A model generated the notes under the pieces. The model did no database searches and was not told the origin of the DNA. It saw only the letters and a list, made by a program, of their open reading frames with translations. Of a DNA stretch of 64,000 nt, positions 1 through 64,000 are shown one piece after another. Origin of the DNA: Maritimibacter alkaliphilus HTCC2654 (lineage in GTDB: Bacteria > Pseudomonadota > Alphaproteobacteria > Rhodobacterales > Rhodobacteraceae); assembly GCF_000152805.1 (NCBI RefSeq), contig NZ_CH902578.1, positions 3,645,906 through 3,709,905 on the forward strand, written 5' to 3'. Numbering within the stretch: position 1 is the stretch's first letter; each line of letters opens with the position of its first letter. The translations under genes were made by a program, and so were the position numbers.

Positions 1-1735
<1,735 letters not shown>

Positions 1736-1786
1736 TCAGTCCTCCCCCGGCCCGCGCCGGGGGGCGGCTCCTATCAGGAGACATAC

Positions 1787-2197
1787 ATGGCTGACATGAT
1801 GCAATTCGACCTGGTGTCGCCGGAGCGCCGCCTGACCTCGACCGAGGCCAGCGCCGTGCAAATCCCCGGCGCCGATGGCGACTTCACGGCGATGGCGCAA
1901 CACGCGCCGACCATCGCGACGCTTCGTCCCGGCATCGTCACGGTGCAGGGTGCTGGTGGTGAAGAGAGATACGTCGTGACCGGCGGCTTCGCCGAAGTTA
2001 CGCCGGACGGCACCACGGTTCTGGCCGAGCGTGCCATGCCCGCGGGCGAAGTGACGCAGGACATCATCGACGACTTCGTCGCCACCGCCGTTGCCGCGCG
2101 CGACAACGCGACGCCCGAGATGCTGGACCAACTGTCCAAGCAGGTCGGCGACATCGCCCTCGTCGCGTCCGAGCTGGGCCTGCAAAGCAAAGCATAA
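1787..2197 (+). CDS. atpC: ATP synthase F1 epsilon subunit
   Basis: A 136-residue protein starting MADMMQFDLVSPERRL, the typical N-terminal beta-sandwich of epsilon. The segment GDFTAMAQHAPTIATLRPGIV matches the conserved GDFGVLPGHAPL-type region. Epsilon couples the central stalk to the c-ring and can inhibit ATP hydrolysis. An AGGAG ribosome site lies about 8 bases before the ATG. It is the last gene of the operon, and a strong intrinsic terminator follows at 2225-2260. Confidence 0.97.
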   Translation: MADMMQFDLVSPERRLTSTEASAVQIPGADGDFTAMAQHAPTIATLRPGIVTVQGAGGEERYVVTGGFAEVTPDGTTVLAERAMPAGEVTQDIIDDFVATAVAARDNATPEMLDQLSKQVGDIALVASELGLQSKA

Positions 2198-2224
2198 GAA
2201 GAACCCGAACGACCGGGGGACAGT

Positions 2225-2260
2225 AAAGGCCCTGCATCTTCGGATGCGGGGCCTTTTCTT
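2225..2260 (+). terminator. Rho-independent terminator of the atp operon
   Basis: A G/C-rich stem reads AAAGGCCCTGCAT, a short TCTTCGG-type loop, then ATGCGGGGCCTTTTCTTT. The arms pair over about 11 positions with one G-bulge, and the 3' side ends in a T-rich tract. It lies 28 bases after atpC and before the convergent gene at 2279. Confidence 0.85.
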
Positions 2261-2278
2261 TGCGAAACCGTCGCCCGG

Positions 2279-2836
2279 TTAGTGCGGCTGTCCCATCATC
2301 CGCTCATGCACCGCCATCATGCCCCGCTCGGCCATGTCCGAGACTTCGGCGGCATGGGTGTGGAGCGCGGCCACCAGTTCGGGATCGTCCGAGGTCTGCA
2401 CGACGACGATCCCCGCGTCGGTCACCTCGATCTCGGTCTCCAGCGCCTCGGCCCGTTCGAAGAAGATGTCGAGCGTCGGGCTCTGGATGATGATGCGTGG
2501 ATCGTCCTTGGCATCGACCCGGCCGATCATCCCGACCACATGGCTGACCAAAACTTCCATCACTTCGGGGTCTGACGACCGCGTGACGCTGCGGATGCCG
2601 TTCGGCAGGTTCTCAACCTCCCGCGTGATCGTCTGGAAGTTCCGAAACATGACCGCAAGCTCGGCGCTTTCCTCGGGCGTCGCGTTTTCGCCGAAAAGGC
2701 CCGGCATGTTCACTTCGTCATGCCCGGTCCCGTCGGCACCGTGCATGTGGGACATGCCGCCCATATGCCCCTGCTGGGCCAGCGCGGGCGTAGACAGGCA
2801 AAGGGCTAGGGCTAGGGCAGTGGACATTCGGAACAT
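2279..2836 (-). CDS. Exported His/Met-rich hypothetical protein
   Basis: The protein has 185 residues if it starts at MFRMSTALALALCL; five further codons upstream are possible. The N-terminus is a signal peptide ending ALAQQ. A His/Met-rich stretch follows (GHMGGMSHMHGADGTGH), then a helical domain with VENLPNGIRSV, IIQSPTLDIFFERA and HTHAAEVSDMAERGM. The tail is also Met/His-rich. I recall this domain from a conserved but uncharacterised periplasmic family. The His/Met clusters suggest metal (perhaps copper) binding, which is inference only. It converges on atpC across the shared terminator. Confidence 0.75.
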   Translation of the reverse strand: MFRMSTALALALCLSTPALAQQGHMGGMSHMHGADGTGHDEVNMPGLFGENATPEESAELAVMFRNFQTITREVENLPNGIRSVTRSSDPEVMEVLVSHVVGMIGRVDAKDDPRIIIQSPTLDIFFERAEALETEIEVTDAGIVVVQTSDDPELVAALHTHAAEVSDMAERGMMAVHERMMGQPH

Positions 2837-2905
2837 GGTGATCTCTCCCAAGACTGGTTGAAAGAGTTATATGCAAGAAAACGAATGCAGGAAATGACGT
2901 TTGCG

Positions 2906-3613
2906 CTACCCGCCCTGCGGACCCGTGGGGAGGCCAACGTAGCTGAACGCCCCCAGTTCGCGCAGCAGCTTCCGGCGCATCGCCTCTTCGTAGTCGTTGT
3001 AGCTGTTCGTCGGTTGCACGAAGGCTCCGGGGCCTTGGATCACCGATTGCAGATAGTATCGGACCACGGTCGGATCGCCGTCGGTGATGACCAGACCGTT
3101 CACCGTGACCAAGGACATATCGTGGGCGACGTAGGCGCTGGCCGGGGGGAAGCCATCGTTGTTCACACCGTCGCCCGAAACGTCGATGACCTGACGATCG
3201 CAGGTTTCCGGCGCGGCCTTCAACAGGTTCAGTGCATGTCCCAGCGCATAGCCGAGCGACGTCGGGAACTCCGCCACCTGCCGTGGCGTGGCCCGCAGCT
3301 CCCCCGCGACGGCGGCAAGCGCCGCGCCACCGGCGACGAATGTCCACGGGAGTTGTTCATACTGATGGCGCGCACCGCTCCACTCGAAAATCGACAGCCA
3401 GATGCCGCCCTGCGCCTCGACCGCCCCCACGACCTCGGGATCGGTGAGGGCCCGCGCCAGACCTTCCTGCTGCAAGTCGTATTCCCGCGCGTCGACCGAG
3501 GCCGACACATCGAGAGCGAGGACCAGCGACAATTTGCAAGCCGCCGCCGGGGCGGCGGCAAGGGCCAGCCCGGCCGTCAGTGCCATGCGGCGCAGGAAAG
3601 GTCGCGGTGTCAT
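2906..3613 (-). CDS. Exported DUF1194-type von Willebrand A-like protein
   Basis: A 235-residue protein with signal peptide (MALTAGLALAAAPAAA, cleavage near residue 25). The mature part opens with CKLSLVLALDVSASVDAREY, a VWA fold with a MIDAS-like DxSxS metal motif at D35, S37 and S39. This matches the DUF1194 family of exported alphaproteobacterial proteins. VDVSGDGVNNDG-like residues (IDVSGDGVNN) are the second metal-site loop. Function is unknown; a periplasmic protein-interaction role would be typical of VWA domains. It is transcribed away from the gene at 3740. Confidence 0.8.
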   Translation of the reverse strand: MTPRPFLRRMALTAGLALAAAPAAACKLSLVLALDVSASVDAREYDLQQEGLARALTDPEVVGAVEAQGGIWLSIFEWSGARHQYEQLPWTFVAGGAALAAVAGELRATPRQVAEFPTSLGYALGHALNLLKAAPETCDRQVIDVSGDGVNNDGFPPASAYVAHDMSLVTVNGLVITDGDPTVVRYYLQSVIQGPGAFVQPTNSYNDYEEAMRRKLLRELGAFSYVGLPTGPQGG

Positions 3614-3739
3614 GGCGCGATAGTAGCACGACCTGCGAAGCGCACCAAAAATTTGCCGATGGGCGTCGTGCGCGGGTCAAGAAATGGCCCATTTCGCATG
3701 GCAGGATCTGGCGTGTTAAATGGTTTTCGGAGACTCGCC

Positions 3740-4108
3740 ATGACGGTCAAGGCCCTCACGTTCTTCGCACTTTTCGCGACTCCCCTGCCGGTTCAGGCGC
3801 AACCCTATTCGACCTCGATGGCCCAATGCGCGGGGCTTTACGACGCGCTGACCCGCCTGATGACCAGCGTCGACAAGCAGGAATCGCTTGCGGTGGCGGC
3901 GTCCAGATACCTCGGTTCCGCGCGCGCTCAGGCGATGCGCGAAGGGCGCAGTGACGCGGAAAAGGCGGTCGAGGCGACGTATTTCTCGACCCGCGACGAA
4001 TGGATCGCCAAGGGCGCCCGCATCGTCTTTTCGCAGGAGTTCCATGACTGGGCCGCCTATTGCCGGTCCTTCGCGCAGGATCAAGGCATCGACCTTGGGT
4101 TGTCCTGA
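3740..4108 (+). CDS. Small exported hypothetical protein
   Basis: A 122-residue protein starting MTVKALTFFALFATPLPVQAQ, a good signal peptide with cleavage after VQA. GGAG lies 8 bases upstream of this ATG. The open frame extends far upstream (to 2858), but that part runs antisense through the neighbouring gene and is rejected. The mature protein is helical and has two cysteines (AQCAGLYD and AAYCRSFAQ) that could form one disulfide. I do not recognise a family. Confidence 0.65.
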   Translation: MTVKALTFFALFATPLPVQAQPYSTSMAQCAGLYDALTRLMTSVDKQESLAVAASRYLGSARAQAMREGRSDAEKAVEATYFSTRDEWIAKGARIVFSQEFHDWAAYCRSFAQDQGIDLGLS

Positions 4109-4157
4109 GCGGCAAAGTCGCGGCGGTTCGCGCCAAAATCGTTGATCCGGCCCGGGC

Positions 4158-5396
4158 ATGGCCCTAGCAAAAGCCATGTCGGACGACCGCGCCCTCTGGT
4201 TCATCCTCGCCACCATCCTGATCGACGCGATCGGGGTGGGGCTGATCTTTCCGCTCATGCCGGACCTGATGGACCGCGTGGGCGCCGGGGGCGCGTCTAA
4301 CGGTGCGGTGCTGGGCGGTATCCTGATGGCGGCCTATGCGGCGACGCAGTTCTTGTGCGCGCCGGCCGTGGGGGGATTGTCCGATGCCGTCGGTCGCAAG
4401 CCCGTGCTGCTCGTCGCCCTCGCCACGCTGGCCGTCGACTATGTCATCATGGCGCTCGCGACGAGCTTTTGGCTGCTGCTCGCGGGCCGGCTCCTCGCCG
4501 GTGTCGCGGGTGCGACCTACATCACGGCGACCGCCTATCTCGCCGACATCTCGACGCCCGAGAAGCGGGCCGCGAATTTCGGGCTGATCGGCGCGACCTT
4601 CGGCATCGGCTTCGTCCTTGGCCCCGCACTCGGCGGTCTGCTCGCCGGTATCGACGTGACCGCTCCGTTCTGGGTCGCCGCCGCGCTGTCGGCCGCGAAT
4701 GTCGCCTTCGGCCTCGCCGTCCTGCCCGAAAGCCTCGCCCCCGCCAAACGCCGGGCCTTCCGCGCCAGCGACCTCAACCCGTTCGGCGCGATCCGCGATG
4801 CGTTCCGAATGCCCGCGCTCGCGCTGCCGCTCGCCTGCATGTTCGTCTTCGAATTCGCCAACATGGTCTACCCGACCCTTTGGGCTTTCTGGGGGCGCGA
4901 GGCGTTCGGCTGGTCCGCGACCATGATCGGCGGCACGCTTGCGGCCTACGGGGTCGGGGTCGCGCTCACGCAGGGTCTTGTCCTGCCCGCCCTCCTGAAA
5001 CGGATGAGCGAGCACGGCGTCCTCACCTTCGCGCTGTTGACCGGCACCGTTGCCGCCTTCGCCTTCGGTTTCACGACCGCGCCCTGGCTGGTCGCGGTGA
5101 TCCTTCCCATCGCCTGCCTCTCCGACATGGCCCCTCCGACGCTGACCGCGATCATGGCCAACGCTACGGACGAGGATCGGCAGGGCGTGCTGCAAGGTGT
5201 CATCGCCTCGCTCGGTTCGCTCGCCGCGATCTTCGCGCCGCTTCTGATGACCCCGCTCTTTCGCCATTACACCGGCCCCGACACGCCGTTCCACATGCCG
5301 GGTGCCCCGTTCCTGTTCGCGGGCTTCCTGATGCTTCTCATCTTCCCCGTTGTGAACCGGATACGCCTGCGCACGGAAACCGCCTCAGGGGCTTGA
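4158..5396 (+). CDS. MFS exporter of the TetA (drug:H+ antiporter, DHA1) type
   Basis: A 412-residue, 12-helix major facilitator. LGGLSDAVGRKPVLL-like loop 2-3 (GGLSDAVGRKPVLLVALATL) is the MFS motif A, and helix 1 (FILATILIDAIGVGLIFPLMP) and helix 5 (GATFGIGFVLGPALGGL, motif C of antiporters) resemble the tetracycline-efflux TetA family closely. It probably exports a small molecule in exchange for protons across the inner membrane; the substrate cannot be read from sequence. An alternative ATG at 4176 would drop six residues. No TetR-type regulator is adjacent, so a housekeeping exporter is as likely as a resistance gene. Confidence 0.85.
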   Translation: MALAKAMSDDRALWFILATILIDAIGVGLIFPLMPDLMDRVGAGGASNGAVLGGILMAAYAATQFLCAPAVGGLSDAVGRKPVLLVALATLAVDYVIMALATSFWLLLAGRLLAGVAGATYITATAYLADISTPEKRAANFGLIGATFGIGFVLGPALGGLLAGIDVTAPFWVAAALSAANVAFGLAVLPESLAPAKRRAFRASDLNPFGAIRDAFRMPALALPLACMFVFEFANMVYPTLWAFWGREAFGWSATMIGGTLAAYGVGVALTQGLVLPALLKRMSEHGVLTFALLTGTVAAFAFGFTTAPWLVAVILPIACLSDMAPPTLTAIMANATDEDRQGVLQGVIASLGSLAAIFAPLLMTPLFRHYTGPDTPFHMPGAPFLFAGFLMLLIFPVVNRIRLRTETASGA

Positions 5397-5459
5397 ACGA
5401 TTTGCACTTTTCGGGGCACCCTGCGCCCGGGCGGGCGAAAAAAGAAGCAGGTTTCGCAC

Positions 5460-5810
5460 ATGTGGCGTATCAGAACCCATCGTATGGGCATCGACAGCGG
5501 ATCGAAGGTGTTGTTCTCGGACTTCGTGACCGATGGCGCCATGTGGACGGGTGAGGGGGATCGCGAGATCCGGATGCTGATCCCGTTCTCGGAAAAATTC
5601 GTGACCGCGCCTGCGGTGATGGTCGGCATGTCGATGTGGGACATCGACGCCGAAACCAACTCCCGCATCGACATTTCGTCGGACAACGTGACGCCCGAGA
5701 ATTTCGAGATCGTGTTTCATACGTGGGGCGACACCAAAGTCGCCCGCATCCGCGCAGACTGGATCGCCTTCGGCGAAGTCGGTGACGAAGACGACTGGGA
5801 CGTGCCCTAG
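5460..5810 (+). CDS. H-type lectin domain protein
   Basis: A 116-residue single-domain protein. The core PFSEKFVTAPAVMVGMSMWD, DIDAETNSRIDISSDNVT and FEIVFHTWGDTKVARIRADW is the H-type lectin fold (the discoidin I C-terminal / Helix pomatia agglutinin type, which binds GalNAc in eukaryotes). No signal peptide is present. The ligand in bacteria is unknown. It stands alone, convergent with prs. Confidence 0.8.
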   Translation: MWRIRTHRMGIDSGSKVLFSDFVTDGAMWTGEGDREIRMLIPFSEKFVTAPAVMVGMSMWDIDAETNSRIDISSDNVTPENFEIVFHTWGDTKVARIRADWIAFGEVGDEDDWDVP

Positions 5811-5824
5811 GTCGTCTCCGACCT
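5809..5824. terminator. Possible shared hairpin between convergent lectin and prs genes
   Basis: AGGTCG and CGACCT form a perfect 6-bp stem with a TCTC loop, overlapping the lectin stop codon and lying just after the prs stop on the other strand. It lacks a clear T tract, so it may only be a weak or Rho-assisted end. Confidence 0.3.
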
Positions 5825-5830
5825 TGAAAC

Positions 5831-6844
5831 TCAGCTATAGAGCGTTTCGTACAGCGGCTGGAGCGTTTCGTGCTCGAACAGCGACGAGACCGACGTGCCG
5901 CCCCAGATGTTCAGGATCGCCTGCGCGAAGATCGGGGCCAGCGGCACGATACGGATGTTCGGCGCGGCGGCCACTTCCGGCGTCGCGGCAATCGAGTCGG
6001 TCAGAACGAGGCTTTTCAGCTTCGACGCGGTCACCCGTTCGACCGCCGGGCCGGACATGACGCCGTGGGTGATATAGGCATGCACCTCGGCCGCGCCGCT
6101 GTCCATCAGCACATCGGCGGCCTTGCACAGCGTTCCGGCGGTGTCGCAGATGTCGTCGACGATGATGCAGCGTTTGCCGGTCACGTCGCCGATCACGTTC
6201 ATCTCGGCCACTTCACCCGCCTTCTCGCGGCGCTTGTCCACGATGGCCAGCGGCGCCTCGATACGCTTGGCGAGTTCACGGGCACGGGCCACGCCGCCAA
6301 CGTCGGGCGAGATCACCATGACATCGTCAAGGCAGTCCTTGAAGTGGTGGCGCACATCCAGCGCGAAGACCGGGCTGGCGTAAAGGTTGTCGACGGGAAT
6401 GTCGAAGAACCCCTGAATCTGCGTCGCGTGCAGGTCCATGGTCAGAACCCGCTCGATCCCGGCCTGCGTTATCATGTTGGCGACCAGCTTGGCGCTGATC
6501 GGCGTGCGCGCCTTGGTCCGGCGATCCTGACGGGCATAGCCGAAATACGGAATAACGGCCGTGATCCGGCCCGCCGACGAGCGGCGCAGCGTGTCCGAGA
6601 TGATGAGCAGTTCCATCAGGTTGTCGTTCGCAGGGCGCGAGGTCGACTGGATGATGAACATATCCTCGCCGCGCACGTTCTCGTGCACCTCGACGAAAAC
6701 TTCGGCGTCGTTGAACCGTTCGACGCGGGCATCGACCAGCTTGACGGCCGACCCGCGATGGATCGACATCCGCCGCGCGACCGCCTCGGCCAGTTTCAGG
6801 TTGGCATTGCCCGAAATGAGCTTGGGTTCGGTGAGTGCTGGCAT
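5831..6844 (-). CDS. prs: Ribose-phosphate pyrophosphokinase (PRPP synthetase)
   Basis: A 337-residue enzyme starting [15 protein letters not shown]. It makes PRPP from ribose-5-phosphate and ATP for nucleotide, histidine and tryptophan synthesis in the cytoplasm. The flag and catalytic loops are visible: DGEIxV-type [29 protein letters not shown], the metal/ribose loop [18 protein letters not shown] and the PRPP-binding motif [14 protein letters not shown]. Length is near the family norm (about 315-340). The open frame extends 21 codons further upstream, but conserved sequence begins at the chosen Met. Confidence 0.95.
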
Positions 6845-6951
6845 GGAGGTATCCCCGGCTGTCCATGTAACAGAATCGCGACCGCTCGCGTTGACTTCGC
6901 TTAACACCGGGCTAGGTTCATGGCCACAGGCGGCACGGGCGAGGGGGCGAT

Positions 6952-7551
6952 ATGCCGAAAATAGACTACTATTTCAGCACGATTTCACCCTACACCTACC
7001 TCGCCGGCCCGCGATTTCGCGCGATTTGCGAGGCGCACGGGGCCGAGGTGAACGTCAAACCCTTCGATATCGTCGGGATGTTTCCGCGCACGGGCGGCAA
7101 GCCGCTGGCCGAACGGCACCCGTCGCGGCAGGCCTACCGCCTCGTCGATCTGGAGCGACAGGGCAAGAAGGCGGGCCTTCCGATCCACGTCCAGCCCGCG
7201 CATTTCCCGACCAATGCCGCGCCAAGTTCCTACGCGATCATCGCGGCGGCACAGGCCGGGGGTGGCGACATCCTGTCGCTGGTGCAAGGCATCCTCGCCG
7301 CTTGCTGGGCCGAGGAAAAGAACATCGCCGAAGACGACGTCATCAAGGCCTGCCTTGCCGACGCGGGCTTCGACTCTTCGCTTGCCGACACCGGGCTTTT
7401 CACCGGGGCCGAGGTCTATGGCCGCAACCTTGAAGACGCGATCAATGCCGGGGTCTTCGGCGCGCCGTTCTTCATCGTGGACGACACCGAGAAATTCTGG
7501 GGACAGGACCGATTGGAGGATCTGGACCTGTTCCTCAAAGGTGACTTGTGA
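6952..7551 (+). CDS. DsbA-fold 2-hydroxychromene-2-carboxylate isomerase family protein
   Basis: A 199-residue protein of the kappa-GST / HCCA isomerase family. [21 protein letters not shown] contains the conserved glutathione-contacting YYFSxxSPYTYLA motif with Ser in place of the DsbA cysteine. The C-terminus has the cis-Pro region [22 protein letters not shown], which is diagnostic. The family member NahD isomerises hydroxychromene carboxylate in naphthalene catabolism, but no such pathway is nearby, so the substrate is uncertain. GAGGGGGCG precedes the ATG, and its stop overlaps the start of the next gene (TGATG). Confidence 0.88.
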
Positions 7552-8369
7552 TGGAGGGCGGGCCACCGCTCACCACCGTCGCGGGGCATCCGACCCATGT
7601 CGTGCGCGTCGGGTCCGGGGTGCGGCGCGCGCTGTTCATCCATTGCTCGCTCGCCCATTCCGGTGCCTGGACCGGGGTCGAGGCCGCGCTTCTGGACAAA
7701 CTTCAGATGACCGCGTTCGACCGGCCCGGGCATGGCCGCTCGGCTCCGTGGCTGGGGGGCGAGGATGGGGCGGCGCTTCATACCCTCGTCACCAATATGG
7801 CGGGAAAGCTGATCGACAAGCGGGCCGATGTCATCGGCCACAGCTACGGCGCGACGGTCGCCCTGCGGCTCGCGATGGAATGGCCCGAGCATGTGCGCAG
7901 CCTCGTTATGATCGAACCGGTGTTCTTCGCCGCGATCCGGGGCACGCCGGAGTATGACGCGGCCAAGGGGATGATCGACACCCTGCGCGGCCTGATCGCC
8001 AAGGGCGACCGGATGCAGGCGGCGCAGATCTTTCACGACGCGACCAACCCGGATCTTCCGTTCACAAGACTGTCCGACGACCGTCAGAAGCGCCTCGCCT
8101 CGCGCATCGACATCGTGGTCGAGGAAAGCCCCGCCACCTTCGACGACACCGCCGGGATGCTCGATCCGGGGCGGCTGGAGAAAATCAAACAGCCCGTTCT
8201 GCTTCTGGAAAGTGCGAACCCACCCGTCGGCGTGCGCGCGGTGCACGAAGCCCTCTGCGCCCGTATCCCGCAGACGCAGCGGGTCATTATCGCGGGCGCC
8301 GGTCACATGGCGCCACTCACGCACCCCGAAAACGTGGCGGGCGAGATCGCGGCCTTTCTGAAAATCTAG
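7551..8369 (+). CDS. Alpha/beta hydrolase
   Basis: A 272-residue alpha/beta hydrolase. The nucleophile elbow is GHSYGAT; oxyanion-region FIHCSLAHSGAW follows the first strands; and the C-terminal catalytic His is in GAGHMAPLTHP. It overlaps the stop of the preceding gene by one base, which implies translational coupling. Its stop TAG shares the CTAG tetranucleotide with the stop of the convergent threonine aldolase gene. Substrate unknown; esterase or C-C bond hydrolase are the usual options. Confidence 0.88.
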   Translation: MEGGPPLTTVAGHPTHVVRVGSGVRRALFIHCSLAHSGAWTGVEAALLDKLQMTAFDRPGHGRSAPWLGGEDGAALHTLVTNMAGKLIDKRADVIGHSYGATVALRLAMEWPEHVRSLVMIEPVFFAAIRGTPEYDAAKGMIDTLRGLIAKGDRMQAAQIFHDATNPDLPFTRLSDDRQKRLASRIDIVVEESPATFDDTAGMLDPGRLEKIKQPVLLLESANPPVGVRAVHEALCARIPQTQRVIIAGAGHMAPLTHPENVAGEIAAFLKI

Positions 8370-9415
8370 CCGCGCAGAACGGTCAGGAACTTGTCGAGCG
8401 CCGCATCGCTCATGGACCAGTCGCAGACGAGCCGCGCGGTCAGCCTGTCGTCCTCCGCCGCCCCGTCGAGGTCGCCGTCCCACATATAGTAATAGGCGCC
8501 CGCATCGAAGAGCCGCCGATGGTCCGCCACCCGCATCGTCGGAAACATCATGTTGCCCGACGGCGCATAGGCGAAGGTGATGTCGTTCATCCCCTCCATC
8601 GCGTCCTGCAACCGCTGGCGCGATGCATTGGCGGCCCGTGCGAGGTCAAGCCAGCGCCCGCCTTCGAGATAGGGCAGGAACTGCGCCGCGAGATAGCGTT
8701 GCTTGGAAAACAGGTGCCCGCCCCGCTTGCGCCGAAGCTCGAATTCCCATGCCTTCTCGGGGTCGAAAAAGACCACGGCCTCGGCTCCCATCAGCCCGTT
8801 CTTGGTGCCGCCGAAGCTGACGACATCGACGCCCGCCTTCCACGTCATCTCCGCCGAGCTGCATCCCAGCTCGACCAGCGCATTGGCGAAACGGGCCCCG
8901 TCCAGATGCACGGGCAGGTCGTATTCCTTCGCCACGGCGCAAAGGCCGCGCAGATCGTCGAGGGCGTAGATCGTTCCACGCTCGGTGATCTGGGTGATCG
9001 ACACAGGCCCGCGCTGCGGCCCGTGAACACCGCGCGTTTCCTCGCCCGCGATCACCCGGCGCAGATCCTCCGCCGTCATGCGCCCGTCGGTCGTCGGCAC
9101 CAGCGTCAGCTTGGCCCCGCCCGTGTAGAATTCAGGCGCATTGCACTCGTCCTCATGGATATGGGCGGTATCCGTGCAGAAAACGGTGTGGAACGGTTGC
9201 GCATAGGTGGCGAGCGCAAGAGCGTTGGCCGCCGTCCCCGTCGCGACGAAATAGACGGCGGCTTCGGGGGCCTCGAACACCTCCCGCACGGCCGCGACGG
9301 CCCGCGCGGTCACGTCGTCGGCACCATATCCGCCGGTATAGCCTTCGTTGGCTTCCGTCAGGGCCTCGATCACGCTCGGATGCACCGGGCCACCGTTGTC
9401 GGACGCGAAAAACAT
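8366..9415 (-). CDS. Low-specificity L-threonine aldolase (beta-eliminating lyase family)
   Basis: A 349-residue PLP enzyme that cleaves L-threonine/allo-threonine to glycine and acetaldehyde. Conserved parts are FASDNGGPVHPSV, EAAVYFVATGTAANALAL, HLDGARFANA and the PLP-lysine segment VVSFGGTKNGLMGAEAV. Length fits the family (about 340). The open frame extends a further 1.8 kb upstream across two other genes; the true start is the ATG at 9413-9415, which overlaps the stop of the UPF0260 gene by one base (TGATG), so the two are co-translated. Confidence 0.92.
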   Translation of the reverse strand: MFFASDNGGPVHPSVIEALTEANEGYTGGYGADDVTARAVAAVREVFEAPEAAVYFVATGTAANALALATYAQPFHTVFCTDTAHIHEDECNAPEFYTGGAKLTLVPTTDGRMTAEDLRRVIAGEETRGVHGPQRGPVSITQITERGTIYALDDLRGLCAVAKEYDLPVHLDGARFANALVELGCSSAEMTWKAGVDVVSFGGTKNGLMGAEAVVFFDPEKAWEFELRRKRGGHLFSKQRYLAAQFLPYLEGGRWLDLARAANASRQRLQDAMEGMNDITFAYAPSGNMMFPTMRVADHRRLFDAGAYYYMWDGDLDGAAEDDRLTARLVCDWSMSDAALDKFLTVLRG

Positions 9416-9867
9416 CACAGCTCCTCTTCGATCACGTAGTCTTCCCAGTCCTCTTCCGGGACTTCGAATTCGGGCACGGTCCAGCCGCGCACCGATTGAC
9501 CGGCTTCGTGCGTGCTGTCCGGGGTGCCGGTCAGCAGCGGGTGCCAGTCGGGCAGGGGCTTGCCTTCGTGCCGCAGGCGATAAGCGCAGGTGCGGGGCAT
9601 GAAGTAGCCGACCTTGTCCATGTTGTCGGGCCGCAGCACGATGCATTCGGGCACGAACTGCAACCGGATGTCGTATTGCGCGCAGCGGCAGGTGTCGTTG
9701 TCCAAAAGGCGACAGGCCACGCTGGTGAACACGACCTCGCCCGTCTCGTCGTCTTCCAGCTTGTTCAGGCAGCACTTGCCGCAGCCATCGCACAGCGCCT
9801 CCCACTCTGTCGGGGTGAGGCTGTCGAGCGGCAGGGTCCAGAAGTTCTTGCGCAGGCGAGTCGTCAT
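9415..9867 (-). CDS. UPF0260 (YcgN-like) cysteine-rich protein
   Basis: A 150-residue protein of the YcgN/UPF0260 family, part of the wider YkgJ-type metal-cluster group. Eight conserved cysteines appear early: C26, C29, C32, C33, C52, C60, C62 and C75 (CDGCGKCC, then CRLLDNDTCRC). They probably bind zinc or an Fe-S cluster. LLDNDTCRC and VPECIVLRP are typical. Role unknown; it is coupled to threonine aldolase downstream by a one-base overlap. Confidence 0.88.
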   Translation of the reverse strand: MTTRLRKNFWTLPLDSLTPTEWEALCDGCGKCCLNKLEDDETGEVVFTSVACRLLDNDTCRCAQYDIRLQFVPECIVLRPDNMDKVGYFMPRTCAYRLRHEGKPLPDWHPLLTGTPDSTHEAGQSVRGWTVPEFEVPEEDWEDYVIEEEL

Positions 9868-10009
9868 CCGGCGACAGTCGCGCAGCGGTGCGGGAATGGA
9901 AAGGGGCGGAACCGCCTGCGGCGGGCGACCGCCTTGTTAGGGGCGTCGCAAGATTTCGGAAGAACAACTTAAGGTAGAAATTTGCCTTGCGCCCTACCGG
10001 GAGTTGAAT

Positions 10010-11206
10010 ATGCTTTCTGGCACACAAGGGAGGCGCGAATTGATCCTGAGCCACATGCGAAACGCGCAGGTTGCTGAAGGGGTCCGCGCCCAGATCGACC
10101 TGCATCTCGACCGTGTGCGGCGAAGGCTTGGCTTCGACGTGGTTTTCGTGGCCCGCGTGGCCGGTGGCGAACGGCGGATCGAGGCGATGTCGGCGGCTCC
10201 GGGGTTCCCAACGGATCACAGGGTCGGAGAGGTGCGTGCGCTGCGCGATTGTCCGGTGGTTCTGGCCGCGGCACTCCGCGACCCGGCGGCCTTCGCGGGC
10301 CAGATCTCGGAGGCGGATGCGGGGCCGGACGCGCCAGACGCGGTGGTGGGTGTGGCGCTTCATGCCTCCAACGGCAGCCTCTTCGGCGCGCTCGGGGGGA
10401 TCGTTTCGGCACCCGTGGACATGGCCGCCATCACAACGGCAGCCGCCGCGATGGCGGTCAGCCTCGACCTGTTGCATGACCACGCCGTCGCCGCGCAACG
10501 CGTTCGCGGCTTGCTGCACGAGGTCATTCGCGAGCGGCGGTTCTACCCCGTGTTCCAGCCAGTCATCGATGTCGCGACCGGAGACGTGATCTACCGCGAG
10601 GGCCTGACACGGCTCGACACCACCGACGACACGAGCGTGCCGCAACTGCTTGCCGCCGCGCATTCCGTCGGCATGGGTCCGGCGCTGGAGCTTGCCTTCG
10701 CGCGCGCCATCATCGACGCGGACGAGGGCTGGGGGGACAATGCCGGGATCGCCGTCAACCTGTCCGAGACGACTTTGCACTCCGCCGAATTCGACAGGTT
10801 CCTGACACAGGTCGAACCGGGCCTGACCGTCGAACTGACCGAGTATGAGCCTGTCAGGGACTACCGCGCACTTGCCGGTGTGGTCGCGCGGATGCGGGCA
10901 GCGGGCCTCAGCCTCGCCATCGACGATGCGGGGGCCGGCTATACTTCGCTGCGCCATATCCTCGACCTGAAGCCCGACGTGCTCAAGATGGACGCGCAGC
11001 TCTCGACGCGGGTCGACACGGACCCCGAAGCGATCGCGCTGTTCCGTGCGCTTCAGACCTACTGCGACGAAACCGGCACGGTTCTGGTGATCGAAGGCGT
11101 CGAGCGGCACGAACAACTGGTGGCGTTGCAATCGGTGGGGGTGCGTTATGTGCAGGGATTTCACTTGGGCGAACCCGAGCCGCGCCTTGGCGCCCAGAGG
11201 GGCTAG
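10010..11206 (+). CDS. GAF-like plus EAL-domain cyclic-di-GMP phosphodiesterase
   Basis: 398 residues. Residues 20-160 look like a degenerate GAF sensory domain. Residues 172-395 are an EAL domain that would hydrolyse c-di-GMP. The signature reads EGL (E197) rather than EAL, but the metal and catalytic residues appear intact: VNLSE (N250), ELTE (E275/E278), DD pair D305-D306, K326, E362 and Q382 (QGFHLGEP). It is therefore likely an active phosphodiesterase, not a degenerate receptor. GGAG six bases upstream favours the ATG at 10010 over TTG at 10004. No membrane segment. Confidence 0.88.
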   Translation: MLSGTQGRRELILSHMRNAQVAEGVRAQIDLHLDRVRRRLGFDVVFVARVAGGERRIEAMSAAPGFPTDHRVGEVRALRDCPVVLAAALRDPAAFAGQISEADAGPDAPDAVVGVALHASNGSLFGALGGIVSAPVDMAAITTAAAAMAVSLDLLHDHAVAAQRVRGLLHEVIRERRFYPVFQPVIDVATGDVIYREGLTRLDTTDDTSVPQLLAAAHSVGMGPALELAFARAIIDADEGWGDNAGIAVNLSETTLHSAEFDRFLTQVEPGLTVELTEYEPVRDYRALAGVVARMRAAGLSLAIDDAGAGYTSLRHILDLKPDVLKMDAQLSTRVDTDPEAIALFRALQTYCDETGTVLVIEGVERHEQLVALQSVGVRYVQGFHLGEPEPRLGAQRG

Positions 11207-11336
11207 GCAACGCATGTCGGGTGGTCTGAACCTTGGGAAACACAGGGCCGTTCCGAACGGCCGGAGCGCCTTGAAAATAGGCGACCCGACCGCGGAAAAG
11301 CTGCGTAATTTTTGGGCTTTAGGTCCGGTTCGGACC

Positions 11337-12014
11337 TTACATGCCGTGGCGACCGAAGATGGTGCGGAAGGTCATGGCGATGATCCGCAATTCCATCCCG
11401 AAGCCCGCGTTGCGGATGTAGTTCAGGTCGCGCAACGTCTTGGCCCGCGTGGCGTCGATGCCGACCGCGTATCCCAGCGTGACCTGAGCCAGACCGCTGA
11501 TCCCCGGACGCACCGAGTGGCGTTCGGAATAGCGCGGGATTTCAGCCGCGAATTCGCAGGCGTGGTCGAAGGTGTCCGGGCGCGGCCCGATGACGCTCAT
11601 TTCGCCCATCAGCACATTCAGGGCCTGAGGAAGCTCGTCGGTCCGGGTCTTGCGGAGGATCTTGCCGAGCTTCGTGATCCGGTTGACTTCCAGAGGGTCC
11701 TTGGCGCTGCGCGTCGGCGCGGCCGCCTTGGTCATCGTCCTGAATTTCAACACTTTAAACGGCTTGCAGTCCTGGCCCATACGCTCCTGCCGGAAGAACA
11801 GGGGGCCAGGGTTCAGGAAAGGATTAACGATGAGCAACAGAAGCGCGACAACCGCGCCGATGCTCAACAGAACAAGACTAAACAAAATGTCGAAAATCCG
11901 TTTTGCCGCCCAGAATACGGGCGATCCACCGCGAAACCCTTCGCGCTTTAATTGCGCAGGTCTCGACTCATGAAAAGGCTCAAAACGAAACCCGACGTTC
12001 GGATCCGCTGACAT
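11337..12014 (-). CDS. Bacterial sugar transferase (polyprenyl-phosphate glycosyl-1-P transferase)
   Basis: 225 residues. One membrane helix (about 38-62) is followed by the catalytic region of the WbaP/PglC class: GPLFFRQERMG, KFRTM, KTRTDELPQALNVLMG, EMSVIGPRP and YSERHSVRPGISGLAQV. The enzyme loads the first sugar-1-phosphate onto undecaprenyl phosphate for exopolysaccharide or capsule synthesis on the cytoplasmic face of the inner membrane. It lacks the long N-terminal domain of WbaP, so it is the short form. No other polysaccharide genes are adjacent. The 254 bases upstream to 12268 are AT-richer and probably hold its promoter. Confidence 0.92.
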   Translation of the reverse strand: MSADPNVGFRFEPFHESRPAQLKREGFRGGSPVFWAAKRIFDILFSLVLLSIGAVVALLLLIVNPFLNPGPLFFRQERMGQDCKPFKVLKFRTMTKAAAPTRSAKDPLEVNRITKLGKILRKTRTDELPQALNVLMGEMSVIGPRPDTFDHACEFAAEIPRYSERHSVRPGISGLAQVTLGYAVGIDATRAKTLRDLNYIRNAGFGMELRIIAMTFRTIFGRHGM

Positions 12015-12268
12015 GGTTACCCCCAGTGCTCAATCCGCCGCAATCAATCAATTTTTGGGATTTTGGCAGCCCACGTCGTCAATTTACTGCGCTGCGGCAA
12101 TTTGTATAGGGTCTATTAAGCTATTTCTCCAAAACCGCTTTGGGTCGGCAAGAAATGGCGAGTCGGCGCTTAGAAATTGGGCGTTGGTGGGGGGAATCCG
12201 TGCGTAAAATCCAAGCTTATGGTTAACGCTATCGGAATTCGGGTGCAGGATTCGGCGCGCGGAGAGAC

Positions 12269-12742
12269 TCAGTCGGCCGTGTCCGGGCCGGATTCGCCAA
12301 GCACTTCGGTCAGGGCGTCGAGTTCGCGCAAGAGCGCCTGCGTGCGTTCCGTTCCGAATTCCGCGTGGATCGCCGCGAACACCGCCGCACTGTCGTCGGC
12401 CGCCGATGCGATCAGCGTCGCACCCGCCGGGGTGAGCGAGGCGAGGCTCCGCCGCCGGTCGTCCCGGTCGCGGCGCACGTCGATGTAACCGACTTCACGC
12501 AAAGTCTTGAGGATGCGCGTCAAGGACGGGCCGAGGATCGCGGCGCGTTCGGCCAGGGTCGAGACGTCGAGCTCGCCCGACTCCTCCAGCACGCGAAGCA
12601 CGCGCCATTGCTGCTCCGTCACACCGATCTGCCGCAACATCGGCCTGATCCGGAACATCACCGCTTCCCGTGCGCGCAAGAGCATGATGGGCAGCGACTT
12701 CCGCGTCGGGCTGAATGTCTGGCGGTCGGCGTCTTCTGACAT
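12269..12742 (-). CDS. hpaR: MarR-family regulator of the homoprotocatechuate operon (HpaR-like)
   Basis: A 157-residue winged-helix protein. The start MSEDADRQTFSPTRKSLPIML is supported by GGAG ten bases upstream. IGVTEQQWRVLRVLEESGELD and RDRDDRRRSLASLTPAG are the MarR recognition helix and wing. Its divergent position to a complete hpa meta-cleavage operon and the HpaR-like N-terminus identify it as the pathway repressor, which elsewhere is relieved by 4-hydroxyphenylacetate or homoprotocatechuate. A candidate operator lies at 12823-12834. Confidence 0.85.
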   Translation of the reverse strand: MSEDADRQTFSPTRKSLPIMLLRAREAVMFRIRPMLRQIGVTEQQWRVLRVLEESGELDVSTLAERAAILGPSLTRILKTLREVGYIDVRRDRDDRRRSLASLTPAGATLIASAADDSAAVFAAIHAEFGTERTQALLRELDALTEVLGESGPDTAD

Positions 12743-12808
12743 CCACAGGGCTCCTAATCCGGTCCGACACACATTAGGCGAGAGTTTCTGCCTGTAAAAG
12801 ACGATCCC

Positions 12809-12837
12809 TTGCGCCCATAAAGTTAACGTGTTAAATA
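12809..12837 (+). promoter_or_regulatory. Candidate hpaF promoter with overlapping HpaR operator
   Basis: TTGCGC (12809-12814), 17 bases, then TAAATA (12832-12837) resembles a sigma-70 promoter reading toward hpaF. The inverted repeat TTAAC-GT-GTTAA at 12823-12834 overlaps the spacer and -10, a position where a MarR-type repressor would block polymerase. This is the only AT-rich palindrome I see in the divergent gap. Confidence 0.5.
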
Positions 12838-12864
12838 AATGCGCAAGAGAGGAGAATCGCACCC

Positions 12865-13251
12865 ATGCCGCACCTGATCGTCGAGTATTCGCCGGGTCTG
12901 GAAGACATCGTCGACATGCCCGCCGTTCTGGCGTCGCTGCATGACACGCTCCTGTCGCTCGACCCGTTCCCGACCGCTGGCATCCGCGTGCGCGCCTACC
13001 GCGCCGATCACGCCATCGTGGCGGACGGGCATTCCGACAACCACTTCTGCGCGCTGACGATGAACGTCGGCCACGGGCGCGAGACCGAAGTGCTCAAGGC
13101 GGCGGGCGACGCCGTGTTCGCCAACGCGCAGGCCGCGTTCGCCGTCCCCCTCGGTCAGCCGCACTTCGCCCTATCCCTCGAAATCCGGGTCATCGACCCC
13201 GTCCTCACATGGAAAGACACGCCGATCCACGGCCGTCTCTCCAAGACCTGA
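12865..13251 (+). CDS. hpaF: 5-carboxymethyl-2-hydroxymuconate delta-isomerase
   Basis: 128 residues, tautomerase superfamily (CHMI), the usual length. Pro-2 (MPHLIVEYS), exposed after Met removal, is the catalytic base. The segments GIRVRAYRADHAIVADGH and NDHFC-like DNHFCALTMNVGHGR match the family. It isomerises carboxymethyl-hydroxymuconate after ring cleavage and aldehyde oxidation. GGAG lies ten bases before the ATG. First gene of the catabolic operon; hpaE begins 11 bases later. Confidence 0.92.
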   Translation: MPHLIVEYSPGLEDIVDMPAVLASLHDTLLSLDPFPTAGIRVRAYRADHAIVADGHSDNHFCALTMNVGHGRETEVLKAAGDAVFANAQAAFAVPLGQPHFALSLEIRVIDPVLTWKDTPIHGRLSKT

Positions 13252-13262
13252 CAGGAGCCGAC

Positions 13263-14774
13263 ATGAGCGTTCTCGACGACAATATCGCCAAGGCACAGGG
13301 GTTCATGGCGCGGTTCCGCAAGGACGGCGTGATGAACCATATCGACGGGCAGAACGCCCCCGCCATGTCCGGTGAGACCTTCACCACGATCTCGCCTGTC
13401 GATCTGAGCGAGCTTGCCCCGGTCGCCCGTGGCGGCGCCGCCGACATCGATAACGCGGTCGCGGCGGCAAAGGCGGCGTTCCCCGCATGGTCGAAGACTC
13501 CGGGGGCCGAGCGGCGCAAGATCCTCATCAAGGTCGCCGAAGCCATCGAGGCGCGGGCCGAGGAAATCGCTTTCACCGAATGCATGGACACCGGGCAGGC
13601 GCTCAGGTTCATGTCCAAGGCCGCCATTCGCGGTGCTGCCAACTTCCGGTTCTTCGCCGATCAGGCCCCGACCGCCGAAGACGGGCAGGCGTTGCGCAAT
13701 CCGACCCAGATGAACGTGACCTCGCGCCGCGCCATCGGCCCGGTCGGTGTCATCACCCCGTGGAACACGCCCTTCATGCTGTCGACGTGGAAGATCGCCC
13801 CGGCGCTCGCCGCCGGATGCACGGTCGTCCACAAGCCCGCCGAGTTCTCGCCGATGACCGCCAAGCTTCTGGCCGAGATCGCCGAAGAGGCGGGGTTGCC
13901 CAAGGGCGTGCTGAACGTGGTGAACGGGTTCGGTGAGGATGCGGGCAAGCGCCTGACCGAGCACCCCGGCATCAAGGCCATCGCTTTCGTCGGTGAAAGC
14001 CGCACTGGGTCGATGATTATGGCGCAGGGTGCGGCGACGCTGAAGCGCGTGCATTTCGAGCTGGGCGGCAAGAACCCGGTCATCATCTTCGACGATGCCG
14101 ATATCGACCGCGCCGTGGATGCGGCGGTCTTCATGATCTACTCGCTCAACGGCGAACGCTGCACCTCGTCCTCTCGGCTTCTGGTGCAGGACACGATCTA
14201 TGACGAGGTGACGCGCCGCGTGGCCGAGGCCGCGGGGCGCATCAAGGTGGGCCACCCCCTCGACCCCGACACCGTGGTCGGCCCGGTGATCCACCCGGAG
14301 CACGAAGAAAAGGTCATGTCCTACTTCGCCAAGGCGCAGGAAGAGGGCGCGACCATCGCCGTGGGCGGGGCCAAGGTGGGCGAGCAGGGGTGCTACATCG
14401 CGCCGACGCTGTTCACGCAGGCCACGAACGACATGGCCATCGCGCAGGAAGAGATTTTCGGCCCGGTCCTGACGGCCATTCCGTTCAAAGACGACGCGGA
14501 TGCGCTCGAAATCGCGAACGGCGTGCAATACGGCCTCGCGGCCTATCTGTGGACCCGCGACCTCGACCGGGCGATGCGCATGACCGATGCGCTCGACGCG
14601 GGTATGATGTGGGTGAATTCGGAAAACATCCGTCACCTGCCATCGCCCTTCGGCGGCACCAAAGCCTCCGGCATCGGGCGGGACGGCGGCGATTGGTCCT
14701 TTGACTTCTACATGGAGACGGTGAACGTATCGTTCCCACGCGCGGACCATAAAATCCCGAAACTCGGCGGGTGA
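13263..14774 (+). CDS. hpaE: 5-carboxymethyl-2-hydroxymuconate semialdehyde dehydrogenase
   Basis: 503 residues, NAD-dependent aldehyde dehydrogenase family, close to the HpaE length. Visible parts are the nucleotide-binding GPVGVITPWNTPFML, FVGESRTGS, the general-base motif FELGGKNPV and the nucleophile NGERCTSSSRL, then QEEIFGPVL. It oxidises the ring-cleavage semialdehyde to the muconate diacid. CAGGAG before the ATG at 13263 fixes the start; the frame is open 18 codons further upstream inside hpaF. Confidence 0.95.
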   Translation: MSVLDDNIAKAQGFMARFRKDGVMNHIDGQNAPAMSGETFTTISPVDLSELAPVARGGAADIDNAVAAAKAAFPAWSKTPGAERRKILIKVAEAIEARAEEIAFTECMDTGQALRFMSKAAIRGAANFRFFADQAPTAEDGQALRNPTQMNVTSRRAIGPVGVITPWNTPFMLSTWKIAPALAAGCTVVHKPAEFSPMTAKLLAEIAEEAGLPKGVLNVVNGFGEDAGKRLTEHPGIKAIAFVGESRTGSMIMAQGAATLKRVHFELGGKNPVIIFDDADIDRAVDAAVFMIYSLNGERCTSSSRLLVQDTIYDEVTRRVAEAAGRIKVGHPLDPDTVVGPVIHPEHEEKVMSYFAKAQEEGATIAVGGAKVGEQGCYIAPTLFTQATNDMAIAQEEIFGPVLTAIPFKDDADALEIANGVQYGLAAYLWTRDLDRAMRMTDALDAGMMWVNSENIRHLPSPFGGTKASGIGRDGGDWSFDFYMETVNVSFPRADHKIPKLGG

Positions 14775-14809
14775 GGCGCCATTTCGCATGACCGGAGGAG
14801 ATATGCGTC

Positions 14810-15664
14810 ATGGGTGAAATCGTTCTGGCGGCCAAGATGACCCACGTTCCGACGATGCAGATGTCGGAGCAGGACGGGCCGATCAAGGGCAAACGTCAGG
14901 CCGCGATCGACGGCCACTATGAAATCGCGCGCCGGGCCAAGGCGTTGGGCGCGGAGACTGTGGTGATCTGCGACACGCACTGGCTGGTGAACGCGGGGTT
15001 CCATATCAATGCCAACGACAGGTTCGAGGGGCTTCTGACCTCGTCCGAGTTTCCGCAGTTCATCCGCGACATGCCCTATAGCCACGCGGGCAACCCGGCG
15101 CTTGGCGATGCCATTGCCGAGGCCGCGTGCGAGATGGGCGTCTACACGCTCGCCCATCATCTCGACAGTCTCGACCTCGAATACGGCTCGCTCGTCCCGC
15201 TGTCGTTCATGAGCCGCGAACATGAGATGAAGGTGGTTTCCATCGCGGCCTTCTGCACGGTCCACGACCATGACGAGAGCCGTGTGCTGGGGGAGGCGAT
15301 CCGCAAGGCGGTCGACGCCTCGGACGACAAGGTTCTGCTCGTCGCCTCCGGCAGCCTCAGCCACAAGATCTGGTCGAACAAGGATTATGCCCCGAACAAC
15401 GGCACCTTCACGATCAGTTCGGAGTTCAACCGTCAGGTCGATCTCATGGTGCTCGAGATGTGGAAGCGCGGCGATCACGCGACCTTCCTCAAGATGCTCG
15501 GCGACTATGCCCTGCACTGCTCGGGCGAGGGCTCGATGCACGACACCGCCATGCTTTATGGTGCCCTCGGCTGGGATGCCTACACGGGCGAATGCGAGGT
15601 CGTCACCGACTATTTCCCATCCTCTGGCACAGGCCAGGCCAATGTCATCTTCCCGGTGCAGTAA
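14810..15664 (+). CDS. hpaD: 3,4-dihydroxyphenylacetate 2,3-dioxygenase, class III (LigB-type)
   Basis: 284 residues, matching the enterobacterial HpaD/HpcB enzyme. The N-terminal LAAKMTHVPTMQMSEQDGP, CDTHWLVNAGFHI and GSLSHKIWSNKDYAPNN are characteristic of the LigB-type extradiol fold, which uses Fe(II) held by two His and one Glu. It opens homoprotocatechuate between C2 and C3. GGAG precedes the ATG. The next gene encodes a second, unrelated enzyme of the same predicted activity. Confidence 0.93.
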   Translation: MGEIVLAAKMTHVPTMQMSEQDGPIKGKRQAAIDGHYEIARRAKALGAETVVICDTHWLVNAGFHINANDRFEGLLTSSEFPQFIRDMPYSHAGNPALGDAIAEAACEMGVYTLAHHLDSLDLEYGSLVPLSFMSREHEMKVVSIAAFCTVHDHDESRVLGEAIRKAVDASDDKVLLVASGSLSHKIWSNKDYAPNNGTFTISSEFNRQVDLMVLEMWKRGDHATFLKMLGDYALHCSGEGSMHDTAMLYGALGWDAYTGECEVVTDYFPSSGTGQANVIFPVQ

Positions 15665-15673
15665 GGAGCCCAG

Positions 15674-16654
15674 ATGCCCATTCCCGCCCCGAACCTTTAC
15701 CCGCCGTTCAACATCATCCGGCTGTCCCATGTCGATTTCGGCGTGCGCGATCTGGCGGCGTCCAAGGCGTTCTACGTCGATACGCTCGGCCTTCAGATCA
15801 CGGACGAGGACGACAGCACCGTCTATCTGCGCGCGATGGAAGAGCGGGGGCATCACTGCATGGTGCTTCACAAATCCACCGAGCCGCACGTCAAGGCGCT
15901 GTCGTTCAAGGTCTTCGACGAGAGCGAATTGGACAAGGCGCACGACTGGTTCAAGTCACAGGGGCACGGGGTCGACTGGGTCGAGCGCCCCTATCAGGGT
16001 CGCACGCTCGCGACGCACGATCACCTCAGTATGCCCATCGAATTCTACTTCAAGATGGAGCGGTTGCCGCCGATCCACCAGAAATATGCGCTCTACAAGG
16101 GTGTGAAGCCGCTGCGCATCGACCACTTCAACTGCTTCGTGCCGAACGTGGACGAGGCGGTGGGCTTTTACAACGAGATCGGCTTTCGGGTGACCGAATA
16201 CACCGAGGATGAGGAAAGCAAGCGGCTTTGGGCGGCCTGGACCCATCGCAAGGGCGGGGTCCACGACATCGCCTTCACCAACGGGACCGGCCCGCGCCTG
16301 CACCACACGGCGTTCTGGGTGCCGACACCTCTCAACATCATCGACCTGCTCGATCTGATGTCCACCACCGGCTATGTATCGAATATCGAACGCGGACCGG
16401 GGCGCCACGGCATTTCCAACGCGTTCTTCCTGTACATTCTCGACCCCGACGGGCACCGGATCGAGATTTACTGTTCCGACTATCAGACCGTGGACCCGGA
16501 CCTCGAAGCGATCCGGTGGGATCTGAAAGACCCGCAGCGTCAAACGCTCTGGGGCGCGCCTGCGCCGAAGTCGTGGTTCGAACATGGCTCGGTCTTCGAC
16601 GGGCTCGACGTCAGCGAGTCGAACCTCGGCGCATCGCCGATCATCGCACCGTGA
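15674..16654 (+). CDS. 3,4-dihydroxyphenylacetate 2,3-dioxygenase, class I (vicinal oxygen chelate type)
   Basis: 326 residues with two VOC modules, resembling the homoprotocatechuate 2,3-dioxygenase of Brevibacterium/Arthrobacter rather than E. coli HpaD. From memory of that enzyme, its metal ligands and second-sphere residues are all present with a constant offset: H151 (RIDHFN), H211 (LHHTAF) and E264 (HRIEIY) as Fe/Mn ligands; H197 (GVHDIAF) as acid-base; R240, H245 (ERGPGRHG) and Y254 (FLYILDPDG) around the substrate. It should be catalytically competent. It starts 9 bases after hpaD and is followed 10 bases later by the hpaG-like gene, so it is an integral operon member. Confidence 0.9.
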   Translation: MPIPAPNLYPPFNIIRLSHVDFGVRDLAASKAFYVDTLGLQITDEDDSTVYLRAMEERGHHCMVLHKSTEPHVKALSFKVFDESELDKAHDWFKSQGHGVDWVERPYQGRTLATHDHLSMPIEFYFKMERLPPIHQKYALYKGVKPLRIDHFNCFVPNVDEAVGFYNEIGFRVTEYTEDEESKRLWAAWTHRKGGVHDIAFTNGTGPRLHHTAFWVPTPLNIIDLLDLMSTTGYVSNIERGPGRHGISNAFFLYILDPDGHRIEIYCSDYQTVDPDLEAIRWDLKDPQRQTLWGAPAPKSWFEHGSVFDGLDVSESNLGASPIIAP

Positions 16655-16664
16655 GGAGGGCATC

Positions 16665-17522
16665 ATGAGCAATCGCATCGCGGCCTTCCGGGCCGATGGC
16701 ACCACCCGCTACGGCGTCGTCACCGACGAGGGCCTCATCGACCTGACCGATGTGGCGGGCTACGCGGACCTTCAGGCGGTCGTCGTGGACGGCGCTCTGG
16801 AAAAGGTGATCGCGCTGGCCGAGGGGCGCGCGCCCACCTTCGCCTCGGATGAGGTCGAGTTCCTGATCCCCATCGCACGGCCTGAGAAAATCCTCTGCGT
16901 CGGCGTGAACTTCCCCGACCGCAACGCCGAATACAAGGACGGTTCGGCTCAGCCCAAGCATATGTCGCTGTTCCCGCGCTTTCCCCGCAGCTTCACGGGC
17001 CATGGCCAGCCGCTCATCCGTCCGCCGGAAAACCACACGCTCGACTACGAGGGCGAAGTGGTCGTCGTGATTGGCAAGGGCGGTCGCCGGATCGCGGCAG
17101 GGGATGCCTATGACCACATCGCCGCGCTCACCATCGCGAACGAAGGCACGATCCGCGACTGGGTGCGCCATGCGAAATTCAACGTCACGCAAGGCAAGAA
17201 CTGGGACAACTCCGGCGCCATCGGCCCGTGGCTCGTGCCCTTCACCGATCCGGCGCAACTCGACGATGCCCGCATCGTCACGCGCGTGAACGGCGAGGTG
17301 CGGCAGGACGACGTGCTGGCCAACATGATGTTCCCCATCCGTGAAGAGATCGCCTATATCTCGACCTTCACCACGCTCGTGCCCGGCGACGTCATCATCA
17401 CCGGCACGCCCACCGGCGCGGGCGCACGGTTCGATCCGCCGAAATACCTCGTCCCCGGCGATGTGGTCGAAGTCGAGGTGAACGGCATCGGCACCCTCAC
17501 CAACACCGTGGCCGACGAATGA
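16665..17522 (+). CDS. hpaG: Fumarylacetoacetate hydrolase-family decarboxylase/isomerase (HpaG-type)
   Basis: 285 residues with a single FAH domain. ILCVGVNFPDRNAEY, the metal site LDYEGEVVVVIGKGGR and ITGTPTGAGARFDPP are typical. In this pathway it should decarboxylate 5-oxopent-3-ene-1,2,5-tricarboxylate and isomerise the product. E. coli HpaG is a two-domain fusion of about 430 residues; here only one domain is present in the operon. GAGGAG precedes the ATG, and the stop overlaps the next start (ATGA). Confidence 0.85.
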   Translation: MSNRIAAFRADGTTRYGVVTDEGLIDLTDVAGYADLQAVVVDGALEKVIALAEGRAPTFASDEVEFLIPIARPEKILCVGVNFPDRNAEYKDGSAQPKHMSLFPRFPRSFTGHGQPLIRPPENHTLDYEGEVVVVIGKGGRRIAAGDAYDHIAALTIANEGTIRDWVRHAKFNVTQGKNWDNSGAIGPWLVPFTDPAQLDDARIVTRVNGEVRQDDVLANMMFPIREEIAYISTFTTLVPGDVIITGTPTGAGARFDPPKYLVPGDVVEVEVNGIGTLTNTVADE

Positions 17523-18322
17523 CCTTGACGGACGCCCAAGTCGAAGAGGCGGCTGCCGACCTTTTGACCGCCGAAGACACCCGGACCCAGATCGGCCTCC
17601 TGTCGCTCCGCCACCCCGGCATGACGCTGGACGACGCCTATCGCATTCAGTCGGCCCAGATGGCGCAGAAACTGGCGGGGGGCCGGCGGATCGTCGGGTG
17701 GAAAATCGGCCTGACCTCCAAGGTCATGCAGGAGGCGCTGAAGATCGACACGCCGGACAGCGGCGTGCTTTTCGACGACATGATCTTTCCGAACGGCGGG
17801 ACGGTGCCGGCAGGCCGGTTCATCCAGCCGCGGATCGAGGCCGAGATCGCATTCGTGATGAAAGCGCCTTTGTCGGGTGAGGTCAGCCGCGACGACGTGA
17901 TTGCGGCGACGGATTACGTCACCCCCTCGCTCGAAATCCTCGACACCCGCATCCTGCGCGCCGATCCCGACACGGGGACGCCCCGGATCATCACCGACAC
18001 CGTGTCGGACAACGCGGCCAACGCGGGCATCGTGACTGGGAAAGAACAAAACCCGCCCGAGGCCTTCGACCTGCGCTGGACCGGCGCGATCCTCACCAAG
18101 AACGACGAAGTGGTCGCGACCGGCCTTGGCGCCGCCGTGCTGAACGACCCGGTGACGGGCATCGTCTGGCTCGCGCGGCGCATGGGGCAATACGGGCAGC
18201 GGATCGAGGCGGGGCAGGTGGTCTTGTCCGGCTCGTTCATCGCGCCTATCGAATGTCCATCCGGCACCCGCATCTCCGCCGACTTCGGCGCGTTCGGGTC
18301 CGTGGCGATCAACTTCGACTAG
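17519..18322 (+). CDS. hpaH: 2-oxo-hept-4-ene-1,7-dioate hydratase
   Basis: 267 residues, the MhpD/HpaH hydratase family. Typical segments are GRRIVGWKIGLTSKVMQ, the metal-site PRIEAEIAFVMK, ATDYVTPSLEILDTRI and DTVSDNAANAGIV. It adds water to the dienoate before aldol cleavage and needs a divalent metal. It overlaps hpaG by four bases (ATGA), indicating translational coupling. Confidence 0.93.
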   Translation: MTLTDAQVEEAAADLLTAEDTRTQIGLLSLRHPGMTLDDAYRIQSAQMAQKLAGGRRIVGWKIGLTSKVMQEALKIDTPDSGVLFDDMIFPNGGTVPAGRFIQPRIEAEIAFVMKAPLSGEVSRDDVIAATDYVTPSLEILDTRILRADPDTGTPRIITDTVSDNAANAGIVTGKEQNPPEAFDLRWTGAILTKNDEVVATGLGAAVLNDPVTGIVWLARRMGQYGQRIEAGQVVLSGSFIAPIECPSGTRISADFGAFGSVAINFD

Positions 18323-18333
18323 GGGAGGGGCCG

Positions 18334-19092
18334 ATGCCCGCACCGACCAACCACTTCAAGGCGCGGCTCAAGTCCGGCGAAACGCAGATCGGCCTCTGGG
18401 TCTCGATGGGCGATGCGTCGGTTGCCGAACTCTGTGCGCAAGCGGGGTTCGATTGGCTGGTGATCGATGGCGAACACGGCCCGAACGACCTTCTGTCGAT
18501 CCGCGATCAGCTGCGCGCGGTCGGCACGACGACCTCCGCCGTGGTGCGCGCCCGCGACGACGACCGCTCGTTCATCAAGCAACTCCTCGACGTCGGTGCG
18601 CAAACCATCCTCATCCCGATGATCGAAAGCGGCGCGCAGGCGCGCGAGGCGGTGCGTTCGATGCTCTACCCCCCGCACGGCGTGCGCGGCATCGGGGCGG
18701 CCTTGGCGCGTGCGTCCGCCTATAACGCGATCCCCGATTACCTGCACACCGCGAATGACGAGGTCTGCCTGCTGCTTCAGGTCGAGAACCGGGCAGGCGT
18801 CGCGGCGCTGGACGATATTCTCGCGGTCGAGGGCGTCGATGGCGTGTTCGTCGGCCCCGCCGATCTGGCCGCCGACATGGGGTTCATCGGCAATCCCGGC
18901 GCGCCCGAGGTTCAGGCGGTTGTAGTCGACGTGCTCACCCGTATCCGGGCGGCGGGCAAGGCGGCAGGCATCCTGACCTCGGACCGGGCGCTCGCGCAGA
19001 GCTATGCCGACATGGGTGTCGAATTCCTCGCCGTCGGCACGGATGTCGGCACGCTGGTCGGCGGGCTCAAGACCCTGCGCGGTGCGTTCTGA
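18334..19092 (+). CDS. hpaI: 4-hydroxy-2-oxoheptanedioate aldolase
   Basis: 252 residues, class II HpcH/HpaI aldolase. FDWLVIDGEHGPND, VVRARDDDRSFIKQLLDVG, LIPMIESGAQA, HGVRGIG and VENRAGVAALDDI (metal-binding Glu) with VFVGPADLAADMG are diagnostic. It splits the pathway end product into pyruvate and succinic semialdehyde. GGGGAGGG lies just upstream of the chosen ATG. It closes the operon; its stop lies one base from the convergent stop of the lactonase gene. Confidence 0.94.
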   Translation: MPAPTNHFKARLKSGETQIGLWVSMGDASVAELCAQAGFDWLVIDGEHGPNDLLSIRDQLRAVGTTTSAVVRARDDDRSFIKQLLDVGAQTILIPMIESGAQAREAVRSMLYPPHGVRGIGAALARASAYNAIPDYLHTANDEVCLLLQVENRAGVAALDDILAVEGVDGVFVGPADLAADMGFIGNPGAPEVQAVVVDVLTRIRAAGKAAGILTSDRALAQSYADMGVEFLAVGTDVGTLVGGLKTLRGAF

Positions 19093-19093
19093 C

Positions 19094-19936
19094 CTACAGA
19101 ACCACGCGGTATTCCGGCAGACCCGGCACCTCGACCCCCTGTGCGAAAAGCACGCCGTCATCGGGCGACGGGTCGTCCAGACCCATCCGCGCTGTTCCCA
19201 CGAACAGGGTTTTCAGATCCGGCCCGCCCAGAGCCGGACAGGTCGCGCGCCGCGCCGGAACCTCGACGGCATAATCGAACCGCCCGTCCGGCAGATACCG
19301 GGCCACGCGGCCCATGTTCCACTGGGCGTTCCAGATCGCACCTTCGCCGTCCACGATGGAGCCATCGGGCAGGGGGCGTTCGCCGCTCAGATCGATATGC
19401 ACGCGTGCCGTGCCTGTGGGCCAGCCGTCGGCGTCCAGCGGCAGCGCCATGATCTGCCGGGTGGGCGTGTCGGTGTAGTAGGCCGTGCGTCCGTCCGGCG
19501 CGAAGCAGATGGAATTGGATACAGTCACCCCATCCACGATCCTGCGCAACTCGCCACGGTAATAGCGGAAGATCGCGGCCACGCCCGGCTCGAATTTCTT
19601 GCCCATCGTGCCGATCCAGAACCCGCCGTGCGGATCGGCGCGCCCGTCGTTCGAGCGGGTCGCGGGGTTGTCGGCATCCAGTTGGACGACTGTGTTCACC
19701 TTCGCCGTCTCGACATCGAAGGTGAAAAGCTGTGTCTCGGACGCTACAAACAGCAGATTTCGCGACACCCAGCCCGCCGCCGAGACCGCCTCGTCGAACG
19801 ACCACTCGCGCGGGCCGTCCGGGCCCCGCGTCAGCAGCTTCCGGCTCAAAATATCGAACCAGTACAATTGTTTGGACAGCGGGTGCCACAGCAGGCCCTC
19901 GCCAAGCGCACAGGCCCGAGTATCGAATTGGTACAT
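19094..19936 (-). CDS. SMP-30/gluconolactonase (regucalcin-like) family protein
   Basis: 280 residues forming a six-bladed propeller. LGEGLLWHPLSKQLYWFDI opens the domain (with the metal Glu), followed by SNDGRADPHGGFWIGTMGKK, VSNSICFAPDGRTAYYTDT and the YRVVL C-terminus. Family members hydrolyse sugar lactones with a bound divalent cation. It is convergent with the hpa operon, so it is probably unrelated to aromatic degradation. TCPALGGPDLKTLFVGTAR is intact, so it looks active. Confidence 0.88.
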   Translation of the reverse strand: MYQFDTRACALGEGLLWHPLSKQLYWFDILSRKLLTRGPDGPREWSFDEAVSAAGWVSRNLLFVASETQLFTFDVETAKVNTVVQLDADNPATRSNDGRADPHGGFWIGTMGKKFEPGVAAIFRYYRGELRRIVDGVTVSNSICFAPDGRTAYYTDTPTRQIMALPLDADGWPTGTARVHIDLSGERPLPDGSIVDGEGAIWNAQWNMGRVARYLPDGRFDYAVEVPARRATCPALGGPDLKTLFVGTARMGLDDPSPDDGVLFAQGVEVPGLPEYRVVL

Positions 19937-19974
19937 TTCGCGGCGTTCCTCCCCGCTAGACGAAAAACATTTAT

Positions 19975-19988
19975 CTGATCTATGTCAA
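19975..19988. promoter_or_regulatory. FNR/Dnr-type box upstream of the Rrf2 regulator
   Basis: CTGATCTATGTCAA matches 8 of the 10 defined positions of the Crp/Fnr consensus TTGAT-N4-ATCAA. It lies about 53 bases before the start of the Rrf2-family gene and 39 bases before the divergent lactonase start. Oxygen- or NO-responsive control would suit an Fe-S regulator, but a single degenerate site is weak evidence. Confidence 0.35.
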
Positions 19989-20040
19989 ATCGCCGTGTGA
20001 ACCGGGTGGTTACATTACGAAAACGCTAGGGGAGAGCAGA

Positions 20041-20526
20041 ATGCGTCTGACACTGAGAACGAACCTTGCCGCACGGGTCCTCATGTTCTGCGGTGTGAAC
20101 ACGGATCAGACCGTTCGCTCGTCTGAGATCGCCGAGGCGACCAACGCCTCGGGCAATCACCTGAGCCAGGTGATCCACAAGCTTCAGCAATTCGGATATG
20201 TCGAAACCCGGCGCGGGCGCGGTGGCGGCCTCATGCTGGCGCGCAAGCCCGAAGCCATTTCGATCGGTGCCCTGTTTCGCGATTTCGAGGCGGAGGTGCC
20301 GTTCACCGAGTGCTTCGACGCCGCCAACAACAACTGCCCACTGATCGAGACCTGCCGCCTCAACACCTATATCAAGAAGGCGCTCGACGCGTTCTATTCC
20401 GAACTGGATGAGGTCACACTGGCCGATCTGGTCAAGGACAACTGCGGCCTGATCGAGCTTCTCGACCTGAACCCCGCCAACGGGGTGTCCTGCGACCGCA
20501 GCCGTCAGGCCTCGGCCGCCGAGTAG
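20041..20526 (+). CDS. Rrf2-family Fe-S regulator, NsrR/RirA-like
   Basis: 161 residues. An N-terminal winged helix (LRTNLAARVLMFCG, SSEIAEATNASGNHLSQVIHKL) and the wing RRGRGGGLMLAR lead to the cluster-binding loop ECFDAANNNCPLIETCRL. The cysteines are C91, C99 and C105 (CX7CX5C), the numbering I recall for RirA, the rhizobial iron regulator, while the rest of the protein resembles the nitric-oxide sensor NsrR. I therefore leave the symbol open. AGGGGAG lies just upstream of the ATG. Confidence 0.85.
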   Translation: MRLTLRTNLAARVLMFCGVNTDQTVRSSEIAEATNASGNHLSQVIHKLQQFGYVETRRGRGGGLMLARKPEAISIGALFRDFEAEVPFTECFDAANNNCPLIETCRLNTYIKKALDAFYSELDEVTLADLVKDNCGLIELLDLNPANGVSCDRSRQASAAE

Positions 20527-20535
20527 ATACGAAAA

Positions 20536-20565
20536 GGCCGCCGGGAGGGGACAGTCCCGACGGCC
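20536..20565. terminator. Hairpin between convergent Rrf2 and degP-like genes
   Basis: GGCCGCCGGGA (20536-20546) pairs with TCCCGACGGCC (20555-20565) over 10 of 11 positions around an 8-base loop. A preceding AAAA run would give a U tract on the minus strand only, so it may serve mainly the protease gene. Confidence 0.55.
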
Positions 20566-20591
20566 TCCTCAGAAGCGAAGTACCAGGGAGA

Positions 20592-21737
20592 TCAAGCCGG
20601 CTCGTCTTCGCTCCGTTCGCCAAGGGTCACGTTGAACGTCTGTTCCTGCCCTTTGCGCAGCACCTTCAGTTCGACATCCGACCCCGGCATGTCGCCGGCG
20701 ATGGCACGGGTCAGGTCGCGGGGGCCGTCGATGGCCTTGCCGTTCACCTCGGTGACGATATCGCCCGCTTCCAGCCCGGCCTCTTCGGCGGGCGTGCCCG
20801 ACATGACGCTTTGCACCATCGTGCCGTTCGCCTCTTCCAGACCGAGCGCGGCGACCACGTCTTCGCTGACCGGCGCGATCTGAACGCCCAGCCAGCCGCG
20901 GCTGACTTCGCCGTCGTCCGACAGGTCCGCCACGATCTCTTTGACCATGTCCGCAGGCACGGCGAAGCCGAGGCCGATCGAACCGCCGGTGGGCGAGATG
21001 ATCGCGGTGTTCATCCCGATCACCTGACCGTTGGGGTTCAGAAGCGGACCGCCCGAGTTGCCCCGGTTGATCGCGGCGTCGGTCTGGATGAAGTTGTCGA
21101 ACGGACCCGCGCGCAGATCACGACCGATGGCCGAGACGATACCCGTGGTCACGGTGTTGCCGAGGCCGAACGGATTGCCCATCGCGATCACGTTCTCACC
21201 GACCTGAAGATCGGCCGAGGTGCCGAATTCAAGCGCGGGCAGGCCGGTCGCATCGACCTTGAGAACGGCGATGTCCGTGGCGGCATCGACGCCGACGACC
21301 TCGGCGGTCATCTCGCGCCCGTCCTCGAGCGTCACCTTGACCTCATCCGCGCCTCGCACGACGTGGGCGTTGGTCACGATCTGACCGTCCTCGGACACGA
21401 TGAACCCGGTGCCCGCGCCGCGCATCTGGCGGTCCGGCATCTGGCCGCGCGGGTCGCCCTCGGGCATCGGCATGCCGAAGCGCTTGGAAAACTCCTCGAA
21501 CGGCGTGCCTTCGAATGGGTCGCCCTGTGCGGGCTGGGCCGATGCGTTGCGCGAGGTTTCGATGGTCACGACGGCGGGCGCCACCTGTTTGACCAGATCG
21601 ACATAGCCACCCTCGACCGGGGCGGCGGCGAAAGCGGGTTGGGTGGTGTTGGTGATCGCGGCGACACCGCCACCGGCGAGAAGCGCGCTGACCGCCAGTG
21701 CAGGGGCCACGCGGTTCATGATGGTGTTCTTGGGCAT
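20592..21737 (-). CDS. DegP/DegQ-type periplasmic serine protease with one PDZ domain
   Basis: 381 residues. A signal peptide (RVAPALAVSALLAGGGVAAI) is followed by a trypsin-like domain with triad H125 (TNAHVV), D155 (DIAVLK) and S228 (GNSGGPLL). A single PDZ domain spans about 285-375 (RGWLGVQIAPVS ... GLEAGDIVTEVNG). DegP and DegQ normally have two PDZ domains, so this resembles the shorter DegS/HtrA form but is soluble and secreted. It degrades misfolded envelope proteins. GAGGATGC supports the ATG at 21737; 28 upstream open codons are rejected. It diverges from a two-component system. Confidence 0.92.
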   Translation of the reverse strand: MPKNTIMNRVAPALAVSALLAGGGVAAITNTTQPAFAAAPVEGGYVDLVKQVAPAVVTIETSRNASAQPAQGDPFEGTPFEEFSKRFGMPMPEGDPRGQMPDRQMRGAGTGFIVSEDGQIVTNAHVVRGADEVKVTLEDGREMTAEVVGVDAATDIAVLKVDATGLPALEFGTSADLQVGENVIAMGNPFGLGNTVTTGIVSAIGRDLRAGPFDNFIQTDAAINRGNSGGPLLNPNGQVIGMNTAIISPTGGSIGLGFAVPADMVKEIVADLSDDGEVSRGWLGVQIAPVSEDVVAALGLEEANGTMVQSVMSGTPAEEAGLEAGDIVTEVNGKAIDGPRDLTRAIAGDMPGSDVELKVLRKGQEQTFNVTLGERSEDEPA

Positions 21738-21943
21738 GAAGCATCCTCTTTTGACTGCGAGGGGCTTGGTCGCCCCCTTCGGATGACACGAAGATGAACG
21801 TGGCGAATTGCAGCGCCACATCGGCAGGATTGCATCTGCGTAATCTTCGTCACGGCGGCGTGAAAAGGGGTGTTTCGACCGGGTGAAACCTGCAAAACAA
21901 GGGGCAACCGCCTATGTTGTGGGCGAGTAACCGGTAGCGACCC

Positions 21944-22615
21944 ATGAAAATTCTTGTCGTAGAAGACGACCCGACCACAGCAGATTTCATCGCCCGCGGC
22001 TTTTCCGAAGAGGGGCATTCCGTCGACCGGCTGGCCGATGGGCGCTCGGCGCTCGGGCAGGCGATGCAGGGCAGTTACGACGTGCTGGTCGTCGACCGCA
22101 TGCTGCCGGAACTCGACGGCCTGTCGCTGGTCAAGGCGTTGCGCGCGGCCCGTGTCGCGACGCCCGCGATCTTCCTGACCTCGGTCGGCGGGGTCGAGGA
22201 TCGGATCGCGGGGCTGGAAGCCGGGGGCGACGACTACCTCGTCAAACCCTTCGCCTTCGGGGAACTCTCCGCGCGCGTCGCCGCGCTGACCCGCCGCCCG
22301 CCCTTGCAGGCCGAGGAAACGACGCTGAAGGCGGGCGATCTGGAGATGGACCTCGTGCGGCGCGAGGTGCGCCGCGCCGGGCGGCCCATCGACCTCCTGC
22401 CGCGCGAATTCGCGCTGCTCGAACACCTGTTGCGGCGCAAAGGCCGGGTGCAGACCCGGACCATGCTTCTGGAAAACGTGTGGGACATCCATTTCGACCC
22501 CGGCACCAACGTGGTCGAAACCCATATCAGCCGCCTGCGGGCCAAGGTGGACAAGCCCTTCGACCACGAGTTGATCCGCACCGTGCGCGGCGCGGGGTAT
22601 CGCATTGACGACTAG
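21944..22615 (+). CDS. OmpR-family response regulator
   Basis: 223 residues. The receiver has the acidic pocket ILVVEDDP and phosphoacceptor D51 (VLVVDRMLPELDG); the C-terminal winged helix includes LLPREFALLEHLLRRKGRV and VVETHISRLRAKVDKPF. It resembles CusR/CzcR/TctD-type regulators. The kinase gene overlaps its 3' end. It diverges from the DegP-type protease gene, so envelope stress or metal control is possible but unproven. Confidence 0.93.
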   Translation: MKILVVEDDPTTADFIARGFSEEGHSVDRLADGRSALGQAMQGSYDVLVVDRMLPELDGLSLVKALRAARVATPAIFLTSVGGVEDRIAGLEAGGDDYLVKPFAFGELSARVAALTRRPPLQAEETTLKAGDLEMDLVRREVRRAGRPIDLLPREFALLEHLLRRKGRVQTRTMLLENVWDIHFDPGTNVVETHISRLRAKVDKPFDHELIRTVRGAGYRIDD

Positions 22616-23948
22616 GGCCCGCCGCTCGACCCGGATCATGCGCTCGACGCCGGTGCGTCAGGCGGTGTTGCTGGTGGCGGTCGTGGCTCTGGTCAATCTG
22701 GCCTCGCTGGGCGTGGCGTGGCTGACCCAGCGCGCCAACACGCTTCAGGACCTGCGTGCCGATCTGGACCGCGAGATGGCGAGTTTCGAGATTTCGGCAA
22801 GCCCGTCGGCCCTGCGCACGCTGGTCGAGGCGCGCGCCCGGGTGACCGACCCGCGCGACACGGTGTTCGTGTTTCTGGGGGACGACCGCCGCAGCACCGG
22901 AAATGCGCGTGCCGTGCTGAACGGGGTCGACGTGGGCTTCACCGCTTTGGAGGACACGCGGCCCCTGTCGGACGAAGGCTATATCGACGATGTGCGGCGG
23001 CTGTCGGGCGGGGTGCTGATCGTCGCCAAGAGCCTCGAACCGCTGGCGCGTCTGGGCGAGACCTTTCTCGTGCTGCTGCTGGTGTCGACGCTGCCCACGG
23101 TTCTGATCGCTCTGGGCACCGGCGCGGTGATCGCCCGCGCCTCGGCCCGCCGCGTGGAGCGGATCGAAGGCGTGCTCGACCGGATCGCCTCCGGCGACCT
23201 CGCGGCCCGGTCGCATGAGACCGGCGACGGCGACGACCTGTCGCGCATCGGGGCGCGGGTGAACCGGATGGCGGTGAAGCAGGAGGCCGCGACCGAGGCG
23301 CTGAGGCAGGTCACCACCGACATCGCCCATGACCTGCGCACGCCGTTGCAGCGGATCGGCGTCACGCTTCAGGATCTCGAAGACCGTCTGCCGGAGGGCG
23401 AGGCGCGCGACCTCGCCCAAGCGGCAGGGGAGGAGGCCGAACGCGCGGTGTCGGTCTTTCGCGCCCTGCTCCAGATCGCGCAGATCGAAGGGGGAAGCGC
23501 CAAGGACCGGTTCCGTCCCGTCGATCTGGGCGCGGTGGCGCTGCGGATCGCGGAGCTCTACGAGCCCTCGGCGGAGGACCGCGAGGACCGTTTCACCGTG
23601 GACGTGCCCGACACGCCCGTGATGGTGCGCGGCGATGGCGACCTGATCGGTCAGGCGCTCGCCAACCTGATCGAGAACGCCCTTCGTCACACGCCGCCCG
23701 GCGGCGAGGTGCGGGTGCGGGTCGGGCCGGACGGCACCCTGAGCGTGGCCGACAGCGGCCCCGGTATCCCCGAGACCGAGCGTGACAAGGTCCTGCGCCG
23801 TCTCTACCGTCTCGAACGCTCGCGCACGACGCCGGGCAACGGCCTCGGCCTCGCCCTCGTCGCGGCCATCGCGGAGAGCCACGGCGCGGCACTGGACCTT
23901 GGCGACGCCGACCCGGGCCTGATCGTCACGTTGCGCTTTCAGGGGTAG
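22605..23948 (+). CDS. Sensor histidine kinase
   Basis: 447 residues from TTG 22605, overlapping the response-regulator stop by 11 bases; ATG 22638 is an alternative. Two membrane helices (about 18-41 and 151-176) flank a periplasmic domain of some 110 residues. A HAMP segment is followed by the H-box with H242 (TTDIAHDLRTPLQR), N-box NLIENALRHTPPG, G1 ADSGPGIPE and G2 GNGLGLALV. It autophosphorylates and passes phosphate to the adjacent regulator. Ligand unknown. Confidence 0.92.
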   Translation: MTTRARRSTRIMRSTPVRQAVLLVAVVALVNLASLGVAWLTQRANTLQDLRADLDREMASFEISASPSALRTLVEARARVTDPRDTVFVFLGDDRRSTGNARAVLNGVDVGFTALEDTRPLSDEGYIDDVRRLSGGVLIVAKSLEPLARLGETFLVLLLVSTLPTVLIALGTGAVIARASARRVERIEGVLDRIASGDLAARSHETGDGDDLSRIGARVNRMAVKQEAATEALRQVTTDIAHDLRTPLQRIGVTLQDLEDRLPEGEARDLAQAAGEEAERAVSVFRALLQIAQIEGGSAKDRFRPVDLGAVALRIAELYEPSAEDREDRFTVDVPDTPVMVRGDGDLIGQALANLIENALRHTPPGGEVRVRVGPDGTLSVADSGPGIPETERDKVLRRLYRLERSRTTPGNGLGLALVAAIAESHGAALDLGDADPGLIVTLRFQG

Positions 23949-23962
23949 GGTTTCCAAGCGGC

Positions 23963-24085
23963 GCGCGGGCAAGCCCGCGCACAGGGTTTGCGCCGTCCCG
24001 CCTGCGGCGGGTCGTCGCGGTGGGGGGAGGCCAGCCTCCCCCCCCGGATTTGCAGGCAAATCCGTCCCCCTCCGAGGTTTTTCGA
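23963..24085. repeat. Intergenic three-hairpin element, copy 1
   Basis: Three consecutive hairpins fill the gap between two genes: GCGCGGGC-AA-GCCCGCGC (23963-23980); GGGGGGAGG-CCAG-CCTCCCCCC (24022-24043); and GGATTTGC-AG-GCAAATCC (24046-24063). A CCGAGGTTTTTCGAAAC tail follows (24072 on). The order, the CCAG loop and the tail recur at 31030-31157. Such elements are common between genes in Rhodobacterales; role unknown, possibly termination or a REP-type repeat. Confidence 0.7.
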
Positions 24086-24109
24086 AACAGAGAAGGGGGA
24101 CGGGTGTGG

Positions 24110-27100
24110 TTACTCCGCCGGGGCGTGGACGTCGTCGGGGGCCTTTGGCGTGAAGCGCGAGGCGAAGCGGCCGATGGCGTCGGTGTAGGTGAGGATCACC
24201 GGCACGACGACCAGCGTCAGCAGCGAGGACGAGATCAGGCCGCCGATCACGGCATGGGCCATCGACGCGTTCTGCCCGGTGCCGCCGTGGATGTTGAGCG
24301 CCAGCGGCAGCATGCCGAAGATCATCGCGAGCGTCGTCATCACGATGGGCCGGAACCGCGTGCGCCCGGCGATGACCAGCGCATCGTAGAGGTTCAGCCC
24401 CTCGTCACGGACATGCTGGTTGGCGTTGTCCACGAGCAGGATCGCGTTCTTGGTGACCAGACCCATCAGCATGATGAACCCGATGATCGACATGACGTTC
24501 AGCGTCGAGTCGAATACCAGCAGACCGCCCAGCACGCCGATCAGGGCCAGCGGCAGGGACGACATGATCGCCAGAGGTTGCAGGAACGAGCCGAACTGCG
24601 AGGCGAGCACGAGGTAGATGAAGATGATCGCCAGAGCCAGCGCGGCGGCGGCGGCGAACCCCAGATCCTGCATGTCCTCGACTTCGCCCCCGGTGCCCTG
24701 ACTGTAGCCCAGCGGGTAGTCGAGCGCGGCGGCGGCCTCCTGCACCGCGGCGGTCACGTCGCCGGGGCGCACGCCGCTTTCGAGGTTCGCGGTGACACGG
24801 ACCGAGCGTTCCCGGTCTTCGCGGTTGATCTCGCCCGGTCCTTCGGACTGGGTGATCGTCGCCACCTGATCGAGCCGGATGACATCCGTCGACCCGGTCG
24901 CGCCCGATTGCGCGATGGGCAGCGCGCCCAGATAGGCCGCGTCGTTTCGCGCGCTGTCGGGCAGGCGCACCACCACGTCGAGGCTTTCGCCGCGCGGGCT
25001 TGTCCATTCCGACACGGTCTGGCCTTCGAGCATCGAGGACAGGGTGTCGCCGACGGAGGCGAGCGAAACGCCGAGGTCGAAGGCCGCATCGCGGTCGACT
25101 TCGATCCCGATGGTGGGCTGGGGATCGTCGAGCGTGGTGTTGATGTCGACCAGCCCCTCGATCCCGGCCATGTCGTCGGCCAGTTCGCGGGCCAGCTTTT
25201 CCAGGACGCGCAGATCGGGGCCGAAGATCTTGATCTCGATCGGCGGTTCCACCGGACCCATGCCGCCCGATGCGCCCACCGAGAATTCGGCGCCGGGGAT
25301 GGCTTTCAGCGCGTCGCGCACGGGGCTCGTCAGATCCTGCGGGGACCGGCTGCGTTGATCCGAGGGCACGAGGATGCCGATGATCGTGGCGTTGTTATCG
25401 CCCGACGAGGTGCCGGAGTTCACCGTCGCGTAGGTGCTTTCGATTTCCGGGAACCTGTCGTGCAGGAGCGCGTCGACCTGCGCGATCTTGTCGGCCGTCC
25501 GGTCGAGCGAGGTGCCCACCGGCGCCTTGAGGTCGACCTGGATTTCCCCTGTGTCGGACGGCGGAATGAACTCGCCCCCGATCAGGGGGAACAGGGCGAA
25601 GGCGCCGACGAAGGCGGCGAAGGCCACGCTCAGCGTCGTCTTGCGGAACTTGAGCGCCTTTTTCAGGAGCTTGCCGTATTGCTCGCCGATCCAGTCGAAC
25701 AGGCGGTCGAACTGGCCCACGGCGCGGCCCACGATGCCGCGTTTGCGGTTCGGGTCGGCGGCCGGGTCGTACCACACCGACGACATCATCGGGTCAAGCG
25801 TGAAGGACACGAAGAGCGAGATCAGGACGGCCACCGACACGGTGATCCCGAACTGGAAGAAGAAGCGCCCGATGATCCCTTCCATGAACGCCACCGGCAG
25901 GAACACCGAGACGATGGAAAGCGTGGTGGCAAGCACGGCGAGGCCGATTTCCTTGGTCCCGTCCAGCGCGGCCTGAATGTGGGATTTGCCCATGTGCAGG
26001 TGTCGCACGATGTTTTCGCGCACGACGATGGCGTCGTCGATCAGGATGCCGACCGACAGCGACAGCGCCATGAGCGTCATCATGTTGAGCGTGAAGCCCA
26101 TCGCGTAGATCGCCGTCATCGTCGCGATGATCGAGATCGGCAGGGTCAGGCCGGTGATGACCGTCGAACGCCATGAGTTGAGGAACAGGAACACGATGAT
26201 CGTGGCGAGGATCGCGCCCTCGACGATCATCGACTGGACCGAGTGGAAGCTTTCGATCACGGGTTCCGAGTTGTCGCGCAGCACCGAGATTTCGATGCCC
26301 TCGAACTGAGGGTCTTCGTTCATCTTGTGCACTTCTTCGACGACGCGTTCGGCCACGTCCACGGTGTTCGCGCCCTGCGTCTTGAGCACGTCGATGGCCA
26401 GTGCATCCTGCCCGTTCAGCATGGCGAGGCTGTCGCGCTCGGCCAGACCCGTGGTCACGTTCGCCACGTCGCCCAGACGGATCGGCTGACCGCCGCGCCG
26501 GGCCACTATGATGTCCTCGAAGGCGCGCAGGGTTTCGATGCGGCCTTCGACCTGAACCGACTGGCTCTGGCCGCCGGAGGTTACGGCGCCTGCGGGCACA
26601 TCCTGATTTTCCTGTGCGACGGCGTTCGACACCTCGGCGATGCCCACGTTCAGGGCGGTCTGCCGGTCCGGGTCGATCTCGATCAGCACTTCGCGCGGGC
26701 GTCCGCCCACCACGTCGGCATTGCCGACACCGCGCAGGTTCGAAATGCGCTTGGCGATGTAATCCTCGGTCACCTGCGTCAGCGTGCCGATGTCGAGCTC
26801 GTCCGAGCTGACCCCGATCGACAGGATCGGCAGATCGGACGGGTCGAAGCGCAGGATGCGCGGGTCGTCGGCATTGTCGGGCAGAAGCGGTCCGATCTGG
26901 CTCACCCGGTCGCGCACGTCCTGCACGGCGGTGGCGCTGTCCACTTCCAGATCGAACTGGATGATGACCAGCGACGAGCCGGTGAGCGCGGTCGACTGGA
27001 TGTTGTCGATGCCGGCAAGCGTCGAGACGCTGTCCTCGATCGGCTCGATGATGTCGCTTTCCACCGCTTCCGGCGTCGCGCCGGGGTAGGAGGTGACGAC

Positions 27101-27238
27101 GGCGACGACCGGGAAATCCACGTCCGGGAACTGTTCGACCGGAAGGCGGGAGTAGGAGAACGCGCCCACGACCATGAGCGCGATCATCACCATCGTGGCA
27201 AAGACCGGCTGGCCGACGCTGATGCGGGTCAGGAACAT
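24110..27238 (-). CDS. RND multidrug/solute efflux pump, inner-membrane subunit (HAE1 type)
   Basis: 1042 residues, the AcrB/MexB size, with 12 membrane helices and two large periplasmic loops. The N-terminus [22 protein letters not shown] and the helix-4 proton relay [17 protein letters not shown] (paired Asp) are characteristic, as are [15 protein letters not shown] and [16 protein letters not shown]. It is driven by protons and works with the adaptor encoded 6 bases upstream and an outer-membrane channel encoded elsewhere. Substrate not predictable. Confidence 0.95.
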
Positions 27239-27244
27239 CTGGGC

Positions 27245-28462
27245 TTACTCCGTGATCGCGAATTTCTGACCGGCGCGAAGCTCGGGCAGGGGGGCCGACA
27301 CGACGGTGTCGCCGGGCTCAAGACCCGAAGCGATTTCGACCTTGGCCCCGTTGTCCCAGTCGCGCGCGACCTCGACCGCGCGCCGTTCCAGCGCCTCGCC
27401 GTTCGCGGTCAGGACGAATGTGCCCTGCGCATCCTCGCGGATGGCTTCGACGGGCACCCAGAGCGCATCGGATTTCTCTTCCAGCGTGATGCGGCCCGTG
27501 GCGAACATGCCGCCGCGCAGGGCGCCATTGGTGTTTTCGAGCGCGATATAGACCGGAAGCATCCGCGAGCCGGAGATGGCCATGGGATTCAGACGCTCGA
27601 CCTCGCCGGTGAAGGTCTGGTCTCCGAAGCCCTCGACGCGCAGGGTGACGATCTGGCCTTCGGTGATCTGGTTCGAGATCGACACGGGCGCGGTCGCCTC
27701 GACTTCCAGCGAGGTCAAATCGACGATGGTGAACAGCGGCGACCCGGTGGCGACGAACGCGCCCGGATCGACCTGACGCTCGGCGATGACGCCATCGAAG
27801 GGCGCGGTCACGCGGGCCTTTTCCAGCGCGGTTTGCGCATTCTGGACCGAGGTTTCCTGAGCGGCGACCTGAGCGCGAAGCTGATCCAGCCCCGACTGCG
27901 CGTTCTCGAGCGCCGTGGGCGCGGCAAGGTCACGCTCCACAAGCGTTTGGGTGCGCTCGAAATCGCTTTGGGCCTGCGCGAACTGAACGCGCGTCGCTTC
28001 GGCATTGGATTGCGCCTGAGCGAGCTGGTTTTCCAGCGATACGACGTCGAACTGGGCCAGAAGCGCGCCTTCCTTGACCGAGTCGCCTTCGCGCACGGTC
28101 ACGTCGAGCAACCGGGCCGATACTTCGGCCGACAGATGCACCTGACGCGACGGGGTGAGAGAGCCGGTCACGCGCAGGGTTTCGGATAGATCGCCGGGCG
28201 CCACTTCGGTGACTTCGAACGGGGCGAGGCGCACGATCAGTTCGGCGGGGGCTTCCGGCTCGACCGGGGCGGCCTGCTCCGGCGGTTCCGGGATCAGGCC
28301 GTTCTGGTCGGCATAGTAATACCCGCCGCCAGCGGTCACGGCGAGAACCAGAAGAACCAGCCACGGCCATTTGCGCCGCTTCGGTTTCTCGCCCTTGGCG
28401 ATGGCCTCGGCGCGCGCTTTCTCGCGCTTGTTCATCGCCCAGTCGGGCTTGGGGTTATGCAT
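27245..28462 (-). CDS. RND efflux periplasmic adaptor (membrane fusion protein)
   Basis: 405 residues from MHNPKPDWAM. A cytoplasmic basic segment and one membrane anchor (WPWLVLLVLAVTAGGGYYY, about 34-52) replace the usual lipoprotein signal. Next come a lipoyl half-motif (VHLSAEVSARLLDVTVREGD), an alpha-helical hairpin rich in Gln/Ala heptads, the second lipoyl half (ARVTAPFDGVIAERQVDPGAFV) and beta-barrel domains. It bridges the pump to the outer-membrane channel. The regulator gene ends 11 bases upstream and the pump begins 6 bases downstream. Confidence 0.93.
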   Translation of the reverse strand: MHNPKPDWAMNKREKARAEAIAKGEKPKRRKWPWLVLLVLAVTAGGGYYYADQNGLIPEPPEQAAPVEPEAPAELIVRLAPFEVTEVAPGDLSETLRVTGSLTPSRQVHLSAEVSARLLDVTVREGDSVKEGALLAQFDVVSLENQLAQAQSNAEATRVQFAQAQSDFERTQTLVERDLAAPTALENAQSGLDQLRAQVAAQETSVQNAQTALEKARVTAPFDGVIAERQVDPGAFVATGSPLFTIVDLTSLEVEATAPVSISNQITEGQIVTLRVEGFGDQTFTGEVERLNPMAISGSRMLPVYIALENTNGALRGGMFATGRITLEEKSDALWVPVEAIREDAQGTFVLTANGEALERRAVEVARDWDNGAKVEIASGLEPGDTVVSAPLPELRAGQKFAITE

Positions 28463-28473
28463 ATTCACGTCTC

Positions 28474-28938
28474 TCACTCCGTGTCTGCCATCTGGCGTTG
28501 GGCGCGTTCGGTCCATTCGTCGAGGAAGTCGGCGGAGGTCCGGAAAAATTGTGCGAAGGTTGTGACCCGTGCGCGGGCTTCGGCACGGCTGTCGGGAAAA
28601 CTGGCGGCGGCATCTTCGATGCTGCGGGCGCGGGTGCGAAAGCGCGCGGCCATGCCGGCGAGCATGTCCTCGGCCGGGTTGGTCACGGCCATATAACTGT
28701 CGGCGCGCGACCCACGCGTCGCCACGCGGGTCAGGATGCCCTTGTCGGCAAGCTGGCGGCAATTGGTCGAGGCCGAGGCTTTCGAAATCGAAAGCGCCTC
28801 GGTAATCTCGGCCAGCGTTCGCGGCTCGCCTTCGACCAGAAGGTAGCCGAGGACTTGCCCGGCAATGCGCGGCAGGCCGTCTTCCTGGGTCATGAAACCC
28901 ATCTGTTCGATGAAATGGTCAATCGGGTCACGGTTCAT
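28474..28938 (-). CDS. GbsR/MarR-family transcriptional regulator of the RND operon
   Basis: 154 residues from MNRDPIDHFIEQMGF; 24 upstream codons are open but unlikely. The winged helix includes EGEPRTLAEITEALSISKASASTNCRQL and a wing with TRGSRADSYMAV, the GbsR style. It is the first gene of the operon with the RND adaptor and pump, so it probably autoregulates it. A palindrome 30 bases upstream (28969-28986) is the likely operator. Confidence 0.86.
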   Translation of the reverse strand: MNRDPIDHFIEQMGFMTQEDGLPRIAGQVLGYLLVEGEPRTLAEITEALSISKASASTNCRQLADKGILTRVATRGSRADSYMAVTNPAEDMLAGMAARFRTRARSIEDAAASFPDSRAEARARVTTFAQFFRTSADFLDEWTERAQRQMADTE

Positions 28939-28968
28939 GGGTGGCCATATAGGTCTGTCCGGTTCATC

Positions 28969-28986
28969 GTTCAATTCAAATTGAAC
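28969..28986. promoter_or_regulatory. Candidate operator for the GbsR/MarR regulator
   Basis: GTTCAATT-CA-AATTGAAC is a perfect 8-bp inverted repeat, AT-rich in a GC-rich genome, 30 bases before the regulator start. A further TATTGAAC half-site follows at 28988-28994, giving a tandem arrangement. The size and symmetry suit a dimeric winged-helix repressor. Confidence 0.6.
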
Positions 28987-29182
28987 GTATTGAACGCAAT
29001 AATTCCGCACTGCGGCGAGATTTGGGCGCGCAGGGCAAGAATTCGGGGCGGCAGGGCCGGAGTGTGCACAGACGCGTGCATGGGGCGTGGGGGTGCAATG
29101 CGTAGCCGGTCACGCGCCTTTGTCATTGCCCATCCGGCCTTTGGGGCTTAGGTAACGCACGTCCCGCGCGAAGGAGAGAGAC

Positions 29183-31024
29183 ATGGCATTTTACCGTTCC
29201 CGCCGCTCCACCCATGGCCGCAACATGGCCGGTGCCCGTGGCCTCTGGCGTGCCACCGGCATGACCGACGAGGATTTCGGCAAGCCGATCATCGCCGTGG
29301 TGAATAGCTTCACGCAGTTCGTGCCGGGCCACGTCCACCTCAAGGATCTGGGCCAGCTCGTCGCGGGCGAGATCGAAAAGGCGGGCGGTGTCGCCAAGGA
29401 ATTCAACACCATCGCCGTCGACGACGGCATCGCGATGGGCCACGACGGGATGCTCTATTCGCTGCCGTCGCGTGAAATCATCGCGGATTCGGTCGAATAC
29501 ATGGTGAACGCGCATTGCGCCGACGCGATGGTCTGTATCTCGAACTGCGACAAGATCACCCCCGGCATGATGATGGCCGCGATGCGCCTGAACATCCCGG
29601 TGATCTTCGTCTCCGGCGGCCCGATGGAGGCCGGGAAGGTCAAGGTCGGCGATCTGGAAAAGGCGGTCGATCTGGTCGACGCGATGGTCGCCGCCGCCGA
29701 CGATCAATACACCGACGAGCAGGTTCAGGCCTTCGAGGAAAACGCCTGTCCGACCTGCGGCTCGTGCTCGGGCATGTTCACCGCGAACTCGATGAACTGT
29801 CTGGCCGAGGCGCTGGGCCTCGCGCTGCCGGGCAACGGCTCGGTGCTGGCCACCCATGCCGACCGCGAGCGTCTGTTCCGCGAAGCGGGACGCCGGATCG
29901 TCGAGATCACAAAGCTGCATTACGAGGTCGAGGACGAGGGCTACCTGCCCCGCGAAATCGCCACGTTCGAGGCGTTCGAGAATGCCATGTCGCTCGACAT
30001 CGCGATGGGCGGCTCGACCAACACTGTGTTGCACCTTCTGGCCATCGCCTATGAGGGCAAGGTCGACTTTACGATGGACGACATCGACCGGCTGAGCCGC
30101 AAGGTGCCGGTCCTGTGCAAGGTCGCGCCCGCCAAGGACGACGTGCATATGGAAGACGTGCACCGCGCGGGCGGCATCATGGGCATTCTGGGCGAAATGC
30201 TGCGCGGCGGGCTGATCCACGGCGACGTGCGCACCGTTCATTCGCAGAGCATGGCCGAGGCGATCGCGAAATGGGACGTCATGGTCGCCAACGACCCGGA
30301 CACCGAGGCGTTCTACCGTGCGGCCCCGGGCGGTGTGCGCACGACGCAGGCGTTTTCGACCGAAAACCGCTACAAGGAACTCGACCGCGACCGCGAAGGT
30401 GGCGTGATCCGAACCGTCGAACACGCCTTTTCGCAGGACGGGGGCCTTGCGGTCCTGTTCGGCAACATCGCCGAGAACGGCTGTATCGTAAAAACCGCGG
30501 GCGTGGACGACTCGATCCTGAAATTCACCGGCACCGCGCGGGTTTTCGAAAGCCAGGACGCCGCCGTGAACGGCATCCTCAAGGGCGAAGTGACTGCGGG
30601 CGAGGTCGTGGTGATCCGCTACGAAGGGCCGCAGGGCGGGCCGGGGATGCAGGAAATGCTGTATCCGACGAGCTACCTGAAATCAAAAGGGCTCGGCAAA
30701 GCCTGCGCGCTGCTCACCGACGGTCGGTTCTCGGGTGGCACGAGCGGTTTGTCCATCGGCCACGTCAGCCCCGAAGCCGCCGAGGGCGGTCTGATCGGGC
30801 TGGTCGAGACCGGCGACACGATCGAGATCGACATTCCGGGCCGCACCATCAACCTCGCCGTGCCGGACAACGAACTGGCCGCACGGCGCGAAACCAAGGG
30901 CGCGCTGCCGTGGAAACCGGCCGAGCACCGGACCCGCGCGGTGTCGACCGCGCTCAAGGCCTATGCGCTGCTGGCGTCCTCGGCCAACCGGGGCGGCGTG
31001 CGGATCCTGCCGGGCGAAGAGTAA
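29183..31024 (+). CDS. ilvD: Dihydroxy-acid dehydratase
   Basis: 613 residues, the long Fe-S form as in E. coli. Cluster and metal residues are seen in [18 protein letters not shown] and [18 protein letters not shown]. It dehydrates dihydroxy-isovalerate and dihydroxy-methylvalerate in valine, leucine and isoleucine synthesis. C-terminal [20 protein letters not shown] and [12 protein letters not shown] are typical. AAGGAGAGAG precedes the ATG. It stands alone, followed by a three-hairpin repeat. Confidence 0.97.
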
Positions 31025-31029
31025 GCGGA

Positions 31030-31157
31030 GCGGGCGTGCGCCCGCGCTTTGGGAGCCGTGAAATCCGGTCCCCGGATTGCACGGCGGCGGGGGGCCAGCC
31101 CCCCGTGGACCCATTCGCGGGCGAATGTGTCCGGCCCCCCGAGGTTTCCCGGAAACG
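31030..31157. repeat. Intergenic three-hairpin element, copy 2
   Basis: The order matches copy 1 at 23963: GCGGGCG-TG-CGCCCGC (31030-31045); GGGGGG-CCAG-CCCCCC (31089-31104); CATTCGC-GG-GCGAATG (31112-31127); then a GGCCCCCCGAGGTTTCCCGG tail. Arm sequences differ between copies while pairing is kept, a sign of compensatory change and so of selected structure. It lies between ilvD and the ABC exporter gene. Confidence 0.7.
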
Positions 31158-31224
31158 AAGAAGAGACAGGTTGCCCGGAGGTCGCGAGGGGCTTATCTGA
31201 CCTGCGGGACGAAGGGGAGCCGAC

Positions 31225-33006
31225 ATGGCGGAAAACTCGGAAGACAGGGCCAAGTCGAAACAGGTCGGTGCGCTGCGCGGTCTGTGGCCGTTCATGCTGC
31301 CCTATAAGGGTCTGCTGATCGCCGCATTGCTGGCGCTGGTCTTTACCGCCGGAATTTCGCTCGTCATGCCGCTTGCGGTGCGACGGGTCATCGACGGGTT
31401 TTCGAGTTCGGCCGACGCGCTTCTGGACAAGTATTTCCTTGCCGCGATGGGTGTCGCGGTGCTGCTCGCCCTTGGCACGGGCCTGCGCTATTTCCTCGTC
31501 ACCCGGCTGGGCGAACGGGTGGTGGCCGATATCCGCGAGGCGGTGTTCGACCGAGTGATCGGCATGAGCCCGGCGTTTTACGAAAAGATCATGACGGGCG
31601 AGGTGTTGAGCCGCATCACCACCGACACGACGCTGATCCTGTCGGTCATCGGGTCGTCAGTCTCGGTCGCGCTGCGCAACGCGCTCATCCTGATCGGCGG
31701 CACGATCATGCTCTTGTTCACATCGGCCAAGCTGACCGGCCTCGTGCTGCTCATCGTGCCGGTCGTGATGATCCCGATCATCGTGCTGGGCCGAAGGATG
31801 CGGGTTCTGAGCCGCGAGAACCAGGATTGGATCGCCAAATCCTCCGGCAAGGCGTCGGAGGCGCTGCTGTCGGTCCAGACCGTGCAGGCGTTTACCCATG
31901 AAGACCCGTCGCGAGAGACATTCCGCGAGGTGACCGAGGAAAGCTTCCGGTCGGCCCAGAAGCGGATCACGACCCGTGCGCTCATGACGATGATCGTCAT
32001 CACGCTGATTTTCTCGGGTGTCGTCGGCGTGCTTTGGATCGGGGCGCGCGACGTGCGGGCCGACGAAATGTCGATCGGCGCATTGGTGCAGTTCGTGATC
32101 TACGCGATCATGACGGCGGGCGCGGTGGGCGCGCTGTCCGAGATTTGGTCGGAGCTTCAGCGCGCCGCCGGGGCGACCGAACGGCTGGTGGAGCTTTTGC
32201 GTGCCGAGGATGCGGTGAACGACCCCGAGGCGCCGAAAACGCTGGCCAAGCCGGTGCGCGGGGCGATCCGTTTCGATGACGTGACCTTCCGCTATCCGGC
32301 CCGGCCCGAGCATATCGCGCTGGATGGCGTGACGCTCGACGTGCAGCCCGGTGAGACTGTGGCGCTGGTCGGCCCATCGGGGGCGGGCAAATCGACGATC
32401 ATCCAGCTTCTCCAGCGGTTTTACGATCCGAATGCGGGATCGGTGAGCATCGACGGCATGGACTTGCGTGACCTTGCGCGGGACGATTTCCGGCGTCACG
32501 TCGCCCTCGTCCCACAGGACGCGGTGATCTTTGCCGACACGGCGCGCGAGAACATCCGTTTCGGTCGGCTCGATGCCACCGATGCCGAGGTCGAGGCGGC
32601 GGCCAAGGCCGCAGCGGCGCATGAGTTCCTGACGAAGCTGCCCGAAGGGTACGACAGCTATGTCGGCGAGCGCGGCGTCATGTTGTCGGGCGGGCAGAAG
32701 CAACGCATCGCCATCGCGCGGGCCATTCTGCGCGACGCGCCGATTCTGCTCTTGGACGAGGCGACGAGTGCGCTGGACGCGGAGAGCGAGCGGGCGGTGC
32801 AATCGGCGGTCGATACCATGGCGCACGGGCGCACGACCATCATCATCGCGCACCGGCTTTCGACGGTGAAGAAGGCCGACCGCATCGTGGTCTTCGAGGA
32901 TGGTCGGATCGTGGCCCAGGGCACCCATGACGAACTGGTGGCCGAGGGTGGGCTTTACGCGCGTCTCGCCCGGCTTCAGTTCACCGACGGGATCGCGGCG
33001 GAGTAA
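31225..33006 (+). CDS. ABC exporter, fused membrane and ATPase half-transporter (MsbA-like)
   Basis: 593 residues. Six membrane helices lie in about 25-320, and the ATPase follows from 345. Walker A GPSGAGKST, Q-loop VPQDAVIF, signature LSGGQKQR, Walker B ILLLDEATSALD and the switch His IIIAHRLSTV are all intact. It forms a homodimer in the inner membrane; a lipid, LPS precursor or drug are all possible substrates. GGGGAG precedes the ATG. No neighbouring gene points to a substrate. Confidence 0.93.
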   Translation: MAENSEDRAKSKQVGALRGLWPFMLPYKGLLIAALLALVFTAGISLVMPLAVRRVIDGFSSSADALLDKYFLAAMGVAVLLALGTGLRYFLVTRLGERVVADIREAVFDRVIGMSPAFYEKIMTGEVLSRITTDTTLILSVIGSSVSVALRNALILIGGTIMLLFTSAKLTGLVLLIVPVVMIPIIVLGRRMRVLSRENQDWIAKSSGKASEALLSVQTVQAFTHEDPSRETFREVTEESFRSAQKRITTRALMTMIVITLIFSGVVGVLWIGARDVRADEMSIGALVQFVIYAIMTAGAVGALSEIWSELQRAAGATERLVELLRAEDAVNDPEAPKTLAKPVRGAIRFDDVTFRYPARPEHIALDGVTLDVQPGETVALVGPSGAGKSTIIQLLQRFYDPNAGSVSIDGMDLRDLARDDFRRHVALVPQDAVIFADTARENIRFGRLDATDAEVEAAAKAAAAHEFLTKLPEGYDSYVGERGVMLSGGQKQRIAIARAILRDAPILLLDEATSALDAESERAVQSAVDTMAHGRTTIIIAHRLSTVKKADRIVVFEDGRIVAQGTHDELVAEGGLYARLARLQFTDGIAAE

Positions 33007-33116
33007 CGCTGCGACGCGCTTTTTGGTTGACCCCCACGTCAATCTTGCGACCTGCCGGGAAAACCCCCATTTTTGATGGAAACATCGCCGGGAATCCGGC
33101 TCTCAGGGGAGGAACC

Positions 33117-35015
33117 ATGGGACGCTACGAATTCAGCTCGCTTGCTGCACGCAACGACATCGAGGCCGAAAAGCCGTGGAGCGAGCGGCGCGTGCCAACG
33201 ACGCTTTACGAGTTGCTCTCGGATACCGTCAGCAAGTTCGCCACGCGCGACGCGCTGTCGTTCCAGATCGAAAGCGGCCCGACCGACAAGAAGGAAACGC
33301 TGACCTGGCAGGAGTTGCACGACAAGAGCGTGCAGACCGCGAACCTGTTTCGCTCGCTGGGTGTGGGGCAGGGGGACGTGGTCGCCTATGTCCTGCCGAA
33401 CTCCAACGAGACCGTGATGACGCTGCTGGGCGGTGCGATCAACGGGATCGTGGCGCCGATCAACCCGCTGCTCGAGCCCGAGCAGATCGCGTCGATCCTG
33501 CGCGAAACCGGGGCCAAGGTGGTCGTGACGCTTCAGGGCTTCCCCAAGACCGACGTGGCCCAGAAGGTGCACACCGCGCTGGAAGATGCGCCCGACGTGA
33601 AGCACGTGCTCGAAATCGATCTCAACCGTTATCTCACGCCGCCGAAGAAGTGGATCGTGCCGCTGATCCGGCCCAAGGTGCAGCCCAAGCATTCGGCCAA
33701 GGTGCAGAACTTCAACAAGGCCATCGCGAGCCAGCCCAAGACGCTGACCTTCGAGGATGAAAAGATCGACCGGGTGGCCGCCTATTTCCACACCGGCGGC
33801 ACCACCGGGATGCCCAAGGTCGCGCAGCACAAGTATTCCGGCATCATCTACAACGGCTGGCTCGGCGCGAACCTTCTGTTCGACGAGACCGACGTTCTGA
33901 TCTGCCCCTTGCCGCTGTTCCACGTCTTCGCGGTGCATGTTGTGTTCATGGCCGTCATGACCTCGGGCGCGCATGTGGTGTTCCCGACCCCTGCGGGCTA
34001 TCGCGGCGACGGGGTGTTCGACAATTTCTGGAAGCTGATCGAACGCTACGGCGTGACCTTTGTCATCACCGTGCCCACCGCGATCTCGGCGCTGATGCAG
34101 CGCAAGGTGGATGCGGATGTCTCGACGCTGAAAGTGGCCTTCTCCGGCTCCTCTCCGCTGCCGCGTGAGCTGTTCAACCGGTTCGAAAAGGCCACAGACG
34201 TCAAGATCGTCGAGGGCTACGGTCTGACCGAGGCGACCTGCCTTGTCTCCTGCAACCCCACCGACGGGGTGAAGAAGATCGGGTCGGTCGGCATCCCGTT
34301 CCCCTACACGGACGTCAAGATCTACGACTGCGGCGCGGACGGCACGATCAACAAGGAATGCGGCGTCGACGAGGTGGGCGAGATCTGCGTGTCGAACCCC
34401 GGTGTCTATGTCGGCAAGACCTATACCGAAGAGGCCAAGAACAAGGGTCTCGTCGCGGGGGACAAGTACCTGCGCACGGGCGATCTGGGCCGGATCGACG
34501 AAGACGGGTATCTGTGGATCACGGGCCGCGCCAAGGACATCATCATCCGGGGCGGCCACAACATCGATCCGGCTGAGATCGAAGAGGTTCTGGCGGGCCA
34601 TGATGCGGTCGCCTTCGTCGGTGCTATCGGCCAGCCGGATGCGGTCGCGGGCGAATTGCCTTGCGTCTTCGTCGAACTGGTCGCCGGGGCGAGCGTGACC
34701 GAGGACGAGTTGATGGCCTATGCCAAGGAGCGGATCACGGAACGTGCGGCGGTCCCGAAATACATCGAGATCGTCGATGAACTGCCGAAGACCGCCGTGG
34801 GCAAGGTGTTCAAACCCGACCTGCGAAAAAGCTCGATCATCCGGGTGTACAACGCAGCCCTTTCGGAGGCCGGCCACAAGGCCGAAGTCGTCGAAGTGGT
34901 CGAGGACAAGAAACGCGGTCTCGTGGCCAAGATCGAGGCCAAAGGCGATGTGGATCGCGCGGCCGTCGATAAGACGCTGGGCGAGTTCACCCGGCCGTTC
35001 GACTGGATCAACTGA
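33117..35015 (+). CDS. Acyl-CoA synthetase (AMP-forming)
   Basis: 632 residues, ANL superfamily. Motifs are the phosphate loop YFHTGGTTGMPKVAQH, FSGSSPLPRELFNRF, EGYGLTEATC, YLRTGDLGRIDEDGYLWITGRAKDIIIRGGHNI and the catalytic Lys region PKTAVGKVFKPDLRK. It is longer than FadD and resembles acyl-CoA synthetases annotated in roseobacters for fatty or aromatic acids. GGGGAGGAACC before the ATG at 33117 fixes the start. Terminated by the strong hairpin at 35038. Confidence 0.92.
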   Translation: MGRYEFSSLAARNDIEAEKPWSERRVPTTLYELLSDTVSKFATRDALSFQIESGPTDKKETLTWQELHDKSVQTANLFRSLGVGQGDVVAYVLPNSNETVMTLLGGAINGIVAPINPLLEPEQIASILRETGAKVVVTLQGFPKTDVAQKVHTALEDAPDVKHVLEIDLNRYLTPPKKWIVPLIRPKVQPKHSAKVQNFNKAIASQPKTLTFEDEKIDRVAAYFHTGGTTGMPKVAQHKYSGIIYNGWLGANLLFDETDVLICPLPLFHVFAVHVVFMAVMTSGAHVVFPTPAGYRGDGVFDNFWKLIERYGVTFVITVPTAISALMQRKVDADVSTLKVAFSGSSPLPRELFNRFEKATDVKIVEGYGLTEATCLVSCNPTDGVKKIGSVGIPFPYTDVKIYDCGADGTINKECGVDEVGEICVSNPGVYVGKTYTEEAKNKGLVAGDKYLRTGDLGRIDEDGYLWITGRAKDIIIRGGHNIDPAEIEEVLAGHDAVAFVGAIGQPDAVAGELPCVFVELVAGASVTEDELMAYAKERITERAAVPKYIEIVDELPKTAVGKVFKPDLRKSSIIRVYNAALSEAGHKAEVVEVVEDKKRGLVAKIEAKGDVDRAAVDKTLGEFTRPFDWIN

Positions 35016-35037
35016 TCGGCGACCTGTCTGAGCGAGG

Positions 35038-35078
35038 AAAAAAGGGGCCGCCCGCTGCGATGCGGGCGGCCCTTTTTT
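35038..35078. terminator. Bidirectional Rho-independent terminator
   Basis: A perfect 11-bp stem GGGCCGCCCGC (35045-35055) / GCGGGCGGCCC (35062-35072) has A6 on its left (35038-35043) and T6 on its right (35073-35078). It therefore ends both the acyl-CoA synthetase transcript and the convergent lipoprotein transcript. Confidence 0.92.
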
Positions 35079-35728
35079 CAGTCGGTCGCCTGCACGGCGC
35101 CGTCGAGGGTGGCGGATGCGGTGGCGCCATTCAGCGTCACCACCATGGCGTCGAACGCCCGTGCGGTATCCCCTTGCAGCCGGACCGCTTCCGCATCCGG
35201 GCCTTTGAACGTGCCGGTGATCGACCCTTCGGTGCGGATCGTGTCGCCGCTGCTGGTGACCGTGCCGGCGATGTCGGCGACAAGATCGTTGCCGACGAAG
35301 AACCCTCCCGTAATGTCGATATCACCCGTCGCGTCGCTGAAAGTGTCCAGCACGGCCTGATACTGGGCCGGGCTGCCGACGCCGGGGTGGTTCAATGTCA
35401 TCCAGTCCGAGCCGGATGCGTCCCGCTTGCCCTGAATGTCGCTGATCCGCCCGGTCAGGGAACCTGCCGCGAAATCGGCGTCCAGCGTCGTGCGGCCGAC
35501 TAGCATGTGGTCGGGGTCGTCCGGCCTGCCGACCGTCACGATCGATCCGCCTTCGTAGCTCGCGGTTCCTGTCGTGGGCATGGTCGCCGTATCCGCCAAT
35601 TGCCCGACCTCGTCGAAGGACTGATAGACCAGTTCGCCCAGCGTCAGGCCGGGGGTCGTGCCCAGACACCCACTGAGCGCCGATGCACCGATGAGTGCCG
35701 CAACTGTCTGAATTGCATGATGTTTCAT
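35078..35728 (-). CDS. Lipoprotein with transferrin-binding-like beta-barrel domain
   Basis: 216 residues with a lipobox LSGC (Cys-21). The mature part has alternating Gly-rich strands (ASYEGGSIVTVG, RTTLDADFAAGSLTGRISDIQG, ITGTFKGPDAEAVRLQG) as in the small TbpB-type / Slam-substrate lipoproteins. It is probably anchored in the outer membrane. No role is known; the family assignment rests on the pattern of strands, not on catalytic residues. Confidence 0.75.
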   Translation of the reverse strand: MKHHAIQTVAALIGASALSGCLGTTPGLTLGELVYQSFDEVGQLADTATMPTTGTASYEGGSIVTVGRPDDPDHMLVGRTTLDADFAAGSLTGRISDIQGKRDASGSDWMTLNHPGVGSPAQYQAVLDTFSDATGDIDITGGFFVGNDLVADIAGTVTSSGDTIRTEGSITGTFKGPDAEAVRLQGDTARAFDAMVVTLNGATASATLDGAVQATD

Positions 35729-35934
35729 ACTGGTCTCCTCGTCTTTAAGTTGTATGGAATCGTCGCATGGGCGGCAAGTGATTCAAATATGACTTAATGC
35801 CGCACGAAATGGGACACGGCGGATCATTCCGACGGAACGTGGGTCCGTCGTCGTGGTCTGATTCCGAGTTTTCAGGAAGGTCTTCGCATCCGCAGCGTGT
35901 GCGAATGTGGTGGCAAATGGTCCCCGCTCCCCGT

Positions 35935-35965
35935 GACGCCTTGGCGTCGCGACACCCCCAGTGTC
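35935..35965. terminator. Tandem hairpins downstream of luxI
   Basis: GACGCC-TT-GGCGTC (35935-35948) and GACAC-CCCCA-GTGTC (35951-35965) lie just beyond the luxI stop on the minus strand. Neither has a T tract, so this may be only a structured 3' end. Confidence 0.35.
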
Positions 35966-35983
35966 AGGCGGGACCTGTGCCGG

Positions 35984-36571
35984 TCAGTGCAGCTTGGTCG
36001 TCAGGTCGATCGAGACGACCTGGTTGTCGATCCTGTCGATCTCCATCACCCGCCCCGCCGCGACGATGGACAGGCCGCAGCGTCTGGCCCACCGGGGCCA
36101 GTTGGCGGGGATCAGGCCCAGCACATGCGCCGCGCCGAGGTCGCGCGCGGTCTTGGTCATCTCGGTGATGAGATGGGCATGAACCAGACGGCGAATGCGC
36201 TGCGGCGTGTCGTGCGCCACGAAGACCCGGCTGCTTTCCCAGATGTGCTCGTCCACCGGAGCGGTGTCATACAACAGGTCCTGCGGGATCGAGGCGAGCA
36301 GCCCGCGCTGGGCGTCGCGGATCATGTAGGAATAGACCCCGCACCGTGCCGTCGTGGGTGTCAGCCTGATCCCGGCGAGAATCCGGCCAAGCTGGTGGAC
36401 GGCGACCCAGCGGCTCGCCGGGGTGTCGTACTGGTCGTATTCCATGCCCATCGCTTCGGGCAGATCCCACTTGTTCTGCACGATGAACGACTGCCGTCTA
36501 GCGCGAAAAAGGTTCGCCATTAACTCGCCATGGTTGTGCATGTTGGCGAAAGAGAGCGTGGTGGTCTGCAT
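35984..36571 (-). CDS. luxI: Acyl-homoserine-lactone synthase (LuxI family)
   Basis: 195 residues. The invariant LuxI residues are visible: R25/F29/W35 (RARRQSFIVQNKW), E44/D46/D49 (EYDQYDT), R69 (GRILAGIRL), and E112/R115 (WESSRVFV). It joins S-adenosylmethionine and an acyl-ACP to make the quorum signal; chain length cannot be read from sequence. The ribosome site AAGGAGG is directly followed by its own complement CTCCTT before the ATG. luxR lies immediately upstream on the same strand. Confidence 0.95.
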   Translation of the reverse strand: MQTTTLSFANMHNHGELMANLFRARRQSFIVQNKWDLPEAMGMEYDQYDTPASRWVAVHQLGRILAGIRLTPTTARCGVYSYMIRDAQRGLLASIPQDLLYDTAPVDEHIWESSRVFVAHDTPQRIRRLVHAHLITEMTKTARDLGAAHVLGLIPANWPRWARRCGLSIVAAGRVMEIDRIDNQVVSIDLTTKLH

Positions 36572-36584
36572 AAGGAGCCTCCTT
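36572..36584 (-). promoter_or_regulatory. Self-complementary ribosome-binding site of luxI
   Basis: On the minus strand AAGGAG-G-CTCCTT abuts the luxI ATG. The Shine-Dalgarno sequence is thus followed by a perfect anti-Shine-Dalgarno. Four base pairs can form around a five-base loop, and intermolecular pairing is also possible. It may damp translation of luxI. Confidence 0.5.
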
Positions 36585-36653
36585 GTCAGGTGTTGATTGC
36601 AGATATCCGCCAGCCCAGGGCAGGCCCCGTTCTCGACGCAGCGATGTGGCCCT

Positions 36654-37265
36654 TCAGATCAGCCGGTAATCCTTAGCACGCTGAAGGGCTTCTGCCGTGG
36701 TTCTGGCGAATAGCTTGCGCCGCGCCGCCGAGAGGCGCGCCTTGAAGGCGCTCTCGGATATGCCGAGCCGTGCGGCCCCGGCGGCGTAGCGATCCCCGGA
36801 GGCAATGACCAGAAGCGCCTGTTTCTCGGCCTTCGTCAGGTGGTCTGGGGGTTGGGTTTCGTGGTGCAATCGCAGGACACAGCCCGTGACCGCCGACATC
36901 TCTTCTTCGTTGAATTCCCGATCGCCCCGCGCGACGCCTGCGACGGTGCGCGATGTCATCGGCCCGCAGGACACGCAAACGCCGTAGACAAGGCCGAAGC
37001 TCGCGGCCTCGGCCATGATCCCGAACGGGTCGGGCAGGTCGATGTCGCTCCACCGCGTCGCGCCGCTGCGCGAGATGCCCCATGCCACCATCGGGTCGCG
37101 CAGGGCATAGGCGTTGCGGGTGTAATGATCGGTCCAGGCCGGGTTATAGGTCTGGAACATCATGAGGGGGGCGGCGAACCGAATGTGCAGCGCCAGAAAG
37201 TATCCGGCGGGCGCCACGCCCCCCAGTTCGCTCAGCAAATCGTCTATGATCTGATTCCGCCCCAT
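36654..37265 (-). CDS. luxR: LuxR-type quorum-sensing regulator
   Basis: 203 residues from MGRNQIIDDLLSELGG; a GTG at 37298 adds 11. The N-terminal autoinducer-binding domain has the Trp/Tyr/Asp pattern (YNPAWTDHYTRNAYALRDPMVAWG, with GxxSG-like features), and the C-terminal HTH is LTKAEKQALLVIASGD ... LGISESAFKARLSAARRKLFARTTAEAL. The HTH is divergent from the LuxR consensus (KAR in place of xxH). It should bind the signal made by the adjacent synthase. The 271-base gap to the divergent giant gene probably carries its regulatory sites. Confidence 0.92.
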   Translation of the reverse strand: MGRNQIIDDLLSELGGVAPAGYFLALHIRFAAPLMMFQTYNPAWTDHYTRNAYALRDPMVAWGISRSGATRWSDIDLPDPFGIMAEAASFGLVYGVCVSCGPMTSRTVAGVARGDREFNEEEMSAVTGCVLRLHHETQPPDHLTKAEKQALLVIASGDRYAAGAARLGISESAFKARLSAARRKLFARTTAEALQRAKDYRLI

Positions 37266-37536
37266 GACTGAAGTTAGAAACGAGTGAGCGGGACGCACAA
37301 CTCATAATTGATCTTGCTACACAGTTTTGGCGAATTGACCGGGTGTGGACACGCCTAGCGGGAAAAGCATTCCGGCCTTGTGCGAAATGCGAAGATTTGG
37401 GCCGGTCTCGGCCCGCGGGTGAGTGAAGACTCCCATCGAATCGGTAGACGCCGTTATGATTGACGTAACGAAAGGACGTCGATCGTGGGATGATCGTAGG
37501 ACATAGGCGCAGCCCCAAGCGGACGCGGGGCGAGGC

Positions 37537-40500
37537 ATGATCCGGACTGTCGGGAAACTGGTCGTCGTCTTCGCGTTGTGGCTCTTCGTCGTCGCCTTGT
37601 CGCCCGCGACCGCGCAAACCGACGCCGGGCTGGCCGGCGCTCCGATCCGCGCCGATACGTTCCGCACCATCGACAAATACGGGACCATCTGCCCCAAGTG
37701 CAGAGCCGAACAGACCGCGTTCCATGCCGCCGTCGACCGATACGACGCGCAGCGCGCTGAATACGACCGGCTGGCCGAAGAGGTGCGGCAGGCCGCCGAC
37801 CGGTTCGTCCGACAACGGGATGAGGTGAAGCGGCTGGAACAGGCGCTGGCCGATGCCGATGCCTTCTGGGACGAGATGCGGGCGGAGGACGCCTATCTGC
37901 GTGACGACTACGTCCCGACCGAAGAAGCGGCGCGGCGCGCCATCGCAGCCATCGACCCTTATTACGATGCCAAGGATGCGCTGCCCGGCGTGCGGGCCGA
38001 GCTTCAGGCCGCTTTCGACGCGCTGGAGGCCCAACGCCTCGTCACCGTCGAAGCGATGGGCGCGGCATTGGCCGCCGAGCGGGCCATGTTCCGGTGCGAG
38101 ACCCAGTGCGAGATATCCGAACTTGATCTGGACGAGCGCGATCCGCCACCGCCGCCACCCGAAGACCCGGCCCTGATCGACGCGAGCCAGGTGCCGCAGC
38201 CCGAGAATTTCGTGGGCATCGTCGCGGCCTGTGCCGAATGCCTGCCCCTGTCCGAGCGCGTGAACCAGATCCGTTCGCACCGGCGCAGCTTCGCGGTCGA
38301 CGCCTCGACCACCTATGACAGCATGGTCAACAACCAGCGCACGCTGGAGCGTGTGACACGGGAACTCGCGGCGCTGGATGCGCAGGAGCGCACGCTCTAT
38401 CGCAACATGGCCGAATGGTTCAAAGGGGCGGAGCCGCCCGAGGGCTCGGACCCCATCGACTTCATCCTCGACGAAGTGGACCAGCGCGAAACGGCCGACA
38501 TGCTGCGACAGATCGCGGCGCGGCGGGCCCAGTTGCAGGGTGACATGGCAGGGCTGGCCCAGACGATCCAGACCCAGTTTCGCGGTCTTCTGGAGGCGAT
38601 CGCGAATTACCACGCGCATACGGCGCTGCTCGAAGCGGCGCAAAAGGCGTTGGAGGACTGCGAAAAGAACTGCCCGCCGCCGCCGCCCGACCCGGCGGAC
38701 GACCCGTTCACCGACCCGAATTACCCGATGCAGGACAATATCGACCCGCTCGTCGCGAAGTGCTGGGAGTGTCAGCCGCTTGCGGATGCGCTGATAAAGT
38801 CGCTGGTGGAGCGGCGAAGCGTGGCCGGGGATATTCAGTCGGTGGTCTGGCTCATCAAGTCCCGACGCGCCGAGATCGAACGCAAGGACGCGCGGCTGGA
38901 TGAGCTTCGGGCCGAAGAGCGCCAGATGGGCGAGGCGCTCAGGATCGGGCTGGACGCGAATGCGGATGTCTCACGCGTGTTGTCCGAGCTTTGGGATATC
39001 GAGAACGAACAGACGCAGCTTCTGCAAGACGTGCTCGCCGCCGAACAGGAAATACCACAGTACGAAGCCGACCTCGCGGTGCTCATGGCCCGGCACGAGG
39101 CGCTTTCGCGGTTGATCGAGGAACAGCAGGCCGCGCTCGACATCTGCGAATACAACAAGTGTCAGCCTGAGAACGGCGAGCCGCGCATCAGCCTGACACC
39201 GCCCCTGACCGACCCGGCCTATCCGATCCCGCAGCCCTTCACCTATGTGGCGACCGACTGCCTGTCCTGTCAGCCCATCGTCGACCAGATCAACGCCAAG
39301 CTCTTGGACCGCTACGTGCTGGCGGGGCGCATACAGGCGACGGCGGCGGAACTGACCCGCCTTGGCGAAACCCTGACCGCGAAGCAGGCCGAACTGGAAG
39401 CCGCGGGCCGTGAACTTGGCGAACGCGGTATGGAATATCACGGCGCCGAGGGCGACGCGGCACGGGCCGCCGCGCTCGTCGCTCTGGATGCGGTCATCGA
39501 CCGGGAACGGGCGCTTCAGGACGAGATCACGGGGCTCGAAGACCTGATCCGGGGCAAGCGGCAGGTGCTCGCGCGAATGCAGACGCGTTACAGCGAGATC
39601 GAGGGTGAAATCCTGACCCTGTCGAACCGTCTGGCCGATTGCGAACGCAACTGCGCCGACCCGGACGAACCGGAAGAGGATATTTTCCTTGCGGGTCAGG
39701 ACCCCTTCGTCACGACGGATTGCGAGCCCTGCCTCGTCCTCGCCTCGCGCGTCAACGATGCGGTCGGTTCGCTGATCGGGGCGCAGCGCGACCTCGCGGC
39801 GGCGAAAAAGGCCGAGGCCGATCTGGTCGAGCAGGCCAAGGCGCGGCGCGACCGGCTGGCCGAAATCGACGAGGCCCTGAACGGCCTGTCCGAGATTTGG
39901 CTCACCACCTACGAGAAGCCGGGGCGCGAGGCGGAGTTCCGCGAAGCCGACGACGCGATGACCGCGCTCGACCGCGAAAAATCGGACCTCGAGACCGAAC
40001 AGGGGGGCGAGGACGAGGCGGCGCAGGCGGCGCGTGATGCGGTCGATGCGGCGCAAAGGCGCGTGGACGATCTGCATGTCCTCATCACGAACCTCAAGGC
40101 CGAACTGGCCGAATGCGAAAAGCAGTGCCAGCCCCCGGACGAAGACATCGCCTTGGACGAGTCGCCCTTCGTGGCGACCGACTGCCCGCCGTGTCAGACC
40201 CTTGCCAGTATGCTCAACGACGTGATCGGCAGCCAGATCTCGCTCAAGCGGCAGGTGGCCGAGGGCGAGGCCGAGCTTGAACGGCTCAGGGGGCAGACGG
40301 CCACGCTGGAAAGCGCCGTGGGCGACGCGCGTGAGGCGCTCGACGCGATCAACGACGCCCTGATCGACCCGGCCAATGCGGATCAGGCCCGTGATCTTGC
40401 CTTCGACAGTCTCGACGCGGAAGGCGATGTCATGGATGCACGCAACGCGGTGCGCGACAACGCCTTCGCCATCGAGGCGCTGGTCCAGAAGATCGCGGGG

Positions 40501-42702
40501 CTGAAGGCGCAGATCGCGATGTACGAGGCGCAGGAACCGGGGCTTCGCGCGCAACTGGCCGAGTGTGAGCAACAGTGCCAGCCGCCCGAAGAGGGGACCG
40601 AGACGGCCTTGCCCGAGACACCGTTCGTCAACACGGATTGCGAAAAGTGCCTTGTCCTCGCCTCGATGGTGAACGACGCGGTCGGGTCGCGCATCGGGGC
40701 CGAGCGGCGGCTGGAGGACGCGCGCGCGGCGCGCGCGGCGGAAGCTGCGGCATCGGAGGAGCGTCAGGCCAAGATCGCCGAGCTTCGCGCCAAGCTGCAC
40801 GACAACCGTCAGGCACGCCTGAACGCGTCCGACATGGAGGAATATGAACCGCTCTTCGACGAGGGCGAGGCGCTGGGCGACGAACTGCTCCCGCTGTTGT
40901 TCGAGGAAGAGGATACACCCGGCAAGTTGGAACAGATGGACGCCGACATCGCCGCGCTCGAGGCCGAGATCGCCCGGCTCGTTCAGCAGGAGGCCGACCT
41001 CAAGGCGCAATTGGCGGAATGTGAGCGGACCTGCAACGACCCTGACGAAACGGCCATGGGGGATGAAGCGCCCAATCCCTTCGTCACCACCGACTGCGAA
41101 CGGTGCCTGACGCTGGCCTCGATGGTGAACGACGCCGTCGGCACGCATATCGGGGCCGAGCGCGCGGCGCAGGAAATCCGCGATCGCATGGCCGGGATTC
41201 GCGACGAGATCGCCGAGAAAGAAGCCGTGCGCGACGGGGATGGCGATGAAGCGGACAAGCTTTTCATCGACGACGAAATCTCGATCCTCGAAACCGATCT
41301 GGAATTCGCCGGTTTCGATCTGGAGAAGGCCGAAGACCGCGTCGCCGATCTGGCGCGGCAGGTCGCGGCGCTGAAGGCGCAACTGGCGGAATGTGAGCAA
41401 AATTGCGATCCGGGCGCGACCCCGGAGGAAACCGCCACTGCGCCTGAACCCGATCCGCGGTTCGCGCGCACCGACTGCGAGCCCTGTGCACAGATCGTGG
41501 CGACCCTGAACGACGTGATCGGGTCGCGCATCGGGGCAGAAGAACGTCTGGAGCGCGCGCAATCGGAATACGACCGGATCAAGGCCGCCGACGACCGTGT
41601 TCAGGCGGCCATCGACGCGGCGGAGGAGGCGTTCACGCAGGCCGCTGTCGAAAAGGCGCGACTTGAAAGGTCGGGTCAGGATGCCTCGGCCCAGCAGGCC
41701 GCGGTGGATGCGAACCTAGACCGGGCGGCGGACCTGTCGTTCGAGGCGGATGACCTGTTCATGGCGTTGCAGGAGGCCGAGGATGCGTTGAACGAGGCCA
41801 AGGCCGCGCTTGAACGCCTTCAGGCCGACGAAGCCCGTCTGCGCGCGGCACTGGCCGAATGCGAACGTCAATGTGGCGGCAGCGAAACCGCTGGCATGGT
41901 GCCCGACGTGCTGCTCGACAAATTGCAGGATGCCGGATGCCGCGCCGGAGGGTCTTGCACCTTTACGCTCGGCGTCACCAACCAGTCGGACGGCCCCTAC
42001 CGCGGGCCCCTGTTCCTGTCTGAAACCGGGCGTGTCGATGCGGGCGCCAACGGGGCCCTGTTCGACGGCTGGCATTGTTCGCCTGCGGCCGGGGCCAATT
42101 CCATCTGCCTGCACGAGGGCGAAATCGGTGCGGGCGAAAAGGTCGGTCTGTCGATCCCGGTGCGCTTGCCCGGCTACGTGGCGCCGGGGTCCGAAAACTG
42201 CATCCGGGTCGAATTCGCCGTCGATCCCCGCAAACTTCTGCAACTCATTCAGGTCGGCCTCGCCGCCCGTGGGCTGAACCCCGGTGTCGCCGACGGCCTG
42301 ATGGGGCCGCGCACCCGCGCCGCGATGGTCGCGCTGGGCGAGGCGTCGGGGCAGGAGGTCGATCCCGGCGATCTGGAGGCGGTCTATCGCCTGATGTTTG
42401 GCACGAACCCATCCCCGGCGAGCGCGACGGAACAGTCCGCCTGCATCGAGATGGAGGTCGAGAACCCGCCGCGCACGGCCACACCGCGCCCGCCTGCCCA
42501 GAACGTCACCTCGTCGACCCCCGGCCAGTCGACGCCGCAGGGCACACCACAGGGCACGCCGCGACCGCAGGTCCAGATCGGGATCGGGCTGGGCTTCGAA
42601 CAGCCGCGCGCGCCCACCGAGCAGGAACTCGAGACGGGCGGGGCCCGCCCCGGCGGGCTGTCCATCGGCGGAATCGGTCTGGGCCTGTCCTTCGGAGACT
42701 AG
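37537..42702 (+). CDS. Giant exported nine-repeat cysteine-paired coiled-coil protein (unknown family)
   Basis: 1721 residues, and I recognise no family. A signal peptide (about 1-27, ending ATAQ) is followed by nine repeats. Each opens with CxxC and closes with CxxxC: C52/C187, C232/C375, C409/C537, C575/C702, C729/C860, C883/C1010, C1035/C1162, C1187/C1286 and C1314/C1442 (first Cys of each pair). Repeat 3 closes CxxxxC. Openers in repeats 5-9 read DCxxCxxLASxxNDxxGSxIG; closers read LAECExxC. The span from opener to closer is 124-128 in most, 96 in repeat 8 and 132-140 in repeats 1-2. Between them is strongly helical, Ala/Glu/Arg-rich sequence. Linkers are acidic and Pro-rich. After 1450 come a cysteine-containing beta domain (TFTLGVTNQSDGPYRGPL), a short peptidoglycan-binding-like segment (LIQVGLAARGLNPGVADGLM), a Pro/Thr-rich stretch and a Gly-rich C-terminus (IGGIGLGLSFGD). 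Likely a disulfide-stapled periplasmic or surface structural protein. Confidence 0.9.
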   Translation: MIRTVGKLVVVFALWLFVVALSPATAQTDAGLAGAPIRADTFRTIDKYGTICPKCRAEQTAFHAAVDRYDAQRAEYDRLAEEVRQAADRFVRQRDEVKRLEQALADADAFWDEMRAEDAYLRDDYVPTEEAARRAIAAIDPYYDAKDALPGVRAELQAAFDALEAQRLVTVEAMGAALAAERAMFRCETQCEISELDLDERDPPPPPPEDPALIDASQVPQPENFVGIVAACAECLPLSERVNQIRSHRRSFAVDASTTYDSMVNNQRTLERVTRELAALDAQERTLYRNMAEWFKGAEPPEGSDPIDFILDEVDQRETADMLRQIAARRAQLQGDMAGLAQTIQTQFRGLLEAIANYHAHTALLEAAQKALEDCEKNCPPPPPDPADDPFTDPNYPMQDNIDPLVAKCWECQPLADALIKSLVERRSVAGDIQSVVWLIKSRRAEIERKDARLDELRAEERQMGEALRIGLDANADVSRVLSELWDIENEQTQLLQDVLAAEQEIPQYEADLAVLMARHEALSRLIEEQQAALDICEYNKCQPENGEPRISLTPPLTDPAYPIPQPFTYVATDCLSCQPIVDQINAKLLDRYVLAGRIQATAAELTRLGETLTAKQAELEAAGRELGERGMEYHGAEGDAARAAALVALDAVIDRERALQDEITGLEDLIRGKRQVLARMQTRYSEIEGEILTLSNRLADCERNCADPDEPEEDIFLAGQDPFVTTDCEPCLVLASRVNDAVGSLIGAQRDLAAAKKAEADLVEQAKARRDRLAEIDEALNGLSEIWLTTYEKPGREAEFREADDAMTALDREKSDLETEQGGEDEAAQAARDAVDAAQRRVDDLHVLITNLKAELAECEKQCQPPDEDIALDESPFVATDCPPCQTLASMLNDVIGSQISLKRQVAEGEAELERLRGQTATLESAVGDAREALDAINDALIDPANADQARDLAFDSLDAEGDVMDARNAVRDNAFAIEALVQKIAGLKAQIAMYEAQEPGLRAQLAECEQQCQPPEEGTETALPETPFVNTDCEKCLVLASMVNDAVGSRIGAERRLEDARAARAAEAAASEERQAKIAELRAKLHDNRQARLNASDMEEYEPLFDEGEALGDELLPLLFEEEDTPGKLEQMDADIAALEAEIARLVQQEADLKAQLAECERTCNDPDETAMGDEAPNPFVTTDCERCLTLASMVNDAVGTHIGAERAAQEIRDRMAGIRDEIAEKEAVRDGDGDEADKLFIDDEISILETDLEFAGFDLEKAEDRVADLARQVAALKAQLAECEQNCDPGATPEETATAPEPDPRFARTDCEPCAQIVATLNDVIGSRIGAEERLERAQSEYDRIKAADDRVQAAIDAAEEAFTQAAVEKARLERSGQDASAQQAAVDANLDRAADLSFEADDLFMALQEAEDALNEAKAALERLQADEARLRAALAECERQCGGSETAGMVPDVLLDKLQDAGCRAGGSCTFTLGVTNQSDGPYRGPLFLSETGRVDAGANGALFDGWHCSPAAGANSICLHEGEIGAGEKVGLSIPVRLPGYVAPGSENCIRVEFAVDPRKLLQLIQVGLAARGLNPGVADGLMGPRTRAAMVALGEASGQEVDPGDLEAVYRLMFGTNPSPASATEQSACIEMEVENPPRTATPRPPAQNVTSSTPGQSTPQGTPQGTPRPQVQIGIGLGFEQPRAPTEQELETGGARPGGLSIGGIGLGLSFGD

Positions 42703-42750
42703 GCCATACGGCAACCCGAAGGTTTCCTGAAAATCACGCTGTCGGAGAGA

Positions 42751-42825
42751 TGGTGCCGCAGGGGAGGATTGAACTCCCGACCTCACCCTTACCAAGGGTG
42801 CGCTCTACCACTGAGCTACTGCGGC
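42751..42825 (-). tRNA. tRNA-Thr (GGT)
   Basis: The minus strand folds as a full cloverleaf with acceptor GCCGCAG/CTGCGGC, D-arm AGCTC-AGTGGTA-GAGC, anticodon stem CACCC/GGGTG with loop TTGGTAA (anticodon GGT), T-loop GTTCAATC and encoded CCA at 42751-42753. It lies between the giant gene and the murA block. Confidence 0.96.
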
Positions 42826-42911
42826 GAACCGTGGCGGGTGATTAGACGCAATTCGCCATTGGTGCAAGCGCAATCTGGACGGTTTTTTCCGGCTGCGTTA
42901 AGGAGGGCGGC

Positions 42912-43061
42912 ATGAGCAGGAAACCCGACCTTTCGCCCAAGGAGAAGGCCGCGCAGGAGCGCGAAGATCGCCTCAAGGCCGCGCTCAAGGCGAACATGGC
43001 GCGGCGCAAGGCACAGGCCCGCGCGCGCGACGCCGGGTCAGATGAAAACACGGACGAATAG
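42912..43061 (+). CDS. Small basic hypothetical protein upstream of murA
   Basis: 49 residues, MSRKPDLSPKEKAAQEREDR to SDENTDE, highly charged and helical. A strong ribosome site AAGGAGG lies 6 bases before the ATG, and murA starts 9 bases after the stop, so co-expression is likely. No annotated function; similar tiny Lys/Arg/Ala-rich reading frames often precede housekeeping genes in this group. Confidence 0.65.
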   Translation: MSRKPDLSPKEKAAQEREDRLKAALKANMARRKAQARARDAGSDENTDE

Positions 43062-43070
43062 AGGACAGGC

Positions 43071-44336
43071 ATGGACAGCATCGTAGTTACGGGCGGCGGG
43101 CCGCTCTCGGGTGAAATCCCGATCGCCGGGGCCAAGAACGCCTGCCTCGCGCTGATGCCCGCGACACTTCTGTCCGAGGACCCGCTGACGCTGACCAATG
43201 CGCCGCGGCTGTCGGACATCAAGACGATGACCACGCTCCTGCAATCGCTGGGGGCCGAGGCGACCGGGCTTCAGGATGGTCAGGTGCTGGCGATGTCGTC
43301 GCATGACCTGACCTCGTCCCGCGCCGATTACGACATCGTGCGCAAGATGCGGGCCTCGAACCTCGTGCTCGGACCACTCATCGCGCGGTTCGGTCATGCC
43401 GAGGTGTCGCTGCCCGGCGGCTGCGCCATCGGGGCGCGGCCCATGGACCTGCACACCTTCGGGCTGGAAAAGCTGGGGGCCGAGATCGACCTGCGTGACG
43501 GTTACCTTTTCGCAAAGGCCCCGAACGGGCTGAAGGGCGCCGAGATCCCGCTGAAATTCGCAAGCGTCGGCGCGACCGAGAACATCGTCATGGCGGCCAC
43601 GCTGGCCAAGGGCACCACGGTTCTGACCAACGCCGCGCGCGAGCCCGAGATCGTGGACCTCGTGAAATGTCTGCGTGCCATGGGGGCGCAGATCGAGGGC
43701 GAGGGGACGAGCCGGATCGAAATTCAAGGCGTCGATCGCCTGCACGGCGCGACGCACCAGGTGGTCGCGGACCGGATCGAACTGGGCACCTATATGCTCG
43801 CCCCGGCGATTGCGGGTGGCGAGGTGGAATGCCTTGGCGGCAAACTGGACCTCGTCGCGGCATTCGTCGAGAAGCTGGACGAAGCAGGCGTGGCCGTCGA
43901 GGAAACCGAACGCGGGCTCAAGGTCAGCCGCAAGAACGGGCGGCTCAAGGCGGTCGATGTGACGACCGAACCGTTCCCCGGTTTCCCGACCGACCTTCAG
44001 GCGCAGTTCATGGCGATGCTGTGCACGGCCGACGGCACCAGCGAGTTGAACGAAACGATTTTCGAGAACCGCTTCATGCACGCGCCGGAGCTGACGCGCA
44101 TGGGGGCCGAGATCGAGGTGCACGGGGGCCGCGCCCGCGTGACGGGCGTGGACAAGCTGCGCGGCGCGCCGGTGATGGCGACCGATCTGCGCGCGAGCGT
44201 GTCCTTGATCCTCGCGGGTCTTGCCGCCGAGGGGGAAACGGTGGTGAGCCGCGTCTATCACCTCGACCGGGGCTATGAGCATGTGGTGCGCAAGCTGCGC
44301 GGCGTGGGCGCACAGATAGAGCGGGTGAAGGCATGA
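43071..44336 (+). CDS. murA: UDP-N-acetylglucosamine 1-carboxyvinyltransferase
   Basis: 421 residues. It transfers enolpyruvate from PEP to UDP-GlcNAc, the first committed step of peptidoglycan synthesis. The catalytic and fosfomycin-target Cys-118 lies in [35 protein letters not shown] and [13 protein letters not shown] are typical. Start of a co-oriented block; its stop overlaps the next start (ATGA). Confidence 0.97.
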
Positions 44337-44812
44337 GCGAAGACGCACGGTTCGAGGACGGGGGCGAAAAACCGCTTCGCCTGATGGCACTGGACGCGGA
44401 CGATCTTCAGATCGTCTCGGCGCTGACGCAGGACGCTGTCTTTCCCGCCAACGAAATGGCGTGGCGGGTGCGGGCGCGGGAATTCGCGCTGCTTCTCAAC
44501 CGGTTCCGCTGGGAAGATGCCGAAGCCGCAGCGAAACGCGGGCGGGCGGTCGAACGGGTCCAATCGGTGCTTGTCTTCGGCGATGTTCTGAAAGTGCAAT
44601 CTCAGGGCGTGGAAAAGGGCGATCCGGATACGGTAATGTCGCTTTTGTCCATCTCGTTCGAGCCGGGCGAGGATGGCACAGGGCGCATCGTCCTGACCCT
44701 CGCGGGTGACGGGGCCATCGCGCTCGACGTCGAAACCATCGACGCGAAGCTTCAGGATGTGACCCGTCCCTACGTCGCCCCCAGCCGCAAGACGCCTGAC
44801 CACCCGGAGTGA
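44333..44812 (+). CDS. DUF2948 family protein
   Basis: 159 residues. [23 protein letters not shown] and [12 protein letters not shown] are typical of DUF2948, a family of unknown function conserved next to hisD in alphaproteobacteria. Overlaps murA by four bases and ends 4 bases before hisD, so it is translationally coupled on both sides. Confidence 0.85.
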
Positions 44813-44816
44813 CCCG

Positions 44817-46121
44817 ATGCCGGTTTTCCTGAACACCTCCGACGCGGATTTCGAGACCGCTTTCACCGCGCTGCTCTCGGCCAAGCGCGAGGATAGCCCG
44901 GATGTGGACGACACGGTGGCAGGCATCATCGCCGACGTGCGCGCGCGCGGCGATGCGGCGGTGCTGGACCTCACCTCGAAATTCGACCGTCTCGACCTGA
45001 CCGCCACGACCATGCGTGTCTCCGAGGACGAGATCGAGGCGGAATGCGCCAAGGTGTCCGAGGCCGAACGGCAGGCGCTGGAAACCGCCGCCGAACGCAT
45101 CCGCGCCTACCACGCGCGGCAGGTGCCCGAGGATGCGCAGTGGACCGACCCGGAGGGCGCCACGCTGGGCTGGCGCTGGACCGCCGTGTCCGCCGCCGGT
45201 CTTTACGTGCCCGGTGGCCTCGCCTCCTATCCGTCGAGCGTTCTGATGAATGCCGTGCCCGCCAAGGTGGCCGGGGTCGGGCGGCTCGTCGTCACGGTGC
45301 CGACGCCCGACGGGGTCATCAATCCGCTGGTCATGATGGCCTGCAAGGTCGCGGGCGTGGACGAGGTCTATCGCATCGGCGGGGCGCAGGCGATTGCCGC
45401 GCTGGCTTACGGGACCGAGACCATCGCGCCGGTCGACAAGATCACCGGGCCGGGCAACGCCTTCGTCGCCGCCGCCAAACGCCGGGTCTTCGGCAAGGTG
45501 GGCATCGACATGATCGCGGGGCCGTCGGAAATTCTCGTGATCGCGGACAAAGACAACGACCCCGACTTCCTCGCCCTCGACCTGATGAGCCAGGCCGAAC
45601 ACGACGAAAGCGCGCAGTCGATCCTCATCACCGACGACGCCGGTTTCGGTCGGGCCGTGGCGGAGGCCGTGGACAAGCGGCTCGAAACGCTCGAACGCCG
45701 TGCCATCGCAGGTGCGAGCTGGCGCGACTTCGGCGCGGTCATCACCGTGCGCGACATGGACGAGGCGGCGACACTGAGCGACCGGATCGCGCCTGAGCAC
45801 CTCGAACTTTGCGTGGCCGACCCCGAGGCGCTGTCGGACAAGATCACCCATGCGGGCGCGATCTTCCTTGGCCAGTACACGCCCGAGGCCATCGGGGATT
45901 ATGTCGGCGGTCCGAACCACGTTCTGCCGACAGCCCGTTCCGCACGGTTTTCGTCCGGTCTGTCGGTGCTCGATTTCATGAAGCGCACGACCCTGTCCAG
46001 AATGACGCCCGCCGCGCTCAAAGCCATCGGGCCGGCGGCCGAGACGCTGGCGAAATCGGAAAGCCTCGAAGCGCATGGGCTGTCGGTGCGCGCGCGGCTC
46101 GACCGGCTGAACCAAGGCTAG
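44817..46121 (+). CDS. hisD: Histidinol dehydrogenase
   Basis: 434 residues. It oxidises histidinol to histidine in two NAD-dependent steps. GRLVVTVPTPDG, YRIGGAQAIAALAYGTET, DKITGPGNAFVAAAKRRVFG, GPSEILVIAD and PEHLEL (metal/catalytic Glu-His) with GPNHVLPTARSARF are conserved. It is co-directional and closely spaced with DUF2948 and, 72 bases later, a UPF0262 gene, a common alphaproteobacterial arrangement. Confidence 0.97.
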   Translation: MPVFLNTSDADFETAFTALLSAKREDSPDVDDTVAGIIADVRARGDAAVLDLTSKFDRLDLTATTMRVSEDEIEAECAKVSEAERQALETAAERIRAYHARQVPEDAQWTDPEGATLGWRWTAVSAAGLYVPGGLASYPSSVLMNAVPAKVAGVGRLVVTVPTPDGVINPLVMMACKVAGVDEVYRIGGAQAIAALAYGTETIAPVDKITGPGNAFVAAAKRRVFGKVGIDMIAGPSEILVIADKDNDPDFLALDLMSQAEHDESAQSILITDDAGFGRAVAEAVDKRLETLERRAIAGASWRDFGAVITVRDMDEAATLSDRIAPEHLELCVADPEALSDKITHAGAIFLGQYTPEAIGDYVGGPNHVLPTARSARFSSGLSVLDFMKRTTLSRMTPAALKAIGPAAETLAKSESLEAHGLSVRARLDRLNQG

Positions 46122-46193
46122 ACTCCCAGTCCCATCGCGATTGTGCGGTCCACCCGGTTCCGCTATCCCTGACCCAAAGACGGGATGGGACGG

Positions 46194-46670
46194 ATGAACC
46201 GCATCAGCAAGATCGACATCGACGACACCGGGTTGGCCGCGCCGACCCCGGCAATCGAACAGGAACGCAAGGTCGCGGTGTTCGACCTGTTGGAAGACAA
46301 CAGCTTCACCCCGCTGGGGCGCGAGGGGCAGACGGTGCCCGAAGGCCCCTATGAACTCGGCCTCGCGATCAAGGAAAAGCGCCTTGTCGTGTCGGTCGCG
46401 ACCGAGGGCGGGGAAGAGGCGGGTGAGATCCACCTGTCCCTCGGCCCGTTCCGGCAGGTGGTGAAGGATTACTTCCAGATCTGCGAAAGCTATTTCGATG
46501 CGGTCAAGAAGCTGCCCCCCGGACAGATCGAAGCCATCGACATGGCGCGGCGCGGCATCCACAACGAAGGTGCGCGGGTGTTGATGGAACGGCTGGAGGG
46601 TAAGGCCGAACTCGACATCGATACCGCGCGCCGGCTTTTCACCCTCATCTGCGTCCTGCACTGGGGCTGA
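46194..46670 (+). CDS. UPF0262 family protein
   Basis: 158 residues from MNRISKIDIDD; an ATG three codons upstream (46185) is the alternative. FDLLEDNSF, YELGLAIKEKRLV, SLGPFRQVVKDYFQICESYFDAV and ARRLFTLICVLHWG are the family core. Function is unknown, and the family is confined largely to alphaproteobacteria next to hisD. GGGACGG just before the chosen ATG is a plausible ribosome site. Confidence 0.88.
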   Translation: MNRISKIDIDDTGLAAPTPAIEQERKVAVFDLLEDNSFTPLGREGQTVPEGPYELGLAIKEKRLVVSVATEGGEEAGEIHLSLGPFRQVVKDYFQICESYFDAVKKLPPGQIEAIDMARRGIHNEGARVLMERLEGKAELDIDTARRLFTLICVLHWG

Positions 46671-46676
46671 GGGACC

Positions 46677-47135
46677 GTGCCGGCCAGCCTTCCTCAATCC
46701 GTGCTTTTCTGCTGCGACCACAACGCGGTCCGCTCCCCGATGGCCGAGGGGATGATGAAGAAATACTACGGAGACCACGTCTATGTGCAGTCCGCCGGGG
46801 TGAAGAGCGGACTGGATGTCGACGGGTTTTCCGTCGCCGTCTGCGAAGAGATCGGGGTGCCGTTGTCGAACCACCGGTCGCGGAGTTTCGACGAGATGCA
46901 GGAGTGGGGCGACGACCTGTCGTCCTATGACCTCATCATTGCGCTCAGTCCGGCGAGCCAGCGCAAGGTGCTGGACCTGACCCGGTTCCACCATCTCGAC
47001 GTCGAATACTGGCCGGTCATGGACCCCACGGGATTAGGAACGATGCGGGACGAAAAACTGGTTGCCTACCGGCAGGCACGCGACCAGATTCGGGATCGTA
47101 TGATTTCGCGGTTCGGCCCGCCGCAGGAAGGTTGA
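46677..47135 (+). CDS. Low-molecular-weight protein-tyrosine-phosphatase family protein
   Basis: 152 residues from GTG 46677. The P-loop VLFCCDHNAVRSPMAEG keeps the CX5R signature (C13, R19) but reads CDHNAVRS where classical enzymes have CxGNxCRS. The general-acid loop WPVMDPTG (D116) is present. This variant is the one usual beside UPF0262 in Rhodobacterales. It may be a phosphatase or a protein of related fold (arsenate reductase-like). No rival start is better supported. Confidence 0.85.
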   Translation: MPASLPQSVLFCCDHNAVRSPMAEGMMKKYYGDHVYVQSAGVKSGLDVDGFSVAVCEEIGVPLSNHRSRSFDEMQEWGDDLSSYDLIIALSPASQRKVLDLTRFHHLDVEYWPVMDPTGLGTMRDEKLVAYRQARDQIRDRMISRFGPPQEG

Positions 47136-47136
47136 G

Positions 47137-47580
47137 ATGGACCCGCAAGCAGCACGAGACGTTATCGCGAAGGCCTGGCATGCGATCGACGTGGCCGACT
47201 GGGACACGCTGCGCGCGCTCGGGCACAAGGACTCCGCGATCCGGTCCGGCGCGACCGAGTGGCACTACGGCCCCGATGGCATCGCGGCGCTGTTCGCCCA
47301 TTACCGCGAGAACTACGACCTCGACATGCGCGACTATCGCACCATCGTCATGGGCGACAAGGCGGCGGTCGAAACGCGCCTGAAACTGACCTATCGCACG
47401 ACCAAGGCGGGCTTTCCCGAAGCGCGCGGCCAAAGCACGATCGTGCCGGTCGGTTCGTTCATAACGTTTCGCGACGGGCTGTTCTTCCGCACCCAGATGA
47501 TCCTGTCGATCGACGATTGGATGCGGGTGTTCACGGCCGATCCCGACCCGGATTTCGCAGGGCAGGAGGGCGCGGGATGA
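47137..47580 (+). CDS. SnoaL-like (NTF2-fold) protein 1
   Basis: 147 residues. AWHAIDVADWDTLRALGHKD, GPDGIAALFAHYRENYD and GSFITFRDGLFFRTQMILSIDDWMRVF fit the NTF2/SnoaL fold used by cyclases, isomerases and dehydratases. Function cannot be assigned. It is one base after the phosphatase gene's stop and overlaps the next gene (ATGA); together with it forms a tandem pair, probably an old duplication. Confidence 0.75.
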   Translation: MDPQAARDVIAKAWHAIDVADWDTLRALGHKDSAIRSGATEWHYGPDGIAALFAHYRENYDLDMRDYRTIVMGDKAAVETRLKLTYRTTKAGFPEARGQSTIVPVGSFITFRDGLFFRTQMILSIDDWMRVFTADPDPDFAGQEGAG

Positions 47581-47975
47581 CCGAAGACGACATCCTCGCC
47601 ATCGACGACATCATGTTCACCGCGGTCAACTACCGCGACTGGGAGAACGTGCTGCGATATATCGGCCACGACACGCTGATCCAGATCGGCCCGTTGGGGG
47701 AGCTGCGCGGCAAGACCGGGGCCGATGCGGTCATCGCCTATTTCGACAAGCACTACGACTACAGGTTCCTAAGCTGGCAGCACGTCGTCGAAGGCAACGA
47801 AAGCTCGACGCTCGCCGTGGCGCGGCTGACCTATCTCGAAACCATCCACGGGCTTCCCGAAGCCACCGGGCAGGTGGCCGAGGTTCCCGTCGCCGTGTTC
47901 GGGACATGGGACAACGGGAAACTGACCCGGCTTCGCTTCATCATCTCTTTCGTCGATTTCATGAGCGCGGTCTGA
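47577..47975 (+). CDS. SnoaL-like (NTF2-fold) protein 2
   Basis: 132 residues from ATG 47577. IMFTAVNYRDWENVLRYIGHD, IGPLGELRGKTGADAVIAYFD and GTWDNGKLTRLRFIISFVDFM give the same fold and arrangement as the preceding gene. It overlaps that gene and, by one base, the GNAT gene (TGATG), so the three form a coupled cassette. Role unknown. Confidence 0.75.
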   Translation: MTEDDILAIDDIMFTAVNYRDWENVLRYIGHDTLIQIGPLGELRGKTGADAVIAYFDKHYDYRFLSWQHVVEGNESSTLAVARLTYLETIHGLPEATGQVAEVPVAVFGTWDNGKLTRLRFIISFVDFMSAV

Positions 47976-48562
47976 TGCCCCTGCGGTTCGCGCCGCTGAC
48001 CGGGCCGGATCTGATCGCGCGGCTCGACGATGTGGCACGGCTCAGGATTGATGTGTTTCGGGAGTGGCCATACCTCTATGACGGTGATCTGGGGTATGAA
48101 CGCGGCTACCTCGCAGCCTATCGCGACAGCGCCGAGCCGATTGTCGTCGGGGCCTTCGACGGCGACCTGTTGGTCGGTGCCGCGACGGGGTCGCCCCTGT
48201 CGGACCATGCCGAGGAATTCGCGGACGCGTTCCAAGGTCACGACATCGACATCGACGAGGTGTTCTATTGCGCCGAGTCGGTTCTGCGCCCGGCGTATCG
48301 GGGGCAGGGGGCCGGGCACGCGTTCTTCGACCTGCGCGAGGCACATGCACGCGCCTTGGGTGCGCGTTACTGCGCGTTCTGCGCAGTGGTGCGACCGGAC
48401 GATCACCCGGCCCGCCCGGCGGCGTACCGACCGCTCGACGGTTTCTGGCGAAAGCGGGGATACGATAAGTTGGAGGGCGCTTTTGCCCGATATTCGTGGC
48501 GTGATGTTGGAAAAGGAGAAGTGGATGAGAAGCCGCTTCAGGTCTGGCTCCGTGAACTCTGA
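47975..48562 (+). CDS. GNAT-family N-acetyltransferase
   Basis: 195 residues from ATG 47975. The acetyl-CoA loop is VLRPAYRGQGAGHAFFD (RGQGAG), preceded by FDGDLLVGAATG and VFYCAESV. Substrate unknown. Coupled to the two SnoaL-like genes upstream; the nitrilase family gene starts 24 bases after. Confidence 0.85.
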   Translation: MPLRFAPLTGPDLIARLDDVARLRIDVFREWPYLYDGDLGYERGYLAAYRDSAEPIVVGAFDGDLLVGAATGSPLSDHAEEFADAFQGHDIDIDEVFYCAESVLRPAYRGQGAGHAFFDLREAHARALGARYCAFCAVVRPDDHPARPAAYRPLDGFWRKRGYDKLEGAFARYSWRDVGKGEVDEKPLQVWLREL

Positions 48563-48586
48563 GCCGGGACAGGCGAGGGCGCGGGC

Positions 48587-49465
48587 ATGGTGAGGGTGGC
48601 CGCCGCGACCTATCCCGCAGGCGCGCCCGAAAGTTGGTCCGCGTGGGAGGATGCGGTCGAAGGCTGGGTCGCCGATGCGCAGGCCGATCTGCTTGTCTTT
48701 CCCGAATACGGCGCGATGGAGCTTGCGCATCTGACGCGGGCCGAAGGACTTTCGGACCAGATGACCGCGGTGTCGGATGCGCTGCCGCGAGCCTGGGACC
48801 ATTGGGCCCGCCTTGCGGCGAAATACGGCGCCCATATCCTCGCCCCGTCCGGGCCGGTGCGTGAGCCGCAGGGCTTCGTCAACCGCGCGATGTTTTTCGC
48901 ACCGAACGGCGAACGGCAGGCGCATGACAAGCAGGTCATGACGCCGTGGGAGCGCGACCCGATGGACATGCGGCCGGGGGCCGCGCCGGTGTTGATGGAG
49001 ACGTCTCTGGGCCGGATCGGCGTCCAGATCTGTTATGACGCCGAATTCCCCTTTGCCACCCGCGCCATGGCCGAAGCCGGGCTCGACATCCTTCTGGTGC
49101 CGTCGCAAACCGAAACACCGGCCGGGTTCCACCGCGTGCGCATCGGCGCGCAGGCCCGTGCGCTCGAGGCGCAGTGCTTCGCCGTGCAATCGCCCACCCA
49201 AGGCGTGTCGGACTGGTCCAGCGTTCTCGACGAAAACGCAGGCACCGCAGGGGTTTACGCGCCGCCCGACCTTGGCTTTCCCGATGATGGCGTGGTCGCG
49301 CAGGGCGTGATGAACCAGCCCGGATGGACCCGCGCGACGCTCGATCTTGCGCATCTGAGGCGTATCCGCGAAGGTGGCGGGGTTCAGGGCCGTGCACATT
49401 GGCCGGAACAGTTCGGCGGCGACAGCGTTGCCCTACCGCGCATATCCGTTGTGGATATGCGCTGA
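48587..49465 (+). CDS. Carbon-nitrogen hydrolase (nitrilase superfamily)
   Basis: 292 residues. The Glu-Lys-Cys triad is clear: E40 (LLVFPEYG), K115 (HDKQVMTPWE) and C149 (GVQICYDAEFP). It cleaves amide or nitrile bonds; an omega-amidase or N-carbamoyl-type activity would be typical. GAGAALLAPSGP-like AHILAPSGPV and SQTETPAGFHRVRIGAQARA are family features. It is the last gene of the cassette inserted before infA. Confidence 0.88.
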   Translation: MVRVAAATYPAGAPESWSAWEDAVEGWVADAQADLLVFPEYGAMELAHLTRAEGLSDQMTAVSDALPRAWDHWARLAAKYGAHILAPSGPVREPQGFVNRAMFFAPNGERQAHDKQVMTPWERDPMDMRPGAAPVLMETSLGRIGVQICYDAEFPFATRAMAEAGLDILLVPSQTETPAGFHRVRIGAQARALEAQCFAVQSPTQGVSDWSSVLDENAGTAGVYAPPDLGFPDDGVVAQGVMNQPGWTRATLDLAHLRRIREGGGVQGRAHWPEQFGGDSVALPRISVVDMR

Positions 49466-49543
49466 ATCGCTCTTGATAATTTGGGCGTTTGGGACCATTT
49501 AAGGGCACCCGCGACATGGCGGGTGACCAAATACGGAGTGAAC

Positions 49544-49762
49544 ATGGCCAAGGAAGAACTGCTCGAATTTCCCGGTGTCGTGAAGGAGCTCCTGCCGAAT
49601 GCGACGTTTCGGGTCGAGCTGGAGAACGGCCATGAGATCATCGCGCATACGGCAGGCAAGATGCGCAAGAACCGCATCCGCGTCCTCGCAGGCGACAAGG
49701 TTCAGGTCGAGATGACCCCCTATGATCTGACGAAGGGTCGGATCAATTACCGCTTCAAGTAA
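49544..49762 (+). CDS. infA: Translation initiation factor IF-1
   Basis: 72 residues, the universal length: [62 protein letters not shown]. It is a single OB-fold protein that binds the ribosomal A site during initiation. GGAG lies seven bases upstream. The maf gene begins in its last codons in another frame. Confidence 0.98.
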
Positions 49763-50342
49763 GCCCCGCCTCATCCTCGGGTCCGGATCGCCACGGCGTG
49801 CTGAACTGATCGGCACGCTGGGCATCAAAGCGGACGAGGTGCGGCCCCCCGACATCGACGAAACGCCCTTGAAGGGCGAGGAACCGCGCGCCTACTGCCG
49901 CCGCGTCACGCGGGCCAAAGCCGAAGCGATGGTCGTGGCCGAGGGCGAGATCGCGCTTTGCGCCGACACCACCGTCGCGCTGGGCCGCCGCATCATGGGC
50001 AAGCCGGAAGATGCGGGGGAGGCGGCGCAATTCCTGCACCTGCTGTCCGGGCGTCGTCATACCGTCATCACCTGCGTCGCGGTGCGCACGCCCGCGCGCG
50101 TGCTGGAGCGCGAGGTGGTCACGGTCGTCAAGATGAAGCGGCTGTCGAACGAAGAGGTGAACGCCTACCTCGCGTCGGGCGACTGGCAGGGCAAGGCGGG
50201 TGCCTATGCCATCCAAGGCCCGGCCGGCGCTTTCGTGCCGTGGATTCAGGGCAGTTATACGGGTGTCATGGGCCTCCCGGTCGCTGAAACCGCCGCGCTT
50301 CTCAATGCCGCGGGCTATCCCGTCTATGGAGGCTGGGCATGA
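49746..50342 (+). CDS. Maf-family nucleotide pyrophosphatase, apparent ATT start
   Basis: 198 residues. [20 protein letters not shown] is the conserved N-terminal motif; later ICADTTV-like [11 protein letters not shown] and [24 protein letters not shown] are typical of Maf (house-cleaning hydrolases of non-canonical nucleotides). Between the in-frame stop at 49728 and the conserved motif there is no ATG, GTG or TTG. The only initiator-like codon is ATT at 49746, eight bases after AAGGG. It overlaps infA by 17 bases. A conventional start at 49839 would lose the SxSPRR motif and is rejected. The stop overlaps the next gene (ATGA). Confidence 0.85.
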
Positions 50343-51364
50343 AGGGATCGGTGATCGCGCTGGACGAGATCGGCGGGCGCAAGGCCGCCGCGCATGTGGT
50401 CGACGGCGTGCTCGAAGATTTTCTGATCGACCCGGCCGAAGACACCGGCCCCGCGCCGGGTGCGATCTATCGTGGCATCTGCGAACGGCCGATGAAGGGG
50501 CAGGGGGGCATGTTCCTCGACCTCGGCGGCGCGCGCGGGTTCCTGCGGCAGGCCAAGGGCCTGGCGCCCGGCACGCCGCTGCTCGTGCAGGTCTCCGGCT
50601 GGGCCGAAGCGGGCAAGGCGCCCCCGGTCGCCACCAAGGTTCTGTTCAAGTCACGCTATGCCATCGTCACGCCGGATGCGCCCGGTCTCAACCTGTCGCG
50701 GCAGGTCCGCGACGAGGATGAGCGCGTTCGCCTGCTCGACATCGCCGACGCGGTGATGGAGGGCTCGCCCCATGGCCTGATCGTGCGCTCGAGCGCCGAA
50801 GGGGCCGATGACGGCGCGGTGGCCGAGGACATCGCGGAAATGCGCACGCTGGCCGAGGCGGTGCTTGGCGATGCGCAGGGCAAACAGCCCGAACTGCTGG
50901 TCGACGGCCCCGACGCGCATCTGACGGCCTGGCGCGACTGGCCGGAGCCCGACGTTTTCGCCGAGGCGCCCGGCGCGTTCGAAGAACACGGGATCCACGA
51001 TCTGCTCGACCGGGCGCTCGCCGCCCGTCAGCCCCTGTCCGGCGGCGCCTATGCGTTCATCGAACCGACCCGCGCCCTCGTCGCCGTGGACGTAAACACG
51101 GGCGGCGACACGTCGCTTGCCGCCGGGCTCAAGGCCAACATCGCGCTCGCCCGCGACCTGCCGCGCCTGTTGCGGGTGCGCGGTCTTGGCGGCCAGATCA
51201 CCCTCGACCTCGCCCCGATGCCGAAAAAGGACCGCGCGGCCTTTGAACAGGTCCTGCGCGCGGCCTTCAAACGTGACGGGACCGAGACGGTTCTTGCCGG
51301 GTGGACGCCGCTTGGGCACTTCGAGCTGCAACGCAAACGGGATCGCCTGCCGGTCACGATCTGA
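50339..51364 (+). CDS. rng: Ribonuclease E/G family protein (short form)
   Basis: 341 residues, shorter than RNase G (about 490) and without a clear S1-like N-terminal extension beyond about 110 residues or a CxxC zinc link. The catalytic DNase I-like domain keeps D251 and N253 ([10 protein letters not shown]) and D290 (QITLDLAPM), the metal site of RNase E. It should cleave single-stranded RNA, but the missing zinc-link implies a different oligomer. Overlaps maf (ATGA) and precedes yacG. Confidence 0.85.
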
Positions 51365-51447
51365 GGATCGGGTGGCGGGCACCTTGCGACGGTCGCCAGC
51401 GTTCTGCATGTTGGATGCCGACCTCGACCCAACCCCGTGGAGACCTG

Positions 51448-51642
51448 ATGTCCTGCCCGATCTGCGCAAAAGACACCGACCCAGCCTACCGCCCGTTCTG
51501 TTCCAAACGCTGCGCCGATGTCGATCTGGGGAAGTGGCTGAACGGATCGTACCGCATCCCTTCCGAAGACCCCGAGGATCTGGACGAACTCGTGGACGAG
51601 ATCGAAAGGGAAATCTCGGACCGCCCGGATCGCCCGCATTGA
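51448..51642 (+). CDS. yacG: Zinc-binding DNA gyrase inhibitor YacG
   Basis: 64 residues. The four zinc ligands are C3, C6, C18 and C22 ([20 protein letters not shown]), with the [10 protein letters not shown] tail characteristic of YacG. It binds gyrase B in E. coli. Its position after the RNase E/G gene is conserved in the group. The frame is open upstream but starts at the ATG after GGAGACC. Confidence 0.92.
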
Positions 51643-51855
51643 GCGCGGGTGGAAGCGTGCGGAAGCTTGCGGTGTGACACAGGCCGCGGTCGGGCGGTGG
51701 ACCCCGTTTCGGCTCGGACGTCAGGGTGCTTGACCCGGCGTAGTGCGAAGACGCCAAACGCGACGAGGAAACCGTGCGAAGAGCGCCCGACCGACGCCGA
51801 CAGCACATGCAGGATGCCCTGCGCAAAAACCCCGAAAATTTTGCCCCTAACCCTC

Positions 51856-51884
51856 TGGACACGCCGCCGGACCGCGACTAGAAC
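51856..51884 (+). promoter_or_regulatory. Promoter of tRNA-Phe
   Basis: TGGACA (51856-51861), a 17-base spacer, then TAGAAC (51879-51884) places transcription start about 25 bases before the tRNA. This is a good sigma-70 match. The 273 bases between yacG and the tRNA hold no other feature I can support. Confidence 0.6.
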
Positions 51885-51915
51885 ACGCCGACCTGAACGC
51901 AAGACGTTCACCCGT

Positions 51916-51990
51916 GCCCGGGTAGCTCAGGGGTAGAGCAGTGGATTGAAAATCCTCGTGTCGGTGGTTCGATTCCGCCCCCGGGCACCA
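51916..51990 (+). tRNA. tRNA-Phe (GAA)
   Basis: Acceptor GCCCGGG/CCCGGGC, D-arm GCTC-AGGGGTA-GAGC, anticodon loop TTGAAAA with GAA, T-loop GTTCGATTC and encoded CCA. One U-U mismatch lies in the anticodon stem. Its 3' end is followed at once by a lower-GC island, the usual place for tyrosine-integrase insertion. Confidence 0.97.
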
Positions 51991-52054
51991 TTTTTACTCA
52001 GCATAAACAGTTATGTAGCGCGGTTAGCCGCTGGTGACCGGACTCTTTGCTGGG

Positions 52055-52094
52055 GTTGGGTGCCGTATGGGTGTCAATTGACTTCGCACCCAAC
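52055..52094. terminator. Inverted repeat after the large STAND gene
   Basis: GTTGGGTGC (52055-52063) and GCACCCAAC (52086-52094) pair perfectly around a 22-base loop, 11 bases beyond the stop of the large minus-strand gene. It could be a factor-dependent terminator or a recombinase arm site. No T tract. Confidence 0.35.
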
Positions 52095-52105
52095 TAACGC
52101 CGAAG

Positions 52106-55100
52106 CTACCTCGGCAAAGCGGCAAGGATGCCTTCTATTTCGCTTTGGTTTCCAATCCCAAGTGTCGGAAGGACGGCCATCAGAATTTTGACAACCCTAT
52201 TTTCGTTTGAGGCCTCATCGTCTTTCATCGCATCCAAGATACTGACCTCGTGAAGCGCAGGCCGGCTTAGCAGAAAGCGTTGCCGTTCCCAGATGAATGC
52301 CCACCTTTCCATGAGCCAGGGTCTCACTGCTTCAGCTACCAAGCTGTATTTCCCGGTCTGTTGAGCAATTTGAAGAGACTTGAACGCCACCTCGAACACT
52401 TGTCGCGGGGAGCCACTCGGTACCTCAGACGTTCCTTGGGTGCAGGCGAGTAATAGGGCAGCAAAGTCTGTGTAGAAATCTTCGACCGGCCCTTCGCTTT
52501 GCAGGCGATCAAACAATTGCGGTCGAATAGAGAGGCCGCTCGCACCGTTCAGCTCAGTGAGCACTGCGGCAACAGACTCACAATCACCCTTGAAATGGCT
52601 GACTGCGACAAACGTCAGAACAAACTGCTCAGTCAGGTCCCTTAAATCGGTTTGTTGCTCTTTGTTAGGCGTCGGAAAGTTGCCATAAGTCACGTTCTTT
52701 ATATCCAACCCACCGGTCGAACCGCCGCTAGCTTTTGCAAACGCAAAACACGCTATTGTTTCTCGCAAGGCGGTTACAAAAAGCTTTGCATCAGACCGAG
52801 ACAGGGCTTTGTGCATCTTGGCCGAACCGAGCAGAAGCTGCCCCTCAAGAACAGGACCATTCGGTAGGAAGCGATCCAAATTTTCAGTAATTCCAGCATC
52901 AACAACCAAATGGTTCTCGACTGTCGCCAGCATGTACCATGCCATATCAATGGGGGTGATGTTACGCTCGCCAATCTCGGAATGAGGTTCAGGATTACTT
53001 ACGCAGCCGGGATAAATTTTGGTCTCTTCGCCGTCTTCAAGAAGACGCTTCTCACCGGTCGCTTCTTGATCAAGCCAGAGTAGAACGTGTCGAACCACTG
53101 CATGGCAATGGGCTGTACGCAGTGTTTCATCGGGCTTGAATTGGTTTAGCTCACCCAGAACTGCAACGAAGTCCTGCAAGCAAGTAACCCTATCGCCACC
53201 GTGCCAACTTGCGAGCGCAGCGTCAGCCAACAGCCCAACCCTCATGGCAGCCATATCGGGCACATTGGATTTCTCGGCAGCATCGCTACCATAGAGGTAA
53301 TACCGGCGGGCCAACTCGAAATCGCCTTGCTTTTCGGCGCTGATCGCTGCGTCCCGTCCCAAAAACGCCTTCTCGACCTCGCTCAGGGGTGCGTCGCCTT
53401 CTATCAATTCCTTGGAAAGTTCAAGGCTCCCCTTGTGGTCATCTGAACGGTAGAGAACTTTTGCTTTTGCACGTACAAGTTCAGAGTTCGTCTGGCCAAA
53501 TTTCGAAAGACCATCGTCGAGAACCGCGAGCGCTCCCTCTTTGTCGCTTCCGTACTCGTCTAGAATGATGGCCTGATACTTCCGGCAACAAACAGCAAGG
53601 TCAGTTTCGCCCCACCTAGTGGCCAGATCTTCCAACCGTGCAAAGGTCCTACTATGAGCCACTGGATCGATGGTTTCGCGCTCGTGCTCACGCAGCCAGG
53701 CACCTGAGACAAGCATGTCCACGTCAAAATCGTCGTGGCTGAAGGGCGCAAGTAGTCTTGCGCGAAACTCGGGTGAAGCGTTGTCAAGAAAACCGAAAAC
53801 AGCCCCCAAATCTTCGATTTTGCCAAGTTGCCTTGCTTGGTTCATGAACATGAAGCCAATTGCTGTGACACCTTCCTCCTCGATTTTGCGTGTCCCTTCT
53901 AAAACATCGGGCGGAAGTAGCTCACCTTCTAGCAGGTTATCCAGTTCACGGACGACCTCGGTGAAGTTCACTCCCAGTCCAGCTTTGGACGTCTGAAGAA
54001 GCAGCTTAGAATAGATGAGCAAGTTCATAGACGCGCGCATCTCGACGTGCTCCACGTTCGAGGCTTCGCTGGCGAAACAGCGCAACGCCTCCTGAATCTT
54101 TGTAGGCGACTCGTTATCTTGGTTAATGAGGAGAAGTTGAGCGCCTCTGAACATATGGCTGAGCGCCGTGTTCGCTGGGTATGCTGTCTTGTCAGTCCTG
54201 AACAGAGTGAACATCGAGAGGTGAGGCGCGAGCATCTCAAGTTCCGAAAAATCAGAACCAATTACGGCAAGACAAAGCCTCAGTAAGACCTCTTCATTTT
54301 CGCTCGCCCAAGCAGCTAGGAGAGCCGAGTTCATATCGAGTACATCCAGAGACCGGCTTTTCGTCAATGACTCGGCGATTGCGCTTTGCAGTCGCTTCTT
54401 GTCGTCGGCGCTTAGTGTTTTGGCTGCGAAACCCGATAGCAATGGCGAAAGACTGAACCGATTGCCTTCTTGCTGATCCACCCACGAGCCGATCAGCGTC
54501 TCTAGGACAATACCCGCATCAGAAATCTCAGGCTCTACTTTTCCAAGATCGACGGCTAGCTCTCTGGAGAAGCCACCTGCCTTAAGTGAAAGGCGCTCAA
54601 GCAGCTGACGGCTCGGCTGAGGTAGATCATTCAGCAACCGTTCGCGAGTTCGCTTTTTGACATCCTCAACGGCTGGTGAACCTTGAAGCAAGGCATCCAG
54701 AGTTTGAAACTCTGAAGGGTTCCAGCCCGAGGCAGTCATACTCTGTATGAAGGCCATCGCAAGCTGAGGATGCCCACCGCCAGACACCAAGTGGGCATAC
54801 TTTGCCCAATTGACGTCGGTCACTCCACATTTAGCAAGGATCTCTTGAATATCTTCTTCCGAGAATTCGCCCAAGGTATGCGCAATGCCAACTGGCAGGT
54901 TGTTGTGAAATAGGAGTTCGTTGCTTGGTAAGTCAGATGAGTTCACAACTAGAAGTGCGTCTGAGCGCCGCGACGCGAAAATTAGGTAAGACAGTCCGTC
55001 GAGCACATCCGGGTCCGTAACCCAAGCGACATCATCAACGATCAAGCCGTTAAGCTCAAGGTCCCTCAAAGAGTCTGCTATTTGGAAAAAGATCTGTGCA

Positions 55101-56149
55101 ACTTGATCACGAGACTTGCCTCTCAAATTAATGCTGGCCCATTCACCTCTATTGCTGCGCGCAAGGATGCGGGATGCGACCGTCTTGCCCATACCGGCAG
55201 CACCGGAAATCCAGCAAACTCCAAAGGCTTCTAAACTTTCTTGAAGCTGCCCAAGGATCTCGGTTCTATTTGCAAGCGCCTTTGGTAGAGGGGTTTCCGA
55301 CACTGGGCTAGGTCGGATAAGCTGTGCGCTTGTGAGGTTGGCCTCTACTGGAACGGAAGCAGACAGGGCTCTGCTCAAAAGTTGATTCTGCACCTCAAAT
55401 TGGGCCCTATTGAGGGTCACTTGAGTGGCCGACTCTAAGAGTTGCTCTATACCGTTTCGGTCGACGCAGCGCTCATCCCGATTGGGGTTTGTAGAAAGCT
55501 TCAGAACAGTTAATATTATGCTGGCTGTGCATGCTTGAGCTTGTGAATGTACGCCACCTCTATCCAACAGAAGCTTCGAAACTCTCGAATTTAACTGCCG
55601 CGCCAGAAAACGAGACTCAGTAGCACCGCAATCAAAATGAATTCTTCTCAGGAAATTTTCTCGAAGATCACTGTCGTCAAGACTTTCAACATAGTCCTTT
55701 GTCTTCTTAGATAGCTTGGATTTGTTAAGTACGCTGCGAAGCTCGGTCAAATCTCCCGATCTTGCCAAGTTCCGCCAAGCGTCCAGAGTAGGCACATCGC
55801 CTACTCGACCCTCAAGTTTCTTTTCTTTTCCAATTGCTGAGGTCGTAAGGTGACGCAGTGTGACTTTCAGGTTTGGATTGCTTTGCTTCAACTCTACAAA
55901 GCTATCAATGCTGGCAACGATGTCGTCCGAGTTTATTGTAACGCGCCCCGCGGTTTCCTTCACTTGAACGGCTTGCAGCGCGTCTTTTGCCGCGACGGCG
56001 TAGTCCTCGGCCACTTCTAGAAAAAGAAACTCATCATCGTTCAGTTCGGTCCAAGCAAGGGCCGACTGGTAGACCTGATAAACATAACCTCGAAGGGAAT
56101 CGATGGCTTCTCTAGCCGTATCCCCGATGGGAGTTTGTACCGGAGGCAT
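52106..56149 (-). CDS. STAND NTPase with N-terminal Cap4/DUF4297-like nuclease (Avs-like defence protein)
   Basis: 1347 residues. The N-terminus (GYVYQVYQSALAWTELND) fits the DUF4297/Cap4 endonuclease pattern: acidic E45, E48 and D49 (FLEVAEDY) followed by Q62 and K64 (VQVKET), a PD-(D/E)xK site. A STAND NTPase follows, with Walker A GAAGMGKT (316-323) and Walker B GLIVDDV (368-374). The C-terminal 700 residues are helical repeats resembling TPRs, the expected sensor. This three-part order is that of Avs antiphage sensors, which bind a phage protein and then cut DNA. It is not assigned to a named Avs type. GC is much lower than in the core, consistent with transfer. It lies alone on its strand, 115 bases after tRNA-Phe. 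Confidence 0.78.
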   Translation of the reverse strand: MPPVQTPIGDTAREAIDSLRGYVYQVYQSALAWTELNDDEFLFLEVAEDYAVAAKDALQAVQVKETAGRVTINSDDIVASIDSFVELKQSNPNLKVTLRHLTTSAIGKEKKLEGRVGDVPTLDAWRNLARSGDLTELRSVLNKSKLSKKTKDYVESLDDSDLRENFLRRIHFDCGATESRFLARQLNSRVSKLLLDRGGVHSQAQACTASIILTVLKLSTNPNRDERCVDRNGIEQLLESATQVTLNRAQFEVQNQLLSRALSASVPVEANLTSAQLIRPSPVSETPLPKALANRTEILGQLQESLEAFGVCWISGAAGMGKTVASRILARSNRGEWASINLRGKSRDQVAQIFFQIADSLRDLELNGLIVDDVAWVTDPDVLDGLSYLIFASRRSDALLVVNSSDLPSNELLFHNNLPVGIAHTLGEFSEEDIQEILAKCGVTDVNWAKYAHLVSGGGHPQLAMAFIQSMTASGWNPSEFQTLDALLQGSPAVEDVKKRTRERLLNDLPQPSRQLLERLSLKAGGFSRELAVDLGKVEPEISDAGIVLETLIGSWVDQQEGNRFSLSPLLSGFAAKTLSADDKKRLQSAIAESLTKSRSLDVLDMNSALLAAWASENEEVLLRLCLAVIGSDFSELEMLAPHLSMFTLFRTDKTAYPANTALSHMFRGAQLLLINQDNESPTKIQEALRCFASEASNVEHVEMRASMNLLIYSKLLLQTSKAGLGVNFTEVVRELDNLLEGELLPPDVLEGTRKIEEEGVTAIGFMFMNQARQLGKIEDLGAVFGFLDNASPEFRARLLAPFSHDDFDVDMLVSGAWLREHERETIDPVAHSRTFARLEDLATRWGETDLAVCCRKYQAIILDEYGSDKEGALAVLDDGLSKFGQTNSELVRAKAKVLYRSDDHKGSLELSKELIEGDAPLSEVEKAFLGRDAAISAEKQGDFELARRYYLYGSDAAEKSNVPDMAAMRVGLLADAALASWHGGDRVTCLQDFVAVLGELNQFKPDETLRTAHCHAVVRHVLLWLDQEATGEKRLLEDGEETKIYPGCVSNPEPHSEIGERNITPIDMAWYMLATVENHLVVDAGITENLDRFLPNGPVLEGQLLLGSAKMHKALSRSDAKLFVTALRETIACFAFAKASGGSTGGLDIKNVTYGNFPTPNKEQQTDLRDLTEQFVLTFVAVSHFKGDCESVAAVLTELNGASGLSIRPQLFDRLQSEGPVEDFYTDFAALLLACTQGTSEVPSGSPRQVFEVAFKSLQIAQQTGKYSLVAEAVRPWLMERWAFIWERQRFLLSRPALHEVSILDAMKDDEASNENRVVKILMAVLPTLGIGNQSEIEGILAALPR

Positions 56150-56232
56150 TTTCTGCTCAACTCAAAGGATTTATGCCCGAGTGTCGCCTCCCATTGGGGC
56201 GAGTGCAAGTGCTACGGTTTCGGTTTGCGCAA

Positions 56233-56433
56233 CTAGTTCCTCAACAAGGCCAAGGCCTCCTTATGGCCCGTTGACCCTTTCACCCACTGCCACGGCGTGC
56301 GCGGTTTGCGTGCCTTCGCCAGTTCCGGGTTGGCCTTGGCGTCGCTGGCGGCTGCGCGCAGGCGTTCGCGTGCCTCACGCGGGTCGATCTTGAGTTCTTC
56401 GCATAGGGTTTTCAGCGTGATGATGTCGGACAT
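56233..56433 (-). CDS. Small helical island protein, HTH-like
   Basis: 66 residues. LKTLCEELKIDPREARERLRAAA looks like a two-helix DNA-contacting unit, followed by a basic linker (KARKPRTPWQWVKGST). AGGAGA precedes the ATG. Similar tiny proteins are frequent in alphaproteobacterial genomes; no proven role. The next 293 bases (56434-56726) contain nothing I can support. Confidence 0.6.
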   Translation of the reverse strand: MSDIITLKTLCEELKIDPREARERLRAAASDAKANPELAKARKPRTPWQWVKGSTGHKEALALLRN

Positions 56434-56726
56434 GTCGATCTCCTAGGTTTCTGATGCAGATCGATAAGACGAGGTCGAGGGGTCTGTCAGGGACAACCCC
56501 AACCAAGCTCCGGCATATGCAGCGATAGGCGCGCGTGGCCGCGTTGTATTGAGCCAGCAGGACGCTTGACCGGCATTCGCGACGTATCCAGCCCGTCGCC
56601 ATACTGAGTCTGACGCTGGCTTCTGTGCGCCGCGCAGTCGTGTTCTTCACTGGGAAATACCCTGACCAAAGGTGGTGCCCGATCTTATTGCGCTGTTGCG
56701 ACTGCAATCAGTGAAAGGAGACCGCA

Positions 56727-56957
56727 ATGGTCATTTGTGCAACTTGGAGCTTCAACGGGCAGGAGAAGGTCATCCTTGGCAATTGGCATCGCCTGTGGTG
56801 CCTGTTGTTCGGCCCATTCTACTATGCCTTCAAAGGTATGTGGTGGTGGGCGCTCTTGTCGCTGATCACGGCCAACGGCCTATGGGTCGGCTTCCCCCTG
56901 TTCAACCGCGCCATCGTGCTGCGCCATTACCATCGCAAGTGCTGGGTTCAAAACTGA
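56727..56957 (+). CDS. Small membrane protein
   Basis: 76 residues with one or two membrane helices (WCLLFGPFYYAFKGMWWWALLSLITANGLWVGF). The aromatic stretch around LFGPFYY resembles the small DUF2628-like inner-membrane proteins. A good AAAGGAG lies 7 bases before the ATG. The role is unknown; a toxin-like membrane peptide is possible but unsupported. Confidence 0.6.
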   Translation: MVICATWSFNGQEKVILGNWHRLWCLLFGPFYYAFKGMWWWALLSLITANGLWVGFPLFNRAIVLRHYHRKCWVQN

Positions 56958-57263
56958 TGTCTAGGAAGCTCCAGCCAATGAGTAAACCCACCCACCTGGC
57001 ACCCAATTCAGCGATTGAAGATTGCCAGCATCGCGGGCCACTTGAAAAGATTCACATAATTGGTTCCACGTCGCTCCCAACAGCCTGATCAATAGTCCGC
57101 GTGTCGCTCTCGGGCGCTTCCGGGCACACCAAAGGAGCCGAAGACAGCAGGTGACCACAGGAGGATGGGGGGAGGCGTTTTTTAAACGGCGTTCGCTCTT
57201 CGGGCAGACAAGGCGTTATGCATACTGCCGAGATTTTCGGCCCCTAGCCGATTTCAAGATCGT

Positions 57264-57358
57264 CAAGATCGCCAAGGGCGTCATGCATGATCGTGGCGAT
57301 CTTGGGGGCAAAGTGCACCAAAATCATCGATGGCGATGTTGGCGTTCTTGGCGCACTT
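57264..57358. repeat. Paired inverted repeats next to the helicase gene (candidate replication origin)
   Basis: CAAGATCGCCA (57264-57274) and TGGCGATCTTG (57294-57304) match perfectly; the gap holds the palindrome TCATGCATGA. A second pair, AAGTGCACCAA (57311-57321) and TTGGCGCACTT (57348-57358), differs at one position. They lie within the gene-free 56958-57374 stretch, immediately downstream of the helicase stop. No coding frame is supported there. P4-like replicons keep cis-acting repeats near their replication genes, so an origin is a reasonable guess. Confidence 0.4.
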
Positions 57359-57374
57359 CACATCCTAGCTGTGG

Positions 57375-58358
57375 TCATTCTTCGTCAGGCAAAGATAGGA
57401 ACCAGCCTTTCCCCTTCTTTTTTGATCTGACGCCTAGAGCGCGCCTTGCGCGTTCCAATGTCTTGGGGGCGATGTCGCGTGCCGCAGCCTCTTTCTCCAC
57501 CTTGGCTGACGGTTCCGGCCCGCTCTTGAGAAACACGCGCAGAAACTGGGTTGCTTCGTCCAGCGCCGACATTCGCGGAGCGCCTTCGAAAGAGATCAAG
57601 TCGTCAATCGTGATGTCTGACGGCCCCAGCCAATTGAGGGATGCCCTGCCGCAATCTTCTCCGACGATTTCATAACTCTGCGTTTGCCCGCGAACGGCAA
57701 TGTTGTGCTTGATGTGCACAATCAGCTTGGTCGAACTGTCGTTGGGGTGTTCGCACACCAGAAACGCCGATCTCGCCGCGCCGATCACATCCATGGAACC
57801 ACCCCCCTGATATATGGCCTTGCTGTGCTTGGCCTTCGTCAGGTGCCGAATGATCACCACGGCCGTTTCACCAGCCTCCGCTATGTCCTTTAGGAAAGAC
57901 AAAAGCTGCCGAATGACGTTTGGCTTGTAGATGTCCTGCCCCGCCGGAATGTAGGCGTACAAGGGGTCGAGGATGAGAAGGTCCGGTGGCTTGCGCTTGA
58001 CCTCGCGCATGAGCGCCTTGAGACCCTCATCGTCAAGCGAGAGGAAGTCGCCCTGCACCCGGATGCGCGTTGGATCACCTCCCATCGCATCGATGCGCGG
58101 CCTAATCGTGTAGGCCGCGTCATCCTCGGCGCTGAGGTATAGCACGCGACCACGCCCGACCTTTTGTCCGTCTGGAAGTTCGCCGCCGATGCTGACCTGA
58201 ACCGCGAGTTGCATGGCGAGGAAGGATTTGCCCACGCCGGGGTCCCCCTCCATGATGGTGATCATGCTGAACGGGATGAACGGCTCCCAGAGCCAGTCCA
58301 CCTCCTTTGGGTCAATGGTGTCCAGATCGATGAAGAGTTCTTTTTTCTTAGAAGTCAT
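57375..58358 (-). CDS. RepA-like RecA-fold helicase/ATPase
   Basis: 327 residues. Walker A GDPGVGKS lies at 38-45 and Walker B LLILDPLYAYIP near D131. YLSAEDD and VVIIRHLTKAK are typical of the AAA_25/RepA (RSF1010) group. A C-terminal winged helix region (AAARDIAPKTLERARRALGV) may bind DNA. It overlaps the upstream primase by 4 bases (ATGA), a coupled helicase-primase pair. It would replicate the element when excised. Confidence 0.8.
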   Translation of the reverse strand: MTSKKKELFIDLDTIDPKEVDWLWEPFIPFSMITIMEGDPGVGKSFLAMQLAVQVSIGGELPDGQKVGRGRVLYLSAEDDAAYTIRPRIDAMGGDPTRIRVQGDFLSLDDEGLKALMREVKRKPPDLLILDPLYAYIPAGQDIYKPNVIRQLLSFLKDIAEAGETAVVIIRHLTKAKHSKAIYQGGGSMDVIGAARSAFLVCEHPNDSSTKLIVHIKHNIAVRGQTQSYEIVGEDCGRASLNWLGPSDITIDDLISFEGAPRMSALDEATQFLRVFLKSGPEPSAKVEKEAAARDIAPKTLERARRALGVRSKKKGKGWFLSLPDEE

Positions 58359-59314
58359 TCGGCGTCCTCCACCTTCGCGATGATCGTGAAAATCTCGCGC
58401 TCTAGGCGCTTCACGTTGTCGCCGTGCTTCTCACGAAAATATGGACTGGTCCAAATGACGCTGGCAATTTCGTCCAGCGATGCACCGGCCTCGAAGAGGC
58501 CAGTCACCATCGCGAAAACTCGACCAGACCGATCAGAAGCACGAACTGAGTTGTGCCTGATCAACGAGCTTGCCGACGCATCCAGTTTTCGACGGTATCG
58601 TCTCCAAACACCCATTCTGTCATGGGCATACGGGTTTAGCGCGCGCTCCTCGACTTTGGCTATTTTCTTGATTTTTTGACCACGAAGAAGTCTTGGCCGC
58701 GCCTCTATCGGCGTGAGGTCGCATTTCAAAAGCGGAATGAATGGCTTGGCATATTTGGGCTTGTGGTTGAAAGAACCGGGCAACCTAAGAAGTTTGTTGG
58801 CCGCACTACCGCCGCTGTCTCCCCCGTGCCGCTTCGTGAGGGCCATCGAAAACGCTGCGGCCTCATCTGGTGTGTGGGGGTTATCCCAGAACCATAGGGC
58901 CTGCGTGTGCCCCGGCGATGTCTGCCAAACGACTGAGGGCGCTGGCCTGAATGATAAGGGATCAGCAGCATCAACGTCACACCACCCCCACCAACACGTT
59001 TGAGACACGCTGCTGAGTAGCCGGTTTTCCTCGGTGAAGGTGTTGGGACCAAAAAATTGATCCCACTTGTGCCGGTCGTATTTTCGCAAGATGCCGATAA
59101 CGCTCATGTCATCGGCGAGTTGAACGAACTCTTGAACCATTCTGGACGACCCCTTCTTGCGAAAGCAAAGAGAGCCAAAGGTCTCAGTGTGATCCTGTAC
59201 CTGTGGTCCCCAGATCGCGAAAAGGAACTCATCCTGATCCTTGATGGTCGAGCGGTCCGGCCACCCGTCTTGCCATAGCGTGGGCGTCACATAGTCATCT
59301 ATGGGAGTTGTCAT
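58355..59314 (-). CDS. RepB-like archaeo-eukaryotic-type primase
   Basis: 319 residues. The catalytic DxD is D113/D115 (WCDVDAAD), the sxH motif SPGH at 133-136 is followed by TQALWFWD, and RLPGSFNHKPKY matches the third motif of the AEP superfamily. It would make primers for the element. It precedes the helicase with a 4-base overlap. No C-terminal helicase domain is fused, unlike P4 alpha. Confidence 0.78.
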   Translation of the reverse strand: MTTPIDDYVTPTLWQDGWPDRSTIKDQDEFLFAIWGPQVQDHTETFGSLCFRKKGSSRMVQEFVQLADDMSVIGILRKYDRHKWDQFFGPNTFTEENRLLSSVSQTCWWGWCDVDAADPLSFRPAPSVVWQTSPGHTQALWFWDNPHTPDEAAAFSMALTKRHGGDSGGSAANKLLRLPGSFNHKPKYAKPFIPLLKCDLTPIEARPRLLRGQKIKKIAKVEERALNPYAHDRMGVWRRYRRKLDASASSLIRHNSVRASDRSGRVFAMVTGLFEAGASLDEIASVIWTSPYFREKHGDNVKRLEREIFTIIAKVEDAE

Positions 59315-59425
59315 ATTCTTCTCTTTCGTTGCGCGCAGATCTATGGGGCGCGCAAAATGCGCGTTAGGTTCGTCTGCGTTGTGTTCGGGGGTGGAGGGGC
59401 GACTACCGCCCCACCGTCGCTGGTG

Positions 59426-59632
59426 TCAGCTTCTGCAAATGAGGATGGGAGGATGCACGCCTGTAGTGAGCAAATACCACCTGTCGACTGCGTCAGCGTC
59501 CCATGTTGACGGGCCGATCCGAGGGGGGAATATGCCTTTAGCCTCAAGGCGCTTCAGGTGCTCTGGGCTATTCTTGATGCCCAAAACTCTCAGGCAACGT
59601 GGGCAATACGTTCGCGTGTAGGTAGGTTCCAT
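59426..59632 (-). CDS. AlpA-like small DNA-binding protein, zinc-type variant
   Basis: 68 residues. CPRCLRVLGIKNSPEHLKRLEAKGIFPPRIG ... WDADAVDRWY resembles the MerR/AlpA-type winged HTH, preceded by a CxxC that could bind zinc. It follows the AlpA gene by 6 bases on the same strand. Such proteins act as excisionase or element regulator. Frames on the other strand here are shadows. Confidence 0.65.
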   Translation of the reverse strand: MEPTYTRTYCPRCLRVLGIKNSPEHLKRLEAKGIFPPRIGPSTWDADAVDRWYLLTTGVHPPILICRS

Positions 59633-59638
59633 CTGGGC

Positions 59639-59872
59639 TTACCTCGCATCCGCATAAGTCCACGAGGCGCGTTCAGCCTTGCGAGCTTCAATCCAAGACA
59701 AAACCTCTTCGCGATCCCAGCATACGCAAGCACCCGAAAGGCGAATGCGCACGGGAAAACGGCCAGCTTGTTCAAGTCGGATCAGTGTGGAATTCGACTG
59801 CCAAATTCCTAGTTCTTTCAGATCATCTCTCGACAAGAGGATCTTGTTGGTGCTTGTGACGGACTCTGCCAT
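59639..59872 (-). CDS. AlpA-family regulator/excisionase
   Basis: 77 residues from MAESVTSTNKILLSRDDL; GGAG lies just before this ATG, while an upstream frame extension (to 59911) has none. LLSRDDLKELGIWQSNSTLIRLEQAGRFP and the Trp-containing wing CVCWDREEVLSWIEARK match AlpA, the regulator of P4-like integrase operons. It reads away from the integrase, toward the replication genes. Confidence 0.82.
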   Translation of the reverse strand: MAESVTSTNKILLSRDDLKELGIWQSNSTLIRLEQAGRFPVRIRLSGACVCWDREEVLSWIEARKAERASWTYADAR

Positions 59873-59977
59873 TGGTGGCTCCTTCTCAGTTGGGGGAAGG
59901 AGAATGCGCATTCTCTAGGTGACGTCTGCGAATGACATAGCAGCGGCGCAGGTCCCGAAATAGATAGCGAAAACCAG

Positions 59978-60571
59978 TTAGGTCATCGGTTTATTTTTGG
60001 CGCGTCCCGAGCGGAAAATATCGTGCTTCCCGGTCTGCCTGACGGCAGCAAGGCGCGCGCGCTTTATGCCAGCGCCTGAGACGTTCTGAAACTTTTCTCT
60101 GGCCACCTTTTCGGTTTCGTTGACACTCAGCCGCGCTTGTTCAGTCTTGGAAATCAAATCGACGAACCACTCATGGCATTTTTGCTCAGCGGCAGATGTG
60201 AAACTTGGCTGAGAGTCATCCAGATCAAGCAAGCAGCTTTGGAGTTGTTTAACGTGGACTCTGCATAGCACAGGCTCGTTGACGCCAGCATGGAACATGG
60301 TGTCTTCATGCAGACGGATCGAAAAGTATTCGTGATCGACATCGACGGGCTGAAGTTGGCCAGACACCTCGTGGTCAGACGTGTGCCAATGCGCGGCGAC
60401 ATCGCCAGACCTGAGAATGTTGCGTAAGCGTGTGAGCACGACCTTGTGATTTGGGGCATCCTTCTCAAAAACGCTTTTGTGCCAAGCGTCTCCCAGCGAA
60501 GCCTTTCCCACGATTTCAAAAGCTTCACGGAGGCCGACGAATGGGCTCTTGTCGAAATCGTTTACTGGCAA
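59978..60571 (-). CDS. Hypothetical island protein downstream of integrase
   Basis: 197 residues from TTG, 4 bases after the integrase stop, with GAGGG upstream, so it is co-transcribed with the integrase. The C-terminal AVRQTGKHDIFRSGRAKNKP is basic. I recognise no family; similar unnamed proteins are found beside integrases in alphaproteobacteria. Confidence 0.6.
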   Translation of the reverse strand: MPVNDFDKSPFVGLREAFEIVGKASLGDAWHKSVFEKDAPNHKVVLTRLRNILRSGDVAAHWHTSDHEVSGQLQPVDVDHEYFSIRLHEDTMFHAGVNEPVLCRVHVKQLQSCLLDLDDSQPSFTSAAEQKCHEWFVDLISKTEQARLSVNETEKVAREKFQNVSGAGIKRARLAAVRQTGKHDIFRSGRAKNKPMT

Positions 60572-60575
60572 GTCG

Positions 60576-61736
60576 TCACCCTCTCAAAATTTCGTCGATA
60601 TGCGCTGCCCACTGTGCCAGCGCCTCACGCTTCTCGTTGAAATACGTGTAGCGATTGTAGGTTGCGCCGACGCCTGAGACGACTCCTGATTTGTGGTTGG
60701 TCACGGCGTCGATCACATGGGGCATCACGCCAAGCTTCGCCATGCCTGTCGAGGCCGTGCGACGGAAGTCGTGGAAGCGCCAGTCAGGCGTTCCCTCTGG
60801 CAGAGCGGTATCGACGCGTTCCTTCAGGCGTCCGAACCCAGATATCGCAGAACGCCCAGTCGTCGTGAACACGAAGTCGCTGTCGAGGAACCTGTGCAGC
60901 CCACGGAGGATGTCCACGGCCTGAACGGGCAACGGTACTATGTGTAGGCGAGCGTTTTTCACACGGTTGGCTGGGAGTTCCCAGATACCCTCATCGAGGT
61001 TGAGTTCGGACCACCGCATCCCCGCGACTTCGCTCCGGCGCTGCCCGGAGATCAGTAGGAGCTTGAGGAAGGGGCCGAATGGGTAGTCCTCGGCATCGCT
61101 GTGCTGCCATATCGCGCGAATTTCAGCATCGCTCAGTACGCGATCACGCTGAACCTCACGCGTAGGCGGCCTGAGGAGAGCCACAGGCGATGTTTCGATG
61201 TCACCACGCATAACGCACCAGTTCATTAGCTTTTTGATCGCTGAGAGCGCCCGGTTTGCCCGCGTCGGCGTACCGTTGGCGATGATGCCGTCTAGCACCT
61301 TGCTAACATCCTGCCGTCTGATCTGGTCGATAGGCCGATCTTTCAATCCATCGAACTTATGCAGAACGCTTTCGGTGCGCTTCCAGTCCTTGGTATTGGG
61401 CTTGGCGTGAAGCTCGATGAACTTGGGGATCATCTCACCCAATGTGTCAGCCGATGCCTCGGGAACCTCGGGGGTCTTCTCGAATTCGCCCAACTCGACA
61501 TCACGGGCGATTTCCATGGCACGGCGTCTGGCATCGGCAAGGGAGACCACAGGGTAAGGGCCGATTTTGATGCGTCTGCGTGAGCCGTTCGGACGGACCA
61601 ACGTGTAGAACACCTTGGCACCTGTGGTCGACACACGCACATGCAGGCCATTTACCTTCTGGTCGCGCACTTCGTACCGTTTGGTGGTCGCCGGAGGCAT
61701 GGCGTCGAGTGATTTGGTTGTCAGCATCTGTTTCAT
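60576..61736 (-). CDS. int: Tyrosine recombinase integrase (P4 type)
   Basis: 386 residues from MKQMLTTKSL. The N-terminal DUF4102-like arm-binding domain (LHVRVSTTGAKVFYTLVRPNGSRRRIKIGP) and core-binding domain precede the catalytic domain. Active-site residues are R233 (SGQRRSE), H322 and R325 (FHDFRRT), H348 (NHKS) and nucleophile Y360 (GATYNRY). It would insert the element at a tRNA, most plausibly tRNA-Phe at 51916. It lies at the far end of the visible island. The 294 bases to 62030 hold no supported gene. Confidence 0.9.
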   Translation of the reverse strand: MKQMLTTKSLDAMPPATTKRYEVRDQKVNGLHVRVSTTGAKVFYTLVRPNGSRRRIKIGPYPVVSLADARRRAMEIARDVELGEFEKTPEVPEASADTLGEMIPKFIELHAKPNTKDWKRTESVLHKFDGLKDRPIDQIRRQDVSKVLDGIIANGTPTRANRALSAIKKLMNWCVMRGDIETSPVALLRPPTREVQRDRVLSDAEIRAIWQHSDAEDYPFGPFLKLLLISGQRRSEVAGMRWSELNLDEGIWELPANRVKNARLHIVPLPVQAVDILRGLHRFLDSDFVFTTTGRSAISGFGRLKERVDTALPEGTPDWRFHDFRRTASTGMAKLGVMPHVIDAVTNHKSGVVSGVGATYNRYTYFNEKREALAQWAAHIDEILRG

Positions 61737-62030
61737 GCAGATATCGTAAGACACCCAGAATCCGCGTGTCAGGGTATGGTTTGGGGCAGGTTGAGCGAAA
61801 TCCTACAAGCTGGAACGTTTTGGGTTTGTTGCGTTGCACAGCAAGAGGAAGAAAAATGTTTCAAAAGAGCCAAGCGCGAAGTTGCGCTATTTCTTGAAGG
61901 TTGGCGCAATCAGTGTGAGAAAAAGAAGGCAGCCCCTCTCTCGGTTGTGCCCTTTTCTGTGTCTCTACCTTGATCTGGTTCAGCGTCATATGAGGCAGCG
62001 TGTGACCTATTGGTAGATCGAGAAAAACTA

Positions 62031-64000
62031 ATGCCTAAGACAAAAAAAGCCCCAGAAAGCTTGCCGAAGTGGAGAGAAGCAACTGACTTGTTGTTGGAGC
62101 GGTTGGTTGACCTAGACGCCGCTGGAGCAGATGGATTTGAAGGACTGATGCGCGACATGCTGGTAGAGCTTACCGGCCTACCATTCAGTCTTGCAAAATC
62201 CGGGCACCAAGGCGGATCAGATGTCAGGTCAGAGCCTTCGAATTTCTTCAATATTGGTTTGGAAGCGAAACGGTACAAGAAGGAAACTTCGCTCCCTGTG
62301 GATCAGTTGAAAGCGAAAATCGTTGAAGCGGCTCACTCAGGCCAGCCAATCGACCTCTGGATACTCGCTGCGTCCCGCCCAATTTTTGTGACCGACAAAG
62401 AAGCGTTGAGCCAGTTGGCTGATGATGAAGGAATTAAAGTAGTTGTCCTTGATTGGGATGATGTAGGGACCAATCCTCCCGTGTTCGCAATGGCTTTAGC
62501 CTCGACCCCCAAATCTGTCGAAGCACATTTGGGAAAAGATGCCGCGCTAACCAAAGCCTTTTCTGACTTAAAAGGCTTGCCTGAATTCGATACGTTAGTA
62601 GCCCAATTTCGTGGCGATCTTTGTGCGGCAGATGCCGGTTATGCATCAGCGTCGCGAGCGGTCAAGAAATGGCTTTTGGATTCGCAAGAATCGAACCGTA
62701 CTGCGTTGGCTAGGCTGAAAGGCCACCATGATTTGCTAAGTTCGTCCACAAGACTGGTGGAGCGTTCAGAACTGCATTCCTCGATCAATGGCTGGTGGAC
62801 GAGCGATGATCCCTCGCTTGTTCTACTAGGTGATGAAGGAACAGGGAAAAGTTGGGCTGCTTTGTCATGGTGGCAAAAGATTGCTCAAGGCGAAAGCACT
62901 CCGTTGACGATTTATCTACCTGCCAAGGACGTGGTGGGAAGCGACCCAATCGAGAGTATCGCGGTCTACTTAGCTAAAGTAACGGGTTTAAGGGATGCCG
63001 CCTTTTGGAGGCGGCGGCTTGCCCTATGGGATAGGACCGCAAAGCCGCTTCCAATATTGCTCATTTTAGATGGTCTGAACCAGAACTGGGGCAAGCGGGA
63101 CTGGTCTGAGTTCATTCAGCCGATGTTAGATGACAGCTTTCGTGGCCGTTTTCGAGTGCTGATGACGTGTTGGCCCGATTGGTGGGCATCCATTGGCGCA
63201 CTCAAGAACCTAAGACCAGAAGTGAAATCACAAAAAGTCGTTAATTTCACCGACCCAGAGCTAAACCAAATCCTAGAGCTGCACAGCCTTGCCAGAAGCG
63301 ATTTCAGTGCTGAGCTGATCAACCTAATGAGGGTGCCCCGGCTGTTCACTCTTGCTCTGAAGCATAGAGCGGAGCTTACAAAAAGCGGCGATATCACCGC
63401 CGAACGACTTGCGTATGAAGATTGGAAACACCGTTTGAGCCTCGGGTCGGCCCGCATTGATTGGTCTGACGAAGAGTTTCGAAGCTTCATAGCGGAACTA
63501 GGGAGCGAGTTCGGGGCAAACTTTGAAACGACCTCTTTGTCGACCAAAGAACTGGTCGATCGACTTGGTCGGGAGAGCGGTGCTGAAGCTGCCGATCTGA
63601 GGGCGACCATCCAAGACCTGGTGGCGGGTCGTTGGTTGGAGCCTTCAGGCACTCCTCATCGGTATCGCGTAAACAAGGAAATGGCTCCGTTTGTCCTCGG
63701 CATAGCGCTCGCGTCTCAACTCAGAGCTGTGGATGGGTTTGAAAACGCGAATGCTCATCTAGCAGAATTCGTTGATCCTTATCGTGGTCAAAGCCTTGGG
63801 GCTGCAGTTATTCGCGCGGCAGCAACGGCAGCTTTGCTTGACCCAAGTGTTGGAGCTGATGCGCGAAAAGCGCTTCTCCTTCGATGGCTTCACGAGCAGA
63901 ACTTCGGGCTAAGCGACTTTAACGCTTGGTGGAGACTCATCGGCACTGACACTGAATTATTTTGCTCTTTGGTCGAAGATCAATGGCTCCACCCTGACAG
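62031..64000 (+). CDS. STAND NTPase with N-terminal Mrr-like nuclease (Avs-like defence protein), partial
   Basis: The frame opens with ATG at 62031 and is uninterrupted for about 656 codons to the window edge. The N-terminus is an Mrr-type PD-(D/E)xK nuclease: D64 (HQGGSDVRSE) and E78/K80 (GLEAKRYKKE). A STAND P-loop follows: GDEGTGKS (267-274) and Walker B PILLILDGLN (341-350). Further helical sequence continues after 400. This order, Mrr nuclease then STAND NTPase, is that of Avs4-type proteins. The C-terminal sensor is outside the window. Confidence 0.72.
   Translation, partial: MPKTKKAPESLPKWREATDLLLERLVDLDAAGADGFEGLMRDMLVELTGLPFSLAKSGHQGGSDVRSEPSNFFNIGLEAKRYKKETSLPVDQLKAKIVEAAHSGQPIDLWILAASRPIFVTDKEALSQLADDEGIKVVVLDWDDVGTNPPVFAMALASTPKSVEAHLGKDAALTKAFSDLKGLPEFDTLVAQFRGDLCAADAGYASASRAVKKWLLDSQESNRTALARLKGHHDLLSSSTRLVERSELHSSINGWWTSDDPSLVLLGDEGTGKSWAALSWWQKIAQGESTPLTIYLPAKDVVGSDPIESIAVYLAKVTGLRDAAFWRRRLALWDRTAKPLPILLILDGLNQNWGKRDWSEFIQPMLDDSFRGRFRVLMTCWPDWWASIGALKNLRPEVKSQKVVNFTDPELNQILELHSLARSDFSAELINLMRVPRLFTLALKHRAELTKSGDITAERLAYEDWKHRLSLGSARIDWSDEEFRSFIAELGSEFGANFETTSLSTKELVDRLGRESGAEAADLRATIQDLVAGRWLEPSGTPHRYRVNKEMAPFVLGIALASQLRAVDGFENANAHLAEFVDPYRGQSLGAAVIRAAATAALLDPSVGADARKALLLRWLHEQNFGLSDFNAWWRLIGTDTELFCSLVEDQWLHPD

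Follow-up and report, generated by a model that had tools for sequence, protein, structure and literature searches.

A giant, apparently exported protein of Maritimibacter alkaliphilus with nine cysteine-bounded units predicted to fold as long helical hairpins

Introduction

The stapling of helices by cysteines is best known from small mitochondrial proteins, among them the CHCH (twin CX9C) and small Tim (twin CX3C) proteins, in which a helical hairpin is closed by paired cysteines. Long antiparallel helical coils are contained in Smc and in colicin E9, and the receptor-binding hairpin of colicins E3 and E9 is a long two-helix hairpin. In periplasmic adaptor proteins, lipoyl/barrel domains flank one hairpin. 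CHCHD4 is described as a cysteine-paired helical hairpin (PMC12114033), EmrA as having a periplasmic alpha-helical hairpin of 127 A (PMC4158417), Omp-alpha of Thermotoga as a 50-nm coiled-coil rod across the periplasm (PMC5082667) and SlpA of Deinococcus as a link between outer membrane and peptidoglycan (PMC9388160).

We analysed a stretch of 64,000 nucleotides of Maritimibacter alkaliphilus HTCC2654 (the window), in which an open reading frame at 37537-42702 on the forward strand encodes a protein of 1721 aa with 42 cysteines. Its repeated units resemble the CHCH and small Tim hairpins in their paired cysteines, but the arms of those proteins are much shorter than the 60-69 residues predicted here, where CX2C is combined with CX3C or CX4C in a bacterial protein and in tandem; twin CX9C or twin CX3C occurred in none of the 34 units compared, and no Pfam match of these types was obtained at E<=1. 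The predicted helices and heptad register are nevertheless consistent with interhelix disulfides of the CHCH/small Tim type. Omp-alpha and SlpA are likewise coiled-coil envelope proteins, but they are continuous rods, SlpA with homotrimeric coils, SLH domains and a beta-barrel, whereas intrachain hairpins and a PG_binding_1 tail are predicted here and no SLH or barrel Pfam match was found in the window protein at E<=1. EmrA shares the long alpha-helical hairpin, but carries a single one with other domains and no cysteine staples as against nine hairpins here, and no lipoyl/barrel adaptor-type Pfam match was found in the window protein at E<=1. The hairpin of colicins E3 and E9 is of similar size, but there is one of it, in a bacteriocin, and no common domains were seen. 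Similarity to SMC/Rad50 is of the coiled-coil profile kind, and the Smc coil 5xg2 appears among the Foldseek matches; in the window protein, however, Pfam at E<=1 matched no ATPase head of the SMC_N or AAA kind, an export signal is apparent, and the cysteines are at the base of the coil, not in a hook at the tip. Finally, the exported alphaproteobacterial proteins L104-L106 share the C-terminal module, in which PG_binding_1 is flanked on either side by a Cys-bearing beta-like segment (by eye), but differ in the N-terminal part, in their His-rich repeats and in the absence of hairpins. The parts of the design (cysteine-stapled hairpins, envelope coiled coils and PG_binding_1 anchors) are known already and their combination is new to us; literature searches within open-licence PMC turned up no title or abstract opening that describes such a protein.

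Results

Organization of the protein

The product begins with an apparent export signal, judged by eye to be of Sec type and to end in ATA-Q, followed by nine CxxC...CxxxC units and a tail with six cysteines. The features are as follows.

37537-42702, + strand: whole gene, 1721 aa, 42 Cys, 60.5% identity to the full-length relative L002 (L002 and L005 are one contig)
37537-37617, + strand: N-terminal export signal, about residues 1-27, ending ATA-Q (by eye; comparable AxA-Q or RA-Q ends in L085 and L002)
37690-38109, + strand: hairpin unit 1, residues 52-191, from the cysteine motif
38230-38673, + strand: hairpin unit 2, residues 232-379; Cys2-Cys3 gap of 139 residues in all four genomes compared
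38761-39162, + strand: hairpin unit 3, residues 409-542, with a CxxxxC end, from the cysteine motif
39259-39654, + strand: hairpin unit 4, residues 575-706, from the cysteine motif
39721-40128, + strand: hairpin unit 5, residues 729-864, of a type found three times in L085
40183-40578, + strand: hairpin unit 6, residues 883-1014; two helices predicted by AlphaFold2 with one non-helical residue between
40639-41034, + strand: hairpin unit 7, residues 1035-1166; two helices and a 4-residue turn predicted by AlphaFold2
41095-41406, + strand: short hairpin unit 8, residues 1187-1290, 28 residues (four heptads) below units 6 and 7
41476-41874, + strand: hairpin unit 9, residues 1314-1446; two helices and a 5-residue turn predicted by AlphaFold2 (pLDDT ~90)
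41905-42210, + strand: first part of the DUF11-like beta domain, about residues 1457-1558, with Cys 1468, 1474, 1514, 1524 and 1555; homologous to tails with DUF11 matches; strands predicted by AlphaFold2 at low confidence
42223-42384, + strand: PG_binding_1-like helices, about residues 1563-1616, flanked by two similar Cys-bearing beta-like segments
42436-42471, + strand: second Cys-bearing beta-like segment, with Cys 1636 (by eye)
42472-42699, + strand: Pro/Thr/Gly-rich C-terminal tail, dissimilar between the two lineages; pLDDT <50 over residues 343-422 of the model of unit 9 plus tail

The signal peptide (by eye) and the nine units, with CxxxxC closing the third, are all present as described in the first-pass annotation. 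The Cys2-to-Cys3 offsets of units 1-9 are 132, 140, 125, 124, 128, 124, 124, 96 and 125, so that the spacing of 124-128 it had given for most units holds for six of nine, the short unit 8 and the longer units 1-2 having gone unmentioned. Against the nine units observed, 5000 composition shuffles yielded at most 2 and on average 0.05.

Across five genomes we counted 34 units: nine in the window protein, nine in G001, six in G321, eight in G425 and two in G587. All 34 contain exactly four cysteines, arranged as CX2C ... CX3C or CX4C; the units were detected by this motif itself, and since the linkers are 18-50 residues long there is no space for a motif-less unit between them. The six cysteines outside the units of the window protein all lie in the tail and are kept in the five giant-protein tails, and the totals follow 4n+6: 42 in the window protein, 30 in G321 (truncated at the contig end) and 38 in G425, whereas the 44 of G001 include two more in the leader, upstream of the apparent cleavage site (by eye), and the 16 of the G587 fragment are accounted for by its two complete units, a cut unit contributing two, and the further six. 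Such totals are as expected if every cysteine of the mature protein is paired. Neither the six tail cysteines nor the DUF11-like domain that bears them had been recorded in the first-pass annotation.

The linkers of the window protein (18-40 residues, 204 in all) have net charges of -3 to -9 and 22% Pro, in line with their earlier description as acidic and Pro-rich; those of the distant relatives in family f117 are mostly neutral, the later ones Gly/Gln-rich, so acidity is not a defining feature of the linkers.

Predicted fold and coiled-coil register

The AlphaFold2 model of units 6-7 (numbered from residue 874; mean pLDDT 88.5) contains helices 11-70/72-140 and 163-222/227-293, with cysteines at 10, 13, 137, 141 and at 162, 165, 289, 293, which are the outer ends of each helix pair. 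In the model of unit 9 (numbered from residue 1300; pLDDT ~90) the helices span 16-79/85-146 and the cysteines are at 15, 18, 143 and 147. Each of the three units modelled (6, 7 and 9) has two helices, 60-69 residues long. The alignments used were shallow (9 rows for units 6-7 and 3 rows for unit 9 plus tail, the poorly registered pair alignments A2, A3 and A5 being left out of folding); the structure prediction called for in the first-pass annotation did return helix pairs, but pTM was 0.48 and 0.37 and the relative arrangement of the units is therefore not fixed by the models. Antiparallel packing and closeness of the cysteines were read from the helix limits, not from coordinates, and on that reading nothing in the models placed the cysteines of one unit far apart. 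In unit 6, with one residue between the helices, the model could represent a kinked helix instead of a hairpin.

Analysis of the 64 arms of four genomes revealed a hydrophobic periodicity of 3.5 residues with a power of 1.26 (1.24 for the arms of the window protein alone) against 0.197 (sd 0.023) after shuffling, a value reached by none of 500 shuffles. The hydrophobic fraction was 0.62 at heptad position a, 0.60 at d and at most 0.20 at the others; the register was chosen to maximise a/d, and shuffled arms thus reach 0.49/0.47 at a/d and 0.15-0.20 elsewhere. Positions b, c, f and g were below the shuffled hydrophobicity and e slightly above it. The arms therefore have mainly one seam, which fits a two-stranded coil. 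When the register was taken from non-Cys residues, Cys2 fell at a and Cys1 at e in 28 of 32 units each, Cys3 at d in 24 and Cys4 at a in 18, the 32 units being homologous and hence not 32 independent observations. In antiparallel coils position a faces d, so that Cys2-Cys3 is the expected pair.

The models and the register agree with the helical hairpin per unit that had been proposed at first sight, and a hairpin with clustered cysteines is in our judgement highly probable. As a prediction the hairpin fold is well supported; disulfides, location and function are inferences. If each unit is a hairpin, the chain comes in and goes out at one and the same base, so that the molecule would advance through its linkers and take the form of a comb rather than of a filament of rods joined end to end, which corrects the filament first suggested.

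The C-terminal tail

Against PG_binding_1 (PF01471) the window protein gave E 0.03-0.06 (14-14.9 bits), below the Pfam gathering cut-off of 23 bits. The same domain was matched in six of six tail sequences at E<=0.1 (best E 1e-5), and modules found through the tail alignment carry it at E 2e-15. Among 11 genomes of the order to which f117 belongs, the tail alignment matched proteins in both genomes of family f174 (E 4e-15 to 2e-11) and none in six f162 genomes; of the three f174 proteins, the two that were scanned contained PG_binding_1 at 57.1 and 49.8 bits, both above cut-off, and in all three it has a Cys-bearing beta-like segment on each side, the two segments resembling each other (by eye). 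The peptidoglycan-binding-like segment of the first-pass annotation, below cut-off in the window protein itself, is probably a PG_binding_1-type module near the C-terminus, one that is firm only through relatives.

DUF11 (PF01345; cut-off 24.6 bits) was matched above cut-off in L104 (31.5 bits) and below it in L106 (22.7) and L046 (21.2), and was unmatched in the window protein in Pfam at E<=1. The AlphaFold2 confidence for the beta part of the tail was low (37-71 per block). In the f117 genome of relative L006, L087 1045-1986 encodes a protein of 313 aa with an apparent signal and most of the tail module, without hairpins. Since this protein and the f174 proteins carry it, we read the tail as a separate module common to other exported alphaproteobacterial proteins, and as a predicted anchor.

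L104 3367-6357, L105 836-4660 and L106 4503-8264 show a DUF11/PG_binding_1 module and then long arrays of the S-x-x-H ... S-S-W-H type (by eye), a second odd repeat design that is predicted to be wall-anchored.

Searches of families and structures

Searches of Pfam, NCBIfam and PADLOC with the whole protein returned similarity of the coiled-coil type (SMC, Rad50, LmuB, JetC; PADLOC LmuB E 6.6e-13), the NCBIfam coiled-coil profiles matching the repeat region at E 2e-3 to 2e-15, all far below their curated cut-offs. This similarity was rejected as composition-like, no head domain being matched. No curated Pfam or NCBIfam family covers the repeats above cut-off, so the earlier statement that they belong to no recognised family stands, with no confident hit to a characterised one.

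The PDB sequence search gave no matches at E<=1, and Foldseek against the PDB none at E<=1e-3 with either model. The top Foldseek matches of unit 9 plus tail were colicins, Ig-like domains and a few coiled coils: colicin E3 came first (E 0.0018; whole-query TM <=0.27 for colicins), colicin E9 (7nsu) aligned over 140 columns at 4.5 A and the Smc coil (5xg2) over 150 columns at 5.5 A, both weak, as were a fibrillar-adhesin domain (9ifr, E 0.009) and EmrA (4tko, E 0.023). With the two-unit model the highest-ranking matches were to axonemal doublet microtubules (E 0.02, rmsd ~41 A) and are not meaningful.

Distribution of the gene

When 84,980 species, each represented by a single genome, were scanned with six exact 8-residue peptides, a search of low sensitivity, two relatives were found, in Maritimibacter sp. 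EAC76 (L005, 61%; it fits G001:C2) and in a fragment from an alphaproteobacterial MAG (L006, corresponding to G587:C205, with the same coordinates and frame length). Tail searches located the gene in two of eight genomes of the genus, the other six giving no match, and in all three genomes of the distant family f117; its absence from six of eight indicates that the genus can live without it. With the repeat profile, genuine matches among 198 family genomes were confined to the own genome, which was also the sole match at E<=1e-7 among 398 phylum genomes, a sample presumably without f117. Among 385 class genomes, a match over most of the tail was obtained in the own genome and two f117 genomes only.

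The repeat profile also matched 19 other family genomes (E 1e-5 to 1e-3), but these matches were set aside, as none spans the CxxC columns, although several reach CxxxC, and none of the 19 frames holding them (one seen in part) contains a CxxC...CxxxC unit. Tail matches in 19 other family and 37 other class genomes, mostly of the PG_binding_1 part alone, were not counted as giant relatives, nor was L046, whose match is limited to the DUF11-like part. Plasmids searched with the whole protein and phages searched with unit 9 plus tail gave no match. In the samples searched, which cover part of known diversity, the protein family is rare.

Evolution of the repeats

Ranked by alignment score, units 1-4, unit 5 and the last unit correspond by position between Maritimibacter and f117, at 28-50% identity: 55 of 56 best-partner comparisons agree, and only unit 4 of G425 against the window protein departs. 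Unit 4 is the weakest pair, and by percent identity alone some positional pairs are not the best. Units 2, 3 and 5 are best conserved between the lineages (43-50%), and no single counterpart of Maritimibacter units 6-8 was found in f117. Units 5-7 of G425 are mutually 98-99% identical at the protein level (L085 7811-12739), and this triplet looks like a recent duplication or gene conversion. So in both lineages the extra units appear to have arisen after the unit-5 type.

At none of the six shared positions does the Cys2-Cys3 length differ by more than 4 residues among the four genomes, and the extra units measure 122-123 except unit 8, which measures 95 in both Maritimibacter genomes. Alignment A1 places a 14-residue gap of this shortening in arm 1 and the remainder at the tip and in arm 2, and alignment A8 places the gaps around the tip. 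Counted from the base, non-Cys identity was 44% and 53% in the first two ten-residue blocks, 32-33% at 50-69 and 41% at 70-79 (32 cells only). The sequence thus diverges while the length of the hairpins is retained, a behaviour fitting a spacer.

Gene neighbourhood

The gene is flanked in the window by luxR (36654-37298, - strand) and tRNA-Thr (42751-42825, - strand), followed by murA. The adjoining luxR is part of a divergent luxR-luxI pair that also stands beside the gene in G001, where no murA match was found within the 25 kb examined. The luxR-murA interval without the gene comprises 529, 497 and 555 bases in G005, G006 and G007, holding the tRNA together with what looks by eye like a small frame, and 1431 bases in G003, with the tRNA; in G002 and G004 no murA match was found within 14 kb examined. 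As the luxR/tRNA-Thr junction occupied by the gene lacks it in G003, G005, G006 and G007, horizontal gain is plausible; loss in the other species is as possible. In all three f117 genomes the gene precedes an ABC operon read from its sequences as choline/betaine-type, and stretches of 8.5, 18 and 5.5 kb gave no luxR/luxI match at E<=1. The two lineages have no neighbour in common in the stretches compared, so that context does not reveal function. Quorum-sensing control was not adopted, since luxR occurs in eight of eight genus genomes and the giant gene in two of eight, with no good lux-box palindrome (best 16-mer 75% self-complementary).

Other loci were recorded in the same region. Beside luxI, 35078-35728 (- strand) encodes a small protein with a weak match to a transferrin-binding-protein-B-like barrel (E 2.7e-4, below cut-off) and no match over half its length in syntenic stretches of seven other genus genomes. 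In G002 (L123) luxR still adjoins the AMP-binding gene and no luxI match over half length was found within 14 kb; this species may have lost the luxI synthase. A 1347-aa frame at 52106-56149 (- strand) matches a Cap4/LmuA-type nuclease at its N-terminus (below cut-off in Pfam, E 2e-4; E 1.6e-16 for LmuA in PADLOC) and, weakly, nSTAND3 (E 0.004); it probably encodes an anti-phage protein of the STAND type. Directly after tRNA-Phe (51916-51990) the G+C content falls from 0.66 to 0.52-0.56 (51916-64000), a sign that a genomic island may have been inserted at this tRNA gene.

Discussion

The cysteine pattern, its conservation and the homology of the tail were observed directly, and on these, together with the predicted helices, we base the following explanation. 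The protein would leave the cytoplasm through the Sec route and become oxidised in the periplasm, the apparent export signal and the paired cysteines pointing to an oxidising compartment. Each of the nine units would then zip into a two-stranded antiparallel coiled coil of ~9-10 nm, in which Cys2 (at a) bonds Cys3 (at d) of the other arm and Cys1 bonds Cys4, so that two disulfides staple the open end. With the bases strung on linkers of 18-40 residues, the hairpins would project like the teeth of a comb that is held to peptidoglycan by the DUF11-like/PG_binding_1 tail, and the teeth may act in the periplasm as rigid spacers or parts of a scaffold, with a length that is retained and a number that tandem duplication alters. 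We regard this whole explanation, a peptidoglycan-tethered periplasmic spacer or scaffold comb of doubly stapled hairpins, as the most likely of those considered, yet evenly poised between right and wrong; the differences between lineages in linker chemistry, tail end and gene neighbours, and the location of Cys4 at a in only 18 of 32 units, count against it, as do the shallow alignments behind the models, the failure of Foldseek to reach E 1e-3, the below-cut-off PG_binding_1 score of the window protein and the six genus genomes without a match.

The comb might instead cross the outer membrane, its hairpins presenting faces for attachment or cell-cell contact, perhaps under luxI-luxR. DUF11-like domains are typical of surface proteins, the tail model has its weak match to a fibrillar-adhesin domain (9ifr) and the lux pair is adjacent in both Maritimibacter genomes with the gene; a surface location is nonetheless unlikely, as neither Pfam nor NCBIfam matched an outer-membrane anchor or secretion domain in the protein, and the part given to lux meets the distribution of luxR, the poor palindromes and the lux-free stretches of f117 reported above. 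Less likely again is near-neutral growth of repeats on a wall-binding protein, with function residing in units 2, 3 and 5 or in the tail and the extra units being filler. The better conservation of those three units, the variation of the extra ones in number and kind and the recent look of the G425 copies would suit it, but the cysteines are kept in every unit, extra ones included, and the extra units other than unit 8 are of nearly constant length. Least probable of all is a metal site (zinc or similar) or redox centre formed by the four cysteines gathered at each base, which would make the protein a multivalent store of metal or electrons. CxxC is indeed frequent as a motif of metal and redox sites, but the apparent export signal leads to an oxidising compartment, the six tail cysteines are an even number kept in all five giant-protein tails, no CxxCH haem motif is present in the window protein (by eye), the inner cysteines lie mostly at core positions of the coil, and the retention of length while the tips diverge is not something that a metal site at the base would require.

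If the periplasmic comb is correct, the stapled hairpin would be a simple and stable building block of defined length, and bacteria would use helix stapling of the mitochondrial type on a much larger scale, in repeated modules tied to the wall. The relatives with at least six, eight and nine hairpins would then constitute a natural series built on elements of fixed length, to be set against the dimensions or stiffness of the periplasm. We tentatively suggest that the protein may represent a new element of the envelope, an anchored stapled comb in which the number of teeth, varied by duplication, would set a mechanical or spacing property of the wall.
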